Assembly: GCF_002210345.1 (NCBI RefSeq)
Contig: NZ_MWQI01000001.1
Span: 744,001 to 808,000 of the forward strand
DNA length: 64,000 bases
Source: Fibrobacter sp. UWB4
GTDB taxonomy: Bacteria > Fibrobacterota > Fibrobacteria > Fibrobacterales > Fibrobacteraceae
Direction of reading: 5' to 3'
The translations under genes were made by a program, and so were the position numbers. Numbering within the stretch: the first letter of the stretch is position 1; every line of letters begins with the position of its first letter. The notes beneath the pieces were generated by a model. It did no database searches. It had not been told where the DNA came from and was given only the letters and a program-made list of their open reading frames with translations. Below are positions 1 through 64,000 of this stretch, in pieces.

Positions 1-147
1 AGAAATAGAAACCGTTTTTTTGAAATGATTTTGCATCATTCTATTGATGAAAGTGTTAATGAATGCTTGAAAATGTCTTTTATGGAAATGGTAAGAAAAA
101 AAATTAGTACGTTTAAACATATGTTGAAAATGGCTATTTTGAAATAA
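1..147 (+). CDS. C-terminal end of an unidentified protein in the polysaccharide locus (partial)
   Basis: An open frame runs from the first base to a TAA at 145-147, giving the last 48 residues of a protein that begins before the window. It starts RNRNRFFEMI and ends MLKMAILK. The stop overlaps the start codon of the next gene by one base (TAATG), so the two are translationally coupled. The tail is basic and rich in Met and Phe and has no diagnostic motif. In other surface-polysaccharide loci the gene before a pyruvyl transferase is often an F420-hydrogenase-beta-like protein, and the tail could fit that, but this is only a guess from context. Confidence 0.6.
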   Translation, partial: RNRNRFFEMILHHSIDESVNECLKMSFMEMVRKKISTFKHMLKMAILK

Positions 148-1232
148 TGAAAATCGGAATAATATCTTCATACGCGTTCATCAAGAACAACAATAATTAT
201 GGAGCGTTGTTGCAATACTTCGCGTTGCAAACCTATCTTCAAAAGATGGGGCATGAACCGTATTGGATCCGTACAATCGTTAGCCGCAATACGCCTTTAA
301 ATTTATTAAGAAAGCTCTATCACTTTAAATCGTTAAGGTTGTTTGTCAATTGGATCTGCGTCCATCGTGGATTTGTAAAGTTTGTTCAAAAACATCTCAA
401 AGTAACGGATGCTGAATACTCCAGTTTTAATGAAATTCAGCAGAATCCCCCATTTGCAGATGTTTACGTGACTGGTAGTGACCAGGTCTGGGGCAGTGAA
501 AAACTGAAAGAAAACTACTTGCTCTTTGCACCCAAAGGTCGCAAAAAAATGGCCTATGCAGCAAGTTTTGGACGGGATTCGATTTCAGATGATATGGCTC
601 AAACAATTAAGCCTTGGATAGATGACTTTTATGCAATCTCCGTGAGAGAATCCAGTGGTGTTGAAATTTGCAAAAAAATGGGCGTTGCCGCAGAGCATCT
701 GATTGACCCAACGTTCTTGATAGGCTCTCTTGATTATCCGAGTTCTCACAAAAGGCGCTTTAGCAAACCTTATATCTATTGCTATTTTTTGAATGCTGGT
801 TCCAGGGAGACTGTAAGATACGAAGAACTGAAGGCCTTTGCGCAAAGAAAGAATCTTGATCTCCGTATTTGTGCTGTTCAGGGTGCCGAAAAATTGTTCG
901 AAAAAAAATATTTGGTTTTCCCGACTCCCGAAGAATGGCTTACCGACTATCGTCATGCTGAATATATTGTGACAAATACATTCCACGGGACTGTATTTGC
1001 TTTGATAAACCATAAGTCCTTTGCGTCTATTTTGCAGAAGGGGGCTACTTCAAAACAAAATTCCCGCTTGGCATCGTTGCTTGAAACTTTTGCTATGCAA
1101 AAACACTTGTGCTTGGATTCGGACAATTTGGATGAAGTTTTATTTAGGCCATTTGATTGGCCGATGTTTGAAAATGTGAAAAAAGGAATCGTTTCGAAAA
1201 CAGATGCTTTTTTTGAACGAAATTTGAGGTGA
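147..1232 (+). CDS. Polysaccharide pyruvyl transferase family protein
   Basis: 361 residues, the usual length for the family (PF04230, CsaB/WcaK type), which transfers pyruvate from phosphoenolpyruvate to a sugar to form a ketal on surface polysaccharide. Visible features are an N-terminal nucleotide-fold strand (MKIGIISSYAF) followed by NYGALLQYFALQ, the motif VTGSDQVWG near residue 110, AYAASFG near 138, ISVRESSGVEICKKMG near 163 and TNTFHGTVFALI near 278. The protein is soluble and probably acts on the cytoplasmic face of the membrane on a lipid-linked repeat unit. It overlaps the upstream stop by one base and is followed 7 bases later by the next start, so it lies within an operon. The family call is secure; the acceptor sugar cannot be told. 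Confidence 0.9.
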   Translation: MKIGIISSYAFIKNNNNYGALLQYFALQTYLQKMGHEPYWIRTIVSRNTPLNLLRKLYHFKSLRLFVNWICVHRGFVKFVQKHLKVTDAEYSSFNEIQQNPPFADVYVTGSDQVWGSEKLKENYLLFAPKGRKKMAYAASFGRDSISDDMAQTIKPWIDDFYAISVRESSGVEICKKMGVAAEHLIDPTFLIGSLDYPSSHKRRFSKPYIYCYFLNAGSRETVRYEELKAFAQRKNLDLRICAVQGAEKLFEKKYLVFPTPEEWLTDYRHAEYIVTNTFHGTVFALINHKSFASILQKGATSKQNSRLASLLETFAMQKHLCLDSDNLDEVLFRPFDWPMFENVKKGIVSKTDAFFERNLR

Positions 1233-1239
1233 TTTGTTT

Positions 1240-2217
1240 ATGAACAGAATATTTGTCTTTGTTTTGAAGGTCTTGCGAAAGCAGTTTCGAAAGAATCGTA
1301 ATGATCCTTTTTCTTGGCTCACAGATTCTTATTGCCAATATAAGGACCAGAATGCGAATGACTATATATTGAATCGCTTGAATCGCTATCAAGGTGGAGG
1401 CTTGATGCTTGCCAAGTGGGGGACTATTGAACTGAATCAAGTAATTGCCACTTATATGGCGAGACAAGGGTATTCTATAAATGATTATAAAGAAATGATT
1501 CAAGGTATTGTTCCAATTCCAGAAAACAAGCCAAATTTTTCGCTTTATAATAATGCAGGTGTTTTCCCGGCAACAGTCGAAATTGCAAACCGTTTCGCAA
1601 GAAAAGCTATGGAAGATTGCAAGTCTATTGATATTCTTGCTTCATATATGCATAACGAACATCGCATTGCTGAATTACAAAAAAATGCAACATGCGTAAA
1701 TCTAGATCCTTACTATGCGCCGTGGCTTTTTGAAAATCCGTGGACCAAGTGGCTTGAAGGGAAACGTGTTCTTGTTGTTCATCCATTTATTGAAAGTATC
1801 AAGTATCAGTATGAAAATAACAGGACAAAATTGTTTAAAAATCCTGACGTGTTGCCCTTGTTTTCTAATATTCAGTATATAAAGGCCGTTCAAACTCAAG
1901 CTGGGGAACAGTCTCAGTTCAAGGACTGGTTCGAGGCTTTGAACTATATGGAACAAGAAATAGACAAGAAGGAATATGATGTTGCGATTATTGGCTGTGG
2001 CGCTTATGGAATGAGTCTTGCTGCTCATGTAAAACGTCGAGGCAAGGTTGCGATTCATTTGGCCGGTTGGACCCAAATGCTTTTTGGTGTTTATGGAGAA
2101 CGTTGGGTTTCGCAGCAGAGCCAGTACAAAAATGTCATTAATGAATTTTGGATTCGTCCGAATCAGGGTGAAAACTTGAAGAAAGGTAAGCAGATTGAAA
2201 ACGGATGCTATTGGTAG
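1240..2217 (+). CDS. GT-D fold glycosyltransferase-like protein (SP_1767/DUF1792-like)
   Basis: 325 residues from the ATG at 1240, preferred over a TTG six bases upstream because GAGGT at 1226-1230 is then nine bases away. The C-terminal half carries the pattern I recognise from GT-D type transferases of capsule loci: VAIIGCGAYGMSLAAHVKRR followed by AIHLAGWTQMLFG and GERW, near residues 250-290. An earlier LAKWGTIELNQV segment is also typical of this family. The N terminus is strongly basic. By context it adds a sugar to the surface polysaccharide repeat. The family assignment rests on pattern recall, and donor and acceptor are unknown. Confidence 0.65.
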   Translation: MNRIFVFVLKVLRKQFRKNRNDPFSWLTDSYCQYKDQNANDYILNRLNRYQGGGLMLAKWGTIELNQVIATYMARQGYSINDYKEMIQGIVPIPENKPNFSLYNNAGVFPATVEIANRFARKAMEDCKSIDILASYMHNEHRIAELQKNATCVNLDPYYAPWLFENPWTKWLEGKRVLVVHPFIESIKYQYENNRTKLFKNPDVLPLFSNIQYIKAVQTQAGEQSQFKDWFEALNYMEQEIDKKEYDVAIIGCGAYGMSLAAHVKRRGKVAIHLAGWTQMLFGVYGERWVSQQSQYKNVINEFWIRPNQGENLKKGKQIENGCYW

Positions 2218-2220
2218 ATT

Positions 2221-3210
2221 ATGTCTAAAAGAGATGTTGCTATTGATTCCGTTGCTGGCTTGATGATCCTTATTATGGTTTTAGGACATATTTTTCAGAA
2301 TTGTGGAATGACTGATTCTGAAACCTATAAAATATGGTGTGCTTTCAATTTTTTTATGCCCTGGTTCTTTTTTAAATCGGGAATGTTTTGCCGGTATTCG
2401 GATAATAGGGCTTTCTTGTTAAATGCAACAAAAAAACTTCTTTACCCTTTTGCGGTTTTTACTTTCTTGGGATGGATTTTTTATTCTTTAAGATTGTTGT
2501 TTGTTGTTCATGATTTTAATTGGGTTCACTATTTTTTAACCCCTATAAAGGAGATTGTTTTGGGTGGCACAACTACGGGAAATCAACCTTTGTGGTTTTT
2601 GTTGGTTCTTTTCTTTGTTCAGTCTATATATAAATACTTTGTAAATGTAAATGCTATTATAAATCATCTTAATCTATTTCGATTTGCCTTTTTGTCCCTT
2701 GCTTTGTTCGGATCTTTTTTGTGTTATAGAATGGATGTGTGTACTCCATCTTATTGCATCGACTGTAGTTGGACTTGTATTTTATTGTTTAGGAGATGTT
2801 TTTTCCATTAAACAATTTGAAAAAAATACTTTACAATGAGTTGTTTAATTGTGATTGCTTTCCTAGTAACTAGATTTCCATATGTTGTAATGAGGTCAAA
2901 TAAATTGATTTACGGAGATTACCTTTTATGGTTCCTGTATTCGTTCTGTGCATGTATTGTTGTTAATAATGTTTTCAAAATGATAAAAAAACAGAATCGA
3001 ATACTTCTTTATATGGGGAAGAATGCTATGAATATTTACTTAACTCATTGGATTGTTATTACTGTAACGATTGAAATAATTCATCTTGTTTATTCTGAAA
3101 TAATAAATTCATTATTATTTGTTATAACTGTACTATTTTGTATTTGTATTTCTCCTTTGCTAAATGGATTTTTGAATTCTAATAAAGGTCGGTTTTTTAA
3201 GACAATTTGA
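2221..3210 (+). pseudogene. Acyltransferase-3 family membrane protein, interrupted by two compensating frameshifts
   Basis: The ATG at 2221 opens a typical acyltransferase-3 N terminus (AIDSVAGLMILIMVLGHIF, with the conserved His after the first membrane segment), but the frame ends at a TAA at 2809 after nonsense sequence. The C-terminal half resumes in the same frame at about 2827 and includes GKNAMNIYLTHWIVI. Between them, the second reading frame encodes a sensible membrane stretch (HLIASTVVGLVFYCLGDVFS). Removing one T from the T6 run at 2715-2720 and adding one A to the A7 run at 2820-2826 restores a continuous protein of about 330 residues, the normal family length. The enzyme would O-acylate surface polysaccharide. 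The break may be real (phase variation or decay) or an error in homopolymer length. Confidence 0.8.
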
Positions 3211-3221
3211 TATTTTTATTT

Positions 3222-4424
3222 ATGGTTGATCAATCCTTTCAAGAAATCGAATTTTATGATAGAACCAAAGTTCTTTATATCTTTGGGTATTTCTTCCTTT
3301 TGTTTGGTGGCTGGTCCTTCAAGTTCTTTGATTTTCTTTCTGGTGATGTACTCCTAATTACTCAATATGCGTATCTTTTTTGGGGATATAATCATTGGGC
3401 GGATAATCCGTATAGCCTTTTAACAAAAACGAATACATTTTATTTTAAGTGGATTATTGCTGGAATCTTTTTGTCTATGATTCCGGCGGCATTGTATCAT
3501 AATCAAAGCTTGTTTGTCTCAATTACGGCTTACAGAGCTCAGTATTTATGGTTTTCTTTTCTTGTCTTGCTTCGTATTGCTCCCACGGAACAAGAAATCG
3601 TAAAAGCTTGCTTGTTGAACTTGTTTGTTATGTGGACTGCGTATTTATGCAAATTGTTTTATCCGAGTATGTTTCCTGTACCTAAGAATGTTTGGATTCC
3701 TAAAAAAGACAATTCGTTTGATGTTGGGTATATTCCAGGAATGGCTATGACTATTTTTGTTTTGTATTACTATTATGATAAAATTAGGGATTGTGCGAAT
3801 CGTGTTAATGTTTTCTATTTTGCATTAGCTTTTGTTTTTCTTTTGGCGATGTCGAATAGAAGCAATCTGTTTGCTGCCGTCATTACTATTGTTATGTCGG
3901 CAATGTTGGTGAAATCTCAAAATAGATCTCGTATTATCGCTATTGTTTTGTTGGGGGCTGTTGTAAGTTTTTTTGTCTTGGATTCTTATTGGTCCTCTTT
4001 GCTGGATGAAACTACAAATCAGGTGAATGATGATGATTATAATCGAAATAAAGCTTTATACTATTATTTATATGAAGGCAGTGAAAATTTTTTAACTAAA
4101 ATTTTGGGTAATGGCTTTTTAAGTTCTAGATCAAGTCGTGTTATGGCTGATTTGATGGATATGGGTATTTACAATTCGGATATGGGATTTGTTGGATTTT
4201 GGAACCAATTTGGGATAATTCCTGTAATCATTTTCATTGTGGTTCCGATATTGGCAATAATGAATAAAACAATGCCATTGTATGTGAAAATGATTGGATC
4301 TCATATATTGCTGTGTTCTTATTCTATTAGTTATTTTGGTGTTCCATCGTATGCAATGATTTTTATTCTTTTTTACTATCTCTTTGTTTTGCATAAAAGA
4401 TATACATTAGAGCTTTATAGGTGA
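3222..4424 (+). CDS. Wzy-like O-antigen/polysaccharide polymerase (multi-spanning membrane protein)
   Basis: About 400 residues with ten or more hydrophobic segments and a long extracytoplasmic loop near residues 265-310 that contains charged residues and RSSR, the layout of Wzy polymerases and O-antigen ligases. The family is too divergent for motif proof. It is the only candidate polymerase in the locus, flanked by acyltransferases and glycosyltransferases. The ATG at 3222 was chosen; a TTG at 3207 overlapping the previous stop is possible, and neither has a good ribosome binding site. A ligase (WaaL-like) is the main alternative. Base composition is strongly AT-rich, like the rest of this block. 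Confidence 0.55.
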   Translation: MVDQSFQEIEFYDRTKVLYIFGYFFLLFGGWSFKFFDFLSGDVLLITQYAYLFWGYNHWADNPYSLLTKTNTFYFKWIIAGIFLSMIPAALYHNQSLFVSITAYRAQYLWFSFLVLLRIAPTEQEIVKACLLNLFVMWTAYLCKLFYPSMFPVPKNVWIPKKDNSFDVGYIPGMAMTIFVLYYYYDKIRDCANRVNVFYFALAFVFLLAMSNRSNLFAAVITIVMSAMLVKSQNRSRIIAIVLLGAVVSFFVLDSYWSSLLDETTNQVNDDDYNRNKALYYYLYEGSENFLTKILGNGFLSSRSSRVMADLMDMGIYNSDMGFVGFWNQFGIIPVIIFIVVPILAIMNKTMPLYVKMIGSHILLCSYSISYFGVPSYAMIFILFYYLFVLHKRYTLELYR

Positions 4425-4431
4425 TTTTGTA

Positions 4432-5505
4432 ATGGCTGTTACGATTTGTGAAAATACGTCTCAGACTCTTTCGAATTCTGTCAATTTTTATGCAGATATA
4501 TCTATTGCGAAGGGGCTTTGCATTTTATTGATGGTCTTTGCACATGCTGAAAATGGAACATTGCCTTATTTGCATAATTTTATTTATACGTTTCATATGC
4601 CGTTGTTCTTTGTTGTTGCTGGTTTTTGTTTTAAGGAAAAATATTTGTTTTCTGCAAACCAGTTCTTTTTAAGGAGAATAAAAGGCTTATGGTGGCCTTA
4701 TGTGAAATATGGTGCATTGTTTTTATTTCTCCATAATTTTTTTCTTTATTTGCATTTTTATGAGGGAAATCCTTATTCGATAAAGGATATATTATATCGA
4801 CTTTTCCATTTAGCTACAGGTATGTTTGGACATGAAGATTTGTTAGGTGGTTTTTGGTTTTTAAAAGATCTTTTATTTTCTTCTATTATGGGTTTTTTTA
4901 TTATTAAGTATTTGAAAAATAAATTTTATATATGGCTCCTTTTGTTAGCTGTAGGCACCCTTTTTATTTTTTATAATTATCATATACCATATATTGATGT
5001 TCGTGGAAGAACTTTTATGGGAATGTTTTTTTTTGTTACGGGGTATGCATTGTCCAAACAGAAAAAGGCTTTACTGAATAATTCTATTGTTCTTGTTGCT
5101 ACAATTTTTCTATTGCTTCTTTGTGCTGTGTTTATGCCTCCTGCACAAATGCTGAAAATTGAATATTGGCAAGTGACTCCTTACTGTTTGTGTGCTTTAC
5201 TTGGTTCAAATATGGTAATTTATTTGGGTTCTCTGATTGCAAGAAAAAGTAAATTTTTAACTAAAATGCTTTGTTTTGTTGGCGAAAATACAATGCCAAT
5301 TTTGACATATCATTTTTTGTTGTTTAAAGTAGTTACGGCTTTTAGAGTTTACATAGGAAATGTGGATATCTCGGATCTTTCGGTTTTTCCTGTTGTAAAA
5401 GAATCTTTCAATATATGGACTATAGTGTATTTTTTGTTGGGTTCTGTGATTCCCTTATTATGTGTAAAAATTTTTTATTTTTTCAAAAGAGTATGCTCTC
5501 AATAA
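4432..5505 (+). CDS. Acyltransferase-3 family membrane protein
   Basis: 357 residues with about ten membrane segments. The N terminus has DISIAKGLCILLMVFAHAEN, containing the conserved early Arg/Lys-to-His region of PF01757, followed by FIYTFHMPLFFVVAGFCF, the classic motif around the second and third helices. This family O-acetylates or succinylates surface sugars in the membrane. Unlike the broken paralogue at 2221-3210, this copy is intact. It starts eight bases after the polymerase gene, and its 3' end overlaps the next gene by 13 bases. Confidence 0.85.
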   Translation: MAVTICENTSQTLSNSVNFYADISIAKGLCILLMVFAHAENGTLPYLHNFIYTFHMPLFFVVAGFCFKEKYLFSANQFFLRRIKGLWWPYVKYGALFLFLHNFFLYLHFYEGNPYSIKDILYRLFHLATGMFGHEDLLGGFWFLKDLLFSSIMGFFIIKYLKNKFYIWLLLLAVGTLFIFYNYHIPYIDVRGRTFMGMFFFVTGYALSKQKKALLNNSIVLVATIFLLLLCAVFMPPAQMLKIEYWQVTPYCLCALLGSNMVIYLGSLIARKSKFLTKMLCFVGENTMPILTYHFLLFKVVTAFRVYIGNVDISDLSVFPVVKESFNIWTIVYFLLGSVIPLLCVKIFYFFKRVCSQ

Positions 5506-6371
5506 TTATAGTTTCTTACAAAAATAATGAACGAACAATCGCTTACGTTCAAGGGGAACTTTCTAAGGTGAAAATTCCTCATAAGGTTGTTGTGGTGAAT
5601 AATGCTGCCACGTCCGAAAGTAATGCTGAACTTGCAAAAAATCTTAAAGCTGAGATTGTTGAAGTAGGGTGTTCAGTAGCGAATGATTCGAATGTCTATA
5701 TTGTAAATAATCCCGTAAATTCCGGTTTTGCCAAGGGCAATAATATTGGCGTAAAGTTTGCCATTGATGTTCTTAAGGCTGAATACATCCTCTTTTCTAA
5801 TAATGACATAAAGTTTATTGATAGCGATGTCGTAGAACGTTTGCAGAAAAAGTTGGAAGCTTTCCCTGATGCCGGTATAATTGGTCCTAAGGTTGTTGGT
5901 TTAAAAGGCGAAATGCAAAGTCCTGAACCGTATATGTCATTTTGGGATAGGACTGTTTGGATGTATGCCTCAACATTTTTTCTTTCTAAAGAAGCTAAAG
6001 CCAAACGTTTCAAATTCAATTATTCCCAAGACGCAAAAGAAGGCTTTCATTATAAAATTATGGGATCCTTTTTTATGGTTCGATCAAAAGATTTTGTCAA
6101 CTGCGGCATGATGGATGAAAATACATTTCTATATGCAGAAGAACCTATTCTTACAGAACGAATGAAAACCATTGGGTTGCATCCTTACTATTATCCAGAA
6201 GTTGCCGTACTTCATGATCATGGCGCTACGACAAAAAAGCATTTAAAGAAAAATAAAGGCTCTGATATTAAGTTTAAAAGCGAATGCTATTACTATCGAA
6301 AGTATATGCATACTCCAATATGGCAAATTTGGATTGGTAAGATCGTTCATTTTATATTGAGGTTGAAGTGA
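5493..6371 (+). CDS. Glycosyltransferase family 2, rhamnosyltransferase-like
   Basis: 292 residues starting at the ATG at 5493 (MLSIIIVSYKNN), which begins the GT-A fold at once; a longer frame to 5415 would only add residues overlapping the previous gene. Motifs seen are NNPVNSGFAKGNNIGVKFA near residue 70, the DXD-like FSNNDIKF near residue 98, and later FLYAEEPILTERM, the ED-type catalytic region. This is the WbbL/GT2 pattern that uses a nucleotide sugar to extend the lipid-linked repeat unit on the inner face of the membrane. Its stop overlaps the next start (GTGA). Confidence 0.85.
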   Translation: MLSIIIVSYKNNERTIAYVQGELSKVKIPHKVVVVNNAATSESNAELAKNLKAEIVEVGCSVANDSNVYIVNNPVNSGFAKGNNIGVKFAIDVLKAEYILFSNNDIKFIDSDVVERLQKKLEAFPDAGIIGPKVVGLKGEMQSPEPYMSFWDRTVWMYASTFFLSKEAKAKRFKFNYSQDAKEGFHYKIMGSFFMVRSKDFVNCGMMDENTFLYAEEPILTERMKTIGLHPYYYPEVAVLHDHGATTKKHLKKNKGSDIKFKSECYYYRKYMHTPIWQIWIGKIVHFILRLK

Positions 6372-7510
6372 AAATTCTGTTTATAACACATCATTACCTT
6401 TCTTCCAATGGCGGTGGAAGCTTTGCTTCTCGTGCTTACATCAATGCTTTCGCTGAAAATGCGGACGAAATGACTTTGCTTTATCCTGTAAAGGACGGCG
6501 AGGATTTGTTCCCGGAAATCAATAAAAAAATCAAGACGATTCCCGTGAAGTATAATCTCCCCAAATGGAGAAAACTCGTTGATTTGCTTTGTGGCAGAAT
6601 ACATCGATACTTTTCGATTGCTAGAGAGATGTTGAAAGAGGAAAGGTTTGATGTTGTTGTGTTTGATACGAGTCTTGTTTCTTATCGAATTATAAAAAAT
6701 TTCAAGGAAAAGGGATCAAGGACGATTGTAATACACCACAATTATCAATATGAATATTTTAAAGACAATGCAAAAGGGGTGCTGTCTTTTCCGACGTTGC
6801 TTTGGTGTAAAAGATATGAAAAACAAGCTGTTCGCAGTGCTGATCTGAACTTGACTTTGACGAAACAAGATATTGAATTGCTTGCGAATAACTATAACGG
6901 AGGAAATAAAGACTCTTTTTCCCTTTTAGGTGTATTTGAATACAAGCCGAGAGAAAAAATGGCAGCTGCGGAAAAAGAAAATCGAAATCCGAAGAATCGC
7001 TTTGTTATTACGGGCAGTTTATGTGATTTTCAAACGAAGCATTCTTTGATATCGTGGTTGCAAGATTATTATCCTGTTCTTAAACAAGTGTTTAGTGATG
7101 CTTCTTTGACAATTGCAGGGAGGAATCCAGGAGTTGAAATCCAAAATCTTTGTAGAGAAAACGACATTCATTTAATTCCTTCTCCCAAAAGTATGGATCC
7201 AATTATGGAGAACGCGGATTATTACATTTGCCCGACTTTTTTAGGTGGTGGCTTAAAACTTCGTGTAATGGATGGTTTAAAGTGGGGTTTGCCTGTTATT
7301 TCCCATTCGGTGTCTGCTAGAGGATATGAGTTATTTGAAGAACACGGATGTTTAATTTCATATCGTGATTTAGATGGCTTTAAGAGAGCCTTAGATACTT
7401 TGAAAAAAAATTATCTTGAAAAAGAAATGATTGTTAACATCTATCAAGAGTTCTTTACTTTAGAGTCAGGAATTAAAAGAGTGAAGCTATTTTTAAATCT
7501 GTTCCGTTGA
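6368..7510 (+). CDS. Glycosyltransferase (GT-B fold, GT4-like)
   Basis: 380 residues with a GTG start at 6368 overlapping the previous stop; GAGGT at 6359-6363 supports it. The N-terminal Rossmann half begins KILFITHHYLSSNGGGSFASRAYI. The C-terminal half has ITGSLCDFQ, DASLTIAGRNPG, then NADYYICPTFLGGGLKLRVMD near residues 280-300 and a GLPVISHSVSARG segment, matching the nucleotide-sugar binding half of GT4 enzymes, although the EX7E motif is weak. It probably adds one sugar of the repeat unit. Donor and linkage are unknown. Confidence 0.75.
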   Translation: MKILFITHHYLSSNGGGSFASRAYINAFAENADEMTLLYPVKDGEDLFPEINKKIKTIPVKYNLPKWRKLVDLLCGRIHRYFSIAREMLKEERFDVVVFDTSLVSYRIIKNFKEKGSRTIVIHHNYQYEYFKDNAKGVLSFPTLLWCKRYEKQAVRSADLNLTLTKQDIELLANNYNGGNKDSFSLLGVFEYKPREKMAAAEKENRNPKNRFVITGSLCDFQTKHSLISWLQDYYPVLKQVFSDASLTIAGRNPGVEIQNLCRENDIHLIPSPKSMDPIMENADYYICPTFLGGGLKLRVMDGLKWGLPVISHSVSARGYELFEEHGCLISYRDLDGFKRALDTLKKNYLEKEMIVNIYQEFFTLESGIKRVKLFLNLFR

Positions 7511-7520
7511 AAAAAAATGA

Positions 7521-7835
7521 AAAAGTGGTAAAACAATTCATATAGGCGAGGATTGCTTGTTTTCTAATCAAATAGAATTTCGTGTTGGGGACTCTCACAG
7601 CATTCTTGATGCAACTTCTAGAATGAGAATTAACCCTTCTATGGACATTAATGTGGGTAAACATGTGTGGATTGGTCACGACGTAAAGGTTTTAAAAGGC
7701 GCTAATGTTGGAAATAATTCAATCGTTGCGACAGGGGCTATTGTAACAAAAAATGATTATCCGAGTAATGTAATTATCGGTGGTGTAGGTAAAATTTTGA
7801 AGGAAAATATAGATTGGTGCCCTCAAAGGATTTAG
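7521..7835 (+). pseudogene. N-terminally truncated hexapeptide-repeat acetyltransferase remnant
   Basis: An open frame from just after a TGA at 7518 encodes a good C-terminal portion of a WbbJ/CatB-like left-handed beta-helix acyltransferase: TIHIGEDCLFSNQIEFR, GDSHSILD, RINPS, VGKHVWIGHDVKVLKGA and IVATGAIVTKN. There is no N-terminal half and no proper start codon; only a TTG at 7557 could begin a 92-residue product. Normal enzymes of this type are near 180-220 residues. It probably records loss of a sugar O- or N-acetyltransferase during recombination of the locus. A short translated product cannot be excluded. Confidence 0.65.
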
Positions 7836-7840
7836 GTTGT

Positions 7841-8956
7841 ATGAAAAAGAAACTTTTGATATTTCACCCGTATTTAACGACGTATCGAATTGATTTGTAT
7901 AATCGATTTGTTTGCGATTATGAGGTTCGTGTTGTTCTTACAGGGCATCCGAATGAAATTTCAGGTTTAGGGTTTGATGTTGAGAATGTAAATAATCAAG
8001 CCAAATTTGATTATAAGTATTATAATAATGGTCTTTTTTTTGGGCGTCAACAGATAACTTCTGTATATTTTAAAGTGATAAAAGAATTTAAGCCTGATAT
8101 TGTGCTGTGTCATGAATATGGCTTTAATACACTTGCAGCAATAATGCTTAAATCTCTTTATAAGTATAAGCTTTTTTTGACATGTGATGATAGTTATCAG
8201 ATGGCTTGTTCTTATGGGATAAAAAGAAAATTATTAAGAAATTTTGTTGTGAAAAATGCTGATGGTATTCTTGTAGTAAGTTCACAAACTAAGAATTTCT
8301 TGGAAAAAAATTATTTAAACCCTAAATGTAAATTTATTTATTTTCCGATAATTCAAGATGATGCTCTTTTATCCGATAAAATTATCAATTCAAAGAGTAT
8401 TGCTAAAAATTATGCAGAAAAATATTATTTAGATGGAAAGAAAATCCTCCTTTATGTTGGACGATTTGCGTTGGAAAAAAATATTTCGTTGCTTTTAGAA
8501 TCTTATAGTAGAATAAAAACTCCTGACGATATTCTTGTTCTTGTTGGTAATGGAAATCAAAGGGGGGTAATAACAAATCTTATTGAAAATTTGGAACTTG
8601 GAAAAAATGTAATTCTAACAGGTTCTCTTTATGCTGAAAATTTGTATGCATGGTATTATTTATGTGATGTTTTTGTACTTCCAAGCAAAAAGGAAGCTTT
8701 TGGTGCAGTGGTGAATGAGGCTTTAGTTGCGGGGTGCTTTAGTGTAGTTTCTAATAGTGCTGGGGCTTCTTGTCTTATTAATGATGGACAAAATGGGTAT
8801 GTTTTTGAAAGTGAAAATATTGTGGATTTGTCCGATAAACTTCAAATGGCTTTGAAAAGAGAAAAAAAGTCTGTCTGCGCAAGTATTATGTCTAGGTGCT
8901 TTGATTCTTTTTATAAAGATTTGTTAAATGCTTTTGAGGGTAATCTTTTTGAATGA
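7841..8956 (+). CDS. Glycosyltransferase family 4
   Basis: 371 residues from the ATG at 7841, supported by AAGGA at 7826-7830. It starts KKKLLIFHPYLTTYRIDLYNR. The C-terminal half shows ILLYVGRFALEKNISLLLESY near residue 205, ILVLVGNGNQ, FVLPSKKEAFGAVVNEALVAG near residues 280-300 (the EX7E region of retaining GT4 enzymes) and ASCLINDGQNGYVF. It should transfer a hexose from a nucleotide sugar to the growing repeat unit. The start of the next gene lies close behind its stop. AT-rich composition matches its neighbours. Confidence 0.87.
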   Translation: MKKKLLIFHPYLTTYRIDLYNRFVCDYEVRVVLTGHPNEISGLGFDVENVNNQAKFDYKYYNNGLFFGRQQITSVYFKVIKEFKPDIVLCHEYGFNTLAAIMLKSLYKYKLFLTCDDSYQMACSYGIKRKLLRNFVVKNADGILVVSSQTKNFLEKNYLNPKCKFIYFPIIQDDALLSDKIINSKSIAKNYAEKYYLDGKKILLYVGRFALEKNISLLLESYSRIKTPDDILVLVGNGNQRGVITNLIENLELGKNVILTGSLYAENLYAWYYLCDVFVLPSKKEAFGAVVNEALVAGCFSVVSNSAGASCLINDGQNGYVFESENIVDLSDKLQMALKREKKSVCASIMSRCFDSFYKDLLNAFEGNLFE

Positions 8957-9003
8957 TTGTGGATATCAAGTTTTTGATTCTGTTATTGCAAGGAACAAAA
9001 AAT

Positions 9004-9585
9004 ATGAAGATCGATTATACAAATAAACCTATTAAATCCTCTAGAGTTGGATTTGTATTAAGGTATCTAATGAATATAGTTAGATCTTGGATATATTTTC
9101 ATTTGATCTGGCGAAATGTAAAGTATAAAGGCTTCATTCGCGTTATGAAGGGGACTTCGTTTGCTTCTGGATTCAAAGTTGTTTTGGGGCATAATGTTCA
9201 ATTTGGCGATTATTGTAATGTTGCTACAGATTTGATTGTTGGTGACAATGTTCTTTTGGCGGGGCGAGTTTGTTTTGTTGGGAAAAACGATCATCAGTTT
9301 AATGTTCCTTGTAAAACGATATGGAGCAGTGAACGTCTTCAGTCTGGGGCTACAATAGTAGGTGATGATGTGTGGATTGGTCACGGGGCTACTGTTGTTG
9401 GTCCTGTACAAATTGGCCGAGGATCAGTTGTTGCCGCTGGTGCTGTAGTAACTAAAGATATTCCTGAGTGTGAAATTTGGGGCGGCGTACCTGCAAAGAA
9501 ACTTGGTGATAGATTTAAGAATCTAAGTGAAAAACAACAACATTTAAATTATTTAGAGTCTTTAAAAGGTGGAAAGGGCGCGTAG
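9004..9585 (+). CDS. Hexapeptide-repeat acyltransferase (WbbJ/CatB-like)
   Basis: 193 residues from the ATG at 9004, chosen because AGGA at 8991-8994 is nine bases upstream; an earlier ATG at 8953 overlaps the previous stop and lacks such a site. The protein has an N-terminal membrane-associating amphipathic stretch and then left-handed beta-helix repeats: GDNVLLAGRVCFVGKND, GDDVWIGHGATVVGPVQIGRG and VAAGAVVTKDIPE, finishing with WGGVPAKKLG. This is the acetyl-CoA-dependent sugar acetyltransferase family. It probably decorates the locus's polysaccharide and may be the functional counterpart of the remnant at 7521-7835. Confidence 0.85.
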   Translation: MKIDYTNKPIKSSRVGFVLRYLMNIVRSWIYFHLIWRNVKYKGFIRVMKGTSFASGFKVVLGHNVQFGDYCNVATDLIVGDNVLLAGRVCFVGKNDHQFNVPCKTIWSSERLQSGATIVGDDVWIGHGATVVGPVQIGRGSVVAAGAVVTKDIPECEIWGGVPAKKLGDRFKNLSEKQQHLNYLESLKGGKGA

Positions 9586-9705
9586 TTTAGATATCCTAAA
9601 AGCTTTGTGAATGCTATTTGTGTTTTTTTCATATCGTTCTTGCTGATTATTCCGTTTATTATGGTTTATAATAAGTCATTTCGTCCTTTGTTTCAAAGGT
9701 TTTGA
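9586..9705 (+). pseudogene. Possible C-terminal remnant of a membrane acyltransferase or polymerase
   Basis: Directly after the TAG of the acetyltransferase, the same frame stays open to a TGA at 9703-9705. It encodes a hydrophobic helix followed by a basic tail (AICVFFISFLLIIPFIMVYN, then KSFRPLFQRF). There is no start codon or ribosome binding site. It resembles the last membrane segment and cytoplasmic tail of an acyltransferase-3 protein. I read it as a leftover from gene replacement within the locus, but it is short and chance cannot be ruled out. Confidence 0.35.
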
Positions 9706-9710
9706 TTTGT

Positions 9711-11009
9711 ATGCTAAAAATTCTCATCAATTCGTACACATGTTGCCCTGATATGGGTTCTGAACAGGGTATGGGCTGGAACTGGATCACGTCTCTTGCT
9801 CGACATTGTGTATTATTTGTGATTACTGAAGGTGAATACCGTCCGCAAATTGAAGCTTGGCTTGCTGATTCTAAAAATGCAGAATTGGCTCGAGATATGC
9901 ATTTTTATTGGAATCCTATAGGGCTAAATGAATCCGAAAGTCAAAGGATTCGTAAAATGTGCTGGAATCAAGGGGACTGGCGCTTTTATAAGTTCTATAA
10001 AAAATGGCAGAAGAAAACCGCGAAAATTGCTGAAGCTATTTGCAAAAAAGAGAAAATTGATATACTGCATCAGCTGAATATGATTGGATTCCGCGAACCT
10101 GGTTATTTGTGGCTGGTTTCCAAGAAAACTGGTATCCCATTTGTGTGGGGGCCGATTGGTGGCTTAAAACAGTTCCCTCTTGCTTATGCAAGTGGTGCTG
10201 GCTTGAAAATGCGGGTGTTCAACTTCGTAAAAAACAAGATTAACAGTTGGCAGATAGCGTATGATAAGCGAGTTTCTGCTGCGCTGCACCAAGCATCTTT
10301 GCTGATTTCGTCTATTCCTGATAGCTATAATGCTATTAAGAAGTATCACAATTTGGAGTCTGTTGTTATTCCTGAAACGGGGTGCTTCTCGAATGAATTT
10401 TTGGATAATTTCCAAGGGCGTTTTAAAGGATCGCCTTTGGAAATATTATGGGTTGGAAAGTTTGACTTTAGAAAAAGGTTAGATATAGCCTTAAAATCAA
10501 TTGCTAAACTTTCATCAGATGTGAACGTCCGTTTAAAGGTTTGTGGCTCGGGAAGCGAAAATCAAATTTTTGCGGCGGAACAGTTGGCTTTGAATTTGAA
10601 AATTCAGGATCGTGTTGATTTTAAGGGAGCGTGTTCGCATGATACAATTGTAGATTTAATGAAAAAGTCTGATTTGTTTTTCTTCACTTCTGTAAGTGAG
10701 GATACATCTACTGTCGTTCTTGAAGCTATTAGTTGTAGCTTGCCTATATTGTGTTTTGATGCTTGTGGAATGTCTGCTGTTGTTGATGATTCGGTAGGAA
10801 TGAAAATTCCTTTGACGAATCCTGAACAGTCAATAAATGATTTTGCGCAAGCGATAACCCATCTGTACAACGATAGAGAAAAATTAGCGAAACTCTCTGC
10901 TAATTGCCATAAGCGTGCTGTAGAATTGTCGTGGGAAAACAAAGCGTTGCAAGTGCTGGAGCTGTATAAGAGTGCTGTTCTTACTTCAAAAAACGATACA
11001 CCCGACTAA
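9711..11009 (+). CDS. Glycosyltransferase family 4
   Basis: 432 residues from the ATG at 9711. The start KILINSYTCCPDMGSEQGMGWNW is the glycine-rich N-terminal loop seen in many GT4 enzymes. GPIGGLKQFPLAYA near residue 150 and PLEILWVGKFDFRKRLDIALKS near 245 are typical, and FFFTSVSEDTSTVVLEAISC near residues 325-345 holds the EX7E-like site. It is the last glycosyltransferase of the AT-rich block and has no gene directly behind it. It follows the possible remnant at 9586-9705 by five bases. Confidence 0.87.
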   Translation: MLKILINSYTCCPDMGSEQGMGWNWITSLARHCVLFVITEGEYRPQIEAWLADSKNAELARDMHFYWNPIGLNESESQRIRKMCWNQGDWRFYKFYKKWQKKTAKIAEAICKKEKIDILHQLNMIGFREPGYLWLVSKKTGIPFVWGPIGGLKQFPLAYASGAGLKMRVFNFVKNKINSWQIAYDKRVSAALHQASLLISSIPDSYNAIKKYHNLESVVIPETGCFSNEFLDNFQGRFKGSPLEILWVGKFDFRKRLDIALKSIAKLSSDVNVRLKVCGSGSENQIFAAEQLALNLKIQDRVDFKGACSHDTIVDLMKKSDLFFFTSVSEDTSTVVLEAISCSLPILCFDACGMSAVVDDSVGMKIPLTNPEQSINDFAQAITHLYNDREKLAKLSANCHKRAVELSWENKALQVLELYKSAVLTSKNDTPD

Positions 11010-11055
11010 GTTTGGCATAACGGGCTGATTACTTTGTTTAGTCAAATTCCCGCCT

Positions 11056-11471
11056 TCAATGCTGTGATTCTTCACAAGCGAAATTATTTTTTGTCAATGC
11101 ATCTCTGCGCTTTTGAATTTCTTCCAGGGAAATGCCCGAAATGGAGGAAATTTCTTCATCGGTCAATTTCCCATTTGCGAGCATTCCATCGACCATTTCG
11201 AGCTTGGCTTCTGCTCCCCTTCTTCTTTGTTTTCGTGAAGGTCAAATTCATAAGTCATATACTTGCTCCTTATGAGAGTGTCATCCTTGTAAAAAGATAC
11301 TTGGTCGTTGATAGTTTGAGTTTCATGGGTGTCCGCGTTCATGGTCGCGAAATATTTCATGTACGCCCGAACAACCGGATTAGTGAAGTCCTTGTACTTT
11401 TGCAAATATATAAAAAAGCGGAATCTTGTAAATTTTGCAACCAACCGTTTGCAAAAAACTTCATTTTGCAA
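11056..11471 (-). pseudogene. Decayed PD-(D/E)XK nuclease / Rpn-family transposase-like gene
   Basis: On the minus strand, a frame ending near 11165 encodes KDFTNPVVRAYMKYFATMN, a KDDTLIRSKYMTYEFDLHENK segment and then an unlikely tail. In another frame the sequence continues sensibly as KLEMVDGMLANGKLTDEEIS, followed by ISGISLEEIQKRRDA, to a TGA at 11056-11058. A single indel near 11210 joins the two. The pattern is that of the C terminus of Rpn/TIGR01784-type recombination-promoting nucleases, which end in a helical linker and a small helix-turn-helix-like domain. The nuclease core is missing. This remnant fills most of the gap between 11010 and 11550. Confidence 0.6.
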
Positions 11472-11550
11472 ACTAAAGAATTACAACAAAAAGAGTTTAC
11501 AAAAAGGTTACAGTAAGCTATCTTTGTAATCACGGAATTGGGTTTATTCT

Positions 11551-12276
11551 ATGATTTGCATCAGAAACTTAAATCTCCTCTGTAGTCGAGCTGAACTTGC
11601 AAACCTTCCCGAGGGCAAGCTGTTAATCAACACGATTAACGCGTTTTCGTACAACAACGCCCGTCGAGACGTCTTGTTTGAAGAAGCTCTGACCAAAGGC
11701 GATGTGTTAATTCCCGATGGTATTAGCATTGTCCGCGTGTGTAAGTTCCTTAATGGCAAATCACGCCCCAAGGAACGCATTGCTGGGTGGGACCTCTTTG
11801 TTCACGAAATGCAACGCCTAAATGAAAAGGGGGGCAAGGTGATGTTTCTGGGTTCCAGCGAAAAGGTTCTGAAGCTCATTCGCCAAAAAGCCGCTATCGT
11901 GTACCCGAATCTGGAAGTTGTTACTTATTCTCCGCCGTATAAGCCCCAGTTCACGGTCGAGGACGACTTGAACATGGTCAAGGCGATTAACGATGCAAAC
12001 CCGGATTTGCTATGGATTGGCATGACCGCCCCCAAGCAAGAAAAATGGGCTTATGCCAACTGGGATCGCCTGAATATCCACTGCCATGTCGGGACTGTAG
12101 GCGCGGTTTTCGATTTCTTTGCGGGGACGTACAAACGCGCCCCGATGATTTGGCAAAGGCTTGGCTTGGAATGGCTTTACCGTCTTTTAAAGGAACCTCG
12201 CCGAATGTGGCGCCGCTACATAATTGGTAATTTGATGTTTTGTGTGCTCGTGTTCCGGGAAAAGCTAGGGTTTTGA
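11551..12276 (+). CDS. WecG/TagA/CpsF family glycosyltransferase
   Basis: 241 residues, full length for the GT26 family (PF03808). Diagnostic segments are LLINTINAFSYNNA, then DVLIPDGISIVRVCKFLNG near residue 52 with the catalytic Asp of the PDG motif, RIAGWDLF, VMFLGSSEKVLKLI, and WIGMTAPKQEKWAYANWDRL near 155 with the conserved PKQE, plus GAVFDFFAGTYKRAP. These enzymes transfer N-acetyl-mannosamine (or its uronic acid) onto lipid-linked GlcNAc. It starts the less AT-rich part of the locus and is followed after 54 bases by the Wzc-like kinase gene. Confidence 0.9.
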   Translation: MICIRNLNLLCSRAELANLPEGKLLINTINAFSYNNARRDVLFEEALTKGDVLIPDGISIVRVCKFLNGKSRPKERIAGWDLFVHEMQRLNEKGGKVMFLGSSEKVLKLIRQKAAIVYPNLEVVTYSPPYKPQFTVEDDLNMVKAINDANPDLLWIGMTAPKQEKWAYANWDRLNIHCHVGTVGAVFDFFAGTYKRAPMIWQRLGLEWLYRLLKEPRRMWRRYIIGNLMFCVLVFREKLGF

Positions 12277-12330
12277 CGGCTTGTCGTGCTCTCGATTCTT
12301 CTTCTTTGTTATATTGCAAGGTATAACTAG

Positions 12331-14499
12331 TTGGATCAAAATTTTATGACAGTTACACCGAATAATAAACAGCAGAATCCGCAGCAGCCTTTCTTTATGC
12401 AAGTTAACACGGGAGATTCTTTCGATTTGCTAGGCAATATTTTGCGTCATTGGAAGCTTGTGGCGGTGTTGTCAATTGTTGGACTTTTGGCAGGTACAGT
12501 TGCTTCTCGCTATGTTCGCGATTCCTTCGATAACAAGACGATGCTCCAGCTCGATACGAAGTCCAAGAGCGGCAAGGCTGTTTCTGATTTTGGTGACTTG
12601 TTCGATGCTAAGAGTCCGGCGGTTGCCGAGATTCACTTGATAAAGAGCTTGAGCGTTCTGATGCCGGTGGTGGAGCAGCTGCATCTGAACTATATGGCAG
12701 AGCCGCAAGGGATTGTGGATAGGCTCATGCGCCGTGAAGGCCGTATGGACCTGGATCTTTTTGAACCGCCTAAAGCGGGCATGCTCGGGATTGATAAAAA
12801 AGACGAAAAGTGGATTGCCGTGGTCCGGTCGCAGGATACATACGAACTTTTCTCGCCGATGGGGCAGAGTCTTGTCGTGGGTAAAGTCGGAGAGACGTAC
12901 CGCATACCGATGGGTGCGGATTCTGTCGCGATTTGCGTCAGGGCTTTTTCTGCTGAACCGGGGCAGTCGTTCCGTTTGTTCAGGTCCTCGGTCCTGAGTG
13001 TTGCTGAAGGTTTGCAGGCGGCGATTAACGCTTACGAAAAGGAAAAGAATTCGAATATCCTGGAAATTTCGTATTCCGGTCGCTATCCGGATCGCGTCGC
13101 CGATGTGCTTAATGCCGTTGCGCAGGCCTATGTGCGCCAGAATGTCGAGATGCGCAGTGCCGAAGCCGAAAAGTCCCTGGAATTTCTGGAAGAACAGCTT
13201 CCTTCTATCAAGGCTAAGCTGGATTCCTCGGAACGTCTGTTGACAAACTATCGCAATAAGATGGGGACTGTCGATCTCGGTGCCGAAGCGAAGGGAACTC
13301 TTGAACGTCAGGTCGAACTCAAGACGCAGTTGCTCTCGTTGCAGCAGCAGTACCAGGAAAAGGCTCGCTTGTTTAAAGAAGATCACCCGGCGATGCAGGC
13401 TCTTTTGCAGCAGCAGCAACGCTTGAACCGCGAAATCGGTAAAGAAGAAAGCAAGACCAAGAAACTGCCGATCACCCAGCAAGATGTGCTGAAGTTGCAG
13501 CAGGATGTGGAGATCAATAACCAGCTTTATACGTCGGTTTTGAACAACATCCAGCAGTTGCGCGTGGTTCGTGCAAGCGAAATCGGTAACGTGCGCGTCG
13601 TGGATCCGGCCTATATTCATGAAAAACCGTCCAAGCCCAACCGCAAAAAGATTATGGCTGCGGGCCTTGGCGGAGGTTTTGCGTTCAGCGTTGTCTTGAT
13701 ATATCTCCTGCATCTCATCGGTGGTCGAGGAGTGGGGTCCTCTTCAGAAATCGAGCGCGAGACGGGCGTGAGTGTCTACGCCAAGATTCCCAAGACGCAA
13801 ATCAGCCGTAAGCTGCCGGGCGTTAACGACAAACGCTTTATTCTGGCTAAGGCCGATGCCGAAGACATTGCGATCGAGAAGGTACGTACGCTCCGCACGG
13901 CGCTAGAGTTCTCGTTCCTCGAAGAGGGTGGGCGGGTGCTCATGGTGACGGGTATCGTTCCCGGTGCGGGCAAGTCCTTTGTTTCGCTGAACTTGGCTTA
14001 TCTGTTTGCTAAACAAAATAAGCGAGTTCTGTTTGTTGATGCCGACCTGCGCAAGTCACGCCTTTCGCACATGCGCGAAAAGGGTGTTTCGGATATCTTG
14101 ATCAATAACGGCAAGCTGGAAGATCTCGTTGTTGATATGGGTGAGGGCTTTTTCTTCTTGCCTAAGGGGTCCCGTGCGCCGAACCCAGGCGAAATGGTGA
14201 GTTCCAGGGCCTTTGCCGAACTCATTGACGAATGCAAGTCTAAGTACGACGTTGTCGTGATAGATACGCCGCCAAATTCGCTCGTTTCTGATGCCCAGTC
14301 AATTGCTAAGTTGGCCGATTTTGGACTGATTGTCATCGAATACAAGAAGCATTCCATGGATGAGATCCAGGACGTTATAGACCAGCTCAGCATCGCAAAG
14401 CTTGACAAGAAGGCTATCGTTCTGAACCAGTGCTTGCAGGACGGTCTTGGCTATGGGTACGATTACCGTTATCGCTACGACGAAATAAAGAAATCGTAG
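12331..14499 (+). CDS. wzc: Wzc-like polysaccharide co-polymerase and tyrosine autokinase
   Basis: 722 residues if read from the TTG at 12331, which has AAGGT at 12318-12322 well placed; the ATG at 12346 would put that site too far away. Domains in order are a Wzz-type N-terminal region with the first membrane helix (LVAVLSIVGLLAGTVASRY, about 50), a periplasmic coiled coil (270-400), a second membrane helix near 450, and a cytoplasmic BY-kinase. The kinase has Walker A (PGAGKS, about 544-549), Walker A' (VDAD, 569-572) and Walker B (VVVIDTPP, D645). The C terminus ends in a tyrosine cluster (YGYDYRYRYDE), the usual autophosphorylation tail. It should control chain length and export of the locus's polysaccharide. 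Its stop is one base from the convergent mntP stop. Confidence 0.93.
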   Translation: MDQNFMTVTPNNKQQNPQQPFFMQVNTGDSFDLLGNILRHWKLVAVLSIVGLLAGTVASRYVRDSFDNKTMLQLDTKSKSGKAVSDFGDLFDAKSPAVAEIHLIKSLSVLMPVVEQLHLNYMAEPQGIVDRLMRREGRMDLDLFEPPKAGMLGIDKKDEKWIAVVRSQDTYELFSPMGQSLVVGKVGETYRIPMGADSVAICVRAFSAEPGQSFRLFRSSVLSVAEGLQAAINAYEKEKNSNILEISYSGRYPDRVADVLNAVAQAYVRQNVEMRSAEAEKSLEFLEEQLPSIKAKLDSSERLLTNYRNKMGTVDLGAEAKGTLERQVELKTQLLSLQQQYQEKARLFKEDHPAMQALLQQQQRLNREIGKEESKTKKLPITQQDVLKLQQDVEINNQLYTSVLNNIQQLRVVRASEIGNVRVVDPAYIHEKPSKPNRKKIMAAGLGGGFAFSVVLIYLLHLIGGRGVGSSSEIERETGVSVYAKIPKTQISRKLPGVNDKRFILAKADAEDIAIEKVRTLRTALEFSFLEEGGRVLMVTGIVPGAGKSFVSLNLAYLFAKQNKRVLFVDADLRKSRLSHMREKGVSDILINNGKLEDLVVDMGEGFFFLPKGSRAPNPGEMVSSRAFAELIDECKSKYDVVVIDTPPNSLVSDAQSIAKLADFGLIVIEYKKHSMDEIQDVIDQLSIAKLDKKAIVLNQCLQDGLGYGYDYRYRYDEIKKS

Positions 14500-14500
14500 T

Positions 14501-15049
14501 CTACACAAACATCTTCACGCCAATGGCAATGAGTATAATCCCGGCAATGAATTCCGGGATTTTTGTTTTGAACCGCTTGGAGGCGTGGCGCCCGATTTCA
14601 AAGCCGATAACGCCCATTGCAAAACTAGCGATTGCAATAGCGGATGTTGCAAAAATCATGTTCGCGTTCAGGAATGCAAACGAAATCCCGACCGCAAACG
14701 CATCAATGCTTGTTGCAATCGACAATAGCAGGATGTTCATGAGGCTCAGGTGTGCGCAGGAGGTTGTTGCTTCTCCGCCCCGAATTGCGCCCCAGATCAT
14801 ACGGGCGCCCAAAATGCAGAGAATCGCGCATGCAATTGGAGTGCCCACCGCATTGAACCAGCGCTCGGCAAAACAGCCTAGGAAATACCCGAGAAGCGTC
14901 ATGCCGCCTTGAAAAACGCCAAAAGAAACCGCCTGGAGCACTGCGCGCGAACGCTTGATGCCCGATTTGCAAAGACCGGTCGAAATGGCGACCGCAAAGC
15001 AGTCCATCGCTTCGACAATCGCGATAATGATAATCTCTATAGTGCTCAT
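14501..15049 (-). CDS. mntP: MntP-family manganese efflux pump
   Basis: 182 residues with six hydrophobic helices and the internal duplication of the MntP (DUF204) family. The two halves carry the matching motifs EAMDCFAVAIS (Asp16) and TSIDAFAVGISFAF, whose aspartates are the ion-binding residues known for the family. It exports Mn2+ across the inner membrane. No manganese (yybP-ykoY) riboswitch could be recognised in the short upstream region. The gene converges on the Wzc gene with one base between stops. Confidence 0.92.
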   Translation of the reverse strand: MSTIEIIIIAIVEAMDCFAVAISTGLCKSGIKRSRAVLQAVSFGVFQGGMTLLGYFLGCFAERWFNAVGTPIACAILCILGARMIWGAIRGGEATTSCAHLSLMNILLLSIATSIDAFAVGISFAFLNANMIFATSAIAIASFAMGVIGFEIGRHASKRFKTKIPEFIAGIILIAIGVKMFV

Positions 15050-15121
15050 GAAAAGTCGCTTTTAAAAAAATGCGAAAAACGCCATCAAAAATAAAAAAAT
15101 ATATTGTATAATAATTTAGTT

Positions 15122-15212
15122 CTTAGTCAATGGTCATTAGTCTTTAGTGATTAATTGCGGCAAAGCTGCCAAGTTTTAAACTAATAACTAGTGACTGATA
15201 ACTAGTGACTAT
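15122..15212. repeat. Inverted pair of 7-bp-period arrays around a small hairpin
   Basis: The left arm reads in sevens as TTAGTCA ATGGTCA and then TTAGTCT TTAGTGA. The right arm reads ACTAATA ACTAGTG and then ACTGATA ACTAGTG. The right arm is roughly the inverse of the left. Between them is the hairpin GCGGCAAAGCTGCC. The right arm ends three bases before the ATG at 15215. Confidence 0.8.
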
Positions 15213-15214
15213 TT

Positions 15215-16474
15215 ATGAACAACAAAGTCGTTACTATAGTTTTTATTGGGTTGTGCTTGTTGCTCCTGCTTTCTGTGGGTGGCTCGTTTTGGGATGGCTC
15301 CTTTGACCTTATTTTGCATAATAGCGGTAACTGGAAATCTCCGAAGACGCATTTCATTTTCTGGATCGGCATGTCGCAGGCGGGCGTTTTGCTTTCGGCT
15401 TTCTTGCTTATCATGAAGGTTAAAATCCATCGCCGCACGTCGCTTCTGCTCGAACTGAGTTCACTTTGCAGTCTGGTCGTTGCCTTTGTTCTATCGCTTG
15501 TTTATTCCCGATCCATCCAAATGAATGGCTATGTCCATAGCGATGTTTATAGCATTGGCATTGTCGGCTTTATGTCGCTCCTTTTTTTCGTGACGCATCT
15601 TGTGGCGGCAGACAGTGCCGAGGATGTCGCTCTCTGTAAGGAACTTGCCAAAATCAGGCGGCCTCTCGCATGGATTATTCTCCCGACGGTGTTCTGGGTG
15701 GTGTCTGAATTTGCCTTGGATTTCGCGCGTCACGAAAATTCTATTTGGCAGGGTGCGTTCTTCCCGCTGTATGTGGTGGCGATTGTCTTTTACATGGGCC
15801 TTGCAAGTTCGATTGCGCTCCTTTCATTCGAAAACTACTACAACCGCATGATCGAGCGTTTCCTCATGCTTTGCAGCTGGTTTGTGTCGCTGTTGTTCCT
15901 TTGGCTTATTCTTTTGAAGGGTGAGGGGAGCTTGTCTGCTTTTGTCTTTGCTTGCGCGATTCCGCAACTGATGCTTTTTTTATCCGTGCGTGAAAATCTC
16001 TGGGGGCGATTGCTTGTTGTCTCGAGTATTTTATTTGGAGTATTGCTGAAGTGCGACTTCGTTGTGAACCATAATGATTACCATTTCTTTTCAAACGCGA
16101 CATTTGCTAATGCTAGCCTTATGTTTGCTTGCGGAACGCTTTTTGTCGCCATTTTCTTTGGTGTACGTTTTTTGCTTTCGCGGTTCTTCGAAAACGATGA
16201 AATATTGATGGGCGAGGAAAGCGATAGTTCTGATGGCGAGGTCGTTGAAGTCGATGAAAAGAGGTATTACTCGCCGTTCTCGGCTCCTGAATTCAAGGTG
16301 GTGCGCCTGCCTGTGCTGTGCGGGGTTCTTGCGGCTGTCGCGTATGGCTTTTTCAGTTCGGACTGGATTGTTCTTGCCGGGCCATTTGGCGCCTATGTCA
16401 GTTGCCTGCTTGTTAGCTTACAGCCTTTTGTTCGTTTTGCTTTTTCCAGAAAACGTCAGGGAGGTCGCAAATGA
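15215..16474 (+). CDS. NrfD/ActC-like integral membrane protein (orphan)
   Basis: 419 residues with about ten membrane segments. The stretch HFIFWIGMSQAGVLLSAFLL near residue 45, followed by basic residues, resembles the quinone-site helix of NrfD/PsrC/ActC proteins (GISHAGTLISA in typical members), and later helices have similar spacing. In that family the His is part of the quinone pocket; here Gln takes its place. No iron-sulfur, molybdopterin or cytochrome subunit lies nearby, so an electron-transfer complex is not evident. A C-terminal acidic linker near 330-350 precedes two last helices. The start codon directly follows a repeat array and has no ribosome binding site. The family call is tentative. 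Confidence 0.45.
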   Translation: MNNKVVTIVFIGLCLLLLLSVGGSFWDGSFDLILHNSGNWKSPKTHFIFWIGMSQAGVLLSAFLLIMKVKIHRRTSLLLELSSLCSLVVAFVLSLVYSRSIQMNGYVHSDVYSIGIVGFMSLLFFVTHLVAADSAEDVALCKELAKIRRPLAWIILPTVFWVVSEFALDFARHENSIWQGAFFPLYVVAIVFYMGLASSIALLSFENYYNRMIERFLMLCSWFVSLLFLWLILLKGEGSLSAFVFACAIPQLMLFLSVRENLWGRLLVVSSILFGVLLKCDFVVNHNDYHFFSNATFANASLMFACGTLFVAIFFGVRFLLSRFFENDEILMGEESDSSDGEVVEVDEKRYYSPFSAPEFKVVRLPVLCGVLAAVAYGFFSSDWIVLAGPFGAYVSCLLVSLQPFVRFAFSRKRQGGRK

Positions 16475-16914
16475 GTACGTTTGCCAATGCCGTCGCTTGC
16501 CTCCTCTGCCTTATTTTTGCGGCATTCCTTTGGAAAATGAAGGGTATGCTGCGTGTCACGCTTGTGATGTTCTTCGTTGTCATGATAAGCTGTCTTTATA
16601 CGGCGTTTGCCGGGGACCTTGCGGTTCCGACGATGGAAAATTATCCGTTCCGCATGGTGGCGCTCACGTTCTGCGTCTTTACGACGGGGCTTAGGGAAAA
16701 TCGCAGACGTTTTATGGTCTTGGCGCAGACTTTCTGGCTCTGGGTCGAGCTTGTCGGGAATGTGTCGCTTTCTCAAGCGGGGTTAGAGGCTCCGTGGATT
16801 CGTCTGGCCGCTATTGCCGGAATCGCGCTTGGGTGTAGCTTTATGGCCCGAATTTCTAGGGAAATCGAGTTCGGGCTCATTGTCCTTTGGATGGCTGTCT
16901 GGATGTTCTTCTAG
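16471..16914 (+). CDS. Small integral membrane protein of unknown function
   Basis: 147 residues with four or five hydrophobic segments and little else. It overlaps the preceding NrfD-like gene by four bases (ATGA), so the two are translationally coupled and probably form one membrane complex. Charged residues cluster in a loop near residue 73 (LRENRRR). I do not recognise the family. Its 3' end overlaps the convergent phosphodiesterase gene by four bases. Confidence 0.7.
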   Translation: MSTFANAVACLLCLIFAAFLWKMKGMLRVTLVMFFVVMISCLYTAFAGDLAVPTMENYPFRMVALTFCVFTTGLRENRRRFMVLAQTFWLWVELVGNVSLSQAGLEAPWIRLAAIAGIALGCSFMARISREIEFGLIVLWMAVWMFF

Positions 16915-18605
16915 GAAATATGATTGTAAGTGACTTTGTTTGAAAGTCTCTTCTCGAATTCTTCCTTAGATAACGGCTTGTCGAAAATGAACCCTTGGAT
17001 TATGGGGCATTTTGCGTTTTGCAAAAAGTCAAGCTGCTTGGTGTTTTCAACGCCTTCTGCGACTACTTCAAGATTCAGCTCGTTAATCATATTGACCATG
17101 TTTTTGATGACGACTTCATCATGGTGCGATTCGTCACCGATATGGTCGAGGAGCGATTTGTCGAGCTTGATGACATTGACATTCAGGTCCTTTATGGCCG
17201 TGAATGTCGAATAGCCTGTACCAAAGTCGTCTATGGAAACGGAAATCCCGTTCTGGCGTAAATCGTCCACAAATTTTTGCATGGCGACCTTGTCTTCGTA
17301 ATTCGATGATTCGGTAATCTCGATTTCGATGTACCTGCTGTCAATCCTATATTCCTTCATGATTTTCAGAATGTTTTCAGTCAGGTGCGTATTGGCTAGA
17401 TGGAGCCTCGAAAAGTTGGAGGATACGCGGACCGGTTCAAAGCCTGCATCAATCCAGGAACGAATGTCTTCGCAAACCTTGCGGAATACGTAAAAGTCGA
17501 GCTGGCAGATGGACGCTTCTTTTTCAAGAATGGGTAAAAATTCGCTTGGAGGGATTATTTTCCCATTGCGGTTCCAGCGTACAAGGGCTTCGCATCCGCA
17601 GAGCTTTTGGTCGTTTACGGAAACTTTTGGCTGATAGTAAACGATAAATTCCTTACGTTCGAGCGCGTCATGGAAAAGCGATGAAATTTCCTTTTCGTGG
17701 TAGACTTCATCGAGCATTCTCTTAGCAAAGTAAACGACATCGTTTCCAGGATGAACTCTGGATTCGTTCAGGGCGACTGAGCTGCAGTGCATGATTTCGT
17801 TCATGGAATCGCCCTGCTGGATGTCATAGACGCCGATGCGGCTTTGGATGTTGAGCTGGATTGCCGGGGCCTGAGGCATCGGGACATTCACTTTCATCGA
17901 AGAAAGTGCTTTAATGAACATGTCCCTGTTTTCTTTTCTGACGAGGACGAAAAAGTTGTCTCCACCCAGTCTTGCGATTATTTCATCGTCGTGGCACATG
18001 GCCATGACGGTATGCGTAAAAATGGTTATCCCCTTGTCGCCAACAGCTGGGGATTTGGATTGGTTGATGTATTTGTAGTTCTTGAGGTTAACGAATAGCC
18101 CGCTAAAGTTTTGCAGCTTGTTTTTCGCCTTGAGTTCAATACTGTGGTGTATCAGTTTCGCGGTATTGGGGGCGCCCGTCATCGTATCGGTCTGGCTTGC
18201 GTAATGGACCGCGCTCATGAGCCTGGAACGACCAAGAATGATGAACATGTCGTCGCAAATGAGCTTTACCGCCTGGAGTTCGGGAGGTGTAAACTTGTGG
18301 CTTTTTTTAGCCTTGATTTCGATGGTGACTATGCCGTTTTCACCCGTTCTGTATGTCTGGATGAGTGGCATAGACTCGTAACCATTGGAGTCTTCGTAAA
18401 TCGTTTTTTCGTCGTTCAGGCCGTCTTTGGCTATGATAGAACTTGGGGCAATAAGTTTGAGCTTGATATAACCTATGTTTAGAATATTGCATATTGGGGG
18501 TATAGCAGCACCAATGCGCTTGCTCATTGCCAACATATCAGGTACATTGTCTAAAATTGCATCCCTAAAATCTTTATAAATACTATTGAAAATGACGTAA
18601 TCCAT
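16911..18605 (-). CDS. GGDEF-EAL protein: c-di-GMP phosphodiesterase with degenerate GGDEF
   Basis: 564 residues from the ATG at 18605, with AAGGGG five bases upstream; a GTG six bases earlier falls inside that site. Residues 1-125 look like a GAF-type sensor domain. The GGDEF domain (about 130-290) has GGDNF at 214-218 instead of GGDEF, so diguanylate cyclase activity is unlikely. The EAL domain (about 305-555) keeps EAL (339-341), Asn397, EITE (429-432), DDFG (459-462), the KLDK lysine near 480-483, EGVE (517-520) and Gln537, so hydrolysis of c-di-GMP is expected. No membrane helix is seen, suggesting a cytoplasmic protein. The degenerate GGDEF could bind GTP as an allosteric site. Confidence 0.92.
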   Translation of the reverse strand: MDYVIFNSIYKDFRDAILDNVPDMLAMSKRIGAAIPPICNILNIGYIKLKLIAPSSIIAKDGLNDEKTIYEDSNGYESMPLIQTYRTGENGIVTIEIKAKKSHKFTPPELQAVKLICDDMFIILGRSRLMSAVHYASQTDTMTGAPNTAKLIHHSIELKAKNKLQNFSGLFVNLKNYKYINQSKSPAVGDKGITIFTHTVMAMCHDDEIIARLGGDNFFVLVRKENRDMFIKALSSMKVNVPMPQAPAIQLNIQSRIGVYDIQQGDSMNEIMHCSSVALNESRVHPGNDVVYFAKRMLDEVYHEKEISSLFHDALERKEFIVYYQPKVSVNDQKLCGCEALVRWNRNGKIIPPSEFLPILEKEASICQLDFYVFRKVCEDIRSWIDAGFEPVRVSSNFSRLHLANTHLTENILKIMKEYRIDSRYIEIEITESSNYEDKVAMQKFVDDLRQNGISVSIDDFGTGYSTFTAIKDLNVNVIKLDKSLLDHIGDESHHDEVVIKNMVNMINELNLEVVAEGVENTKQLDFLQNAKCPIIQGFIFDKPLSKEEFEKRLSNKVTYNHIS

Positions 18606-18628
18606 TTTCACCCCTTAAAAGTCCACAT

Positions 18629-18634
18629 ATTATA
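18629..18634 (-). promoter_or_regulatory. Probable -10 element for the GGDEF-EAL gene
   Basis: A perfect TATAAT on the minus strand lies about 24 bases before the start codon, giving a short leader that contains AAGGGG. The -35 region is poor by eye. The remaining upstream sequence to 18735 is AT-rich with no other visible signal. Confidence 0.4.
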
Positions 18635-18735
18635 CACCAAAAACGTGTTCTAAAACTAAATAAAAATATTTCAGAAAGGTAAAGAAAAATTAATAAATCT
18701 TCCTGTTTTTATTCCGCTTTAGAACAATGATATGG

Positions 18736-19983
18736 CTAGTGGATTGGTGGGAAGAATATGTAGGCGATAATGATGGCGGCAATGACTCCGACGGCATCTG
18801 CAATGAGGGCGCAGGTGACGGCGTGGCGTGTCTTTTTGACGCCTACGGAACCGAAATACACGGCGATAATGTAAAATGTCGTGTCGGCTGCACCCTGGAA
18901 CATGCAACTGAGGCGGCCTGCAAAGCTATCCGGGCCAAGGTTCTTCATGGCGTCGATCATCATGCCGCGGGCGCCACTACCGCTAAGTGGCTTCATGAGG
19001 GCAGTGGGGAGGGCGGGTACAACGTCGTTTCCGACGCCGATAAGTCCGAGCAATGATGAAATGCCGTTCATGACGAGATCCATCGCGCCGCTTGCGCGGA
19101 ACACGGCGACACCCACGAGAATCGCGACAAGGTTCGGGATGATCATGACGGCGGTGTTAAAACCTTCCTTGGCGCCTTCGACGAATGCTTCGTATGCCTG
19201 GACTTTCTTATAGCAGGCGAGTCCGAGGAATGCGACGATGACTCCGAATAGCACAAGACCGCTAATGAAAAGGCTCGTGGTGCCGAGCGCTTCGGCAGTG
19301 AGATGGCTAAAGTAGAACATCACGGCGATAACGCAGGCGCTGATGCCGCCAAGCCACATCACGGTTACAGGGTCCTTGAGTTTTATTTTCTGGAAAAAGC
19401 TAAGTGCGAAAATGCCTGCGATGGTGCTGAAGAACGTCGAGAGGAGGAGCGGGAGGAACACGTCACTTGGGTTTGCGGCGCCGAGCTGTGCGCGGTACGT
19501 CATAATGCTCACCGGGATAAGTGTAAGTCCGCTCGCGTTCAAGACGAGGAACATGATTTGCGAATCGCTTGCGACGGTCTTGTCATCGTTTGGGTTCAGG
19601 TCCTGGAGCTGCTTCATGGCCTTGAGGCCCATCGGGGTAGCCGCATTGTCAAGGCCGAGCATGTTTGCACTGATGTTCATGAGCATCGTGCCCACGACCG
19701 GGTGCCCCTTCGGGATTTCGGGGAAGAGCCTCGAAAAAAGCGGTTGCACGATTTTTGCCAAAATCTGGACGGCGCCTGCCTTTTCTCCGATTTTCAGGAT
19801 GCCGAGCCACAGGCTCAAAATGCCCGTGAGGCCGAGTGCGATTTCGAATGCTGTTTTGGACATGTCAAAAGCGCCGAGAATTGCCTTGTTGAAAATGCCG
19901 GTATCGCCGAAAGCAAGCCACTGGACGATGCATGCGATAAATGCACCGAAGAAAAACACGAGCCAAATTACATTTAAAACCAT
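18736..19983 (-). CDS. Fused SpmA-SpmB nucleoside-recognition (Gate) domain membrane protein
   Basis: 415 residues with about ten membrane helices and two Gate domains (PF07670). The first half matches SpmA (GTMLMNISANMLGLDNAATP near residue 100, then QIMFLVLNASGLTLIPVSIM). The second half matches SpmB (GAKEGFNTAVMIIPNLVAIL near 275, then LPTALMKPLSGSGARGMM). In Bacillus the two are separate proteins needed for spore core dehydration; fused copies are common in non-sporulating Gram-negatives, where the role is unknown. The transported molecule is not established. It starts without a clear ribosome binding site. Confidence 0.88.
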   Translation of the reverse strand: MVLNVIWLVFFFGAFIACIVQWLAFGDTGIFNKAILGAFDMSKTAFEIALGLTGILSLWLGILKIGEKAGAVQILAKIVQPLFSRLFPEIPKGHPVVGTMLMNISANMLGLDNAATPMGLKAMKQLQDLNPNDDKTVASDSQIMFLVLNASGLTLIPVSIMTYRAQLGAANPSDVFLPLLLSTFFSTIAGIFALSFFQKIKLKDPVTVMWLGGISACVIAVMFYFSHLTAEALGTTSLFISGLVLFGVIVAFLGLACYKKVQAYEAFVEGAKEGFNTAVMIIPNLVAILVGVAVFRASGAMDLVMNGISSLLGLIGVGNDVVPALPTALMKPLSGSGARGMMIDAMKNLGPDSFAGRLSCMFQGAADTTFYIIAVYFGSVGVKKTRHAVTCALIADAVGVIAAIIIAYIFFPPIH

Positions 19984-20013
19984 GGCTCAAATGTAAGAAA
20001 AAAATAGCGATAC

Positions 20014-20131
20014 GGCTGTGGGCTATGGGTACGGACCTACGGTCCTATGGGGTATGGGCTTGTGAAATTGAAAATGCTCAAAGCGAAGCGTGCCGAGAGG
20101 GCGACGCCCGACCTCATACCTCATTCCCTAT
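20014..20131. repeat. Heptamer-period element of the GGTATGG/CCTCATA flavour
   Basis: The left arm reads CTATGGG and TACGGAC, then CCTATGG and GGTATGG, and contains the short palindrome GGACCTACGGTCC. The right arm reads CCTCATA CCTCATT in the inverse orientation. In between lie short GC-rich inverted repeats (GGGCGACGCCC). The right arm supplies the TAG stop codon of the yfcE-like gene. Confidence 0.65.
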
Positions 20132-20769
20132 ATCGTCATTGTCGCAATTTCCTCGCCATCTTCTAGCGTGTGGATGCTGAATTTGGCGTGGCCGGACTCG
20201 CCATCATTGGCGGGTGTGCTTTCGTACAGCCCGAACGTGGGCGGGTTCCCGCCTTTCGGGAGGCTCGTCGAGCCGGGATTCACGAGAAGTACATCGCGGA
20301 AGTTCTTTTCGAGCTTCCAGATGTGCGTATGGCCGTACAGATACACATCAATTTGCGGCTTTTTTTGTTCAATGTTGTTTTTTTCAGGTGTAAATCCCGT
20401 AGATTCTATGGTTTCGAGAGCGGTTCGTGGAAAACATTCCGGCATAAAGATGTGGCCGTGGCTTAAAAAAAGATGCAGCCCGCAATCTTCAATGACCTTG
20501 TATTCGTTTTCGATGGGCATGTCGAGCATCATCAAGTCAACGTCGGCATCGCAATTCCCGCGGACAGCGAAAATGCGTTCTTTGTATGGAGCAAGAGCTT
20601 CGACAACTCCCATTGGACCATGCCCTGTCGGGAGCGGGTTTCGCGGACCGTGATAGAGCGTGTCGCCCAGCAAGAAAATCTTGTCGCAGTTGAACTTTTC
20701 AAAGAACGAGAGTGCCTGCCTTGCCGCCAAGGCAGAACCATGAATGTCTGATAAAATTAATGCACGCAT
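20128..20769 (-). CDS. YfcE/MJ0936-type metallophosphoesterase
   Basis: 213 residues. All metal-binding motifs of the small calcineurin-like phosphodiesterase family are present: LSDIHG at the N terminus, LLGDTLYHGPRNPLP near residue 33, VRGNCDADVD near 70, LFLSHGH near 105 and YGHTH near 147, then VNPGSTSLPKGG. Members hydrolyse model phosphodiesters with Mn2+; the physiological substrate is unsettled. The protein is soluble and cytoplasmic. The gene is bounded by heptamer repeats on both sides: one supplies the stop codon (20128-20130) and another begins at the base after the start codon's 5' end, so no ribosome binding site is visible. Confidence 0.87.
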   Translation of the reverse strand: MRALILSDIHGSALAARQALSFFEKFNCDKIFLLGDTLYHGPRNPLPTGHGPMGVVEALAPYKERIFAVRGNCDADVDLMMLDMPIENEYKVIEDCGLHLFLSHGHIFMPECFPRTALETIESTGFTPEKNNIEQKKPQIDVYLYGHTHIWKLEKNFRDVLLVNPGSTSLPKGGNPPTFGLYESTPANDGESGHAKFSIHTLEDGEEIATMTI

Positions 20770-20997
20770 AGTTAGTCAATGGTTGTTAGTCAATGGTTGT
20801 ATTAGACGAGAGATCGCTTCGCTGGTAGACGAAAGACGAGAGTGGCGAATGCAGCGAATACGCTTGCGTATACATTGCAGAGCCGACCAGTCTTGGCTCG
20901 AAGAGCAAAGACGAGAGAGGAAAAGTCGCAGCTTCGCTGCCAAACTATAATCTTTCGTCTCTCGTCTGTAGCCGCGTAGCGGCGTTCTTTCGTCTTA
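20770..20997. repeat. Composite heptamer repeat region between yfcE-like and TPR-lipoprotein genes
   Basis: It begins with two 14-base copies of TTAGTCAATGGTTG, then has AGACGAG and AGACGAA units. A central segment holds short inverted repeats, including ACGCTTGCGT and GCAGCTTCGCTGC. The inverse-orientation units CTTTCGT CTCTCGT close the element. The right end includes TTCTTTCGTCTTA, whose TTA is the stop codon of the minus-strand lipoprotein gene. Confidence 0.75.
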
Positions 20998-23900
20998 TTT
21001 CACTGTAATCATCGGGCTGGTTTCGCTCAAGAGGTAGTTCCATTCTTCGCGGATCTTGTCGTATTCGGTCGGATCGGCGTAGAGAGCAAACGTGGTCCAC
21101 TTGATGCCACTGGAGGTCTTGGACTTCGGCTGCTTTTCGAAGCTTACGTAATCCGGGGCGCGGTTGAGCGGTTTTGCTTCGGTGAGCGATACCGTGTGGC
21201 CGCTAGCAGTCTTGATGTTGAGCTTGAAGCTGAACTGCGTCTCGTGCGGCATGCGGATGGGGTGGTGGCGCTTCGCGACCTTCGGGAGCTTGAAAAGGCT
21301 GCGTTCCCAGACGTTCGGGAAACGTCCCTTGAGTTCGGAACCGCCCTGACCAAAGTAACCTTTGGAAAGGTAGGTGTTCACGATGATGAGTGGCTTGTTG
21401 AACTGGTCGAGATTCTGGATGCGGATGTTGCCGATGCTCACGTCCGGTACGCCAGCGGCGAGGAACTGTTCCAAGAGCTTTTCCTGATCCTTGACATCGC
21501 GGCCGAAGAACTTGTTGCGGATGGCGCTTGCGAACTTGCCCTGGAGCTGCACGGAATCGCGGAATTCGCATTCGCCGTTAGCGCCGATGAACAAGTCGTG
21601 CTGAATGGCGATCTGGTGTTCCTGATTGTCTTCGAGAATCGGAGTCGTGACCACGTGGCTCTGGTCTCCGTCAATCACGAGGGCGACTTTGCCTTCCATG
21701 TCGAGCGGTACCGGGCGGTCATTGCCCGTCTTGTCGGTGGCGTCAACCCAGCGTTCGCTAATCTTCCCTTGCTTCGGGATGTAGAGGATCATGTGGTTGA
21801 ACTGCTGGATGGTCGGCAAGTGCGAGAAACCTTCTTCTGTGAGGTGGATGGCCGTGAGGTAGCTCTTCACGCCAATGGCTTCGAGCATGTCCTTGAGCAA
21901 AAGAGCCATGTCCTTGCAGTCGCCGCGGTGTTCCTTGAGAGTCACTTCTGCGGTCTGCGGAATCAGGCTGTGGCCGCCGAATCGCACATCGCGGTAGCGG
22001 ATGTCCTGGCGAACAAAGTTGATGATCGCCTTGACGGCATCGTCGCCAATCTTGTTCCCGCGCACTTCATATGCCTGTTCGCGAACCTTGACGGCCTTCT
22101 TGAACTGGTGGCTGATGAGGTTCTGATAATCGTCGCCGACATCGCGCCATTCCTGCTTGCCAGTGAGCATGAGACCAGCACCGAAGTCGCGGTATACTGG
22201 CATGTAAAGTTCCTTACGGACAATGACCGGGTTTTCGATTTTCCATTCGATACCGCCCTTGATCGGGGACTTTTCGAGCGGACCGTATTCTTCCGTGACA
22301 AAGCGTGTCGTATCGGCGTAAATGCGGAATACGGATTCTCCGACCGGCACGTCGCGGCTACTTTCGTAGTTCGTGTACGGAATCATGCCCTTGTTTTCAA
22401 GATTCGTACGGCTGAACTGCATGTAGATAAAGTCACCCGGAGCTAGTTCCGAAAGCGGGAAGTGTGCCGTCTGGCTTTCGTTGCCACCGCCAATTTCAGT
22501 TGCGTATGTAATATAGGCGCCGTTGAGTGTCGCTTTCTGCTTGAGTTTCCAGTTGCTGTCGTAAACTTCGAGAGCGTTCAAGAAAATGCGGTCGTAGCCC
22601 GGCAAGAAGTCGAACGTAAATTCGCGATAAATGGCGGCACCGCGCTGGTCGAGTACTTCGAGGAGCATTTCTTCGCTACGGACCCAGTTAGCACTCTTTT
22701 CTGCCTTGAGGGATTCTTTCTGGTAATGAATCACGGCGGGGAAGTCGCCTTCGACGGCGGTCTGCTTAGCTTGCGGGCGGAGGAGCGTCTTTAAGTCTGC
22801 CGTGCGGTCTTCAACAGGCGTAATCGGCTTCTGGAGCGTACGGTTGTCCGCCTTGCCGAGGTAAGCCTTCGTTGCGGAGAGGAAACTCTTGGCGTCTTCG
22901 TTGTCTGGGCGGAGGGCGAGGGCCTTGGTGAGCGCCTTTTCTGCATCGCGATAATTGCGGCTATAGAACAAGATCTTGCCGTGCATCGTCCATACTTTAT
23001 AATCATTCTTGGCCTTGGCGAGTGTTTCATCGCTGATGGCGCGGGCTTCTTCGTAGCGTCCGAGGAACATGAGGGCATCCATGAGGGTTTCGCCAAGTTC
23101 CTTGCTCATGCCAAAGCGACCGCGGATGCCGTACAAAATATCGACGGCTTCGGCGTACTGGTCAAGGCCCATGTATGTCTTTGCGAGGTAAACGCCCAGG
23201 CGTGAACTCGGCTGCGTATCGAAAAGTCTCTGCACCACAATGAGGGACTGGTGGCGCTGTCCCAAGCCCCAGAGGGCATCGCTCAAGTTGATGACGTATT
23301 CCGGATTGTTTGGTGTGTAGCGGAGGGCCGCTTCGGCGCATTCACGGGCATGGCCGTAGTCGAACAAGGCTTCGTACATTTCGCCGAGAATGGAGAGCAA
23401 CTTGCCGTTTTTACGCACGAGATCCATCTGGCTTGTGAAATAGCTGATGCCGGGGCCGTAAAGTTCCTTCATCTGGTACACAAAGCCGCAGTTGATCAAA
23501 TAGAGCGGTTCTTCCGGGTCCATCTTGTTTGCGCGTTCAAAGTAGCTGAGGGCCACAAACGGCTGGTCTTCGAGCAAGCGGAGAATCCCGACCTGGCTCA
23601 TGACGGCGGCGTTGAACTTGTTCTGCTTTTTGCGGGATTCTTCGTCACTTGCGGTCTTGGGCATGGCACCGACCTTGAGGCCGCTAATCGCGTTTTTCAT
23701 GACGGATGCGTATTTCTTTTTGTTGATGCCCTGTGTCCAAGTGGCAATCAAGATGCCGCGTCCGTTATCGTAGAAATATCTACCTGTATAATAGAAGTCA
23801 AATTTATTGACGACGTGGGTGAGCGTGAATTCCTGGGCGTAGCGGTCACCGACCTTGACGCGCTGGACTTCAAAACCAGCTTCGTTCATGGAAAGTCCAA

Positions 23901-24798
23901 GACGGTTCAGAAGAACCTTAAACATGTCTTGCTGGCTGACTTCGTCGCCCGGGACAATTGCTCCGTATACAAAAAGCGAAATATCTTCTTTCTTGTTGCT
24001 GAGCACCAGGTCCGGGTCTTCATTCTGGCGGGCGACACTGGCCCAGGTGTGCCAAAGCGTATCGCTTGTGCTCCAGGAATAGCCGAGATCTGCGCTAGAA
24101 TGCTGCATGATGCGTTCGGCAGAGAGTTCCGAAACTTCTTCTTTCACGACGTCTTTCAGCTTGAATGTCGCAAAGAAGTCTTTCCATTCTTGCTTGAGGG
24201 CGCCTGCGGTGAGCTGCGTGTCCGTTGCGGAAAGTGTGAGCGTGAAAATTCGATTCCCGGCGCCAATCACGAGACCGACTGCTTCGTAAGGCGTGTCGTA
24301 GCGCTTGCCGGCCACATCAAAGAATGCGCCTGTGGTGCCAAAAGCTTCTTCCGGGTAAGTTTCGGCGAGGGTCGCCTTCTTGCCGCTCGATTCGAACGAC
24401 TGCATTTCGATTTGGGCGCGGTCCATGAGACGGAGCGGTTCACCTTCGGGGAGCATCACTTCGACGAGAACGGCTCGGCGCCCTGTCTTCGGGTTGTAAA
24501 ATTCATAGGGGGCATTGTCTTCGCCGCCGATGATTGTCCATCCGTTGTCAGGTGCGGTAAATGTGCAACCGCTCGTTTCTATTGTACCGCCGGTAGCGAT
24601 TGTGGTCGGAGCTTCTTCGGTAACATAGTCCGATGCTGAATCGTCGTCGTATGCTTCGGTTGTTTCTGAAACTTCTTGCGTTGGGGTCGGATTCACTTCG
24701 GGTGTATTGTTGCCGGCGCAGGAAATAAGGAAAAACAATCCGAAAGCCGCTGTAAGACGGGCGCATAAATTTTCTTTTTTTACAAACGAATAACGCAT
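20995..24798 (-). CDS. Large TPR / DUF3857 / transglutaminase-like lipoprotein
   Basis: 1267 residues from the ATG at 24798, chosen because it gives a clean lipoprotein signal (AAFGLFFLISCAG, lipobox Cys near residue 27). After an acidic Pro/Thr linker comes a beta-rich domain (about 60-370), tetratricopeptide repeats (about 390-670, for example DYGHARECAEAALRYTPNN and YRDAEKALTKALALRPDN), a DUF3857-like region (about 690-900) and a transglutaminase core. The core has Cys961 in HRGDCKDMALLL, a His in FNHMILY and an Asp in WVDATD, a complete Cys-His-Asp triad. Proteins of this layout sit in the envelope of Bacteroidetes-like bacteria; their role is unknown, perhaps peptide crosslinking or cleavage. 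The stop codon lies in a repeat. Confidence 0.88.
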   Translation of the reverse strand: MRYSFVKKENLCARLTAAFGLFFLISCAGNNTPEVNPTPTQEVSETTEAYDDDSASDYVTEEAPTTIATGGTIETSGCTFTAPDNGWTIIGGEDNAPYEFYNPKTGRRAVLVEVMLPEGEPLRLMDRAQIEMQSFESSGKKATLAETYPEEAFGTTGAFFDVAGKRYDTPYEAVGLVIGAGNRIFTLTLSATDTQLTAGALKQEWKDFFATFKLKDVVKEEVSELSAERIMQHSSADLGYSWSTSDTLWHTWASVARQNEDPDLVLSNKKEDISLFVYGAIVPGDEVSQQDMFKVLLNRLGLSMNEAGFEVQRVKVGDRYAQEFTLTHVVNKFDFYYTGRYFYDNGRGILIATWTQGINKKKYASVMKNAISGLKVGAMPKTASDEESRKKQNKFNAAVMSQVGILRLLEDQPFVALSYFERANKMDPEEPLYLINCGFVYQMKELYGPGISYFTSQMDLVRKNGKLLSILGEMYEALFDYGHARECAEAALRYTPNNPEYVINLSDALWGLGQRHQSLIVVQRLFDTQPSSRLGVYLAKTYMGLDQYAEAVDILYGIRGRFGMSKELGETLMDALMFLGRYEEARAISDETLAKAKNDYKVWTMHGKILFYSRNYRDAEKALTKALALRPDNEDAKSFLSATKAYLGKADNRTLQKPITPVEDRTADLKTLLRPQAKQTAVEGDFPAVIHYQKESLKAEKSANWVRSEEMLLEVLDQRGAAIYREFTFDFLPGYDRIFLNALEVYDSNWKLKQKATLNGAYITYATEIGGGNESQTAHFPLSELAPGDFIYMQFSRTNLENKGMIPYTNYESSRDVPVGESVFRIYADTTRFVTEEYGPLEKSPIKGGIEWKIENPVIVRKELYMPVYRDFGAGLMLTGKQEWRDVGDDYQNLISHQFKKAVKVREQAYEVRGNKIGDDAVKAIINFVRQDIRYRDVRFGGHSLIPQTAEVTLKEHRGDCKDMALLLKDMLEAIGVKSYLTAIHLTEEGFSHLPTIQQFNHMILYIPKQGKISERWVDATDKTGNDRPVPLDMEGKVALVIDGDQSHVVTTPILEDNQEHQIAIQHDLFIGANGECEFRDSVQLQGKFASAIRNKFFGRDVKDQEKLLEQFLAAGVPDVSIGNIRIQNLDQFNKPLIIVNTYLSKGYFGQGGSELKGRFPNVWERSLFKLPKVAKRHHPIRMPHETQFSFKLNIKTASGHTVSLTEAKPLNRAPDYVSFEKQPKSKTSSGIKWTTFALYADPTEYDKIREEWNYLLSETSPMITVK

Positions 24799-24905
24799 AA
24801 TAATCTCGGGAAAAATGTTTAACACTCTAATTTTAGAAAAATAGGGTAGGACAAAGTAGCGCTTTGCGATACAAACGAGAATAATCTTATTATCCTTTCT
24901 TAATC

Positions 24906-24934
24906 TTTACATTGCAAAAAAATGGACTTATGTT
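24906..24934 (+). promoter_or_regulatory. Candidate sigma-70-type promoter for gapA with a long leader
   Basis: TTTACA at 24906-24911 and TATGTT at 24929-24934 are separated by 17 bases. Transcription would begin near 24942, leaving a leader of about 200 bases. The leader contains a CCACC-GTGTA-GGTGG hairpin at 25091-25105 and a run of T. No known riboswitch was recognised. Confidence 0.4.
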
Positions 24935-25125
24935 AGATTTGGCTAAGAAAAAGGTGGGGGCTAACCTCACATGGCAGTCTTAACCCATTTGGACGGTTTT
25001 AGACCCATAAAATAGGATCCCAAATCTCTTTTTTTTCGATTATTACTACACAAAAATCCCGATTTTTTGTATCTTTCCTGCCAGCAAAGCTCCACCGTGT
25101 AGGTGGGTAGCAATTTCAACAATAA

Positions 25126-26169
<1,044 letters not shown>

Positions 26170-26250
26170 TTAAAGTTTAACTAGTGTTAGTGGTGTGGGC
26201 GTAACGCTCTAAGCAATTTGATTCCCGCACCTCCGCTAAAAAGCTTTTGG

Positions 26251-26279
26251 ACCTCGCCACTCGGCGGGGTTCTTTTTTT
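26251..26279 (+). terminator. Rho-independent terminator of gapA
   Basis: ACCTCGCC, a four-base loop and GGCGGGGT form an eight-pair stem with one G-T pair, followed by TCTTTTTTT. It lies 80 bases after the gapA stop. Confidence 0.85.
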
Positions 26280-26563
26280 GCGCCGAAGGCGCAGTAGGCA
26301 GTAGACGGTAGGCAGTAGGCTGTGGATTCTAAACAGGAATGTTATGAGATTGTTTTTATTTGTCATGCCCGACGCCGATCGGGCATCGCCCTCTCGTTTA
26401 TGAAAAAAGGAGATTGAGTAAAGCTCGATGCCATCCCGAATCCCAGCTTCTCGTCATCCCGAATCCCGTAGGGATGAGGGATCCAGTTAAGGCTAGATTT
26501 TTACTGGATTCTGCTCCTACAAACAACTAATGACTATTGACTAATGACTAGCCACTAACCACT
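26280..26563. repeat. Cluster of intergenic repeats behind gapA
   Basis: The hairpin GCGCCGAAGGCGC is followed by heptamers GTAGGCA GTAGACG and GTAGGCA GTAGGCT (26293-26325). A REP-like palindrome TGTCATGCCCG...CGGGCATCGCC covers 26361-26390. CATCCCGAATCCC units with an inverse GGGATGAGGG lie at 26429-26486. TAATGAC heptamers at 26524-26563 run into the end of the next minus-strand gene and supply its stop codon. No gene was seen in this stretch. Confidence 0.8.
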
Positions 26564-27330
26564 TCTTTCAGAAAATCTGCTTTGAGTTTGGAGAGGAGCG
26601 TTGCGGCCTGGCGCTTTTCTTTGCGCTGTTTGCGGTTGCAGAGCAGGGGCGCGATGACGCTTGGGTGGTGGAGTGCAAAAGGGAGTGAGGCTTCGGCGCC
26701 GAATGCTTTGGAAAGCACGATTGCCATTGACTTGTAATCGCGCAATCCTGCGAGACCGTGCACATTTTCAGTGTTGATTCTTTCCACTGCGCTTTCGGCT
26801 TCGTTGCTTGTCGCTTGAGCTACAAGATACGGCACTGAGAACATTTTGCCTCCGGCGTGCATCATGCGAAGTGTAAAGTCTGCAAGTCTTGCGTATTCAG
26901 GGAGCGTTGTGTCGAAACCGCCTGTGCGCTGAATAATGCGTCTCGAATAAATTCCGAGATACGGATGCGGTGCGGCGACGTAGCGCAGTGGGGCGTTCTC
27001 GTCGATTTCTACAAAGCCCGATCCTTTAGCGGCTGGCCTTAATAAAAATCCGCCTAAAAAATTTCCTTTGTCTGTACGAATGCGAGGCGCAAATGCATCG
27101 ACCATCGGGAAGCTGTCTGTGACTTCTGCAACGTTGTTCAAAAAGTCGCGGTCGATCCTGATGCTTGGGTGCGCGAATACGACCCATTCTCCATCGATAT
27201 CGTCCAGATGTTTGTTCCATTCGTTTGTATAGAACCAAGCTAGTTCTTTATCCGTGAATGGCGGTTGGGGACATTTCCCTAGAGATTCGTCAAAGTTTTC
27301 GTCAAAAACAAAAACGTCGAACTGGCGCAT
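26548..27330 (-). CDS. GT2-like (GT-A fold) glycosyltransferase-related protein
   Basis: 260 residues. The segment LDDIDGEWVVFAHPSIRIDR near residue 45, then GGFLLRPAAKGSGF near 95 and YLGIYSRRIIQRTGGFDTTL near 125, follow the order of GT2 enzymes (donor loop, aspartate-rich strand, GGFD acceptor loop), but the usual DXD is replaced by HPS, so activity is uncertain. The C terminus is basic. It lies 18 bases behind the PorV-like gene and is probably co-transcribed with it. The last residues (VVSG) and the TAG stop are encoded by a TAATGAC-type repeat array. Confidence 0.55.
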   Translation of the reverse strand: MRQFDVFVFDENFDESLGKCPQPPFTDKELAWFYTNEWNKHLDDIDGEWVVFAHPSIRIDRDFLNNVAEVTDSFPMVDAFAPRIRTDKGNFLGGFLLRPAAKGSGFVEIDENAPLRYVAAPHPYLGIYSRRIIQRTGGFDTTLPEYARLADFTLRMMHAGGKMFSVPYLVAQATSNEAESAVERINTENVHGLAGLRDYKSMAIVLSKAFGAEASLPFALHHPSVIAPLLCNRKQRKEKRQAATLLSKLKADFLKEVVSG

Positions 27331-27348
27331 GGCTTATCTCAAATGATT

Positions 27349-28362
27349 CTAGAACTCTATGCGCAGACCAAGTCTGTGCTCATATCCCATGCTTTCGGCG
27401 AGGTACGAGAATGCGTAGTCAAAGCCGAACAGGTCTGAAGTGTAGCCAAGGCCGAGGCTGAACACGCGGGCTTCGTTCGATTCGTCGGGCCTGCTGGACG
27501 AAGATGCCAGCTCCTTGATGTCGCGGGACAGGTCGAGCCATGTACGTGTGAAACCTGCACGGATGCGGAAAAATTCTCCGAGCGCATATTCGGCGCCGAG
27601 GTTCAGGTCGGGTTCTGCATAGCGCGGAAAATCTGTTTCGGCAAACAAGGTCAAACGCGGGACGCTGCGCGGCTTGAGAAATCCGCCAAAGGCGAAAGTC
27701 TGTGATAATGGATAGGAGTCGTCGGCGTCTTTTTTCACATAGCCGCGAATCATTGCACCGAAATCTCTTGCCACAAAAGAGATGCCGTAATTTTTTGAAT
27801 CAGACATCCAGGTCAAGCCCCAGTCGAATGCAGCTGCTAAAGCGGTTTGGTCACCAGACTCGCCAGTCAATTTGTCAGATGCGAACTTGAGCGTAGCACC
27901 AACACGGATGTGTTTCATCGGATAAGTTACCGTTGCCGTTGTCAGCTGGCTGAAGGGCTTGTATTCCTTACCTGTTTCTTGCCCGTATTCATCGTAACCT
28001 GTGATCGAACCGTAAGAAATCCAGTTGTACGAGAACTGTAGAATAAATTTCTGGTATTGCGTTGTGTACGAGAGCGTTCCCTGATTGCTGGCGAATTCAC
28101 CTGTCTGCCAGTGGGCTTCGGCAACACGCTTTTTGCCCTCGGCAATGAGTACTGCAGCAGGGTTCAACTGAACAATGGACGGGTCCGTAGTCGGGAGTGC
28201 TGACGCCGATTTTTCGAGGGCTGCGTTACGCGGACTGTCGAAAGACGATAGAAATGAAAAAACTTCTTGCCCTGCATCGTGCTTTGAAAAGTAACCAAAA
28301 TCTGCTGCGGGGCATGCAATTGCAATAGATGCTATCACGGAGAGTTTTTTCAATAAATCCAT
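27349..28362 (-). CDS. PorV/PorQ (UPF0164)-like outer-membrane beta-barrel protein
   Basis: 337 residues with a short signal peptide (LSVIASIAIACPAADFGY). The opening after cleavage, SSFDSPRNAALEKSASALPT followed by IVQLNPAAV, is typical of PorV/PorQ proteins, where a small N-terminal segment with an N-P-A motif precedes a 14-strand barrel. Alternating hydrophobic strands continue to the end, which finishes with the aromatic residue of EHRLGLRIEF. Relatives in Bacteroidetes serve the type IX secretion system or act as fatty-acid-transporter-like porins. No other secretion gene is near, so the role is open. Confidence 0.65.
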   Translation of the reverse strand: MDLLKKLSVIASIAIACPAADFGYFSKHDAGQEVFSFLSSFDSPRNAALEKSASALPTTDPSIVQLNPAAVLIAEGKKRVAEAHWQTGEFASNQGTLSYTTQYQKFILQFSYNWISYGSITGYDEYGQETGKEYKPFSQLTTATVTYPMKHIRVGATLKFASDKLTGESGDQTALAAAFDWGLTWMSDSKNYGISFVARDFGAMIRGYVKKDADDSYPLSQTFAFGGFLKPRSVPRLTLFAETDFPRYAEPDLNLGAEYALGEFFRIRAGFTRTWLDLSRDIKELASSSSRPDESNEARVFSLGLGYTSDLFGFDYAFSYLAESMGYEHRLGLRIEF

Positions 28363-28450
28363 GATATAAATTTATAAAAAATCAGAAGAAAGTTTTTAAG
28401 TTATGAAGCTGTAAGCATATTTTTTTTGTTTATTACAGCTTATAATGCCT

Positions 28451-28478
28451 TTACAATATGGAAATGTTTTTGTATATT
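28451..28478 (+). promoter_or_regulatory. Candidate promoter of tRNA-Lys
   Basis: TTACAA at 28451-28456 and TATATT at 28473-28478 are separated by 16 bases, placing transcription start a few bases before the mature tRNA 5' end at 28490. Confidence 0.5.
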
Positions 28479-28489
28479 TGCTCCTGCTC

Positions 28490-28562
28490 GGGCTACTAGC
28501 TCAGTTGGTAGAGCAACGCCCTTTTAAGGCGTGGGTCGAAGGTTCGAGCCCTTCGTAGCTCA
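28490..28562 (+). tRNA. tRNA-Lys (anticodon TTT)
   Basis: A 73-base cloverleaf. The acceptor stem GGGCTAC pairs with GTAGCTC (one G-T pair), the D arm is GCTCAGTTGGTAGAGC, the anticodon stem is ACGCC/GGCGT with loop CTTTTAA (anticodon TTT at 28523-28525), and the T arm is GAAGG-TTCGAGC-CCTTC. The discriminator is A. CCA is not encoded and must be added after transcription. Confidence 0.97.
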
Positions 28563-28564
28563 GT

Positions 28565-28597
28565 AATCGGTTCTGTTTAACGGAGCCGATTTTTTTA
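28565..28597 (+). terminator. Rho-independent terminator behind tRNA-Lys
   Basis: AATCGGTTCTG, a short loop and CGGAGCCGATT form an 11-pair stem with wobble pairs, ending in seven or more T. It begins three bases after the tRNA. Confidence 0.85.
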
Positions 28598-28631
28598 TAT
28601 TAAGACAAAAGTTTGTTTTTGTGAAAATTAT

Positions 28632-29750
28632 ATGGCAAGAGTTCCCTTTCTCGATTTGAAGCTTTTAAATGCTCCGTACATGGATGCATTGAAAAATGCC
28701 GCCTGTTCTGTTGTGGAATCGGGCTGGTATATCCGTGGGCATTTTTGTGAATGCTTTGAACAGGCATTTGCTGAATATTGCGGTGTGAAGTACGGCGTCG
28801 GCGTAGGGAACGGTCTTGATGCCTTAACCCTTATTTTGCGGGCGTCCATGGAATTGGGGCGCTTGCATGAAGGTGATGAAATTTTAGTGCCTTCGAATAC
28901 GTTTATTGCGACTGTCCTTGCTGTTAGTGCTGTAGGGCTTAAGCCAGTGCTTGTGGAGCCATCTGCAAATACATACGATATGGATCCGAAGCAGCTTGAA
29001 AAAGCATGCGGTGCGCGAACCCGCGCCATTCTTGCGGTGCATTTGTACGGGCGCCTTTGTGATATGGATGAAATTTGTGAGTTTGCCAATACGCATGATT
29101 TGCTCCTGTTCGAAGACAGCGCCCAGGCGCATGGTGCTCGTATGAGCGATGGTCGCTGTGCGGGTTCGTTTGGATCGGCGGCTGGTTTCAGTTTTTATCC
29201 GACAAAGAATCTGGGGGCGCTTGGCGATGCGGGCATGGTCCTCACGAACGATGCCGATATTGCAAACATGGTGCGCGCTCTCGGGAATTACGGTTCTGAA
29301 CGTAAGTATGTGAATAAATTCAAGGGCGTGAATTCCCGCTTGGACGAGATGCAGGCGGCGCTTTTGCTTGCAAAGCTTCCGCATTTGGACGAATCGAATG
29401 AACGCCGCCGAGAAATTGCGGTCCGTTATTGTTCTGAAATCAAGAATCCGAAGGTCATTTTGCCGGAGATTCCTGCGACGCCATCCGAGCATGTGTGGCA
29501 TGTGTTCGTGATTCGTTTAAAGAGCGAAGAATCCCGCAATGAATTGCAGAAGTTCTTGGGTGCGCGTGGCATCGAGACGCTTATTCATTACCCGATTCCA
29601 CCGCATCAGCAAGATGCGTATGCACACGAGTTTAATGGCGAGTATCCGATTGCTGAAACCTTGGCAAAGACGGTTCTCAGCATCCCCATGAGTCCTGTGA
29701 TGACGGATGATGAAGTCTCCGAAGTGATTGGGGCGATTAATGAGTTCTAG
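28632..29750 (+). CDS. DegT/DnrJ/EryC1/StrS (FdtB/QdtB-like) sugar aminotransferase
   Basis: 372 residues, normal for PLP-dependent sugar aminotransferases that convert a keto nucleotide sugar to the amino sugar. It opens [20 protein letters not shown] and has [36 protein letters not shown] near residue 60 and EDSAQAHGA near 160. The PLP-binding lysine is K192 in [14 protein letters not shown]. The C terminus has HVWHVFVIR and [12 protein letters not shown]. The pattern is closest to the FdtB/QdtB group making 3-amino-3,6-dideoxyhexoses, but the exact substrate is not proven. It heads a second polysaccharide operon with the flippase and GT2 genes that follow. Confidence 0.87.
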
Positions 29751-29770
29751 GAATAAGATGTACAAAAAGG

Positions 29771-29798
29771 AGATGCCCGTTCGGTGGCGGGCATGACA
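29771..29798. repeat. REP-like palindrome (GATGCCCG...CGGGCATGACA)
   Basis: An imperfect inverted repeat, AGATGCCCGTTC with a short loop and GGCGGGCATGACA, between the aminotransferase and flippase genes. Its relatives lie at 26361, 35647, 35706 and 41136. Only five bases separate it from the GTG start of the flippase gene. Confidence 0.75.
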
Positions 29799-29802
29799 AC
29801 GA

Positions 29803-31098
29803 GTGGATAAGACTAAATCTGAACAGGTGAATTTTTGGAAAGCGTTTATGGGTTCGGGAATGGTGACTTTCCTGAATGCATTGCGTGTTTTTGTCGTGAA
29901 CAAGCTTTTGGCTGTATTCCTTCCGCCAGCAGCATTTGCATGTGTCGGGCAGTTCATGAATTTCATGACGATGGGACAGGCGACCTCTTCGCTAGCTCTC
30001 CAGAACGGCTGGGTGAGCCTTACCGCGCAGAACAGGGATAACCTGGAACAGCTGCGAGGCGTGTGGCGTGGTGGATTCCGCTTGACGACTTATGCGAGTA
30101 TCTTTACGTTTGCTGTGGCTTTAGTCCTGTGTTTTACAGTTCCTCTGGAAAGATTTTTTCCGGGCATTCATCCGCGTCTTGTGCAGGCGGCGATCATTTT
30201 TGCCTTGCCTGGAGTCTTGGCAACGAATGTTATCACGATTACAGCTTCTGTGATGAACGGACTTGGGCATTACCGCCGCTGGGCGCTGATCAATATGGTC
30301 TCGTCCTTGTGGCAGATGCTTTGGGTGGCATTTTTTATTTACACGGGGCGGTTGAGCGTCCTTTCTATTGTGGCGACGCAGTCCATTATCGCTGGCGTTT
30401 TTGCGGGGCAGATTGCGGCCCGAGCTGGTTTTAGCTTGAGTGAAATCCGCAAGTCTGCGCTTGATATCCGTGCTCCGTGGGGCTCTTATGCGTTGATGGG
30501 AATTGTGCCGATGGTGCTTTCTCCTGTGGTGCTGACGTTCATGCGAATGACCATTGGCGAGAATTTGGGATGGGATGCGGCGGGCATTTGGCAGGGCATC
30601 TGGAAAATTTCAGATTTTTTGACGGCGTTTTTCTCGGCGATTCTTGGCGTGATTATCTTGCCGAAGGTTTCTGCGAAAATGGTAAAATCGGAGTTTTGGA
30701 ATATGTTCCGCCCGCTTTTGTTGAAGTCGATGGCGCTTGCGCTTGTGGCGGTTTTGATCCTCTATTTTGGCCGTTCGCTGCTGGTGGAGGTGATGCTTTC
30801 TTCTGCATATGCTGGAGCTGCCGATTATATTTCCGTGCAACTGTTGGGCGATTTTTTCCGTGTTGGAGGCTGGGCTCTTGGACTTGTACTGATTGCCCGC
30901 CGTGAAACGAAAAAATTCTTGGTTCTTGAAATTTGCTCTGAACTTGTCCTGGCAAGTGCAACCGTAGCTTTCGTTAAGCTTTATGAATTTAATGGCCCGA
31001 TGATGGCGTATGCTCTCGAAAACTTTTTGACGCTTGTCGCCTCGCTTATTCTTGTCAGTCGTTTAGAGTGGTCTAAAACGGAAAGGACCGAAGCATGA
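29803..31098 (+). CDS. wzx: Wzx-type O-antigen flippase (WzxE-like)
   Basis: 431 residues from a GTG at 29803; an ATG 16 codons further (MGSGMVTF) is an alternative. About 12 membrane helices. The N terminus WKAFMGSGMVTFLNALRVFV, then VNKLLAVFLPPAAFACVGQF and QNGWVSLTAQNR, matches WzxE-like flippases of the MOP superfamily, which move lipid-linked repeat units to the periplasmic face. Its position between an amino-sugar synthase gene and a glycosyltransferase gene fits. The ribosome binding region is replaced by a REP-like repeat. It overlaps the next gene by four bases. Confidence 0.85.
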   Translation: MDKTKSEQVNFWKAFMGSGMVTFLNALRVFVVNKLLAVFLPPAAFACVGQFMNFMTMGQATSSLALQNGWVSLTAQNRDNLEQLRGVWRGGFRLTTYASIFTFAVALVLCFTVPLERFFPGIHPRLVQAAIIFALPGVLATNVITITASVMNGLGHYRRWALINMVSSLWQMLWVAFFIYTGRLSVLSIVATQSIIAGVFAGQIAARAGFSLSEIRKSALDIRAPWGSYALMGIVPMVLSPVVLTFMRMTIGENLGWDAAGIWQGIWKISDFLTAFFSAILGVIILPKVSAKMVKSEFWNMFRPLLLKSMALALVAVLILYFGRSLLVEVMLSSAYAGAADYISVQLLGDFFRVGGWALGLVLIARRETKKFLVLEICSELVLASATVAFVKLYEFNGPMMAYALENFLTLVASLILVSRLEWSKTERTEA

Positions 31099-31970
31099 CT
31101 CCCAAAGTTTCTGTAATCTTGCCGAGCTATAATCACGAACCGTATGTTGAAGCGGCTGTACGTTCTGTCATGGAACAGACGGGTGTTGATTTTGAGTTGA
31201 TCGTTATTGATGATGGCAGCAAGGATCGTTCTCCAGAAATTTTAAAACGGCTTTCTGAAGAATTCGGGTTTACGTTTATCCATCGCCCGAATCAAGGTGT
31301 TGTTGCGACGCTGAACGAGGCGCTTTCTCTTGCTCGTGGAAAGTATGTGTGTTCGTTTTCTTCGGATGACATTATGCCTCCAGATCGTCTCAAGAAACAG
31401 AGCGATTTTCTGGATGCCCATCCAGAAGCGGTTGCGTGTTTTGGACAAGTTGTTCCGCTGTATGAAGGCGATAGGGTCGGGACCGAAATGGACTGCCGCT
31501 ACCTCCGCAGCGTACCGCAGGTGACTTTTGAGGAATCTTTTCTGGGGCAAAAGGCCTTGCATGGTTGTGCCGAAATGTTCATTCGCGAAAAGATTCTTGA
31601 AATTGGAGCTTATGATAAGCATTATTTCTTCGAGGATTATCCGCTTTTTTTGAACATCCTTTACCATTATGGCCCGCAGCCGGTTTCGAAGGATTTTGTG
31701 TGCTGCTATTACCGCGAACACGGTGATAATTTACATGTCAATCACGACCGGATCTACAGCGAAATATTGCGTATCCTGGCCGAAAACTACAGTACGCATC
31801 CCTTGTATAAAAAGGCCGTCCGCGCATGGAAAGCCAACTGGTTTTCTGCTGTGGCTGCCCAGAATAAACTAAAAGCGCTATGCCTGATTCCAAAGGTGAT
31901 TTCTATTTCTCCTCGCTTCTGGATGCGCTTGCCTAAGCTGTTTATTCCGCGAAGGTTCCTGAAATTCTAA
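31095..31970 (+). CDS. Glycosyltransferase family 2
   Basis: 291 residues. The GT-A motifs are plain: KVSVILPSYNHEPYVEAAVR at the start, LIVIDDGSKDRSPEIL near residue 37, RPNQGVVATLNEALSLARG, and FSSDDIMPPDRL near 93 holding the DXD-like site; FFEDYPLFLNILY near 177 is the catalytic-base region. It starts inside the flippase gene stop (ATGA), so the two are coupled. Its 3' end overlaps the convergent fucosyltransferase-like gene by four bases. Confidence 0.9.
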   Translation: MTPKVSVILPSYNHEPYVEAAVRSVMEQTGVDFELIVIDDGSKDRSPEILKRLSEEFGFTFIHRPNQGVVATLNEALSLARGKYVCSFSSDDIMPPDRLKKQSDFLDAHPEAVACFGQVVPLYEGDRVGTEMDCRYLRSVPQVTFEESFLGQKALHGCAEMFIREKILEIGAYDKHYFFEDYPLFLNILYHYGPQPVSKDFVCCYYREHGDNLHVNHDRIYSEILRILAENYSTHPLYKKAVRAWKANWFSAVAAQNKLKALCLIPKVISISPRFWMRLPKLFIPRRFLKF

Positions 31971-32989
31971 TCTTCTACAATTTCATACGGCACATTGCCT
32001 AACAAAGATGCATACTTTGGAAAATTGGATGGATAGGTCTTGAATTTGTGATTATGGTAGAGCTTTGCTTTTGATGCCCTTGAAATGAGAAAAAATTCAG
32101 TGAATGCTTTCAGGTAATCGGTCGCGTTCTTTGAACCGTTGAAATCGATGTGGATGCTTTTCCCCTTGACCGTAACAACATTTGGAAGTTTTTCGGCTTC
32201 CGCAAGGAATGTCGGACTGTCTGCCGTTACAAGCGTTTTTCTTAATGTTGTATCCGAACTGTCATGCCCCACTGGATGGGGCTTCTCCTTCAAAACATTA
32301 ATTGCCGCATCCATCAGTTTCCGCTTGCCTTTCTCCGGCAGTTCCTTGAACGTGAATTCCTTGAAATCCCCAAGCTTGTTCTGGAAGCGGAACGAAATTG
32401 CAGTGTAGCTTTCGCCTAGCAGTTTGCCGTAATGTGCAAGTTCTTGTTCTAAAATTAGCGATGGTTTGAAAAGTTCGTTAAAATAAATTGGAAATTCTTT
32501 GCCGACGGTATCCACGCACGAATAGAGATGGAACTGTTTGTGATTTGAATCGAGCTGGCGCTCTAGCGCAGAATCGTTGTTGAAATCTTCTCGGTAAAGT
32601 AAAACTGGCTTGGCGATTTCGCAATTGTGACTGATTTCATTTTCTCCAATAATCCAATTTACTTTGTTTGGCTGCAAAATTTCTTGAAGTCCAAATGGCG
32701 ATGTATGGAAAATCTTGAAGTCGAGATTGTGCTCTTTGGCGAATTTGTATGCGCTGGTCATTCCGCGGAGCCTGTCGGTGAGTCCGCCGTGCATCCATTT
32801 CCCATCAGCCATGAAGATGAGCGTCTGGCGGCTGTCGCCATAGTCGTGATTCTCTCCATAATTCTCGTAGCCATCGCGTAAATGCCTTAACTTTATCCCT
32901 CGCTTGATCAAATAGTCGTGGACGCGCTTTTCACCGAAAACGCGCCGCGCTGTGCGGATAAAGACTTCTTTGGGCGTTAAGGGAATCAC
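31967..32989 (-). CDS. Fucosyltransferase-like glycosyltransferase
   Basis: 340 residues. The segment MHGGLTDRLRGMTSAYKFAK near residue 67, ending a glycine-rich loop, and ISFRFQNKLGDFKEF near 200 resemble the N-terminal loop and the basic donor-binding motif of alpha-fucosyltransferases in the GT11/GT23/NodZ superfamily. LVTADSPTFLAEAEKLPNV near 255 and AFTEFFLISRASKAKL near 295 match their GDP-fucose half. The HxRxGD motif is altered, so the call is tentative. It is part of a three-gene minus-strand unit with overlapping ends (ATGA at 32986-32989). Confidence 0.5.
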   Translation of the reverse strand: MIPLTPKEVFIRTARRVFGEKRVHDYLIKRGIKLRHLRDGYENYGENHDYGDSRQTLIFMADGKWMHGGLTDRLRGMTSAYKFAKEHNLDFKIFHTSPFGLQEILQPNKVNWIIGENEISHNCEIAKPVLLYREDFNNDSALERQLDSNHKQFHLYSCVDTVGKEFPIYFNELFKPSLILEQELAHYGKLLGESYTAISFRFQNKLGDFKEFTFKELPEKGKRKLMDAAINVLKEKPHPVGHDSSDTTLRKTLVTADSPTFLAEAEKLPNVVTVKGKSIHIDFNGSKNATDYLKAFTEFFLISRASKAKLYHNHKFKTYPSNFPKYASLLGNVPYEIVED

Positions 32990-33948
32990 GAAAGTCCTTT
33001 CTTCAAAAGCTTGAAGAATAGTGGGCGAGGGAGGTACGAAAGTAGAATGGCCATGCGGTTTCGCATGCGGATTTTTAGGTCAAAGAAGGTGCCCAAACGG
33101 TACTTGCGGATGTGGGCTATCGCTCTTTTGCGGCAATCTGCAAATTCATCCGAATCCTCGGATCGCATCAGAATGCTGAAGCTTGCGCTTACGAGCATGC
33201 TGCGGGCGGCCTTGTACAACGGCTTCGAAACGTTCTTCATCTTATCGAAAACGTTTTCTGCAATGTCTAGTAGAACTGCTTTTTCGGGGGTAAAACGGGA
33301 GCTGAGAATGCTGTTGCTGCGTTTGCGGTATAGATAAAGTTTTGAATTCGTGATCGCGACTTCGTTTGCTGCCAAAAGAACATCGGGAATGGTCGCTAAG
33401 TCTTCGAAGATTACACCGGCAGGGAACAGGCGTTCTTTCCAGAGGCTTGCCCTGTATAGCTTGTTCCAAGCTGAATAGTCCGGCAGGGAATCCTGGTATA
33501 AAGCGGTTGCCGTCGCTTTCTCGGGTGTGAGTATTGTAGAGACAGCTGTGCTTGGCGCAATTTTGTTGGCTACGTATGTCTCGTCGATATACTGGCTTGT
33601 GCAACAGGCGATATCGGCTTGGTGTAGTTGTGCAATGAAAAAGAGCGTTTCAAGAAAGTTCGGAGCTACGCAGTCATCGCTATCGATAAACGTCACGTAT
33701 TCGCCGCGCATGATCTTGAGACCCGTATTGCGCGCTTCGGATGGTCCTTTGTTCGGTTGCCCGATGAGCTTGAATCTCGAATCAGACGAGGCGTAACTGG
33801 CTGCTATTCTAGCTCCGCCATCGGTTGAGCCGTCGTCGATGATGATGGCTTCAAAATCTGAAAATGTTTGAGCGATAAGACTATCGAGGCAATCCTTGAT
33901 GAATGCCTCGGTGTTGTACATCGGGATGATGACGCTTACGGCTGGCAT
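32986..33948 (-). CDS. Glycosyltransferase family 2
   Basis: 320 residues. GT-A motifs are VSVIIPMYNTEAFIKDCLDS at the N terminus, AIIIDDGSTDGGARIA near residue 35, NKGPSEARNTGLKIMRGEYV near 65 and FIDSDDCVAPNFLE near 88 (DXD). A basic, amphipathic C terminus (MRNRMAILLSYLPRP) may bind the membrane. It overlaps the genes on both sides by one and four bases, so the three minus-strand genes 34463-31967 form one transcript, probably a small glycosylation module. Confidence 0.9.
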   Translation of the reverse strand: MPAVSVIIPMYNTEAFIKDCLDSLIAQTFSDFEAIIIDDGSTDGGARIAASYASSDSRFKLIGQPNKGPSEARNTGLKIMRGEYVTFIDSDDCVAPNFLETLFFIAQLHQADIACCTSQYIDETYVANKIAPSTAVSTILTPEKATATALYQDSLPDYSAWNKLYRASLWKERLFPAGVIFEDLATIPDVLLAANEVAITNSKLYLYRKRSNSILSSRFTPEKAVLLDIAENVFDKMKNVSKPLYKAARSMLVSASFSILMRSEDSDEFADCRKRAIAHIRKYRLGTFFDLKIRMRNRMAILLSYLPRPLFFKLLKKGLS

Positions 33949-34463
33949 TATTTGCCTTCGGTTTCGTCTACGAAACCTTTAAGTGCTTCGACCCAGCCTG
34001 CACGGACAAAAGCGCCAGCTTGGACAAGGTCGTTTTGAGCCTTTTCGTATGCCTTGAGGATGTTGTTGTATTCCGAAACATCCCGCATCATCTTCACGTC
34101 GTGGTGGAGCTTCTTTTCAAGCATGTCCTGCTTCCACTGGGCGACTGCGGCAAGATGTTTGCAAGATTCGCCAAAGCAGTCCAGATAAGCTGGCACGGTA
34201 TCGAGGAACGTCTTTTCGTATGGCTTGGCTTTGGATTTGGCTTCTTTAACGAGTGCTTTCTGTGTAGTGACGTTCTTTTGCAGTTCGCCCATGAGCCTCA
34301 CGATACGGATAAAATCCACTTGCGGCCAAATAAGGCTGAACGGCCACATTTTTTTCCAGTGGAACTTGAATATGGATTCGTGCGCGGTATTCTTGGCGCG
34401 CATCATTTCCTTGAGGTTGTTGTAGATAATTTGGGACGGTAATTTGTAAATGTCTTCGCTCAT
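33948..34463 (-). CDS. Helical protein of unknown function leading a glycosyltransferase operon
   Basis: 171 residues, almost entirely predicted helix, rich in Lys and Glu, with coiled-coil-like stretches near residues 60-75 and 110-145. WPFSLIWPQVDFIRIVR near residue 40 is the only hydrophobic patch and could be membrane-associating. I do not recognise a family. The stop overlaps the start of the GT2 gene by one base, which ties it to that operon. It is divergent from the gene at 34581. Confidence 0.65.
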   Translation of the reverse strand: MSEDIYKLPSQIIYNNLKEMMRAKNTAHESIFKFHWKKMWPFSLIWPQVDFIRIVRLMGELQKNVTTQKALVKEAKSKAKPYEKTFLDTVPAYLDCFGESCKHLAAVAQWKQDMLEKKLHHDVKMMRDVSEYNNILKAYEKAQNDLVQAGAFVRAGWVEALKGFVDETEGK

Positions 34464-34580
34464 ACCTGAAGAATATAAAAAATAGGCGTGTTAGTCCTTG
34501 TTTTTTACTTTAAATTTGCTTGTTTTTTTTAAATTAAAGTTTAGATTATTTCTGAAAACTCCTCTTTTTAAAGGAATACT

Positions 34581-35141
34581 ATGGATAAGAAGAAAATGAA
34601 GATCCTCGTCGTGGTTGACGTTGTCATCCTCGTCGCTCTCATTGTTGTCCTGAAATCCCTCCAGGGTGGCTATGAGGAACAGGCTAAGAGAACTGTCAAC
34701 GAACAGGAATCGGCTTATTTGGAAAAGAATACGCAAGTCCTCGTGGAACAGTGGCGCTCCGTCGATCAGTACAGCATGGCTTGGAAGCTTGTGTATTCCA
34801 TGCTATCCGGTGCAAAGACTGAAGCTGCATTCAAGAGCAATCTTGCTGCGATTGAAAACGACAAGGATGCCCGCTTCAAGCAGATTTCTCACCTTTATAC
34901 GGGTGCAGGTATTAACGATGCCGTGCAAAACAGCATCTATGAAAAGGCTGGACTTGCCGAAGGTTCTATCCTCGTCAAGAACGAAAAGGGTTCTAAGGAA
35001 GTCGCTTGCGGTAAGGACTGCGTCGTGAAGTTCACTTTTGCGAAGGGCAAGCTCAAGAATGTCGATTACAGTGCCCTGGTCCAGTATAACCTTGCAAACA
35101 GCCTCAAAATCGAAAAACCGGCTGAATACCATTTTGAATAA
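34581..35141 (+). CDS. Membrane-anchored protein of unknown function, paralogue of the next gene
   Basis: 186 residues with one N-terminal helix (ILVVVDVVILVALIVVLKSL) after a short basic start, so most of the protein is probably periplasmic. AAAGGAA sits five bases before the ATG. The region after the helix (GGYEEQAKRTVNEQ, then an acidic helical stretch) aligns by eye with the same region of the 35153 gene (GNYVNQAKEHYDA), so the two are tandem paralogues. Two cysteines (CGKDC) near residue 145 could form a disulfide. No known domain was recognised. Confidence 0.7.
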   Translation: MDKKKMKILVVVDVVILVALIVVLKSLQGGYEEQAKRTVNEQESAYLEKNTQVLVEQWRSVDQYSMAWKLVYSMLSGAKTEAAFKSNLAAIENDKDARFKQISHLYTGAGINDAVQNSIYEKAGLAEGSILVKNEKGSKEVACGKDCVVKFTFAKGKLKNVDYSALVQYNLANSLKIEKPAEYHFE

Positions 35142-35152
35142 GGGAGAACGTC

Positions 35153-35641
35153 ATGAATTTAAAGAATATTGCTATCGCTCTTACCGTTCTCGTCTTTGGC
35201 CTTATCGCCATGCTCTTCATGCAGAAGGGCAACTATGTCAACCAGGCTAAGGAACACTACGATGCCACGACGGCCAAGTCCTTCAAGGGCAACTCCATGG
35301 TCCTTGAACTTGTCAACAATGGAATCGAAACGAACAAGTCTACATGGGCTATTGCTTGCCAGGCCCTCCAGACGGTGAAAACCTCTCAGGATATGGCAAG
35401 GCTCGAAGCCAAGTTCTTCCCGGCAACGAAGGGAACCATGAGCATTACGAACAAGACGCGCCGTTTTGAAGCAAGCTCTGCTAACGTCATCGTCTCCACT
35501 TTCGGCAAGGTCGAAGAGGACAAGAAGACGGGCGTAAAGAGCCTCGCTGATCTCCAGTCCGTTGACGTGAGCGTACTCCTCGGCAATGTTGTCGCTGCCG
35601 CAGAATCTGACGAAGGTGCAGAAGAAGGCGACGAAGAATAG
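35153..35641 (+). CDS. Membrane-anchored protein of unknown function, paralogue of the previous gene
   Basis: 162 residues: an N-terminal helix (IAIALTVLVFGLIAMLFMQ), then a helical region starting GNYVNQAKEHYDATTAKSFK and an acidic tail (ESDEGAEEGDEE). GGGAG lies just before the start, and the gene follows its paralogue by 11 bases, so both are co-transcribed. No domain was recognised. A REP-like palindrome begins six bases after its stop. Confidence 0.7.
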   Translation: MNLKNIAIALTVLVFGLIAMLFMQKGNYVNQAKEHYDATTAKSFKGNSMVLELVNNGIETNKSTWAIACQALQTVKTSQDMARLEAKFFPATKGTMSITNKTRRFEASSANVIVSTFGKVEEDKKTGVKSLADLQSVDVSVLLGNVVAAAESDEGAEEGDEE

Positions 35642-35646
35642 CACTT

Positions 35647-35735
35647 TGTCATGTCCGTCTTTGAACGGGCTTGTCCCTTTATACATTCTGGCCTTGTACC
35701 AGTTTTGTCATGCCCGCCATTGAGCGGGCATCTCC
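35647..35735. repeat. Two REP-like palindromes
   Basis: TGTCATGTCCG...CGGGCTTGTCC (35647-35677) and TGTCATGCCCGCC...GAGCGGGCATCTCC (35706-35735) stand in the same orientation, 28 bases apart. They could serve as the 3' end of the transcript from 34581. No other terminator was seen. Confidence 0.75.
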
Positions 35736-35785
35736 TGTTTAATAGGCATAATCCTTTTAATATGGAATATTAATTTCTTACTTTT

Positions 35786-35816
35786 TTGATACGAAATGAA
35801 GTGGGCTTAGTATATA
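35786..35816 (+). promoter_or_regulatory. Candidate promoter of the superoxide dismutase gene
   Basis: TTGATA at 35786-35791 is followed by TAGTATATA at 35808-35816. The spacer is 16 to 19 bases depending on the -10 chosen. Confidence 0.35.
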
Positions 35817-35860
35817 TTTGATGAGAGCAATGATAAAACTATTAAAAAGGAGGATTCTCC

Positions 35861-36460
35861 ATGTTACAACCTGTCAACGGAAAATTTGATATGCCGACGC
35901 TCCCGTACGGAACTGCGGATCTAGCCCCGGCATTGAGCCAAGAGTCTATTCTTTTTCATTTTGGCAAGCATTTGCAGACTTACGTGAACAATCTCAATGC
36001 CGCACTTCCAGGGAGTGGTTTTGAAGGCAAGTCGCTTGAGGAAATTGTTAAAAGCGCTGAAGGGGGAATCTTCAATAATGCAGGGCAGATTTTGAATCAT
36101 ACGCTGTATTTCTTGCAGTTCAAACCAGCTTCGTCTAGCAATGTTCCTACGGGCAGAATTGCCGAATTGATCGTTCGTGATTTTGGTACGTTTGAAAAGT
36201 TCAAGGATGATTTCCAGACGAAAGGCGCGGGTCTATTCGGTTCCGGTTGGGTCTGGCTTTCGGCTACGGATAACGAGAAACTTGTAATCACGCAGGAAGC
36301 CAATGCCCAAAATCCGATAACAAAGGATCTTAAACCGCTCCTTACGTTTGACGTGTGGGAACATGCCTACTATATCGATTACCGCAATCGCCGTCCGGAC
36401 TATCTCAAGGCGCTGTGGAACATCGTCAATTGGGATGTCGTGAACGAGCGCCTTGGCTAA
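35861..36460 (+). CDS. sodB: Superoxide dismutase, iron type
   Basis: 199 residues. The metal ligands are His33 (LFHFGKHLQTYVNNLN), His80 (NHTLYFLQF), Asp164 and His168 (FDVWEHAYYIDY). Gln76 in NNAGQILNH sits where iron enzymes carry their active-site Gln, so I favour Fe over Mn, although cambialistic enzymes exist. It converts superoxide to oxygen and hydrogen peroxide in the cytoplasm. The sequence is closest in feel to Bacteroidetes enzymes. A near-perfect AAAGGAGG precedes the ATG. The presence of this enzyme in an apparent anaerobe points to defence against brief oxygen exposure. Confidence 0.95.
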   Translation: MLQPVNGKFDMPTLPYGTADLAPALSQESILFHFGKHLQTYVNNLNAALPGSGFEGKSLEEIVKSAEGGIFNNAGQILNHTLYFLQFKPASSSNVPTGRIAELIVRDFGTFEKFKDDFQTKGAGLFGSGWVWLSATDNEKLVITQEANAQNPITKDLKPLLTFDVWEHAYYIDYRNRRPDYLKALWNIVNWDVVNERLG

Positions 36461-36485
36461 CTTTTCGTAAATACCGTCATCAGTA

Positions 36486-37037
36486 CTAGTGTTGCAGCAA
36501 GGCGTTCACCTTTTCTGCAATTTCAGACATGTGTCCTTCGAGAAATTCTCCTGGACAAGCCTTGTTTGCAAACCACTTGTGGAGGGTAAGGTTCTGTAGA
36601 AGCTTACCCTCTGCGTCTGTTTTCCCTACCAGCGACTTGTCGTGCTTCCAGCGGAGCTGGGTAATGCCATTTCTACGGCATACGTCGGCGACGAGGGTGA
36701 TTAACGAATCATATGCTTCGGAGTAGACGGCATAAGGGGATTTGTCATCACTTGATACTTCGATGGTGATGGCTCGATGGTCGTTTTCCGGGTTGCTGCT
36801 GCACCAACTGCGGGATGATTCCGGCACAAACATTGCGATTCGCCCGTCTTTACCGATGCCGTAATTTGAAGATGCCATAACGGCTTTGTTCGCAAAATGA
36901 GTCCCGAGGCTTTCGACTGACATCTGGCCTGCTGTGCAATGGATGGTAATTGTATCTATCGCGTGTGTCCTTATTGTTGTCTTGTTCGGTGACAGCGCAA
37001 CATAAGATACGAGTGGACTGTTGGTGTAGTTTGCCAT
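36486..37037 (-). CDS. N-acetylmuramoyl-L-alanine amidase (Amidase_2, endolysin-like)
   Basis: 183 residues from the ATG at 37037, seven bases after AAGGGG; an ATG six bases earlier would be too close. It has a single Amidase_2/PGRP domain with the zinc ligands in TITIHCTAG (His), LTLHKWFANKACPGEF (His and Cys), and SSNYGIGKDGRIAMFVPE near residue 60. No signal peptide or binding domain is seen, as in phage endolysins and their domesticated copies. It cuts the amide bond between MurNAc and L-Ala in peptidoglycan. No other phage gene is nearby, so a prophage relic or recycling enzyme is equally possible. Confidence 0.87.
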   Translation of the reverse strand: MANYTNSPLVSYVALSPNKTTIRTHAIDTITIHCTAGQMSVESLGTHFANKAVMASSNYGIGKDGRIAMFVPESSRSWCSSNPENDHRAITIEVSSDDKSPYAVYSEAYDSLITLVADVCRRNGITQLRWKHDKSLVGKTDAEGKLLQNLTLHKWFANKACPGEFLEGHMSEIAEKVNALLQH

Positions 37038-37166
37038 GTGCATTCCCCTTCTTGGTTTGTTTGTACAAATGATTTATATTTTACTGTATTCGTAATATAC
37101 TTTCATTTGTGTTTTTTACAATTGTGTATGCACAAAATTACAGATGCGATACACGTATGCGGGACG

Positions 37167-37604
37167 CTAAAGGCTTTTTGTCATGCGTGTACATTCAAAG
37201 ACGCCCCAGCGGTGCGGTTGATCACCGATGAGCTTGTATCCGAGTTTCTCGTAAAATCCTGTGGCTTCTAGGCGGCTGTCGATGATAATCTGTTTATAGC
37301 CGCACTCGGCAATCCATTTTTCGGCTTCGCGGACGGCCATGGCGCCGAGCTTTTGGCCGCGATATTCCGGCATCACGACCACGCGCCCGATTGTTGCCGT
37401 TTCTGCGTCAATTTCGTAGAATCTGCACGTCGCTACAGGATATTCATCATCCAGTAAAACGATGAACTTTGTGTCGTCACAGTCGTGCTCGTCGAATTCA
37501 TCACGGAGTGATATGTGGTACGCCCGATTCATCGCTTGGATGCGTACGCTGTATGCACCTGCGCGTTGCCATTCTTCTGTAGCTCGGAGAACTTTAATAT
37601 CCAT
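37167..37604 (-). CDS. GNAT-family N-acetyltransferase
   Basis: 145 residues with the GNAT core. RVVVMPEYRGQKLGAMAVRE near residue 73 is the acetyl-CoA-binding motif A (RGxxLG), followed by AECGYKQIIIDSRLEATGFY and EKLGYKLIGD, as in ElaA-like and related acetyltransferases. The substrate is unknown. AAGGG lies eight bases before the start. It follows the DUF3828-like gene by 11 bases on the same strand and is the last gene of that small operon. Confidence 0.87.
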   Translation of the reverse strand: MDIKVLRATEEWQRAGAYSVRIQAMNRAYHISLRDEFDEHDCDDTKFIVLLDDEYPVATCRFYEIDAETATIGRVVVMPEYRGQKLGAMAVREAEKWIAECGYKQIIIDSRLEATGFYEKLGYKLIGDQPHRWGVFECTRMTKSL

Positions 37605-37615
37605 TGAAATGCCCT

Positions 37616-38584
37616 TTAATCAAGTTTGTCGAAGAAAATCTCGCCGTCTTGCTGGACGATGGTGATGGTGTGCGCGCCTTTGTTGCCCATGTCGTTGTAA
37701 TGGACAAGGTATTTGCCGTTGCCGAGATGTTCGATTTTTTCGATTTCATGAATGCCTTCGCCATCCTGGGCGTCGCTGCGGAATTTCCAGACGGCGTAGC
37801 CGCCACCATCGCTGAACTCGTCGTTGTACGCTTTTGAAAGCTCTTGGGCGAGACTCTTTGTGCAATACTTTGCGATGACAGCATCGGTCGCTTCTTCTGT
37901 TCCGAATATGTAATTGCTGTAGAACGACTGGATTTTTTCTATGGCCTTGGAATCTGCGTCGTTGCTAGTGTTCTTTTTTGATTCTTCTGGCAAAAAGCCG
38001 TGGTTTTTGAAAATGTTGAAAATTTTGCTGTAGCGCTCGTCGTTATGTTCGCTAGGTCTAATGGAAAATCTATTTAAACGCTTTTCATTTGCGACCTCGA
38101 TGGATACGTCTGAACATAGATAAGCAATCTGGTATATGTCTAAATAAACACCAAGGGGCTTTGTCTCGATGGAATTTAAATCGAAAATGTTCAATTCGAT
38201 AAATTCATTGTAAATGGCCTTGGCTTCTTGCGGTTCTGCTGTTTTTACTGTTTTATGAATGGCTTTGCCGTCGTCTTCATAAGTTGTCTTGGTGCATTTA
38301 GAAAAATCGGCAGTTTTGCATGTGAACTCCAGAGCGAGACCGCCCATATCGTCATTGGAAAAGGCGTACCGTAGAGAGAAAAAATCACCTGATGAAATTG
38401 GCTTTAAGTCGTATTTGCTTAAAAGGTTCTTTAAATTTTGTTCGTCATCTGCGTTGAATTCATGAAACTCGTCAATGCGAAAAATATTTGCACGGTCTAA
38501 TGTAAAGATGATATCATGATGAAAGTATATCAGTGCGACTACGCATATTGCCACTGCGATCCAAATAAATTTTTTCTTTGACAT
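37616..38584 (-). CDS. Membrane-anchored protein with a possible C-terminal DUF3828/NTF2-like domain
   Basis: 322 residues. A single N-terminal helix (FIWIAVAICVVALIYFHHD) should anchor it in the inner membrane with the rest in the periplasm. Residues 220-322 (KIQSFYSNYIFGTEEATDAV, then KYCTKSLAQEL and VHYNDMGNKGAHTITIVQQD) have the order of NTF2-like DUF3828 domains seen in lipoproteins. The middle part is unrecognised and contains paired cysteines. It lies between the L,D-transpeptidase and acetyltransferase genes on the same strand, four bases after the former. Confidence 0.6.
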   Translation of the reverse strand: MSKKKFIWIAVAICVVALIYFHHDIIFTLDRANIFRIDEFHEFNADDEQNLKNLLSKYDLKPISSGDFFSLRYAFSNDDMGGLALEFTCKTADFSKCTKTTYEDDGKAIHKTVKTAEPQEAKAIYNEFIELNIFDLNSIETKPLGVYLDIYQIAYLCSDVSIEVANEKRLNRFSIRPSEHNDERYSKIFNIFKNHGFLPEESKKNTSNDADSKAIEKIQSFYSNYIFGTEEATDAVIAKYCTKSLAQELSKAYNDEFSDGGGYAVWKFRSDAQDGEGIHEIEKIEHLGNGKYLVHYNDMGNKGAHTITIVQQDGEIFFDKLD

Positions 38585-38588
38585 AATT

Positions 38589-39110
38589 CTAAGGCTTGAT
38601 GGTTATAGGTGTACCGTCCTTGACGGCGTCGTAGATTTCTTCGATTTCGTCGTTTGTGACGGCGATGCAGCCGGCGGTCCAATCCTTCCACTTGTGCCAA
38701 AATTTAAAGAGAAATGCTGGAATCTTGTTCGGGTAGCCGTGGATCATGATATCGCCACCGGGCTCGTAATTGCCTTCTTTTGCGGCCTTGATTTGTTCCG
38801 CGTTCGGGTACGAGATCCTCAGCGATAAATGAAAAATGCTTTTGGGGTTGTGCCTTTCGATGGTATAATTGCCTTCGGGCGTCTTGTTGTCGCCGGATTT
38901 GACTTTTGCTCCGACTGGATTCTTACCCAATGAAATTCTGTATGACTTGACAACGACATCGCCGTTGCGCAAGTGCATTTGGCGCTTCGCCTTTTCTACG
39001 AGAATGTTATCGATGGGTGAGGTGAGCATGGCTTTGGGGGGGGCCTTTTCCGATGAGCAAGAGAACAAAAGAAATGTTAGTACAAGTAGGAGTATTCGTG
39101 ATAATTTCAT
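38589..39110 (-). CDS. L,D-transpeptidase (YkuD) lipoprotein
   Basis: 173 residues with a lipoprotein signal (LVLTFLLFSCSSEKAPP, Cys near residue 18). The YkuD core has GAKVKSGDNKTPEGNYTIE near residue 75, IMIHGYPN near 125 and DWTAGCIAVTNDEIEEIYDA near 145, which includes the catalytic Cys of the S/T-x-G-C motif and an upstream His. Such enzymes crosslink peptidoglycan or attach proteins to it; this short single-domain form is like YafK/ErfK-type murein transpeptidases. It is the first gene of the 39110-37167 unit. Confidence 0.88.
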   Translation of the reverse strand: MKLSRILLLVLTFLLFSCSSEKAPPKAMLTSPIDNILVEKAKRQMHLRNGDVVVKSYRISLGKNPVGAKVKSGDNKTPEGNYTIERHNPKSIFHLSLRISYPNAEQIKAAKEGNYEPGGDIMIHGYPNKIPAFLFKFWHKWKDWTAGCIAVTNDEIEEIYDAVKDGTPITIKP

Positions 39111-39195
39111 CAGAAGTTTTTGAAATGTTGTATGTTAATACATTTTGCAATATACAAAATGTTTAATAGGTTGTAAGCAGCGAATATGGCAAGCT

Positions 39196-39615
39196 TTAGG
39201 CGAATTTGATTATCAATTTTTTTCCGAGTGCCGCTGCAATTTTGTAGAGAGTTTCTACGGTAGGTGTGCCTTTGGGGGTCTCAAAACGCTGGTACGCTTG
39301 CGGTGTGAATCCGGCTGCTTTTGCAACTTCTGCTTTTGTTTTGCCACGGCGGGCTTCAAAAATTTTGTACGCCACTTCAATTCTTGGGGATAGTTGAATG
39401 GCGACAAGGTTTTTGTCTGCATCAGGCATCGTCTTTGGATAAACGAACGAATAACCCATATCAAGGTCGCATTCCATTGCTCCATCAAGTGCGTCCTTTG
39501 CCTGCTTAATAGCTTCTTCGCGAGTTTCGCCAAATGCGTTTACGTTCGGTAGGTCCGGGAACGAAACCACGTATCCCATGTCTTTATCTTTTTCAATTTT
39601 TGCAGCGTAATCCAT
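39196..39615 (-). CDS. hicB: HicB-family antitoxin
   Basis: 139 residues from the ATG at 39615, with GGAGGA just before it; a TTG at 39636 is less likely. The N-terminal half is the partial RNase-H-like HicB fold (GYVVSFPDLPNVNAFGETRE, then EAIKQAKDALDGAM). The C-terminal half is a helix-turn-helix (KTKAEVAKAAGFTPQAYQRF) that should bind the operator and repress the operon. It lies 13 bases behind hicA, in the usual toxin-first order. Confidence 0.9.
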   Translation of the reverse strand: MDYAAKIEKDKDMGYVVSFPDLPNVNAFGETREEAIKQAKDALDGAMECDLDMGYSFVYPKTMPDADKNLVAIQLSPRIEVAYKIFEARRGKTKAEVAKAAGFTPQAYQRFETPKGTPTVETLYKIAAALGKKLIIKFA

Positions 39616-39628
39616 GATGTCCTCCCGA

Positions 39629-39802
39629 TTAATCAAATTGCTTTAGAATGCGCTTCAAGTATGCTCCCTCGATTTCGTGCTTGTTTCTTTGTATCGGCAC
39701 TGATCGTCTTCCGGGCTTGGTGTAGATGTAGTGATCGCCAGAAACTCTAGCTTTAACCCATCCATGATCTTCGGCGTATTTGCATATTTCTCTAAATTTC
39801 AT
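39629..39802 (-). CDS. hicA: HicA-family mRNA interferase toxin
   Basis: 57 residues from the ATG at 39802 (MKFREICKYAEDHGW), the usual size. The conserved His is in RVSGDHYIYTKPGRRSVPIQ, within the double-stranded RNA-binding-like fold, and the protein ends in the helix IEGAYLKRILKQ. HicA cleaves mRNA and blocks translation unless bound by HicB. The intact catalytic His suggests an active module. The upstream region (39803-39930) is AT-rich and probably holds the autoregulated promoter. Confidence 0.9.
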   Translation of the reverse strand: MKFREICKYAEDHGWVKARVSGDHYIYTKPGRRSVPIQRNKHEIEGAYLKRILKQFD

Positions 39803-40007
39803 AATAAAAATACAACCTTTTTGTTGATTTGTCAATATATTTGTTTATCTTTCGTGGCTAAAAAGGTGACAATATTTGCTTTTTTTGAATGTAAATAAAA
39901 AGAATGTCGTATTTTGACATTCTGGAAGCTTTTTGAAAAATGCTGGAAGTGTGTACGAAGGAGGAGGGCTTGTTATTGAATTGAAAATAATTTATATCTT
40001 AAAGACT

Positions 40008-40172
40008 ATGAAAAATAAATTTGAAGCTAATATAGCCCAATCCAAAATGCAATCTGAGAAAATGCTGAAAACTATGCAGCAACTCTCTGCTGATGCGGTT
40101 TATACTGGCGCCTTCGAAATGTCTTTGGATGAAATTAACGCTGAAATTGAAGCTGTGAGGAATGGTCTATAA
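40008..40172 (+). CDS. Small antitoxin-like protein
   Basis: 54 residues from the ATG at 40008. It is helical and ends AFEMSLDEINAEIEAVRNGL, resembling the C-terminal toxin-binding tail of RelB/Phd-type antitoxins (DEINAEI-x-x-x-R). A longer frame to 39933 lacks a plausible start. Its TAA overlaps the ATG of the next gene by one base, so the two are coupled. No toxin gene is visible next to it. The family call is tentative. Confidence 0.5.
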   Translation: MKNKFEANIAQSKMQSEKMLKTMQQLSADAVYTGAFEMSLDEINAEIEAVRNGL

Positions 40173-40336
40173 TGCTGTCTTTTAAAAAGCATGCGAAAAA
40201 GTTCAATCTAGACGAAGAGGAACAAGAAATCCTTGCCGATTTCGAGGCAAATCATGCAGGAAAAACTCAGATTACCGAGGAACGCAGAAAAGAACTTGCG
40301 TCGTTGGCTAACGGTTTTTACAGGCATGAATCCTAA
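40172..40336 (+). CDS. Small antitoxin-like protein (BrnA-like feel)
   Basis: 54 residues, start codon at 40172 overlapping the previous stop (TAATG). The sequence KKFNLDEEEQEILADFEANH, then TEERRKELASLANGF, is a charged helical protein similar in pattern to short antitoxins with an acidic EEEQEI segment. It follows another antitoxin-like gene, and the minus-strand lipoprotein gene stops seven bases later. This could be the surviving half of a toxin-antitoxin locus. I do not recognise the family with certainty. Confidence 0.5.
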   Translation: MLSFKKHAKKFNLDEEEQEILADFEANHAGKTQITEERRKELASLANGFYRHES

Positions 40337-40342
40337 ATCCCC

Positions 40343-40966
40343 TTACATCCCGCATGCCTTTTTCAGATTGTCTTTATCATCTGGGCAAGATTCCATGATT
40401 TTGCAGGCTTCTTCTTTCTTGTTATCGCGGTAAAGCTGGTAGGCGTAAATGCAGGCGGCTTTTTCGTTGCCCGCTTCGATTTCGCTCATGAACAGGTTGT
40501 CTGCTTCGGCGAGCTTTTCGCTGTTGTTTTCGGCCTTGGCTTGTTCGCGGAGAACGATGGCATATTCGGGGTTCAGAATTTTAGTGTCGCCTCCGTGGTT
40601 GAGGGCCTTTTCATAATAATGCTTGGATGTTTCGAAGTTGTTCAGGCGACCTTCGGCGGCGGCAAAGCCCCAGTAAGACTCGTAGCGGGTAGAGTCTATA
40701 AGCCACGCCTGGTTGAAGCGCTTGATGGCGGTTCCTATATTGCCTCGTTTGAAAAAGGACCATCCGACAGCCATCATATGGTCAAAAGCTTGTTGTTCTT
40801 TGCCTTTGACGGTGTTTAAAAATTGCTGGTCTGCTTGCAACATTTCCGGGTTTTTGGGCTGGTTGCCGTATTCTGGGATTTCGTTGATGCTGCGTTGACG
40901 AAGACCGCTTGCGCAGCCGACAAGTGCGAAGATGCTCAATACAGAAATGATAGTCGAAAATTTCAT
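40343..40966 (-). CDS. Tetratricopeptide-repeat lipoprotein
   Basis: 207 residues with a lipoprotein signal (IISVLSIFALVGCASGLRQ, Cys near 18). Residues 60-170 hold about three helical repeats (AVGWSFFKRGNIGTAIKRFN, SYWGFAAAEGRLNNFETSKH, then EYAIVLREQAKAENN) of TPR or Sel1 type. The C terminus has a cysteine pair (CKIMESC). AAGGAGGT stands just before the ATG, one of the best ribosome binding sites in the window. It is probably anchored in the outer membrane; partner unknown. Confidence 0.8.
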   Translation of the reverse strand: MKFSTIISVLSIFALVGCASGLRQRSINEIPEYGNQPKNPEMLQADQQFLNTVKGKEQQAFDHMMAVGWSFFKRGNIGTAIKRFNQAWLIDSTRYESYWGFAAAEGRLNNFETSKHYYEKALNHGGDTKILNPEYAIVLREQAKAENNSEKLAEADNLFMSEIEAGNEKAACIYAYQLYRDNKKEEACKIMESCPDDKDNLKKACGM

Positions 40967-41092
40967 ATAAAACCTCCTTAAACGAATAATCCAATTAGTT
41001 TGATGCTTGCAACGCGGCCAAATTGAATGGCAGCCATTCTAATATATAGTTTGAAAATGAGTGCATATTTTCAATATAAATTATTTTAAGGC

Positions 41093-41130
41093 GAAAAAAA
41101 AACGCCCAGGCTTTGAACCTGGACGTTTTT
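41093..41130 (-). terminator. Rho-independent terminator of leuCD
   Basis: On the minus strand AACGTCCAGG, a loop and CCTGGGCGTT form a long stem followed by eight T. The reverse orientation also ends in T5, so it may act in both directions. Confidence 0.85.
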
Positions 41131-41135
41131 GAAAG

Positions 41136-41202
41136 GGAGGTGCCTGCTCGGAGGCGGGCATGACATTTTTACTGTCTACTTCCTACCGTCTACTGTCTAC
41201 TT
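41136..41202. repeat. REP-like palindrome followed by a heptamer array
   Basis: GGAGGTGCCTGCTCGGAGGC with GGGCATGACA (41136-41165) is a member of the REP-like family. The array at 41171-41202 reads, on the minus strand, GTAGACA GTAGACG and GTAGGAA GTAGACA. The first of these supplies the TAG stop codon of leuD. Confidence 0.8.
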
Positions 41203-41799
41203 CAGAAAGTTCATGTACGGGAGCTTCTTGGCGAGTTCCTGCACCTTGTCGGCGTTGGCCATGAGGGCGGAGCGTGCGTGCCAGGAGCCGTCGAGGAACT
41301 GACCGCGGGGGCCGTCAGCAAGCGTGAGCTCGATGGTTTCGTCACCCATCTTGAGCGTACGGCTTTCGGTGCTGGTGACGAGTTCTTCGCTCGGGTGAGC
41401 TTCGATCCAGGCGAGGATCTTGTCTGCGACTTCGTGGCTCACCTTGTAGCAAGGAACGCCAATAGCGACGCAGTTACCGAAGAAGATTTCGGAGTAGCTT
41501 TCGGCGATGATGGCGCGGATGCCCCAGCGCTTGAGAGCCTGCGGAGCGTGTTCACGGCTGGAACCGCAACCGAAGTTCTGGTTCGAAACGAGGATGGAGC
41601 CGTTCTTGTAGGCCGGATCGCGGAACGGGTGGACCTTGCCCTGAGCGGCGAGGCCAGCGATATCGTCGGCAAAGGCGTTTGCGCCGAGGCCTTCGAACGT
41701 GACGCACTTGAGGAAGCGTGCCGGGATGATACGGTCAGTGTCGATGTCGTTGCCGCGTACAGGAACGCCGGAACCTTTAACAATGTCGATAGAATTCAT
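41197..41799 (-). CDS. leuD: 3-isopropylmalate dehydratase, small subunit
   Basis: 200 residues. The swivelling aconitase domain is plain: GNDIDTDRIIPARFLK near residue 17, then ILVSNQNFGCGSSREHAPQA near 70 with the substrate-binding GSSREHA loop, and IIAESYSEIFFGNCVAIGVP. With LeuC it interconverts 2- and 3-isopropylmalate in leucine synthesis. AAGGAG precedes the ATG, and the gene starts 18 bases after leuC. Its last codon and stop run directly into a repeat array (AAG-TAG-ACAG). Confidence 0.96.
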   Translation of the reverse strand: MNSIDIVKGSGVPVRGNDIDTDRIIPARFLKCVTFEGLGANAFADDIAGLAAQGKVHPFRDPAYKNGSILVSNQNFGCGSSREHAPQALKRWGIRAIIAESYSEIFFGNCVAIGVPCYKVSHEVADKILAWIEAHPSEELVTSTESRTLKMGDETIELTLADGPRGQFLDGSWHARSALMANADKVQELAKKLPYMNFLK

Positions 41800-41817
41800 C
41801 TTTTAAATCTCCTTGCG

Positions 41818-43227
41818 TTACTTGATGTACTTACGGACGTCGGTGATCTTGCCTTCGATGGCGGCAGCAGCCACCATGGCGGGGCTCATGAGGATGGTGC
41901 GGCCCGTGGGGCTGCCCTGGCGACCCTTGAAGTTACGGTTGCTGGAGCTTGCGCTGACCTGGCGACCCTTGAGCTTATCCGGGTTCATAGCGAGGCAGAG
42001 TGAGCAGCCTGCTTCGCGCCATTCGGCACCGGCTTCCTTAAAGATCTTGTCGAGACCGAGCTGTTCGGCTTCCACCTTGATCTTCATGGAACCCGGAACG
42101 ACCCACATCTTGACGGTCGGGGCGATTTTGTGGCCCTTGATGATTTCGGCGGCGGCCTGCAAGTCGGAGAGGCGGCCGTTGGTGCAGCTACCCACGAAGG
42201 CGATGTCGATCGGGCGGCCAATCATCTTGGAACCTTCTTCCCAGCCCATGTATTCGTAGGCTTCGGAAATGACCTTCTTTTCGCTGCCTTCGAATTCGTC
42301 GATCTTCGGCATATTGCCGTTGAGCGGAATGGCCTGAGCCGGAGTGATACCCCAGGTAACCATCGGTTCGAGGTTGTCGCAGTTGATTTCGACTTCGTCG
42401 TCAAACTGGGCGTCGGCGTCGGTAGCCACAGACTTCCAGTAAGCAACGGCTTCGTCCCACTTGTCAGCCTTCGGGGCGTACGGACGGCCCTTGAGGTATT
42501 CAAAAGTCTTTTCGTCGGGGTTGCAGTAACCGACGCGGGCGCCACCTTCGATAGCCATGTTGCAGACCGTCATACGGCCTTCCATGCCCATTTCTTCGAT
42601 GACCGGGCCTGCAAATTCGTAAGCGTAGCCAACGCCACCGTTCACGCCGAGCTTAGCGATGTAAGCAAGGGCGACGTCCTTGGCGGTCACACCCGGCTTG
42701 AGCTTGCCGGTGAACTTGATGCGGCGAGTCTTCAAGGGGCTCATGGCGAGCGTCTGGGTGGCGAGAACGTCTGCCACCTGGCTTGTGCCGATACCGAATG
42801 CGATAGCGCCGAATGCGCCGTGGGTTGCCGTGTGGGAGTCACCGCAAGCAACGGTCATGCCCGGCTGCGTAACGCCTTCTTCGGGGCCAACGATGTGGAT
42901 CACGCCCTGTTCAGCAGTAGCGGGGCCAAAGAACTTGATGCCGTTGTTCTTGGTGTTGTTTTCGATATGGGAGAACATCTCTTCGGAAATGCCGTCCTGG
43001 AGCGGGCGGTTGCGTTCCGGGAATGTGGTCGGGATAATGTGGTCGACCGTTGCAAAAGTGCGTTCCGGGAACAGCACCTTCTGGCCTTCTTCGCGGAGCT
43101 GGGCGAAGGCCTGCGGACTCGTCACTTCGTGGCAGAGGTGAAGCCCGATAAAGAGCTGGCACTGGCCGCTCGGGAGCTTAGCTACCGTGTGGCTTTCGAA
43201 AATTTTCTGATAGAGTGATTTTCCCAT
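41818..43227 (-). CDS. leuC: 3-isopropylmalate dehydratase, large subunit
   Basis: 469 residues. It carries the 4Fe-4S cluster ligands in VGSCTNGR (near 345) and [10 protein letters not shown] (near 407). [20 protein letters not shown] and [16 protein letters not shown] near 130 match the aconitase superfamily. It forms the heterodimer with LeuD. No leuA or leuB is in the window. The leader before it (43228-43278) is short with no leucine-rich attenuator peptide visible. Confidence 0.96.
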
Positions 43228-43278
43228 AGATTTGTCTCTTTTAGGTTTGTTTTATTGCGGGCGTAAATATAGAATTTT

Positions 43279-43310
43279 AGACGAAAGACGAAAGACGAAA
43301 GACGAAAGAA
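43279..43310. repeat. Perfect heptamer tandem repeat (GACGAAA)n
   Basis: Four consecutive copies of GACGAAA stand between leuC and the terminator of the next minus-strand gene. This is the cleanest 7-bp array in the window. Confidence 0.9.
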
Positions 43311-43313
43311 TAA

Positions 43314-43340
43314 ACAAAAAACACGGCCTTGAAAGCCGTG
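43314..43340 (-). terminator. Rho-independent terminator of the 43371 lipoprotein gene
   Basis: On the minus strand CACGGC, a seven-base loop and GCCGTG are followed by T6. The stem ends about 30 bases after the lipoprotein stop. Confidence 0.8.
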
Positions 43341-43370
43341 CCAATGTAGTCTTAACAAGAAAAACTTGAA

Positions 43371-43823
43371 TTAGAACTGTTCAATCTGAGTGTTGAACTT
43401 GTACTTGTCCTTGTAGTAGGCAAGCATTTCGTTGCTGTTGGAGAACGCGCGGCGCAGCGGATCGCGGAGGGAAGGTTCTCTCTTGACTTTCTTCTGGATT
43501 TCAGGAACAACGTCCTTGAAGAAAAGTTCGTTGCTGGCTGCTGCAACATGGTTCTGGTTGAAATCCATGTGGTAACGGCGTTCAACCATCTGGAACAAAT
43601 CGGACTGGCAGGAATTTTCTGGCGGCAAGTGGCTTGCGACAGGCATATAGCACTGCTTGATGTAGTCTTGCTTCATGCTTACGATGAGGCTATCAATGGC
43701 GGGAATGTTGTGTACCGAATCGTGATGATAAGCGAGTTCGGCTTTGGGGGTAACAACGCTGGAGCAACCGGTGAAAAGTGCTACTGCGATGATGAGGGAT
43801 GCCCCAATGATGGATTTTTTCAT
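43371..43823 (-). CDS. Small lipoprotein of unknown function
   Basis: 150 residues with a lipoprotein signal (ASLIIAVALFTGCSSVVTP, Cys near 20). The mature part is helical with scattered His, Met and Cys and has no known motif; SNSNEMLAYYKDKYKFNTQ closes it. AGGA lies just before the ATG. It is transcribed alone and has its own terminator. I do not recognise the family; it may be lineage-specific. Confidence 0.75.
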   Translation of the reverse strand: MKKSIIGASLIIAVALFTGCSSVVTPKAELAYHHDSVHNIPAIDSLIVSMKQDYIKQCYMPVASHLPPENSCQSDLFQMVERRYHMDFNQNHVAAASNELFFKDVVPEIQKKVKREPSLRDPLRRAFSNSNEMLAYYKDKYKFNTQIEQF

Positions 43824-43990
43824 GTCCTAATCCTTTTGTTTTGACATTGCTTTTTTTACTACATCAATCCCGTGTACCAAAGTTACTTAATTGTGGATTA
43901 TTTTGCGATAGTATGGGTGTAAATTTGCTGTTACAAATGCCCGTTTTTTGCATATTTTTACGTTACGTGTGACGTAAAACACCTAAAATT

Positions 43991-45514
43991 CTATTTCGAT
44001 GTTGGTTTGAACTTGTAAAACCACTTGATGGGGTCAATGACATCGTAACGGACATTGCCGACGCGTTTTTTCCCTTTCTTGCTGACAAGGCCTGTTACAA
44101 TGTGCGCGTGGGGGCCTGTGGTGTGGCCTGTGGTGCCGACCGTTGCAATCGGGTCGCCCGGCATGACTTCCTGACCGTTCAAATAAAGGAGCTTGTCGCA
44201 GTGCATGAACAGGATAACGTCTTGCTTACGAACGAGCGCTATAATCACGCCACCGCGTTCATCGCGGCTTGTCCAGGCTTTTGCGCCAAACGGGGCCAGA
44301 ATACGCGCACCTTGGCGGCTTGCGACGTCGATGCCGTTGTGCTTTCTCTGCGTGGCCGTTGCGTATTCGTGGTAAAATTCGGTTATATAGGATATGCTGT
44401 CCGAAATGACTGACGTCCAGTATTTCCATGCGGCGCCGATGGTGTCTGCCGAGGCTGGACGCTTTATGTCGTCTGGACGCGAAAAGCGGATTGTTGTTCC
44501 TTTGGGCGGAATGTTGAGGTTTCCCTTTTCCCAAGCGGTTACGCCAAAACCGTTATCTTCAAGCGTTTTTGCAACGTAGTTCTTGATCATCTTCTCGTTT
44601 GTGATGATGGCGTCAAATCGACCTATTGCGTAACGGGCGATGCGTTGCATGTTTTCAACGCCGTCGAAGGTGTATTCAAATGACGGGGCTACGGATAGCT
44701 GGTTTCTTTCCTGGATGCGGTCGCGGAGATTAGAATCGCTCCTGTCGATGTCTGTGACAAAGAGGAATGGTGCGACAATGACGGCTAAAAGCAGTAGCGG
44801 GAACAGGTTGCGAACGAGCCTCGGTACGCCGTCAAGCGGATTTTTGACGAGAATGGAAACCTTATGGAGCTTTTTGACGATTTTTGCGAATTCTTCGGGA
44901 TTTTTTTGGAAATCGGCAGCGAGAGCTTCTTTGGTGGCGCAGGCGTTGCGGCGGATTGCTTTACGGGCTTTCGGGTATTTCCGCCTAGCGGGGAGTTCTT
45001 TTGAAAGCCATAGAATCTCGATTCCTTGGGATTCCTTGACATCCTCGATGAACGATGCTGCCGAGTTTGATGATTTCTCGGTGACATGCATGATCAGGAT
45101 TCGGGCCATCGAGACCAGTGCTCCGACATTTTCAACTTGTTCTGTCGAAATGATTCCGATGACGTGGGGGGCAATCTTCTCGAGGTTCTTGAGATTGTGG
45201 TAGAGAGTTCTAAATTCGGTGTCCGATGAGGGAATGGCTTTTTTCCCTGAGAACATTATGTTTCCGTCGGTGGCGGAAATCTGTTCAATATCGTCGTGGG
45301 AAAGTCGCTTTTGAGAAAGATCTAAGGCCTGGAACGGCGCGTTTCCTGTGAACGGATGCTTGCCGGAAAAGTCAATTACAATAAAACGCGCACCGGCGTT
45401 AAGTGCCAGTGCGAATTTTTGCAAGGCTTCCGTGGGCAGCGCATCTTCGTCAGAGATGGCGAAAAGCGTTAGCCCGCCTTGATTGTAAAGGTTTTCCAGG
45501 ACCTTTCTTTGCAT
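43991..45514 (-). CDS. M23 (LytM) family peptidase with a degenerate N-terminal alpha/beta domain
   Basis: 507 residues. Residues 1-150 form alternating strands and helices (GARFIVIDFSGKHPF, VIGIISTEQ, ARILIMHV) like a MinD/ParA or receiver fold but without a Walker A loop. One membrane helix lies at about 235-255 (FPLLLLAVIVAPFLFV). The C-terminal M23 domain keeps His392 and Asp396 (HNGIDVA), His438 and His469/His471 (GPHAHIV), so zinc and catalysis look intact. It should cleave peptidoglycan crosslinks in the periplasm, with a cytoplasmic sensor half. It begins right after the 45518 gene and is coupled to it (TAAGGCATG). Confidence 0.75.
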   Translation of the reverse strand: MQRKVLENLYNQGGLTLFAISDEDALPTEALQKFALALNAGARFIVIDFSGKHPFTGNAPFQALDLSQKRLSHDDIEQISATDGNIMFSGKKAIPSSDTEFRTLYHNLKNLEKIAPHVIGIISTEQVENVGALVSMARILIMHVTEKSSNSAASFIEDVKESQGIEILWLSKELPARRKYPKARKAIRRNACATKEALAADFQKNPEEFAKIVKKLHKVSILVKNPLDGVPRLVRNLFPLLLLAVIVAPFLFVTDIDRSDSNLRDRIQERNQLSVAPSFEYTFDGVENMQRIARYAIGRFDAIITNEKMIKNYVAKTLEDNGFGVTAWEKGNLNIPPKGTTIRFSRPDDIKRPASADTIGAAWKYWTSVISDSISYITEFYHEYATATQRKHNGIDVASRQGARILAPFGAKAWTSRDERGGVIIALVRKQDVILFMHCDKLLYLNGQEVMPGDPIATVGTTGHTTGPHAHIVTGLVSKKGKKRVGNVRYDVIDPIKWFYKFKPTSK

Positions 45515-45517
45515 GCC

Positions 45518-45925
45518 TTACTTGGCGGCACCGCGCGGATAGGAGTAGCCAGAAGGAGGAGCTGCGACGAACTTGTCGACCTGGAGGTAAAGTTCTTCAG
45601 CGGATGCGGCCGGGTTGAAGAAGATTTCCTGGTTTCTGTTCTGGCTGCGGCCCTTGATCGGCTCGTTGCGGCGGCCACGGCTGACGATGCCGAGCGGGAG
45701 CACTTCGAGGAGCGGCAAAAGGCCGAAGTAACGGAAAAGGCTGAAGTTCTTCTGCCAGGTGGTGCGTTCTGCCAAGATAGCAAAGGTTCCTTCGATGATA
45801 GACTTGCTCTGGAGGAGATCTTCAGAGGTCATCGTCACGAGTTCGTGATTGGTGGGGAAGTTATTCTGGAAGTTTACCATGTCGCCTTTGAGATAGTTGG
45901 CGTCGCAGAGAAATACGAATTTCAT
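45518..45925 (-). CDS. Small cytoplasmic protein coupled to the M23 peptidase gene
   Basis: 135 residues. The start KFVFLCDANYLKGDMVNFQN suggests a strand and helix of a receiver-like or Rossmann-like fold, and the middle segment LLPLLEVLPLG is hydrophobic. The phospho-acceptor aspartate pattern of receivers is not clear. AGGAAAAA precedes the ATG. Its stop lies within four bases of the peptidase start, so both proteins are made together and probably interact. I do not recognise the family. Confidence 0.65.
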   Translation of the reverse strand: MKFVFLCDANYLKGDMVNFQNNFPTNHELVTMTSEDLLQSKSIIEGTFAILAERTTWQKNFSLFRYFGLLPLLEVLPLGIVSRGRRNEPIKGRSQNRNQEIFFNPAASAEELYLQVDKFVAAPPSGYSYPRGAAK

Positions 45926-46333
45926 TGTTTTTCCTGATTTGTATTGGTTTATTTTAAAAAATAGTTTTTTTTGGAATGTTTTGTCACTTTTCGGAGCTGT
46001 TTAGAGACGGATAAGGCCGCTTTTTTATCCAATTTTACAAAAAATTTACAATAGATTGGGGCTATAACAGTTTTTTTTCACAGTAGGTGTTTTTTTGAAA
46101 GGAGGTCTTTAGGCGACTTTTTTTGCCTGCTTTCGTATAACTCGTTGATAGTCAAGGAATTATGCGATTTATGGAAAATTGTTGGACAAAAATATCTTTT
46201 TTTGCTATGAAAAAAGATGATAGACAATTGAAAAGATTTTAAGGAAAAGCGTTATATTTAAATACGTTTTAAGGACGTGTGATAAATTTCATAGGGAAAT
46301 TTTGATTGCGTGTATGGTATTCGGAGAAATAAA
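45926..46333 (+). promoter_or_regulatory. Intergenic region upstream of the giant repeat-protein gene
   Basis: About 400 AT-rich bases. TTGAAA at 46228-46233 and TTATAT at 46252-46257, 18 bases apart, make a plausible promoter. GGAGA at 46323-46327 is the ribosome binding site for the ATG at 46334. A GAAAGGAGG sequence near 46100 is not followed by a coding frame of any length. No RNA element was recognised. Confidence 0.35.
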
Positions 46334-49300
46334 ATGAATAAACTGAAAAGGTCCATGACGACCTTGCTTGCTTCTGCTAGTGTGATTGCAACGTCATCGT
46401 TTGCGCAAAATCCTGCACCTGCGGCCCCGGCTCCACAAGATGCTCCCGCGCCTGCAGCTGCTCCTGTGAGCGAACCCGCCCCGGCTGTTGAACCTGCTCC
46501 GGCGAACGAACCCCCTCAAGTTGGCGGCATTCCAGGCGAATCCATCCTGGAAGGCGGAACTTTTTCGAAGATTAAACTCGACAATTTTGTATCTGACGAT
46601 TCTGACCAGCCCTCGCAGATCCGTTGGAAGGTGAGCGGCAACAAGAATTTGAAGGTTTCGATTGCTCCCGACCATACTGTTGAAATTGCGACTCCGAATC
46701 CGCTTTGGAACGGTTCGGAAGACTTGACCTTTACGGCAACGGACTCCAAGGGCGCTTCTGCTTCTGAAACGGTGAACTTTACGGTTGAATCCGTGAATAA
46801 CCCGCCAGTGGTTTCGCAGATCCCGAGCCAGGTCATTACGGAAGGCAAACAGTTTGCAAAGATCCGTCTGGACGACTTTGTGAACGACCCGGACCATAAG
46901 AAGGACCAGATCTCCTGGGATACGGAAGTTATCCCGGCTGGTGGTCCCCAGGCTGATGGCGACCTGTCCGTGACGATTGACGGAAACCGTGTAGCGACAG
47001 TCGTCGTCCCTGATGCTCATTGGTATGGCGCTGCCACAATCAAGTTTATTGCCAATGACCCGGATTACGGTAGCGACAACAAGACGGCCGCATTTACGGT
47101 TACTCCGGTGAATGACCCTCCGGCATTCACGAAGAAAATCCCGGACCAGGTTATTGATGAAAAGAACCAGTTCGACATGATATCCCTTGCGGACTATGTT
47201 ACGGACCCGGATGACGATGTCATGAAGCTCAAGTGGTCGGTGACGGGTAACAAGGACTTGAAGATCGAAATCGATAATTACGGCTCTGCCATCGTGACCA
47301 TCCCGAATGAATACTGGAACGGTCAGGAACGCGTGACGTTTACCGTGACGGACGCTGCCGGCGCTTCTGCAAAGCAGGACGTGCTCTTCAAGGTGAACTC
47401 CATTAACGATGCTCCTGAGTTTGTTCAGAACATTCCTGACCAGACGATTGACGAAAAGCAGGAATTTGCACCGATCCAGCTTGGACAGTACGTGAAGGAT
47501 CCTGACCACCGCATCGAAATGCTGAAGTGGGCTGTCTCGGGTGCCAAGGACTTGAAAGTCTCTGTTTCTGGCGGCGTTGCTACGATTCGCATTCCGAACA
47601 AGCTTTGGAATGGCTCTGAATCCATCAAGTTCAAGGCTACGGACCCGGAAGGCGCTTCTGCAGATTGCGAAGCCATGTTTACGGTCAACTCCGTGAACGA
47701 CTTGCCGAAGTTTATTCGCCCGATTCCGGCACAGAACATCAACGAAAAGCAGCAGTTCACAAAGATCAAGCTTGATGACTTCGTCAAGGACGAAGACCAC
47801 AAGAATTCCGAACTTTCCTGGGATGTCGAAGTCAAGCACCAGGGCCCGATGCCGGAAATGGGTACGCTCAATGTGACGATTGATGACCAGCATGTCGCCA
47901 CTGTTGAAATCCCGGACCCGAGCTGGAATGGCAACACGGTTGCTACATTCACCGTGACGGACCCGGAAGGCGGTTCTGCAAAGCAGGATGTCGCCCTTAA
48001 CGTGCGCTCTGTGAACGATCCGCCGGTATTCAAGAAAATCCCGGACCAGGCTATCGAAGAAAAGAACGAATTTACTTCGTTTATTCTAGATGACTACCTG
48101 AGCGATGCTGACCATGACTTCTCCAAGCTCAAGGTTGAAGTGACGGGCAACAGGGATCTCAAGGTCAATATCGATAACAGATCCCATGAAGTTTCTGTGA
48201 AGATCCCGCACGACCAGTGGAATGGCACCGAAACGTTGATGTTTACGGCTACGGACCCGGAAGGCGCTCGTGCATCGACTTCTGCCAAGTTTACGGTCAA
48301 GGCGATCAACGACCCGCCGGTCATGAAGGACATTCGCGAACAGACCATCAAGGAAAAGGGCGAATTCCAGCCGATTGAACTTGATAATTTTGTTGAAGAC
48401 CTTGACCATGCCAAGAATCGCCTCAAGTGGACGATTACGGGCAACAAGGAACTCAAGGTCGCTATGGATGCTGCCCATGTTGCACGTATCACTCCGCCGT
48501 CTCCGCAGTGGCACGGTGCCGAAGCTCTGACGTTCAAGGTTTGCGACCCGGATAACGCTTGCGATGAACGCACGGCGAACTTCACGGTGGAATCCGTGAA
48601 CGACGTTCCGATGTTCGTGAAGCAGGTCATGCCGCAGACGATTCGCGAAAAGGGCCAGTTCCAGCCGATTAAGCTTGCTGATCTTGTGAAGGACTTGGAT
48701 AACAAGCTTTCTGAACTCACGTTCTCTGTCTCTAGCAAGCCGGCTGCCGGTTCCAAGAAGAGAGATTCTGAACTCAAGGTCGAAATTGATGATCAGAAGG
48801 TTGCAAAGATTGTTATTCCGAACAAGTTCTGGAATGGCGCTGAAGAAATTACGTTTACGGTGACGGACCCGGAAGGTGCCAAGGCTTCTTCTTCTGCACT
48901 CTTCACTGTGGAATCCGTGAACGACCTCCCGGAAATCAAGCAGGTCGTAGACCAGACCATTCAGGAAAAGGGTGAATTCACTCCGTTCAACGTGTCTGAA
49001 CTCGTGTCTGACCCGGATGACCGTTTTGAAAGCCTGAAGATTGACTTTACGGGCAATAAGGACCTCAAGGTCGATATGTCCAAGGCGGGCGTCGTGACCG
49101 TCAAGACCCCGAACAAGATGTGGAACGGTTCCGAAAAGGTGACGTTCACCGTGACGGACCCGTCTGGTGCTAAGGCCCGCACGACGGCAACATTTACCGT
49201 TGTCTCCGTGAACGACCCGCCGGTCATGAAGGAAATTGCAAGTCAGACTGTCAAGGAAAAGGAATCGTTCAAGCCGATTGAACTTGACAATTACGTTGAA

Positions 49301-52300
49301 GACCTTGACCATGCCAAGAATCGCCTCAAGTGGAAGATCGAAGGCAACAAGGATCTCCGCGTGACGATGGATGCAACGCATAAGGTGACCGTGACTCCGC
49401 CGAACGCAAGCTGGAACGGTTCTGAAAAGATCCGCTTCACGGTGACGGACCCGGATGGCGCCTCGGATAGCAAGGAAGTGACATTTACCGTGCTTTCTGT
49501 GAACGATGCTCCGGAATTTGTACGTGACCTCCGCGACCAGTCGATTGACGAAAAGAAGCAGTTCCAGCCGATCAAGCTTGCTGACTTCGTGAAGGATGCG
49601 GACCACAAGATTAGCGATCTCAAGTGGACGTTCAAGGTAAGCCCGATTAGCCAGGCTTCTTCCAAGAAGAAAGGCAAGAAGGATGACGAAGAACCGGCTG
49701 GTGAAATGCTCCGCGTGAACGTGGATGCAAACCAGGTGGCTAACATTGTCATCCCGAACAAGTACTGGCACGGCGCTGCAAACATCACGTTTACGGCAAC
49801 GGACCCGGAAGGCGCTTCTGCAAGCAAGACGGCTCGCTTTGAAGTGCGCTCCGTGAACGATGCTCCGGTGATTGCTGCTAACGCTCCGACGGGCGAAACG
49901 ATTCTCGAAGGTGGCCGTTTCAAGACGATCGACCTTTCGACTCTCGCCGAAGACCCGGATCATCCAGCATCTTCCTTGAAGTGGGAAGTTTCTGGCAATC
50001 GTGACCTCAAGGTGGATATCCGCAAGGACAACACCGTGATTATCTCTGTCCCGGACAAGCAGTGGAGCGGTAAGGAAAACCTCACGTTCTCCGTGACGGA
50101 CCCGGAAGGCGCTTACGCTCGCCACAAGATGCTCTTTGAAGTGACACGTGTGAACGATCCTCCTACGTTCGTAAAGAGAATCCCGGACCAGAAGATCAAG
50201 GAAAAGGAAACCTTCAAGCAGATCAAGCTTGACGAATTCGTGAAGGACCCGGACAACAAGCCGAATGAACTCCGCTGGAGAATCACGGGTGCCAAGCAGC
50301 TCAAGGCTGAAATCTCTGCAAGCCGCGTACTTACGGTGACGGCTCCGAACAAGGATTTCTGGTGCACACCAGAACTGATGATGCTCGAAGTGAGCGACCC
50401 GGATGGTGCCAAGACTTCCCAGACGATTTCGTTTGAAATTGTGTCTGTGAACGATCCTCCGGTCTTGAGGGACATTCCGCCGCAGAAAATCCGTGAAAAG
50501 GGACAGTTCAAGGATATCGACTTGAGCAAGTTTGTGCGCGACCCGGATAACTCCATGGAACAGCTTTCCTGGGCTGTCAAGGTGCAAAAGCCGGAATCTG
50601 AACAGGCCAAGAAGAGCAAAAAGGGCAAGAAGGGTAAGAAGGATGACGACGACGAGGAAGAAGAAGTTGTCAAGGATGCCTTCAGTGTCGTGATCTATAA
50701 GGGTGGCCTCGCTCATATAAACATTGCCGACAAGTACTGGCATGGTGAACGCAATGTCGTGTTCACGGTGAAGGATCCGGATGGAGCAACGGACTCCAAG
50801 ACTGTGAATTTTGCAGTGGAATCTGTGAATGACGCTCCGGTTATCAGACCGATTTTGGCCCAGACCATCAAGGAAAAGGAACACTTTGAACCGATTGACT
50901 TGACGAAGTTTGTATCTGACCCGGACCATCCGACAAGTTCCTTGAAATTTGAAATCGCTCCGACTCGCGCTCTCAAGGCGACAATCAATGCAAAGAAGCA
51001 GCTCGTGGTGACCACTCCGGACAAGTACTGGAACGGCTCTGAAAAGATCCGTCTCGACGTGACCGACCCGGAAGGCGCTAGGGCTTCTCAGCAGATTGAC
51101 TTTGAAGTGACTCCTGTGAACGATCCTCCTGTGATTACGAAGGAAATCGGCAATCAGAAGATCAAGGAAAAAGAAAGATTTACTCCGGTTGATCTTGCAA
51201 AGATCGTGAATGACCCGGATAACAAGCCGAATGAGCTCAAGTGGACTGTTTCTGGCAACAAGGATCTCGTTGTCGATATCAAGAACGGCCGCGCCAGCGT
51301 GACGACTCCGAACCCGAACTGGTTTGGCAAGGAAACGCTTACGTTCACGGTGATGGATCCGGCTGGCGACAAGCAGTCTGCCAAGGCTACATTCGAAGTG
51401 ATCCCGGTGAACGATCCTCCGAAGTTTAAGCCGATCCCGCCGCAGGTCATCGATGAAAAGAAGACCTTCCCGGCTATTGACTTGACCAAGTTTGTGACGG
51501 ACCCGGACAACAGCGTCGATGAACTCAAGTGGTCTATCGATGGCGAAAATCCGTTTGCCGCTGCTCCTGCAAAGTCCAAGAAGAAGGACAAGAAAAAGGA
51601 CAAGAAGAAAAAGAAGCATGTTGAAGAAGAGCCTGCTCCGAAGTTCGGAAAGCATGAACTCAAGTACAACATTAGCGACAAGGGTATCCTCACTGTTGAA
51701 ATCCCGAACAAGTACTGGAATGGTAGTGAAACGGTGACGATCAACGTGTTTGACCCGAGCAAGGAAAAGGCTTCTACTGAAGTGCGCTTTACGGTGAAGT
51801 CCGTGAACGACGTTCCTGTGGTGAAGGAAATTCCGGGACAGACGACTCTCGAAGGCAAGGCGTTCAAGCCGATTAACTTGGATGACTTTGTTAGCGACCC
51901 GGACCATAAGAACAGCGAAATTCGTTGGAAGGTTACTGGCGCCAAGAATCTTGACGTGAGAATCAACGCTAATCGCGTTGCGGAAATCAAGCCGAGAAGA
52001 GACAACTGGTTCGGTGACGAAACGCTCGTCTTTACGGCTACGGACCCGGCTGGTGGTACGGATAAGTCTGTTGTGAAGTTCGTCGTGAAGCATGTGAATG
52101 CGGCTCCGGTGATGCGCGACATTCCTGACTATACCATCAGGGAAAATCAGAATGAAGGCGTGATTGCAACGATTAAGCTTGACCAGTACGCTCGCGATAA
52201 GGACCACAACTTCGACGATCTCAAGTGGAAGTTCACGGGTCAGAAGCAGTTGCAGGTGACCTACGACAAGGCCAAGAAGACTGTGATTGTGGCTCAGCCG

Positions 52301-52747
52301 TACTCTCATTGGAAGGGCAAGCCGGAACGCATCACGTTCACGGTTACAGACCCGGAAGGTGCAACGGCCCATAAGACAGCTACATTCACGGTGATTGCCG
52401 TGAACAATGCTCCTGAAACTAAGCCGCTTTCTTACCAGACTCGCGAAGGCGAAACGCTCAAGGTCCCGGCATATACAGGCCTCATGTCTGCCGCTAAGGA
52501 CCCGGATGGCGATAGGCTCGAATCTGTGAAGACTGTGATGAAGCCGCGCAACGGTCGAATCGTCTTGAATGAAAAGAACGGTTCCTTTGAATACACCCCG
52601 AACAAGGGCTTCTCTGGAATTGATGAATTTACGTACAAGGTGTTTGACCCGTCTGGACTCGGTTCCAAGGTGACGAACGTGGAAATCAATGTCCAGTTCA
52701 AGCCGAAGGATGTCCGCGGCAATAGCGCGAACAAGAAAAAGAAATAA
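46334..52747 (+). CDS. Giant secreted cadherin/Ig-like tandem-repeat protein
   Basis: 2137 residues from the ATG at 46334 (NKLKRSMTTLLASASVIATS signal peptide, cleavage near SFAQ). A Pro/Ala linker (about 28-65) precedes about 19 similar repeats of roughly 95-120 residues, and one final repeat of PF17963 cadherin-like type (YTPNKGFSGIDEFTYKVFDP). Each repeat follows the order IPxQxIxEK, FxxIxLDxFVxDPDH, LxWxVxGNKDLKV, PNxxWNGxExITFTVTDPEG, FTVxSVNDPP. The repeated D-P-D and N-D-P groups suggest calcium at domain joints. Three repeats carry Lys/Asp/Glu-rich insertions near 49650, 50610 and 51570. No sorting signal was seen at the C terminus (KKKK). It is likely a surface adhesin, perhaps for fibre attachment; this is inference. 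Confidence 0.9.
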   Translation: MNKLKRSMTTLLASASVIATSSFAQNPAPAAPAPQDAPAPAAAPVSEPAPAVEPAPANEPPQVGGIPGESILEGGTFSKIKLDNFVSDDSDQPSQIRWKVSGNKNLKVSIAPDHTVEIATPNPLWNGSEDLTFTATDSKGASASETVNFTVESVNNPPVVSQIPSQVITEGKQFAKIRLDDFVNDPDHKKDQISWDTEVIPAGGPQADGDLSVTIDGNRVATVVVPDAHWYGAATIKFIANDPDYGSDNKTAAFTVTPVNDPPAFTKKIPDQVIDEKNQFDMISLADYVTDPDDDVMKLKWSVTGNKDLKIEIDNYGSAIVTIPNEYWNGQERVTFTVTDAAGASAKQDVLFKVNSINDAPEFVQNIPDQTIDEKQEFAPIQLGQYVKDPDHRIEMLKWAVSGAKDLKVSVSGGVATIRIPNKLWNGSESIKFKATDPEGASADCEAMFTVNSVNDLPKFIRPIPAQNINEKQQFTKIKLDDFVKDEDHKNSELSWDVEVKHQGPMPEMGTLNVTIDDQHVATVEIPDPSWNGNTVATFTVTDPEGGSAKQDVALNVRSVNDPPVFKKIPDQAIEEKNEFTSFILDDYLSDADHDFSKLKVEVTGNRDLKVNIDNRSHEVSVKIPHDQWNGTETLMFTATDPEGARASTSAKFTVKAINDPPVMKDIREQTIKEKGEFQPIELDNFVEDLDHAKNRLKWTITGNKELKVAMDAAHVARITPPSPQWHGAEALTFKVCDPDNACDERTANFTVESVNDVPMFVKQVMPQTIREKGQFQPIKLADLVKDLDNKLSELTFSVSSKPAAGSKKRDSELKVEIDDQKVAKIVIPNKFWNGAEEITFTVTDPEGAKASSSALFTVESVNDLPEIKQVVDQTIQEKGEFTPFNVSELVSDPDDRFESLKIDFTGNKDLKVDMSKAGVVTVKTPNKMWNGSEKVTFTVTDPSGAKARTTATFTVVSVNDPPVMKEIASQTVKEKESFKPIELDNYVEDLDHAKNRLKWKIEGNKDLRVTMDATHKVTVTPPNASWNGSEKIRFTVTDPDGASDSKEVTFTVLSVNDAPEFVRDLRDQSIDEKKQFQPIKLADFVKDADHKISDLKWTFKVSPISQASSKKKGKKDDEEPAGEMLRVNVDANQVANIVIPNKYWHGAANITFTATDPEGASASKTARFEVRSVNDAPVIAANAPTGETILEGGRFKTIDLSTLAEDPDHPASSLKWEVSGNRDLKVDIRKDNTVIISVPDKQWSGKENLTFSVTDPEGAYARHKMLFEVTRVNDPPTFVKRIPDQKIKEKETFKQIKLDEFVKDPDNKPNELRWRITGAKQLKAEISASRVLTVTAPNKDFWCTPELMMLEVSDPDGAKTSQTISFEIVSVNDPPVLRDIPPQKIREKGQFKDIDLSKFVRDPDNSMEQLSWAVKVQKPESEQAKKSKKGKKGKKDDDDEEEEVVKDAFSVVIYKGGLAHINIADKYWHGERNVVFTVKDPDGATDSKTVNFAVESVNDAPVIRPILAQTIKEKEHFEPIDLTKFVSDPDHPTSSLKFEIAPTRALKATINAKKQLVVTTPDKYWNGSEKIRLDVTDPEGARASQQIDFEVTPVNDPPVITKEIGNQKIKEKERFTPVDLAKIVNDPDNKPNELKWTVSGNKDLVVDIKNGRASVTTPNPNWFGKETLTFTVMDPAGDKQSAKATFEVIPVNDPPKFKPIPPQVIDEKKTFPAIDLTKFVTDPDNSVDELKWSIDGENPFAAAPAKSKKKDKKKDKKKKKHVEEEPAPKFGKHELKYNISDKGILTVEIPNKYWNGSETVTINVFDPSKEKASTEVRFTVKSVNDVPVVKEIPGQTTLEGKAFKPINLDDFVSDPDHKNSEIRWKVTGAKNLDVRINANRVAEIKPRRDNWFGDETLVFTATDPAGGTDKSVVKFVVKHVNAAPVMRDIPDYTIRENQNEGVIATIKLDQYARDKDHNFDDLKWKFTGQKQLQVTYDKAKKTVIVAQPYSHWKGKPERITFTVTDPEGATAHKTATFTVIAVNNAPETKPLSYQTREGETLKVPAYTGLMSAAKDPDGDRLESVKTVMKPRNGRIVLNEKNGSFEYTPNKGFSGIDEFTYKVFDPSGLGSKVTNVEINVQFKPKDVRGNSANKKKK

Positions 52748-52770
52748 GTTTTTCCTTGTAAAATGAAGAG

Positions 52771-52802
52771 CGCCTCGTGGTTAAAACCGCGGGGCGTTTT
52801 TT
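52771..52802 (+). terminator. Rho-independent terminator of the giant repeat gene
   Basis: CGCCTCGTGG, an eight-base loop region and CCGCGGGGCG form a strong stem followed by T6. It lies 23 bases after the stop. Confidence 0.85.
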
Positions 52803-52807
52803 GCATT

Positions 52808-52912
52808 TAGTAGGAAGTTAGAAGTAGGCGGTAGGAAGTGGTGTGTGGCTTTCTGCGGCGAGAATCGCCCCCCCCCTTGAACGGTCATCCTCGAGCGGAG
52901 CGAAGGGGACCC
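52808..52912. repeat. Heptamer array and a TCATCC...GGGGACCC repeat
   Basis: GTAGGAA, GTTAGAA, GTAGGCG and GTAGGAA units stand at 52808-52842. A nine-base run of C follows near 52869. GTCATCCTCGAGCGGAGCGA then AGGGGACCCAT (52885-52915) extends into the end of the minus-strand glycosylase gene. Confidence 0.7.
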
Positions 52913-53430
52913 ATAATTTCTCGGTATGCTTCCACGAGCTTCTCGAATTTGACGGCGCAGTTGGCGGGGGAGGTGGAGGGTAGTTTTACGGCCTTGATGC
53001 CGGTTGCTTTTTCGCAGTACTTTTCGTAGAGCTTGTGGGCGGTGGCGCCTGTGCAAAAGATGCGCTTGATTTTCGTTTGAGCGAGGAGCGAGGCGATGTC
53101 GTTGGGAACCACATCTTCAATGCTTGTGTCGCTTGCCCCGATGATGGTGCAACTGTCGAGAACGTCCCAAAGGGCGATGTGGTGCTTCAAAAGCATCGCT
53201 TTTTTCTCGTCGATGGTCGCAGGGAGAGGCTCGTTTAAGACGCTTGCGAGAACTTTCCAGAAACGGTTTTGCGGATGGCCGTAATAGAATCCCTGTTCGC
53301 GCGATTTGGGCGAGGGGATGGATCCGAGCAAAAGAACTTCCGAATTATCGTCGAAAAGTGCGGGAAACTCATGCGTGACGATCGTCCGCGTGTTCTTGGA
53401 TGTTTTTGCGAGAGTCTTTTTTGTTGCCAT
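52885..53430 (-). CDS. Uracil-DNA-glycosylase superfamily enzyme (family 6, hypoxanthine-DNA glycosylase-like)
   Basis: 181 residues. Motif 1 reads LLLGSIPSPKSREQGFYYGH and continues with PQNRFW near residue 55, the pattern of family 6 (HDG) enzymes, which remove hypoxanthine or related deaminated bases from DNA. Motif 2 near the end reads LPSTSPAN, the usual S-x-P-S/T-N-like loop. The N terminus is basic. The last residues (GPLRSARG) and the stop are encoded by an intergenic repeat copy, so the original C terminus may have been replaced. The protein should act in the cytoplasm in base-excision repair. Confidence 0.85.
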   Translation of the reverse strand: MATKKTLAKTSKNTRTIVTHEFPALFDDNSEVLLLGSIPSPKSREQGFYYGHPQNRFWKVLASVLNEPLPATIDEKKAMLLKHHIALWDVLDSCTIIGASDTSIEDVVPNDIASLLAQTKIKRIFCTGATAHKLYEKYCEKATGIKAVKLPSTSPANCAVKFEKLVEAYREIMGPLRSARG

Positions 53431-53464
53431 AACTTCTAGAATGTAATTTAATTTTTTTATTTAC

Positions 53465-53682
53465 TGGATTCTTCCACCTACGGTGTCAGAATGACGATGC
53501 TCAACGCTCACACCTCACACCTCCCTAACATTGAACTTACCACTTAAAATTGCTATATTTGCCCGCGTAAAATTAACATTCTTATGGATCCTTCGACTTC
53601 ACTGCGTTTCCGCTCAGGATGACACAATTCTCATACCTCAGAGGGCGCCGAAGGCGAACGACCTCATACCCCATAGCTCAAT
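53465..53682. repeat. Repeat cluster in front of prfC
   Basis: It holds TGGATTCTTCCACCTACGGT and CAGAATGACG (53465-53495), then GGATCCTTCGACTTCACTGC with CGCTCAGGATGACA (53586-53624). A GGTATGG-flavour heptamer element with the hairpin GCGCCGAAGGCG and CTCATAC CCCATAG units (53630-53676) ends a few bases before the prfC ATG. Confidence 0.7.
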
Positions 53683-55248
53683 ATGAATCCAGAAATTGAA
53701 AAACGCCGCACTTTCGCTATTGTCAGCCACCCTGACGCCGGTAAAACCACCATCACCGAAAAGTTCCTGTGGTACGGGAATGTGATTCGCGAGGCTGGTC
53801 ACGTGCGCGCGAAGGCCAACAAGAGCTACACTGTTAGTGACTGGATGAAGATTGAACAGCAGCGTGGTATTTCTGTTTCGAGTTCAGTGTTGAACTTCCC
53901 GTTCGAAGGTTGCATGTTCAACCTCGTCGATACCCCGGGGCATCAGGACTTCTGCGAAGACACGTACCGTGCGCTCACCGCCGTGGACGCCGCTCTCGTG
54001 CTTATCGATAGCGTGAACGGTGTTGAAAAGCAGACGATTCGCTTGATGAATGTCTGCCGTATGCGCCATACGCCGATTATCACGTTCATCAACAAGATGG
54101 ACTTGGATGGCCGCCATGTGCTCGACTTGCTCGACCAGATTGAAAGCGTTTTGCAGATTAAGACCGCTCCGTTTACGCTCCCGATTGGCGTCGGTAAGCT
54201 TTTCAAGGGCGTCTATTCCATCGCCGAAAATACGTTCCACACGTTCAACCCGGATGATGGCAAGCAAGAAATTATCCAGATGGAAGGCCCGGACGATCCG
54301 CGTCTCGTTGAACTCTGCGGTGAAAACTGGGTCGCGCAATTCCGCGAAGAGTATGAAATGGTCACAGGCGGTATGGATCCGTTCGACCACGAAAAGTTCC
54401 TCAAGGGCGAAATGTGCCCGGTGTTCTTCGGTTCTGCAGTGAACAACTTCGGTGTGCGCCAGCTTTTGAACGCTTTTGCAAAACTCGCTCCGCCGCCGAT
54501 GATCCGCGACACCGACAAGCGCCCGGTCAAGCCGGACGAAGACGCTTTCAGCGCATTCGTCTTCAAGATTCAGGCCAACATGGACCCGAAACACCGCGAC
54601 CGCACTGCATTCCTCCGCATTTGCTCGGGTAGCTTTACCCGTGGCGAAAAGGTGTTCCACGTGCGTACGGGCCGCGACATCCGCTTGGCCGCTCCGACCG
54701 CTTTCCTCGCAAAGGACAAGGAAGTCATTGACCACGCCTGGGCAGGTGATATCGTGGGTATCAACGATCCGGGACTTTTCCGCATTGGCGATACGCTTAC
54801 GGACGGCGAAAAGATGAACTTTACGGGTATCCCGGACTTTGCGCCGGAACACTTTGCCCGCGTGACGCTCTTGAATCCGCTCAAGTCTAAGCAGATGGCG
54901 AAGGGCCTTGCCGAACTTTCGGAAGAAGGTGCAACGCAGCTCTATGAACCGCTCAAGTCTGCTGTGCCTGTCGTGGGCGTTGTGGGTGAACTCCAGTTCG
55001 ACGTGCTCAAATTCCGTTTGCAGAGCGAATACGGCGCCGATGTGCAGCTCGACCGTGTGCCCGCCCATTGCATCCGCTGGGTGAAAGGCCCCGAAGCTGA
55101 CGTGGGCAAGTTCGCCGAAGAATATGCCGGCGACTGCATGATGGATAAGGAACGCAATCTTGTATGCCTCTTCCCGAATGAGTACCGCCTGAATCTTGCG
55201 CTCAAGAATTACGAACGCCTGAGCTTCGCCGAAACCTCTCAGGGGTAG
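53683..55248 (+). CDS. prfC: Peptide chain release factor 3
   Basis: 521 residues, full length for RF3. GTPase motifs are G1 SHPDAGKTTITEK (residues 15-27), the G2 region with EQQRGISVSSSVL, G3 DTPGHQDFCEDTY and G4 INKMDLDGR. The middle and C-terminal domains follow the RF3 rather than EF-G layout (ends near residue 520). It recycles RF1/RF2 from the ribosome after termination. The repeat cluster ends just before the ATG, so no good ribosome binding site is visible. Codon use is that of a well expressed gene. Confidence 0.96.
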   Translation: MNPEIEKRRTFAIVSHPDAGKTTITEKFLWYGNVIREAGHVRAKANKSYTVSDWMKIEQQRGISVSSSVLNFPFEGCMFNLVDTPGHQDFCEDTYRALTAVDAALVLIDSVNGVEKQTIRLMNVCRMRHTPIITFINKMDLDGRHVLDLLDQIESVLQIKTAPFTLPIGVGKLFKGVYSIAENTFHTFNPDDGKQEIIQMEGPDDPRLVELCGENWVAQFREEYEMVTGGMDPFDHEKFLKGEMCPVFFGSAVNNFGVRQLLNAFAKLAPPPMIRDTDKRPVKPDEDAFSAFVFKIQANMDPKHRDRTAFLRICSGSFTRGEKVFHVRTGRDIRLAAPTAFLAKDKEVIDHAWAGDIVGINDPGLFRIGDTLTDGEKMNFTGIPDFAPEHFARVTLLNPLKSKQMAKGLAELSEEGATQLYEPLKSAVPVVGVVGELQFDVLKFRLQSEYGADVQLDRVPAHCIRWVKGPEADVGKFAEEYAGDCMMDKERNLVCLFPNEYRLNLALKNYERLSFAETSQG

Positions 55249-55360
55249 TGGGGAAGTAGGAAGTAGACGGTAGGAAGTAGGAAGAGATCGTTTCTTGGTT
55301 ATGCTTTTGTCATTCCCGCCGGAGCCTGTGCTGAGCGGAGTCGATGTAAGCGGGAATCAC
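55246..55360. repeat. Heptamer array and CATTCCCGCC palindrome behind prfC
   Basis: GTAGGAA GTAGACG GTAGGAA GTAGGAA units begin within a few bases of the prfC stop. GTCATTCCCGCCGG at 55309 is matched by GCGGGAATCAC at 55350-55360, enclosing CTGAGCGGAG. The palindrome could act as the 3' end of the prfC message. Confidence 0.75.
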
Positions 55361-55426
55361 CTTTTTTAACGACAACTTTTAGTTAAGTCGTCGTTTTTTA
55401 TTGGTGTAAAAAAAATTGCGACAGAT

Positions 55427-55837
55427 TTAAGGCGAACGACTTTTATTTTCACGGAAAAACATCAAATAAGATGTCCCGAGCGCATCGGCTAACTTCTTTG
55501 ACATGAGCATAGAAATGGGCCTGGCTCCTCGTTCAAGCGAATTATAATTTTGTTTTGCGAGACCAACTTTTTGTGCCAACTGCGCTTGCGTAAGTCCTGC
55601 GTTTATGCGCATTATTTTCAGCGTCTTGGCTGGATTTATATTTTTTTTCGCCTTCTTGTACCAATCCATTTCTTCCACTGGCTCGAGAACGTCATCGTCG
55701 TCTTCGATACGGACGGAATCGGGGAACAGCGCGTCCAAAAAGGCAATGACTGGTTTCGGAATATTCTTGCCCGAAACTTTGAAAGACACCGGTTCATCAG
55801 TGTTCTGCATAGGGGGCGCTTCCACGACTGCCTGCAT
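55427..55837 (-). CDS. XRE-family helix-turn-helix antitoxin (HigA/RelB-type partner)
   Basis: 136 residues from the ATG at 55837, with GGAGG six bases ahead. Residues 70-125 form a Cro/CI helix-turn-helix (TLKIMRINAGLTQAQLAQKV, then GLAKQNYNSLERGARPIS). The N-terminal half is acidic and probably binds the toxin. It overlaps the toxin gene's 3' end by 41 bases, so the pair is translationally linked with the toxin first, as in higBA loci. It should repress its own promoter upstream of 56072. Confidence 0.87.
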   Translation of the reverse strand: MQAVVEAPPMQNTDEPVSFKVSGKNIPKPVIAFLDALFPDSVRIEDDDDVLEPVEEMDWYKKAKKNINPAKTLKIMRINAGLTQAQLAQKVGLAKQNYNSLERGARPISMLMSKKLADALGTSYLMFFRENKSRSP

Positions 55838-56072
55838 AAGTAACCTCCACAGTTATTCCTTTTTCCGTTTCAACCCAACACGCCACCCATTTGTGGGATA
55901 GGTGACAATGATGAGTAGACGTTCCTGCCAATATTCCGTAATTTGGCCAATTTGTTCTGACGGGGCCGTTCATCCGTATGTCGTCAACAAGCAACGCCAG
56001 TTTTTCTTGTTGTTTTTGGGGCATTGCTGAAACAGCCCGAGAGACCCTTCTCGACATTAAAATATTGTACAT
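55797..56072 (-). CDS. RelE/HigB-type mRNA interferase toxin
   Basis: 91 residues. The sequence VSRAVSAMPQKQQEKLALLV, then NWPNYGILAGTSTHHCHLSH and VACWVETEKGITVEVTYAG, is typical of the HigB-like group (cytotoxic translational repressors), where the HxHL strand and the final basic strand line the active site. It is paired with the helix-turn-helix gene that overlaps its 3' end. An internal ATG at 56057 is an alternative start. No other toxin-antitoxin partner is nearby; the AT-rich HD-Hsp90 gene follows upstream. Confidence 0.8.
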   Translation of the reverse strand: MYNILMSRRVSRAVSAMPQKQQEKLALLVDDIRMNGPVRTNWPNYGILAGTSTHHCHLSHKWVACWVETEKGITVEVTYAGSRGSAPYAEH

Positions 56073-56121
56073 AATAAATATATATTACTTTTTATTACTC
56101 GTCAACCTCCGTATTACAAAA

Positions 56122-56154
56122 ATGGAACCGGTCACAATTTGCAACCTGGTTCCA
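56122..56154. repeat. Inverted repeat in the toxin-antitoxin upstream region
   Basis: TGGAACCGG and CCTGGTTCCA are separated by 13 bases. It lies between the toxin start and the HD-Hsp90 stop. It could be an operator or a weak terminator; no T tract follows. The rest of 56073-56303 shows nothing else. Confidence 0.5.
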
Positions 56155-56303
56155 TCAACAATCTTATGGGCTTTTCTTCACTTCCTTCATCATCAACTCC
56201 TTTGCGTTACAAGTAAAAAAAACGCAAGATTACTACACCATTAAATATACATTCCCATTTTGTTAGAAAATGTCAAAAGTTGTTTGGTAAAGAAGGAAAA
56301 TAT

Positions 56304-58898
56304 TTAATTGGGCGCTTCTTTCGGTGACTTTGTTATGACATAATCACATGCTTCAATGATTTCTTTTCCAGAAATGGTTCCGACAACTTCCTTAATTGGT
56401 TGATCAATGGTGCTTTCTTTCGTTATGAGATTGACGTCTTCTTGCCAAACTTCCGCACATGCTTTTGCTATAATAGTTGATAGAATCATGGTTTCTTTGT
56501 AAATCGGAAAATAATCATGTCGATTAAAAGTTCTTAACATCCTAAAATTGCTAGATCTCAGAATATAGGGAATGAAAGAGACACTCCAGAATGTATTGTC
56601 ACTATAAACAATATTGTGTTCTTCTAAAATGTCAGTCATTGTTTTTTGAAAAATAACATACTTGTTATAAGCTGTGGTATTGATTATTTGTTTTATATCG
56701 TTGTAATTGACTGGTTTGCCCTTATAGTATGCTACGTGTAAATTCTTTGTATTGGCACAAAAAGCATGTACTACAGATGCGATCTGGAAATCTGGATCAT
56801 CTTTTTCCCAAGATAGGTCTTCAGATAATATTTCTACTTGCTCCTCAATCCATTTTTTGAAATCACTTTCAGAAATACATGGGTATGCTCTATATCTATT
56901 TGCTTCATGACAGGTTGCCGTTAAAACGCCCATATAACGCCTTGTATTACCGGCGGCTATCCCCCCAACAGTTAAGAATCCATCAACGTTTGCATCAAGA
57001 CATCCTCTACCAAGGATGTCTCCTTTTTGATTTTTTACTAATCTTACCCTAGAACTGATTTCTTTTAAGTAAGCATCATTGATTTCTTTATCACCAAAGT
57101 GATAATATTTTCTTTTATTATTCGCGTGTATCCTTTTAAGAAAATCAAATGGATCCATTGTTTTCCAGTCATTTGCGCTTATAATCTTTTTTTTACTAGT
57201 CATGTTTGTTGTTAAGTATATATTACAATCCATGCATGAAAATAAACTTGCTATATAAGAATCTATAGGGACTTTTGTTTCTGCAAGTTCATCGCTTAAT
57301 TTTGAAGGATCCTTTAGGTGTACGCGTATTTTTGTACCCCCGTTTTTTATATATTCATTTTGTTCAGCCCGTCTTAATAAAGGCCTTGATTTAGATCCTG
57401 CTGTAAATTCAAGAACCCTAGTGTCTTCACGATGTTCATCATATCTTCGTGTGGTTACAGTAACCTTGTCTCCTAACATAAAAACAGAGTAAAAGCCTAT
57501 CCCAAAATGCCCTGTTGATTGAAAACCCGAATTTTCTAATCCAGGGAGTTCATCTCGCATTAAACTTGAATGCCAAAAAGAGGTCCCGAAATCAAGAAAA
57601 GGTCCTGCTAACACCTTTTCTGACATGCCAATTCCCGTGTCCTCAACTTCAATAAATGGTTCTTCTGAGCTTGTATCTATGGTAATGTTGATATCACCCC
57701 AAGATTCGTCCTCGTTATCCATTTTGCGACGTGCTCGAATTGCATCTGATGCGTTCTGAACCATTTCTCTTAAGGGAACGAGTTGGTTGTCGCCATATAG
57801 GGCTACACCACCTAACGATTGAACGAGGCTAGACACGTTTGTCACTTTCATTTGGATGTCAACAGGAGTCCATCCATCGACCTTAATATGTGTTGATAGA
57901 GCTTTCGGTGAATCAATATCTTTTACGCAATAGGCTCCTAAAGGTTCAATGTTTAATCTTGAAAATAGCAAGTCGACATCGCGGAGTTCTTGATTTATCA
58001 TTTTAAGCGTGTCGTGACACAACCACCAACTATCTCGTTCGGATTTTGAGAAAGCTGAATTTGATATGTAAACTAATTGACCTTTTTGAACTGAGGGATT
58101 GTGCAATTTAGAATGAAAATTCCAATGAAGACGAGATTGATTGTTTAATTTTTGCGTAAACCATAAAATATAGGGCGTTCTGTCGGCCGTAATGTGAATG
58201 GCGTCGGCGATTCTAAGAATGCAAGCCAATTTTAATGGACTCAATTTCCATTGTGACGGAAATCCAGACGGAGAAATCTCTTCATTAAGAGTCTCTTTTT
58301 CGATTTCATCCATGGCTAAACCATGGCTTGCTGCAATTTCTCCAATAGTACTTCCAAAAGATTCTCTCAAATCAGGATTTTCAATAAGATACGCGTACTC
58401 TTTTTTAAATCCCTTTTCAGCTTCGAAACGGAACAAGGGTAATTCCTTTGCATTTAGGGTGTGCTGTTTCCGAATAGTTTCTTCATCAGCTTTTCGTTGG
58501 GCTTCATCTTGTGCGTGTGTTTCCCTAATGAAATATGCGTAGGTATCTTTCCACAAATCGGTCTCCCTTAATGAAGAGTAATCATTATAAATAGCGGGAC
58601 TCATTCCTAAATCATGAAATAAAAAAGAACAGCCTAGAACATAAGCTTCAACAGGATTTATTTTAATTTCAGAATCTGTTAAAATGATGTCCGTCATTTG
58701 CCATAATGCGTCTGAATGCGATATATTATGTACGGTATATCCCGGAAATAAAGATGGTATTTTGCCAAGAAACTCTGCAATTCGCTCTCTTGTTTGGATA
58801 AAGGATGCTTGTAGTATATTGATTTTATCTTGGTTTGCATCATTAGTTAAACCAAGAGTTTCATTCCATAATTTTGATGTCTTATAGTCGTAATCCAT
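56304..58898 (-). CDS. HD-domain / Hsp90-like ATPase fusion protein
   Basis: 864 residues from the ATG at 58898 with AGAGG seven bases before it. Residues 55-300 form an HD metal-hydrolase domain: His57/His61 (HNISHSDALW), His95-Asp96 (FLFHDLG), a His at 192 and Asp232 (ILRIADAIHITADR). Residues about 360-560 form a GHKL ATPase closest to Hsp90: Glu378 and Asn382 (REMVQNASDAI), Asp420 (EDTGIGMS) and GHFGIGFYS at 463-471. The remaining 300 residues resemble Hsp90 middle segments in feel. Residues for metal and ATP binding are intact. It is AT-rich, sits alone next to a toxin-antitoxin pair, and has no client or operon partner. The role is unknown; a stress or anti-phage function is inference. 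Confidence 0.8.
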   Translation of the reverse strand: MDYDYKTSKLWNETLGLTNDANQDKINILQASFIQTRERIAEFLGKIPSLFPGYTVHNISHSDALWQMTDIILTDSEIKINPVEAYVLGCSFLFHDLGMSPAIYNDYSSLRETDLWKDTYAYFIRETHAQDEAQRKADEETIRKQHTLNAKELPLFRFEAEKGFKKEYAYLIENPDLRESFGSTIGEIAASHGLAMDEIEKETLNEEISPSGFPSQWKLSPLKLACILRIADAIHITADRTPYILWFTQKLNNQSRLHWNFHSKLHNPSVQKGQLVYISNSAFSKSERDSWWLCHDTLKMINQELRDVDLLFSRLNIEPLGAYCVKDIDSPKALSTHIKVDGWTPVDIQMKVTNVSSLVQSLGGVALYGDNQLVPLREMVQNASDAIRARRKMDNEDESWGDINITIDTSSEEPFIEVEDTGIGMSEKVLAGPFLDFGTSFWHSSLMRDELPGLENSGFQSTGHFGIGFYSVFMLGDKVTVTTRRYDEHREDTRVLEFTAGSKSRPLLRRAEQNEYIKNGGTKIRVHLKDPSKLSDELAETKVPIDSYIASLFSCMDCNIYLTTNMTSKKKIISANDWKTMDPFDFLKRIHANNKRKYYHFGDKEINDAYLKEISSRVRLVKNQKGDILGRGCLDANVDGFLTVGGIAAGNTRRYMGVLTATCHEANRYRAYPCISESDFKKWIEEQVEILSEDLSWEKDDPDFQIASVVHAFCANTKNLHVAYYKGKPVNYNDIKQIINTTAYNKYVIFQKTMTDILEEHNIVYSDNTFWSVSFIPYILRSSNFRMLRTFNRHDYFPIYKETMILSTIIAKACAEVWQEDVNLITKESTIDQPIKEVVGTISGKEIIEACDYVITKSPKEAPN

Positions 58899-58943
58899 GT
58901 AAGAACCTCTATGCAGGAGGATTTTTTTGATGGTAAAGTACAC

Positions 58944-59320
58944 CGTTAATTTACATTTAAAATATAGCCAAATTATTCATAATTATTTCCATGACAATTT
59001 GCAAATGAGTGGTGTTTTATCTATCCGTTGCTGGAGGTGGGGCCTGGTGTTTGTATATATATTCACTTTTGATATCGGATTTGATAATTAGGGGTTGTTT
59101 GCTGCTCTTTGATCGACTCAAAATCCCGAAAATGCGAAAAAGTGCTACCAAAAGCTGGAAAAAGTGTTTTTTGACATCATGCTTTCTATATAAATTAATT
59201 AGAATGAGGCGTTTTTGAGTCTTTGTAGCGTTGCCTGTGTTACCAAATTGGCCGAGAATGGCGTTTTGGTACCATAAAACCGGCAAAAATGGTCTGTCTG
59301 TTCTTTTTTAAGGCCGCGAA
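58944..59320. other. Long intergenic region without a supported gene
   Basis: Nearly 380 bases, AT-rich at the left. A stretch with AAAAAGTG twice (59136-59169) and GGTACCATAAAACC near 59268 shows short inverted repeats. Frames here are short and unlike proteins. Nothing further can be supported. Confidence 0.5.
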
Positions 59321-59350
59321 CTTCCTACTTCCTACTTCCTACTGTCTACT
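59321..59350. repeat. Heptamer array CTTCCTA upstream of lysS
   Basis: Three CTTCCTA units and one CTGTCTA unit. The orientation is inverse to the array at 60922 behind lysS. Confidence 0.85.
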
Positions 59351-59383
59351 AAAAAGCTATCTTTACCCCGTTCAAATTTAAGA

Positions 59384-59398
59384 CGTGATATATTCACG
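59384..59398. promoter_or_regulatory. Perfect palindrome before lysS
   Basis: CGTGATATATTCACG, a five-base inverted repeat around TATAT, ends just before the ACGAGGTAAT ribosome binding region of lysS. It could be an operator or a -10-containing site. Confidence 0.4.
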
Positions 59399-59410
59399 AG
59401 GTAATACAAT

Positions 59411-60916
59411 ATGGCAATGCAAGATATGAATGACCAGGTGATGGCTCGCTTGGCTAAGCTCGACAAGTTCAAGGAAATGGGTGTGGATGCTTATCCGCAC
59501 AAGTTTAACAGGACCCATGATTCCAAGGTTTTGAAGGAAAACAAGGAAGCCTTGATGGTGACCAAGGAACCGGTTGCATTTGCCGGCCGCGTTGTGCGTT
59601 TCAATCGCAAGGGTAAAATGTGCTTTATGCACCTCAAGGACCGCTATGGCCGCTTGCAGGTTGTGGTTGCCCGTGACGAAGTGGGCGAAGAAAACTACGA
59701 AATCGTGAAGATGACCGACCTCGGTGACTTCATCGGTGTGAACGGTACGATGTTCGAAACGCAGAGCGGTGAATACTCTGTGCGTGCCGAAAAGGTCACG
59801 ATGCTTTCGAAGGCTGTGCGCCCGCTCCCGGTCGCCAAGGAAAAGGTTGACGAAAACGGCAACAAGGTCGTGTTCAACGAATTTGCCGACGTGGATACCC
59901 GCTACCGCCAGCGCTATATCGACATGGCCTTGAACGATGACGTGAAGGAAGTCTTCATCAAGCGTTCCAAGATCATGCAGGCTATCCGTGAATACCTCAT
60001 CGAAAAGGGATTCATCGAAGTTGAAACCCCGACGCTGCAGCCGATTTACGGTGGTGCAAACGCTCGTCCGTTTACGACGCACCACAACGCTTGCGACATG
60101 ACGCTTTACTTGCGTGTTGCTCCGGAACTTTACCTCAAGCGCTGCATCATCGGCGGTATGGAAAAGGTTTTCGAGTTCTGCAAGAACTTCCGCAACGAAG
60201 GTATGGACCGTACGCATAGCCCGGAATTCACTGGCCTCGAATTTTACGAAGCCTACGCCGACTACAACGACATGATGGTCCACTTCGAAAACATTTACGA
60301 ACGCGCCTGCATTGCCGCTAACGGTACGACCAAGATCAACTACCAGGGCAAGGAAATCGACTTCAAGGCTCCGTGGCCGCGTTACAGCATGATCGAAGCC
60401 ATTGAAAAGTTCGGTGGCATTAAGGTCAACGACATGAGCGACGACGAAATCAAGGCCAAGATGGAAGAACTCGGCGGTCACCTCGATGGTGAATTTACTC
60501 GTGGCCGTGGCATCTTGGAACTCTTCGATCTCACGGTGGAAGGCAAGCTCATCCAGCCGACGATCATCAAGGATATGCCGACCGAAAGCACGCCGCTCTG
60601 CAAGAAGCACCGCACGATTGCAGGCCTCATCGAACAGTTCGAACCGTATGCCAACGGCTGGGAACTCGGTAACGCTTATACCGAACTTAACGACCCGATC
60701 CGCCAGCGCGAACTCTTGGAAGACCAGGTGCGTCGTGGCCGTGGTGGTGAAGGTGAAACCCACCCGATGGACGAAAACTTCATGCATGCTGTGGAAAGCG
60801 GTCTTCCGCCGACGGGCGGCGTGGGCTTTGGCATCGACCGCATGGTTATGCTCCTCACGAACCAGCAGACCATCCGCGACGTGCAGCTCTTCCCGCTCAT
60901 GAAGCCGGAAGTTTAG
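59411..60916 (+). CDS. lysS: Lysyl-tRNA synthetase, class II
   Basis: 501 residues. An OB-fold anticodon-binding domain (about 55-165, GRVVRFNRKGKMCFMHLKDR) precedes the class II core: motif 2 FRNEGMDRTHSPEFTGLEFY near 265 and motif 3 PTGGVGFGIDRMVMLLTNQQ near 475. It charges tRNA-Lys, a copy of which lies at 28490. GAGGT precedes the ATG. The gene is bracketed by inverse heptamer arrays (59321-59350 and 60922-60954). Confidence 0.97.
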   Translation: MAMQDMNDQVMARLAKLDKFKEMGVDAYPHKFNRTHDSKVLKENKEALMVTKEPVAFAGRVVRFNRKGKMCFMHLKDRYGRLQVVVARDEVGEENYEIVKMTDLGDFIGVNGTMFETQSGEYSVRAEKVTMLSKAVRPLPVAKEKVDENGNKVVFNEFADVDTRYRQRYIDMALNDDVKEVFIKRSKIMQAIREYLIEKGFIEVETPTLQPIYGGANARPFTTHHNACDMTLYLRVAPELYLKRCIIGGMEKVFEFCKNFRNEGMDRTHSPEFTGLEFYEAYADYNDMMVHFENIYERACIAANGTTKINYQGKEIDFKAPWPRYSMIEAIEKFGGIKVNDMSDDEIKAKMEELGGHLDGEFTRGRGILELFDLTVEGKLIQPTIIKDMPTESTPLCKKHRTIAGLIEQFEPYANGWELGNAYTELNDPIRQRELLEDQVRRGRGGEGETHPMDENFMHAVESGLPPTGGVGFGIDRMVMLLTNQQTIRDVQLFPLMKPEV

Positions 60917-60921
60917 CTTCG

Positions 60922-60954
60922 CAGTAGACAGTAGACGGTAGGAAGTAGACAGTA
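60922..60954. repeat. Heptamer array GTAGACA/GTAGGAA left of the S23 gene
   Basis: Reads GTAGACA GTAGACG GTAGGAA GTAGACA. It begins six bases behind the lysS stop, after GCTTCGC. Its inverse partner lies at 61346-61380 on the other side of the four-helix-bundle gene. Confidence 0.85.
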
Positions 60955-60972
60955 AATTGCAGGAGCAAGATT

Positions 60973-61344
60973 ATGACTCAAGGATATCGAGATTTCGTTG
61001 TTTGGCAACAAGCAATGGATGTCGCTGTTGAAACCTATCGTCTAACAAGTTCTTTTCCAAAAGAAGAAATGTTTGGTTTGACGTCTCAAATGCGCCGTGC
61101 CGCAGTCTCTATTGCTAGTAATATTGCTGAAGGTGAAGGTCGTAAATCAAAAAATGAGTTTTCTCATTTTCTTGGAATTGCTCTTGGTTCAAAATCTGAA
61201 TTGGAAACGCAACTTATATTAAGTGAACGAGTCAATTTGTTAAAAACAACAGATACGGAACCTATAAAAAAGTCCCTTGATGATATTGGTAAAATGCTAA
61301 CGGCTCTAAGGAGAAAAATCGGAAGTCAGAAAAATCTGGAGTAG
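60973..61344 (+). CDS. Four-helix-bundle protein (S23 / 23S-intervening-sequence family)
   Basis: 123 residues. The pattern FVVWQQAMDVAVETYRLTSS, FPKEEMFGLTSQMRRAAVSI and ASNIAEGEGRKSKNEFSHFL is diagnostic of PF05635, first found inside 23S rRNA intervening sequences and related to the Avd proteins of diversity-generating retroelements. The family folds as a pentameric four-helix bundle with a basic, nucleic-acid-binding surface. Here it stands alone between lysS and lolC, with no rRNA or reverse transcriptase nearby. AGGAGCAAG precedes the ATG. Inverse heptamer arrays flank it on both sides, which makes it look like cargo or helper of a small mobile unit. Its function is not established. Confidence 0.93.
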   Translation: MTQGYRDFVVWQQAMDVAVETYRLTSSFPKEEMFGLTSQMRRAAVSIASNIAEGEGRKSKNEFSHFLGIALGSKSELETQLILSERVNLLKTTDTEPIKKSLDDIGKMLTALRRKIGSQKNLE

Positions 61345-61345
61345 G

Positions 61346-61380
61346 TCTTCCTACTTCCTACTTCCTACTTCCTACTTCCT
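61346..61380. repeat. Heptamer array CTTCCTA right of the S23 gene
   Basis: Five near-perfect CTTCCTA units from two bases after the S23 stop to the base before the lolC ATG. It replaces the lolC ribosome binding site. Confidence 0.9.
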
Positions 61381-62628
61381 ATGAACAAACTCGAACTTCT
61401 CATTGCTTGGCGTTACTTGGGGGCTCAACGTAAGAGTCTCTTCGTTTCGCTTATTGGTATTTTCAGTATGCTCGGCGTTTCCATTGGCGTGTTTGCGCTG
61501 GTGGTGGCGCTTGCGGCGGTCAACGGTTTCGAAGAAGAGGTCACGGCCCAGATGATTGGGAAAGATGCTCACTTTGAACTGATGGCGTACAATGGCAATC
61601 CGATTGGTCCGTACGATAGCTTGACTAAAGAGGTTCATGCTCGTGTGCCTGACGTTGTCGCTTCGTCGCCATTTATCGTTTACAAGGTGGGCATCAGCTC
61701 CAAGAAGGTGAACGACGGCATTGTCATTTACGGCATTGATCCGGCTACGGCCAAGGGAGTGACGGACATCCACAAGTACATCAAGTGGGGAAGTTACTCT
61801 GTCGATAGTTTGGAAGATATGAGCGGCAAGCTCCGTCCGGGAATTATTCTCGGGACTGGACTTGCGGCGCGCTTGCGCGTTGTCGTTGGTGACAAACTCG
61901 TGTTGCAGACGTTCCAGAGTCCGGACGAGGCGATGAGTTCGGGCGGCCCGAAGATGATGATGTGTGTGGTGAGTGGCATCTTCGAGACGGGCACTTACGA
62001 ATATGATGGTAACCTTGCGTATGTCGGCATTTCGGATTTGCAGAAACTGCTTGGCATGGGGAACACCGTGACTGGCATCCAGTTCCGCATCAAGGATCAC
62101 TGGAAAGCAGGCGAGGCGGTCGATAGCATGGCGACTTGGCTCTCTTATCCGTACTACGGAATGGATTGGAAGTCCAAGAACATCACGCTCCTCAAGTGGA
62201 TGAATTATGAAAAGTTCATTGTGGCGGCGGTGATTTGCCTGATCATTCTCGTGGCGGCGTTCAACATCATCAGTTCGCTTATCATGGTCGTGATCGACAA
62301 GACAAAGGAAATCGGCATCTTGCGCAGTATGGGCTTTAGCAAGGCGGGCGTCATGCGCGTGTTCATGCTGATGGGCAGTTTCATTGGCGTGGGCGGTACC
62401 GTTGTGGGAGGGACTATTGGTCTTGTGCTTTGCAAGTTGCAGGAGGCCTACCACTTCATTAAGCTTCCGGGCGATGTGTACGTGATTCCGTATTTCCCGA
62501 TTTCGGTGCATGCGATTGACGTGATTTTGATTTTTGTGATTGGTATTGTTTTGTGCGTGTCCGCGACGCTTTTGCCGGCATGGAAGGCAAGCCGTTTGGA
62601 TCCTGTGGGGGCGATTAGACATGAGTAG
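61381..62628 (+). CDS. lolC: LolC/LolE-family lipoprotein-release ABC permease
   Basis: 415 residues. The first helix (SLFVSLIGIFSMLGVSIGVF, residues 19-38), a periplasmic domain (about 45-270) and three C-terminal helices in an FtsX domain (about 280-405, INILVAAFNIISSLIMVVID-like order, GVGGTVVGGTIGLVLCKL) match LolC/LolE. Only one permease gene is present, so the transporter may use it as a homodimer (LolF-like). With the LolD-type ATPase that overlaps its end it should extract outer-membrane lipoproteins, of which several are encoded in this window. A CTTCCTA array ends directly at the ATG. Confidence 0.9.
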   Translation: MNKLELLIAWRYLGAQRKSLFVSLIGIFSMLGVSIGVFALVVALAAVNGFEEEVTAQMIGKDAHFELMAYNGNPIGPYDSLTKEVHARVPDVVASSPFIVYKVGISSKKVNDGIVIYGIDPATAKGVTDIHKYIKWGSYSVDSLEDMSGKLRPGIILGTGLAARLRVVVGDKLVLQTFQSPDEAMSSGGPKMMMCVVSGIFETGTYEYDGNLAYVGISDLQKLLGMGNTVTGIQFRIKDHWKAGEAVDSMATWLSYPYYGMDWKSKNITLLKWMNYEKFIVAAVICLIILVAAFNIISSLIMVVIDKTKEIGILRSMGFSKAGVMRVFMLMGSFIGVGGTVVGGTIGLVLCKLQEAYHFIKLPGDVYVIPYFPISVHAIDVILIFVIGIVLCVSATLLPAWKASRLDPVGAIRHE

Positions 62629-63301
62629 TTTATTGCAAACTGTTGACCTTCGCAGGGTTTTCTCCGAGACGGGTGAAGAACTTGAAATCCTTAAGGGCGT
62701 GAACTTCTCGATGGACGCGGGCGAGCTTGTGGCGCTCACGGGTTCGTCGGGTTCCGGTAAATCGACTTTCTTGAATTTGGTTGGAATGCTCGATACGCCG
62801 ACTTCGGGCGAAATTTTGTTTAAGGGAAAGCCGCTTAGTAAGTTCAATAGCGAAGAGCGCGATATGTACCACCGTTCGCATGTGGGATTTGTTTTCCAGT
62901 TCCATCATTTGCTCACTGAATTTACGGCGCTCGAAAATGTCTGTGTGCCGGGCCGCATTCTCGGGACTCCCGAAAAGGAATGCCGTGAACGCGCCGAGAT
63001 GCTCTTGGAAACGGTTGGCCTCAAGGAACGCCTCAAGCATTTGCCGCGTGAACTTTCGGGCGGTGAACGCCAGCGAATTGCAATTGCGCGCGCTCTCATG
63101 AACAATCCGTCGCTTGTATTCGCGGACGAGCCGAGTGGCAACCTGGACGAGGCAAATTCGATGAAATTGAACGAACTCTTTGGTGAACTCAACGAAAAGT
63201 TCCATCAGGCGTTCTTGATTGTGACGCACGATGAAAAGCTTGCGCAGTTTGCCAAACGTCGTGTGATTATGCATAATGGCGTTATTCAGAATGCGGAGTA
63301 G
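62621..63301 (+). CDS. lolD: LolD-type lipoprotein-release ABC ATPase
   Basis: 226 residues from the ATG at 62621, which overlaps the permease stop by eight bases (ATGAGTAG). Walker A is GSSGSGKST near residue 42, the Q-loop is VFQFHHLL, the signature is LSGGERQRIAIARAL near 147 and Walker B is LVFADEPSGNLDE near 166. The GNLDE ending is typical of the MacB/LolD subfamily. It supplies energy to the LolC-like permease on the inner membrane. Confidence 0.95.
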   Translation: MSSLLQTVDLRRVFSETGEELEILKGVNFSMDAGELVALTGSSGSGKSTFLNLVGMLDTPTSGEILFKGKPLSKFNSEERDMYHRSHVGFVFQFHHLLTEFTALENVCVPGRILGTPEKECRERAEMLLETVGLKERLKHLPRELSGGERQRIAIARALMNNPSLVFADEPSGNLDEANSMKLNELFGELNEKFHQAFLIVTHDEKLAQFAKRRVIMHNGVIQNAE

Positions 63302-63315
63302 GCGGAAGGTAATTT

Positions 63316-64000
63316 ATGGCAGATATCAACGGTATTTTTTCAGCTAAGGCAAAAGCCGCGCTTCAGGCGGCACGAATTGCGGCCCGTAATCTAGGGAGCG
63401 ATAGCGTTACAGTTGAACATTTATTATTTGGTTTAGTTCGCGAAGATTCGGGCTTTGCTTCTGAAACATTGAAAGCCTTGAAGGTGAATCTGACGGATTT
63501 GAGCGAAACGATCCAACGTGCGCTTAGCACAAGTGGCGGTCTGATGACTGTTGGAGGGGATGCTCATGGCGGCCTTCTGACTTTTACTCCACAGTGCAAG
63601 GCGGTTCTTTACAATGCTGCCAAGATTGCAAAAGAGGAAGGTGTTCAGTTTATTGGTCCTGAACATTTGATGCTTGCCATTTTGCAACAGACTGATTCTC
63701 CGGCTGCGGCAACGCTTTCGACGTACAACGTGACGTTTGAAAACTATCAGGAAATGCTGATGCAAATAAAGCATCAGGCTGATGGTCAGCCGATGGATGA
63801 GGGTCAGCCTGAAGAGGAACCTCGTGAGCGTTATACGCAGACGCGTCAGGCATCTCCGCAGTCCCGCTCCAAGACGCCGATTCTCGAACATTTCGGTCGT
63901 GACCTCACGGCAATGGCTCGCGCAGGCAAGCTCGACCCGATTATTGGTCGTGAAGAAGAAATTGAACGTTTGATCCAGATTCTTTGCCGTCGTAAAAAGA
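63316..64000 (+). CDS. clpC: ClpC-type AAA+ unfoldase, N-terminal part (partial)
   Basis: 228 codons before the window ends. Two Clp_N repeats are seen: [20 protein letters not shown] with [11 protein letters not shown] (residues 8-42) and [20 protein letters not shown] with [11 protein letters not shown] (near 90-125). A linker rich in Gln, Glu and Arg leads to [20 protein letters not shown] and [15 protein letters not shown], the start of the first AAA+ domain. ClpC unfolds proteins for ClpP, while ClpB disaggregates; the short linker favours ClpC. GGAAGGT precedes the ATG at 63316. Confidence 0.9.

Follow-up and report, generated by a model that had tools for sequence, protein, structure and literature searches.

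The window analysed here is a 64,000-nucleotide stretch of the genome of Fibrobacter sp. UWB4, in which a large minus-strand gene occupies a variable interval between the housekeeping genes prfC and lysS. The gene encodes a single protein joining an HD domain to an Hsp90-type ATPase module, and lies beside two small overlapping genes that resemble a toxin-antitoxin (TA) pair. The features are as follows:

55249..59410, no strand: variable hotspot interval between prfC and lysS, from gap sizes and contents in 14 genomes
55427..56072, minus strand: TA-like pair, an HTH protein (55427-55837) and an overlapping 91-aa protein (55797-56072)
56279..59091, no strand: approximate exchangeable cassette around the fusion gene, from blastn of hotspot loci
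56304..58898, minus strand: HD-Hsp90 fusion gene, 864 aa, ATG at 58898, stop at 56304, open reading frame intact
57981..58748, minus strand: HD-CE domain, residues 51-306, from Pfam PF24391 (E 5e-52), conservation and an AlphaFold2 model
57279..57806, minus strand: Hsp90/GHKL N-type ATPase domain, about residues 365-540, with E378, N382, D420 and G463-G468
56385..57278, minus strand: predicted Hsp90 middle-domain-like region, about residues 541-838, from VIA-align, parts of low confidence

We preferred the ATG at 58898 to a GTG at 58943 as the start codon because an AGAGG motif, by eye similar to a ribosome-binding site, precedes the ATG by 7-8 nt. The GC content of the fusion gene is 0.363 vs 0.550 for prfC and 0.535 for lysS, in agreement with the initial annotation, which had described the gene as AT-rich against its neighbours. 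On the left, DNA homology with three relatives stops at base 56278, 26 bases from the fusion stop codon, and on the right it restarts near 59092-59118 in other relatives (blastn); together these two ends outline the cassette. The adjoining pair had been called a toxin-antitoxin pair. The overlapping HTH and 91-aa proteins are real, and a similar overlapping pair of an HTH and a small protein is found on Leptospira weilii plasmids, but no toxin family was recognised for the 91-aa protein in profile-library or PDB searches. The pair is a separate cassette, incidental to the fusion gene, since each occurs in the hotspot without the other: three genomes (G066, G125 and G105) have the pair and no fusion gene there, and in G134 the fusion gene stands without the pair. 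These loci rule out the pair as a functional partner.

Elsewhere in the window, positions 1-11500 form an AT-rich block (GC 0.29-0.40) with genes that by eye resemble those for glycosyltransferases and acyltransferases, a probable surface-polysaccharide cluster, and positions 46310-52747 encode a 2145-aa protein with about 20 cadherin-like repeats and lysine-rich inserts.

Two active sites in one protein

Profile searches of both halves, proposed with the initial annotation, assigned the N-terminal domain to the Pfam family HD-CE with a match spanning the full profile (177.6 bits vs a curated cut-off of 27); the name of this family carries no tested function. HD-CE was likewise matched by 12 of 12 sequences of one homologue alignment. 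The metal ligands typical of the HD hydrolase superfamily (H...HD...D) are present, and the site that had been read from the window as intact (His61, His95-Asp96 and Asp232) is invariant in 21 of 21 aligned homologues, which disposes of the objection that the HD site might not be conserved. This alignment comprises the window protein, two more Fibrobacter proteins, those of Roseburia, nine viral contigs, Nonomuraea and Zymomonas, and chromosomal loci of Bacteroidota, Pseudomonadota and Actinomycetota; both active sites are invariant in it at identities of 28-54%. Four residues missed at first reading, His57, Arg143, His146 and His192, are equally invariant in the 21 sequences. An archaeal protein, aligned separately, keeps the residues of both sites that the initial annotation had named. 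In class I cyclic-nucleotide phosphodiesterases (PDEs), an H-x3-H...HD...D arrangement is found in which the first histidine is the general acid. The fusion has H57-x3-H61, then HD 34 residues further on and finally D232, which we take to be this same arrangement.

We modelled the HD part alone (residues 1-345) with AlphaFold2, and obtained a pLDDT of 86.7 and a pTM of 0.87. By Z score, the closest folds to this model were the HD domain of PPX/GppA (PPX, Z 11.0 over 187 residues) and, at a Z of about 9-10 over some 240 residues, class I PDEs (TbrPDEB1, Z 10.0 over 236), values of 10-11 being indecisive for a helical domain. Searched with Foldseek alone, the HD domain had no significant structural match (best E 0.17), nor did viral models yield one, and hence we treat the likeness to PPX and PDEs as a lead only. 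These domains are the nearest in fold, but show no sequence-profile match: the PDEase_I profile did not match the HD domain even at E 10. The dGTPase profile of PADLOC did not match the fusion protein either. A search of the open-access literature for HD-CE or PF24391 returned unrelated abbreviations and no paper on the family.

In the C-terminal half, Pfam HATPase_c_3 matched residues 376-507 (E 2e-8), and in a phmmer search of the PDB the N domains of Hsp90 and TRAP1 matched residues of about 365-540 (E 1.5e-14). The motifs of the GHKL/Hsp90 ATPase superfamily (E, N, D and glycine loop) are all present, and the ATP site claimed for the protein (Glu378, Asn382, Asp420 and the 463-468 glycine loop) proved invariant in all 21 homologues; Arg668, overlooked in the initial annotation, is invariant in homologues wherever it is covered. 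Beyond the ATP pocket, this half models as an Hsp90 N-plus-middle module, parts of it with low confidence. In an AlphaFold2 model built from 12 sequences (pLDDT 76.5, pTM 0.69; pLDDT under 50 at residues 638-673, inside the middle-domain-like region), VIA-align superposed residues 365-816 on the Hsp90 N and middle domains (6xlg_A, Z 19.7, 364 residues, rmsd 6.5), and a second Hsp90 structure, 8u1m_A, gave a Z of 19.4. In most Hsp90 alignments the match breaks off around the end of the middle domain; we saw no C-terminal dimerisation domain, and the tail is of low confidence. The fusion thus shares with Hsp90, HtpG and TRAP1 the ATP-site motifs and the N/middle fold (Z about 19 over 364 residues); unlike them, it carries HD-CE, and it scores 85 bits against the HtpG equivalog, below the cut-off of 371. 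The host genome encodes a separate HtpG, and the fusion is therefore not the Hsp90 of the cell.

Distribution, hotspot cargo and genomic neighbours

The full-length fusion protein is encoded by 3 of 80 genomes of the genus, each from a different species; the others mostly contain only a match to HtpG, and a few have only weaker HATPase or HD-CE relatives. We found prfC and lysS adjacent in 14 genomes, separated by 236-10,017 bp. The cargo of this interval varies: the window has the fusion gene and the TA-like pair, G134 the fusion gene with a KAP NTPase (PDC-S49) and a SocA/Panacea gene, and G131 a NERD nuclease plus another large open reading frame. G105 and G125 contain a 1200-residue protein, and G066 has nothing but the TA-like pair. 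In G081, G104, G130 and G060 the interval is near-empty, and in G060, whose LysS matches that of the window at 100%, the gap measures 502 bp and holds no large cargo gene. The copy of G134, the only other genome with the fusion at this site, is about 53% identical to that of the window, while LysS is 97% and RF3, the prfC product, 100% identical. This is the pattern given by independent acquisition or allelic replacement.

Other cargo genes of the interval deserve mention in their own right. The 1200-residue protein (L109:2193-5792 in G105, with its counterpart in L117 of G125) occupies the lysS-proximal slot without a Pfam match; its C-terminal motif GELDF...VVFEA looks nuclease-like by eye, making it a further defence candidate. 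In G131, a 544-aa protein (L113:2197-3828) lies beside the NERD-domain protein (L113:3892-5832); it contains EVGEIDFLGY...VCFEFK, restriction-endonuclease-like by eye, and has no Pfam match.

Outside the genus, profile matches at E<=1e-40 were found in 3 of 395 Bacteroidota, 2 of 393 Bacillota, 5 of 393 Pseudomonadota and 1 of 376 Actinomycetota genomes, counts for which phyla were inferred and which take in a few distant or split copies as well as the genomes that supplied the queries. Further homologues belong to a Methanosarcinales archaeon, a Zymomonas plasmid and ten viral contigs. A FastTree phylogeny placed the three Fibrobacter copies together, next to those of Roseburia, P2-like prophages and the archaeon, and its grouping of the homologues is discordant with the phyla. 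In the genome contigs, detection required an alignment as query, a single-protein search having returned nothing; a distant DNA search of an E. coli collection with one P2-prophage homologue gave no match, and phage GenBank records gave partial matches only, over the Hsp90-type region. Split or shortened HD-CE-HATPase genes were seen in Maribacter (L026:9875-12264), Aliarcobacter (L015:9887-11101) and a member of the Pseudomonadota (L156:8769-10109), and may represent decay or two-gene versions.

Several homologues lie on mobile elements. The L165 copy sits between gpA (PHROG 91) and the portal gene gpQ (PHROG 68); the gpA-gpQ interval of P2 is a hotspot for anti-phage systems, holding old and tin in P2 itself (PMC9122126). 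The copies of L161-L163 are downstream of a repressor (PHROG 4 in L161 and L162), those of L160 and L164 are on contigs with terminase genes, and another viral copy (L107) is near an integrase-like open reading frame. Among Pseudomonadota copies, L153 adjoins a tyrosine integrase and L156 is near a MobA/MobL relaxase.

The neighbourhood of the homologues was then compared with that of controls, an analysis suggested with the initial annotation. At E<=1e-30, 27 PADLOC families were found among 89 neighbour proteins vs 6 among 89 control proteins from other places, mostly in the same genomes, a tally of families rather than proteins that involves no formal test, ignores phylogeny and includes three families without an assigned protein (PDC-M41B, PDC-M30B and PDC-S05). 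Beside full-length homologues we recognised a type IIG restriction-modification (RM) gene (5e-246) and PDC-S57 (1e-82) in G098, PDC-S49 (3e-72) in G134, a TIR-NLR (4e-44) in Zymomonas and an AriA-like ATPase (4e-18) in G385. Distant HD-CE-HATPase proteins are found near ZacA (7e-89), ZacB (5e-151) and ZacC (8e-280) in Hungatella, presumably the Azaca system, and near LmuA (1e-16) and LmuB (2e-54) of Lamassu in G520; these two relatives are about 25% identical to the fusion, and part of the evidence from defence neighbours rests on them. By annotation, others are near a type I RM system in Priestia and Shedu in Aliarcobacter. No recognised defence gene was among the neighbours of the homologues of G991, G1192, G1420 and Roseburia.

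The arrangement of some of these loci is itself of interest. In G520 (L151:3865-10804), the distant HD-CE-HATPase gene is directly upstream of, and co-oriented with, the LmuA/LmuB pair, of which it is possibly an accessory component. In Hungatella (L027:1978-12235), ZacA, ZacB, ZacC, a KAP NTPase and then the distant HD-CE-HATPase gene all run the same way, arranged like a single defence operon; KAP NTPases thus adjoin HD-CE genes in two unrelated loci, this one and G134. The gene preceding the Roseburia homologue (L024:7662-8876) encodes a protein that starts with KKQCFLISPIGEEGSKSRE and by eye resembles a TIR domain or a deoxyribosyltransferase, a likeness that no Pfam or PADLOC match supports.

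Candidate role and relation to known systems

The gene is mobile between hosts, travels on prophages, lies in variable hotspots that defence genes use and encodes two complete active sites. Because it is rare, swappable, prophage-carried and found among defence genes, it is probably a bacterial immune protein. The reading of the gene as an anti-phage candidate is thus well supported by its context, which includes a variable hotspot, prophages with the P2 hotspot among them, and some defence neighbours. We consider it moderately likely that the fusion is a mobile single-gene system against phages or other mobile elements, built as an HD hydrolase gated by an ATP clamp. As to how it may work, a sensor-effector mechanism in which an ATP switch gates hydrolysis is a reasonable hypothesis. 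Driven by ATP, the Hsp90-like N-M half would serve as a clamp that detects infection; its cue may be a phage product bound as a client, or the nucleotide state of the cell. ATP-dependent closure or dimerisation would then turn on the HD domain, whose substrate, most likely a nucleotide, would be cut at a phosphodiester or phosphoanhydride bond; this cleavage would halt phage replication or the cell. That the clamp itself is the infection sensor, with a phage client inducing ATP-dependent closure and so switching on a phosphodiesterase-like HD effector, is a tentative proposal and rather unlikely in this exact form; to our knowledge, no Hsp90-type clamp acts as an immune sensor in bacteria.

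Alternatively, the protein could be a stress-response regulator without a role against phages, its Hsp90-like part sensing protein or heat stress and its HD part turning over a stress nucleotide. The Hsp90 kinship of the ATPase half would suit this role, as would the presence among the nearest HD folds of PPX/GppA, which acts in polyphosphate and (p)ppGpp metabolism; but the fusion is scarce and patchily distributed, it occurs on prophages and within a variable hotspot, and the cell has its own HtpG, so that we judge this account quite improbable. There is also only a small chance that the gene is an accessory factor of prophages or plasmids, serving counter-defence (for example, breakdown of a cyclic-nucleotide immune signal by a PDE-like HD domain) or the control of its carrier element. 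The PDE-like arrangement and fold, and the repressors that prophage copies adjoin, are consistent with such a factor, yet the gene is also chromosomal, in a bacterial hotspot with other defence-like cargo, the neighbours examined included no recognisable signal synthase, and so large an ATPase would seem superfluous for signal breakdown.

Two further explanations arise from the position of the gene in the window. Its adjacency to the HTH-91aa pair would fit the toxin of a toxin-antitoxin or addiction module, but with the pair and the fusion found apart in the four hotspots described above, this is very unlikely. The flanking genes are housekeeping genes and two genomes have the fusion in the same interval, as would be expected of a core gene inherited vertically with prfC and lysS, an objection already foreseen in the initial annotation. 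The fusion is missing from 77 of the 80 genus genomes, including G060 with its identical LysS, and it is variable cargo whose copies have diverged far more than their flanks; we give a core housekeeping role practically no credence.

Comparison with known systems places the candidate immune protein near two of them. VcSduA, a Shedu protein, combines a GHKL ATPase with a nuclease, and defence needs both (PMC12137116). Like the fusion, it unites a GHKL ATPase and a hydrolytic effector in one polypeptide, but its effector is a C-terminal PD-(D/E)xK domain (DUF4263), whereas the fusion has an N-terminal HD-CE and a GHKL domain of the Hsp90 type; with no DUF4263 match in Pfam or PADLOC, membership of Shedu is ruled out. 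In Clover, the HD dNTPase CloA is an immune effector (PMC12265719). The fusion shares the HD hydrolase with CloA and the dGTPase defence proteins, but it has neither a dGTPase profile match nor a nucleotidyltransferase partner, and an ATP clamp is fused to it instead. The profiles thus exclude it from dGTPase defence as they do from HtpG. We do not regard the fusion as categorically new: HD-CE is already named in Pfam, and fusions of GHKL ATPases with effectors have precedents. A selection from the E. coli pangenome (PMC9519451) and a 2026 BREX survey (PMC12839542) contain none of the Hsp90, GHKL and HD terms looked for, and in DefensePredictor (PMC13092281) HATPase appears solely in the abbreviation list.

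If the preferred reading is true, the known defence systems gain a single-gene family in which an Hsp90-like ATP clamp is coupled to an HD hydrolase. This family, for which the PADLOC 2023 profiles have no model and the open-access papers searched gave no match, ranges from Fibrobacter to an archaeon and includes P2-like prophages. One plasmid is enough to test it, and dead mutants of both halves are obvious. In Fibrobacter, the prfC-lysS interval is a hotspot that holds several further defence candidates.

What the first reader, a model, noticed from the sequence alone, without database searches (positions are those of the whole stretch)
60917..61380. Four-helix-bundle (S23) gene enclosed by inverted 7-bp arrays: a possible new mobile unit
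The S23-family gene at 60973-61344 is bracketed by a GTAGACA/GTAGGAA array (60922-60954) and an inverse CTTCCTA array (61346-61380). The right array starts two bases after its stop and ends at the lolC start codon. S23-family proteins are known from 23S rRNA intervening sequences and as Avd relatives in diversity-generating retroelements, both linked to nucleic-acid mobility. Gene-free elements with the same inverted-array layout lie at 15122-15212 and 20770-20997, and could be non-autonomous forms moved in trans.
Basis: partly seen in the sequence, partly recalled or inferred. Interest (0 to 1): 0.85.

Follow-up and report, generated by a model that had tools for sequence, protein, structure and literature searches.

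The report
Mobile S23 gene with matched end-repeats
A small gene of unknown function (S23 family) sits between two mirror-image arrays of about five 7-letter DNA repeats; gene and arrays come and go together between the same neighbouring genes in related bacteria, and the same layout surrounds S23 genes across bacterial phyla, so this looks like a widespread, undescribed family of small selfish elements.

Summary
The S23 gene (60973-61344) lies between a GTAGACA/GTAGGAA array and a five-unit CTTCCTA array. (1) At the lysS-lolC site of 69 Fibrobacter genomes, 35 carry an S23 gene and 34 do not (32 fully readable). The occupants belong to four S23 clades, each with its own heptamer; two S23-less sites carry gene-free inverted arrays. 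(2) S23 genes elsewhere in the genus and in many other phyla have strong 7-bp (sometimes 8-bp) periodicity on both sides, inverted; about 1% of control windows do. Heptamer type follows protein clade, also between sites. Genomes holding a clade carry far more arrays of the matching type. Arrays peak at five AG-anchored units, and S23 proteins form pentamers. Best reading: small mobile elements related to the 23S rRNA intervening sequence (IVS), in which an S23 pentamer recognises its own five-heptamer ends and helps spread gene-free copies. Binding and the route of movement are inferred; reverse transcriptase and Y1 transposase are both absent from several array-rich genomes. No paper found links S23 genes to such arrays in general; one reports heptamers at the Coxiella IVS.

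The parts
60922..60954 (+). left array, five AG-anchored heptamers (AGTAGAC/AGTAGGA)
60973..61344 (+). S23-family (PF05635/TIGR02436) four-helix-bundle gene, 123 aa
61347..61381 (-). right array, five CTTCCTA units (AGTAGGA type on the other strand), running into the lolC start codon
59411..60916 (+). lysS, left neighbour of the insertion site
61381..62628 (+). lolC-like gene, right neighbour of the insertion site
15122..15212 (.). gene-free inverted-array element (TTAGTCA type) around a GGCAAAGCTGCC hairpin; shared with G071, absent or of another type in G001, G017, G054
20771..20997 (.). composite gene-free element: GTTAGTCAATGGTT array plus inverted AGACGAR pair
26291..26323 (+). lone AG array, GTAGGAA/GTAGACA type
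26526..26563 (-). lone CT array, TTAGTCA type
41170..41201 (-). lone CT array, GTAGGAA/GTAGACA type
43279..43323 (+). AGACGAA array
55252..55284 (+). lone AG array, GTAGGAA type
59320..59350 (-). lone CT array, GTAGGAA type, upstream of lysS

Best explanation
The S23 gene plus its two inverted arrays is one member of a family of small selfish elements, relatives of the 23S rRNA intervening sequence that live between protein genes. Each end is an array of about five heptamers anchored on AG, so each strand carries one array at its 5' end. The encoded S23 protein is a four-helix bundle whose solved relatives form pentameric rings. It most likely recognises its own array with one subunit per heptamer, on RNA or single-stranded DNA, much as the TRAP ring reads repeated triplets. 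By holding the two ends it would direct copying of the element, and of gene-free copies bearing the same arrays, into new intergenic sites using host enzymes. Shown by sequence: the unit, its inverted ends, its comings and goings, the match between protein clade and heptamer, and the match between clade presence and number of matching arrays. Inferred: binding, one subunit per unit, movement in trans. Unknown: the enzyme that cuts and copies.
For: Site occupancy: 35 of 69 lysS-lolC sites hold an S23 gene of one of four clades, 34 lack it, and in most empty sites only a few bases separate stop and start. Within one well-supported lolC group of 17 genomes, including one with an identical LolC N-terminus (G042), sites are empty or hold TQGYRD, FAYRKL, AQSYKD or SLEIW types; the occupant changes 28 times on the tree, and starred branches alone force at least 9 changes between S23-less and occupied. 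Flanks: lag-7 score averages 13 on each side against about 3-4 for unrelated lags in the genus, and 9.3-9.5 in other phyla. S23 flanks pass the threshold in 46/70 and 39/70 (genus) and 38/71 and 45/70 (other phyla), against 1.2-1.3% of control windows. Upstream matches the reverse complement of downstream far better than swapped pairs: 19.6 against 8.7 in other phyla, 52/68 above the 95% level. AG units lie almost only on the expected strand. Array size peaks at five AG units; median span is 4.4 units in both sets. Solved homologues have five chains per entry, and PMC4990558 states that Xcc0516 is a homopentameric torus. Clade-heptamer link: pairs at different sites with >=55% protein identity have mean array similarity 0.53 (25% above 0.8), pairs under 40% have 0.22 (none above 0.8). 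Trans effect: matching-array counts with versus without the clade have medians 49 vs 1, 56 vs 5, 30.5 vs 8 and 68.5 vs 0. S23 is under purifying selection, median dN/dS 0.09. Coxiella's 23S IVS has the same parts: S23 ORF, 28-bp inverted ends and (GACAGAT)3-GACAGAA upstream of the ORF (PMC4990558).
Against: No insertion event was observed. No target-site duplication or consensus target was defined. No recombinase is encoded, and neither RVT_1 nor Y1_Tnp is found in the array-rich genomes G039, G041, G044, G052 and G059, so the moving enzyme is unknown. Some genomes without the clade have many matching arrays (G067 94 copies of GTAGGAA, G007 123 of TTAGAAC), which requires past residence or cross-recognition. 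Phylogenetically independent pairs agree in direction but are too few for significance. Occupant turnover at one site could partly reflect homologous recombination of lysS-lolC segments.
Confidence: 0.75

Rival explanations
1. S23 is not a mobility factor but a TRAP-like RNA-binding regulator. It controls its own mRNA through the upstream array and other genes through gene-free arrays; arrays evolve in place and the gene spreads by ordinary horizontal transfer.
For: AG arrays stand just upstream of the S23 start codon; gene-free arrays occur beside many genes; MacGregor proposed a regulatory role for TAACTGA arrays (PMC4679880).
Against: Arrays occur equally in both orientations. Arrays on both sides of S23, inverted, are not needed for a regulator. 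Gene-free arrays of one intergenic place differ in type between species, and the whole unit is present or absent at lysS-lolC.
Confidence: 0.15
2. The arrays are the primary elements (STRR-like repeats) and S23 genes are passengers or parasites that enter pre-existing arrays.
For: L060 and L006/L013/L017/L018 show one element type nested in or beside remnants of another; many arrays have no S23 gene.
Against: The same protein clade brings the same heptamer to different sites, and one site hosts different heptamers with different proteins, so arrays travel with the gene.
Confidence: 0.12
3. Ancient vertically inherited S23 gene with repeated loss; arrays arise by replication slippage.
For: Some sub-lineages share the same S23 at the same site (G039/G044, G011/G059).
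Against: Four clades at one site with 28 occupant changes; no comparable arrays at unrelated periods; inverted matching of the two sides.
Confidence: 0.04
4. The inverted arrays act only as an RNA stem that is cut by RNase III, as in rRNA IVSs, and S23 has no role in recognition.
For: IVS in Coxiella is excised by RNase III from a 28-bp stem (PMC4990558); the arrays here are roughly complementary.
Against: In the SLEIW clade every left unit (TGAGTT) mismatches every right unit (TCAGTT after reverse complement), and the window's left and right arrays differ too; clade-specific heptamers and purifying selection on S23 are unexplained.
Confidence: 0.08

Closest known systems
23S rRNA intervening sequence (IVS) with S23p ORF, e.g. 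Coxiella burnetii and Leptospira (PMC4990558; Ralph and McClelland 1993 cited there)
   Same: Single S23 ORF between terminal inverted repeats; sporadic, horizontally acquired, called selfish. The Coxiella IVS has tandem heptamers (GACAGAT)3-GACAGAA just upstream of the ORF.
   Different: Here it sits between protein genes, not in rRNA. Both ends are matched heptamer arrays with clade-specific units, there are tens of gene-free arrays per genome, and the protein is under purifying selection (in Coxiella it is decaying).
Cyanobacterial STRR heptamers and Beggiatoaceae TAACTGA repeats (PMC4679880)
   Same: Intergenic 7-bp tandem arrays with lineage-specific units; [quoted passage not shown]
   Different: Those reports name no protein partner. 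Here S23 is the matched partner, and S23 genes on cyanobacterial plasmids carry such heptamers on both sides.
Avd of diversity-generating retroelements
   Same: Same four-helix-bundle fold (4dwl TM 0.77; DGR ribonucleoprotein 8ub7).
   Different: No RVT_1 reverse transcriptase found in this genome; bAvd and DGR-Avd scores below cut-off.
MITEs and REP/REPIN elements moved in trans by RAYT (Y1 transposase)
   Same: Short gene-free inverted elements in intergenic DNA that depend on a protein encoded elsewhere.
   Different: Y1_Tnp absent from several array-rich genomes; ends are heptamer arrays, not a fixed palindrome.
TRAP (trp RNA-binding attenuation protein); analogy from general knowledge
   Same: Ring protein reading an array of short AG-containing repeats, one per subunit.
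   Different: Unrelated fold; five heptamers instead of eleven triplets; binding not tested here.

Membership tests
S23 / 23S_rRNA_IVP protein family (PF05635, TIGR02436) | profile score above curated cut-off | tested here: met
   135.1 bits vs 33.8; 132 vs 24
S23 / 23S_rRNA_IVP protein family (PF05635, TIGR02436) | four-helix bundle fold of 2gsc/2rld | tested here: met
   AF2 pLDDT 94.9, TM 0.90 to 2gsc
23S rRNA intervening sequence (IVS) | S23 ORF between terminal inverted repeats | tested here: met
23S rRNA intervening sequence (IVS) | located in an rRNA gene | tested here: not met
   lies between lysS and lolC; no fetched S23 locus showed 23S rRNA motifs
23S rRNA intervening sequence (IVS) | excised from RNA by RNase III | not testable with these tools
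   needs RNA work
Diversity-generating retroelement Avd | Avd model score above cut-off | tested here: not met
   33.5 vs 80 bits; bAvd 29.7 vs 40
Diversity-generating retroelement Avd | reverse transcriptase in the same genome | tested here: not met
   no RVT_1 match in G000
REP/REPIN-RAYT system | Y1 transposase present where the repeats are abundant | tested here: not met
   absent in G039, G041, G044, G052, G059, G067, all array-rich
MITE (trans-mobilised miniature inverted-repeat element) | target-site duplication | tested here: inconclusive
   no direct duplication seen; the left junction often shows an inverted copy of the lysS end (15 of 34 occupied, 0 of 32 S23-less)
STRR-like heptamer repeats | 7-bp tandem arrays, intergenic, many per genome | tested here: met
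   51 arrays in 464 kb, 47 intergenic

The most novel reading that the evidence does not exclude
S23 proteins are the recognition factors of a bacterium-wide class of mobile element with no known transposase: a pentameric ring reads its own five-heptamer end arrays, one unit per subunit, and mobilises autonomous (S23-bearing) and gene-free copies. Under this reading rRNA IVSs, cyanobacterial STRR heptamers and Beggiatoaceae TAACTGA repeats are branches of one element family.
Probability: 0.45. Interest if true: 0.92.

Novelty: new variant of a known kind. Interest (0 to 1): 0.85.

Why it matters
The function of the S23 protein (first seen inside 23S rRNA genes) and the origin of intergenic heptamer arrays are both old open questions. 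The data tie them together: protein and arrays come as a unit, in many phyla, with matched sequences and apparently matched numbers (five units, five subunits). That makes both questions directly testable with simple binding and passage experiments. It may also explain S23 genes reported inside cas operons, as passengers.

Tried and rejected
Chance or simple slippage: rejected by control lags and control windows. Reverse-transcriptase or RAYT dependence: rejected as general requirements because array-rich genomes lack both RVT_1 and Y1_Tnp. A perfect RNA stem as the selected feature: unlikely, because in the SLEIW clade left unit TGAGTT and right unit (reverse complement) TCAGTT differ in every repeat. 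Start codons as the target of gene-free arrays: outer ends abut an ATG no more than random positions (4 against 4.2), whereas stop codons are enriched (28 against 4.2). Loop-3 palindromes as a general companion of arrays: not enriched near arrays in the genome sample. Phage carriage: no phage record matched. An independent trans test in Flavobacterium could not be set up. No rRNA-embedded S23 was found among fetched loci, so the Coxiella comparison rests on the paper.

Full report
Observation. The S23 gene at 60973-61344 scores 135 bits to PF05635 and 132 bits to TIGR02436. It lies between a 33-bp left array (60922-60954) and a perfect five-unit CTTCCTA array (61347-61381) that begins about two bases after the S23 stop and runs into the lolC ATG. 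The two gene-free places it named are real inverted arrays; the second is a composite.

More than chance. In 464 kb of this genome (window plus twenty 20-kb samples) there are 51 arrays at lag 7 with score >=10; lags 4, 5, 8, 10, 11 and 13 give 0-4, and 47 of the 51 are intergenic. Arrays come in two orientations (AG units or CT units) in equal numbers. Where two oriented arrays lie within 200 bp the order is mostly AG then CT, seven pairs. The tightest gene-free pairs are 80-96 bp long.

All S23 genes of the genus. The genus search found about 100 S23 genes in 53 of 80 genomes. Their flanks show lag-7 scores averaging 13.3 upstream and 13.0 downstream, against about 3-4 at lags that are not multiples of seven. 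With a strict threshold 46 of 70 upstream and 39 of 70 downstream flanks pass, against 1.2% of control windows in the same loci. AG units lie on the coding strand upstream and on the other strand downstream, with few exceptions.

Other phyla. Eighty S23 loci were fetched from GTDB genomes; about 70 of them (L132-L201) are from other phyla, including Bacteroidota, Planctomycetota, Pseudomonadota, cyanobacteria, candidate phyla and an archaeon. They show the same thing: 38/71 and 45/70 flanks pass at period 7 or 8, against 1.3% and 0.3% of controls, and the two flanks of one gene match as reverse complements far above swapped pairs (mean 19.6 against 8.7). A Flavobacterium clade uses an 8-bp unit. 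S23 genes on cyanobacterial plasmids have the layout too, for example GGGAACA/TGTTCCC and GGGTGTA/TACACCC.

Comings and goings. The lolC gene was found in 72 of 80 Fibrobacter genomes and its upstream site could be analysed in 69. Of these, 35 have an S23 gene and 34 do not; one S23-less site is masked and one lies at a contig end. The occupants belong to four clades: FAYRKL 13, TQGYRD 10, AQSYKD 7, SLEIW 5. Most empty sites have lysS and lolC only a few bases apart. G025 and G040 hold a gene-free inverted-array element at the same place. G042, whose LolC N-terminus is identical to this genome's, is empty but keeps a TTCTCGTC remnant. On a lolC tree of 68 genomes the occupant changes 28 times (shuffled labels 32.4), and S23-less/occupied changes 16 times, of which well-supported branches force at least 9. 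At the gene-free place 15122-15212, G071 shares the element, G001 lacks it, and G017 and G054 have other heptamer types there.

Protein and heptamer belong together. TQGYRD proteins go with GTAGGAA/GTAGACA, FAYRKL with AGACGAG/A, AQSYKD with AGTGGTT, ESNYK with TTAGAAC, AVSNYQ with TAGTTAC, SLEIW with GAGTTxT or AGGTTxT. At different sites, proteins at least 55% identical have similar heptamers (mean 0.53; 25% above 0.8), and those under 40% do not (mean 0.22; none above 0.8). One site hosts several types, so the heptamer follows the protein and not the place. Pairs are not independent, so the p-values are only a guide. S23 itself is under strong purifying selection (median dN/dS 0.09).

Matching arrays follow the protein. 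Genome-wide counts of three-unit arrays were taken in 80 genomes. With versus without the matching clade the medians are 49 vs 1 (TQGYRD), 56 vs 5 (AQSYKD), 30.5 vs 8 (FAYRKL) and 68.5 vs 0 (ESNYK). The two FAYRKL-clade genomes with no AGACGAR arrays (G031, G037) have an S23 whose own flanks carry a different heptamer, AAAGGTT. In this genome 34 of 57 sampled arrays are of the two types whose S23 is present. Exceptions exist (G007, G067), and independent phylogenetic pairs, though nearly all agree in direction, are too few for significance.

Five units, five subunits. Distinct AG arrays at S23 flanks peak at five units in Fibrobacter (30 of 83, against 12 with four and 11 with six); in other phyla four and five are equally common (16 each) and six drops to 5. 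Median span is 4.4 units, which is five AG contacts, in both sets. The predicted structure matches Xcc0516 (2gsc, TM 0.90) and BT_0352 (2rld), then Avd and the DGR ribonucleoprotein. 2gsc and 2rld each hold five chains, and PMC4990558 describes Xcc0516 as a homopentameric torus. One subunit per heptamer is an inference.

Known relatives. Coxiella's IVS is an S23 ORF between 28-bp inverted ends, cut from 23S rRNA by RNase III, with tandem heptamers GACAGAT just upstream of the ORF (PMC4990558). Ralph and McClelland had proposed that the IVS was mobile and its ORF needed for mobility (cited there). [quoted passage not shown] No paper found in the library links S23 with heptamer arrays in general; subscription journals are mostly missing from it, so prior description elsewhere cannot be excluded.

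Mechanism. The element encodes no nuclease or polymerase. Neither RVT_1 reverse transcriptase nor Y1 transposase is found in G039, G041, G044, G052 or G059, which are array-rich, so other host enzymes probably do the cutting and copying. A possible trace is a short palindrome at the left junction made of the lysS end and its inverted copy around a three-base loop (for example TGAAGTCTAGC AGA GCTAGACTTCA): 15 of 34 occupied sites, 0 of 32 S23-less ones. This hints at fold-back copying from a 3' end but is not proof.

Verdict. The mobile-unit reading is well supported by comparative sequence. The recognition model is plausible and testable; the route of movement is open. It is filed as a new variant of the S23/IVS kind of element, because the rRNA location that defines an IVS was tested and not met.

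Noticed in passing
lysS-lolC left junctions in G007, G011, G017, G032-G034, G048, G059, G067, G069 and others: Short palindromes formed by the lysS 3' end and an inverted copy of it around a 3-base loop, usually with a GC-NNN-GC core: 15 of 34 occupied sites, 0 of 32 S23-less sites. Not a general companion of arrays.
   Followed up: partly
L060 (G038), L006, L013, L017, L018: Composite elements: an AGTGGTT-type S23 unit in 7-bp register inside or beside remnants of GTAGGAA or TCTCGTC arrays, as if one element replaced or entered another.
   Followed up: partly
L249 (Anabaena sp. 90 plasmid pANA02): An S23 gene with GACAGGT/CACCTGT arrays sits between cas6 and cas4; this may explain the 23S_rRNA_IVP genes reported in cas loci (PMC3936711) as inserted elements.
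   Followed up: partly
L107-L120 (cluster 2): A second, divergent S23 subfamily in Fibrobacter with its own heptamers (GTGGAAT, GATAATG, GAATGCT), at partly the same sites as the main subfamily.
   Followed up: partly
three hot sites in Fibrobacter: lysS/lolC, upstream of MLFLLLTIGPAFLF genes, upstream of MEGLLILIG genes: 62 of 84 distinct S23 genes sit at only three sites, each hosting several S23 clades. Why these sites are preferred is unknown.
   Followed up: no
gene-free arrays of G000 (L202-L221 and window): Outer ends of arrays lie within about 30 bp of a gene's stop codon in 28 of 56 cases (4.2 expected), but do not abut start codons more than chance.
   Followed up: partly
L164, L171, L173, L181, L182, L192 (Flavobacterium): S23 clade SHFRKILVWQK has arrays with an 8-bp unit (CTTAGAAT) instead of 7, so the period is clade-specific.
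   Followed up: no
window 56304-58943 (-): An 879-aa protein that by eye resembles an HD-domain plus HSP90-like ATPase fusion; not examined.
   Followed up: no
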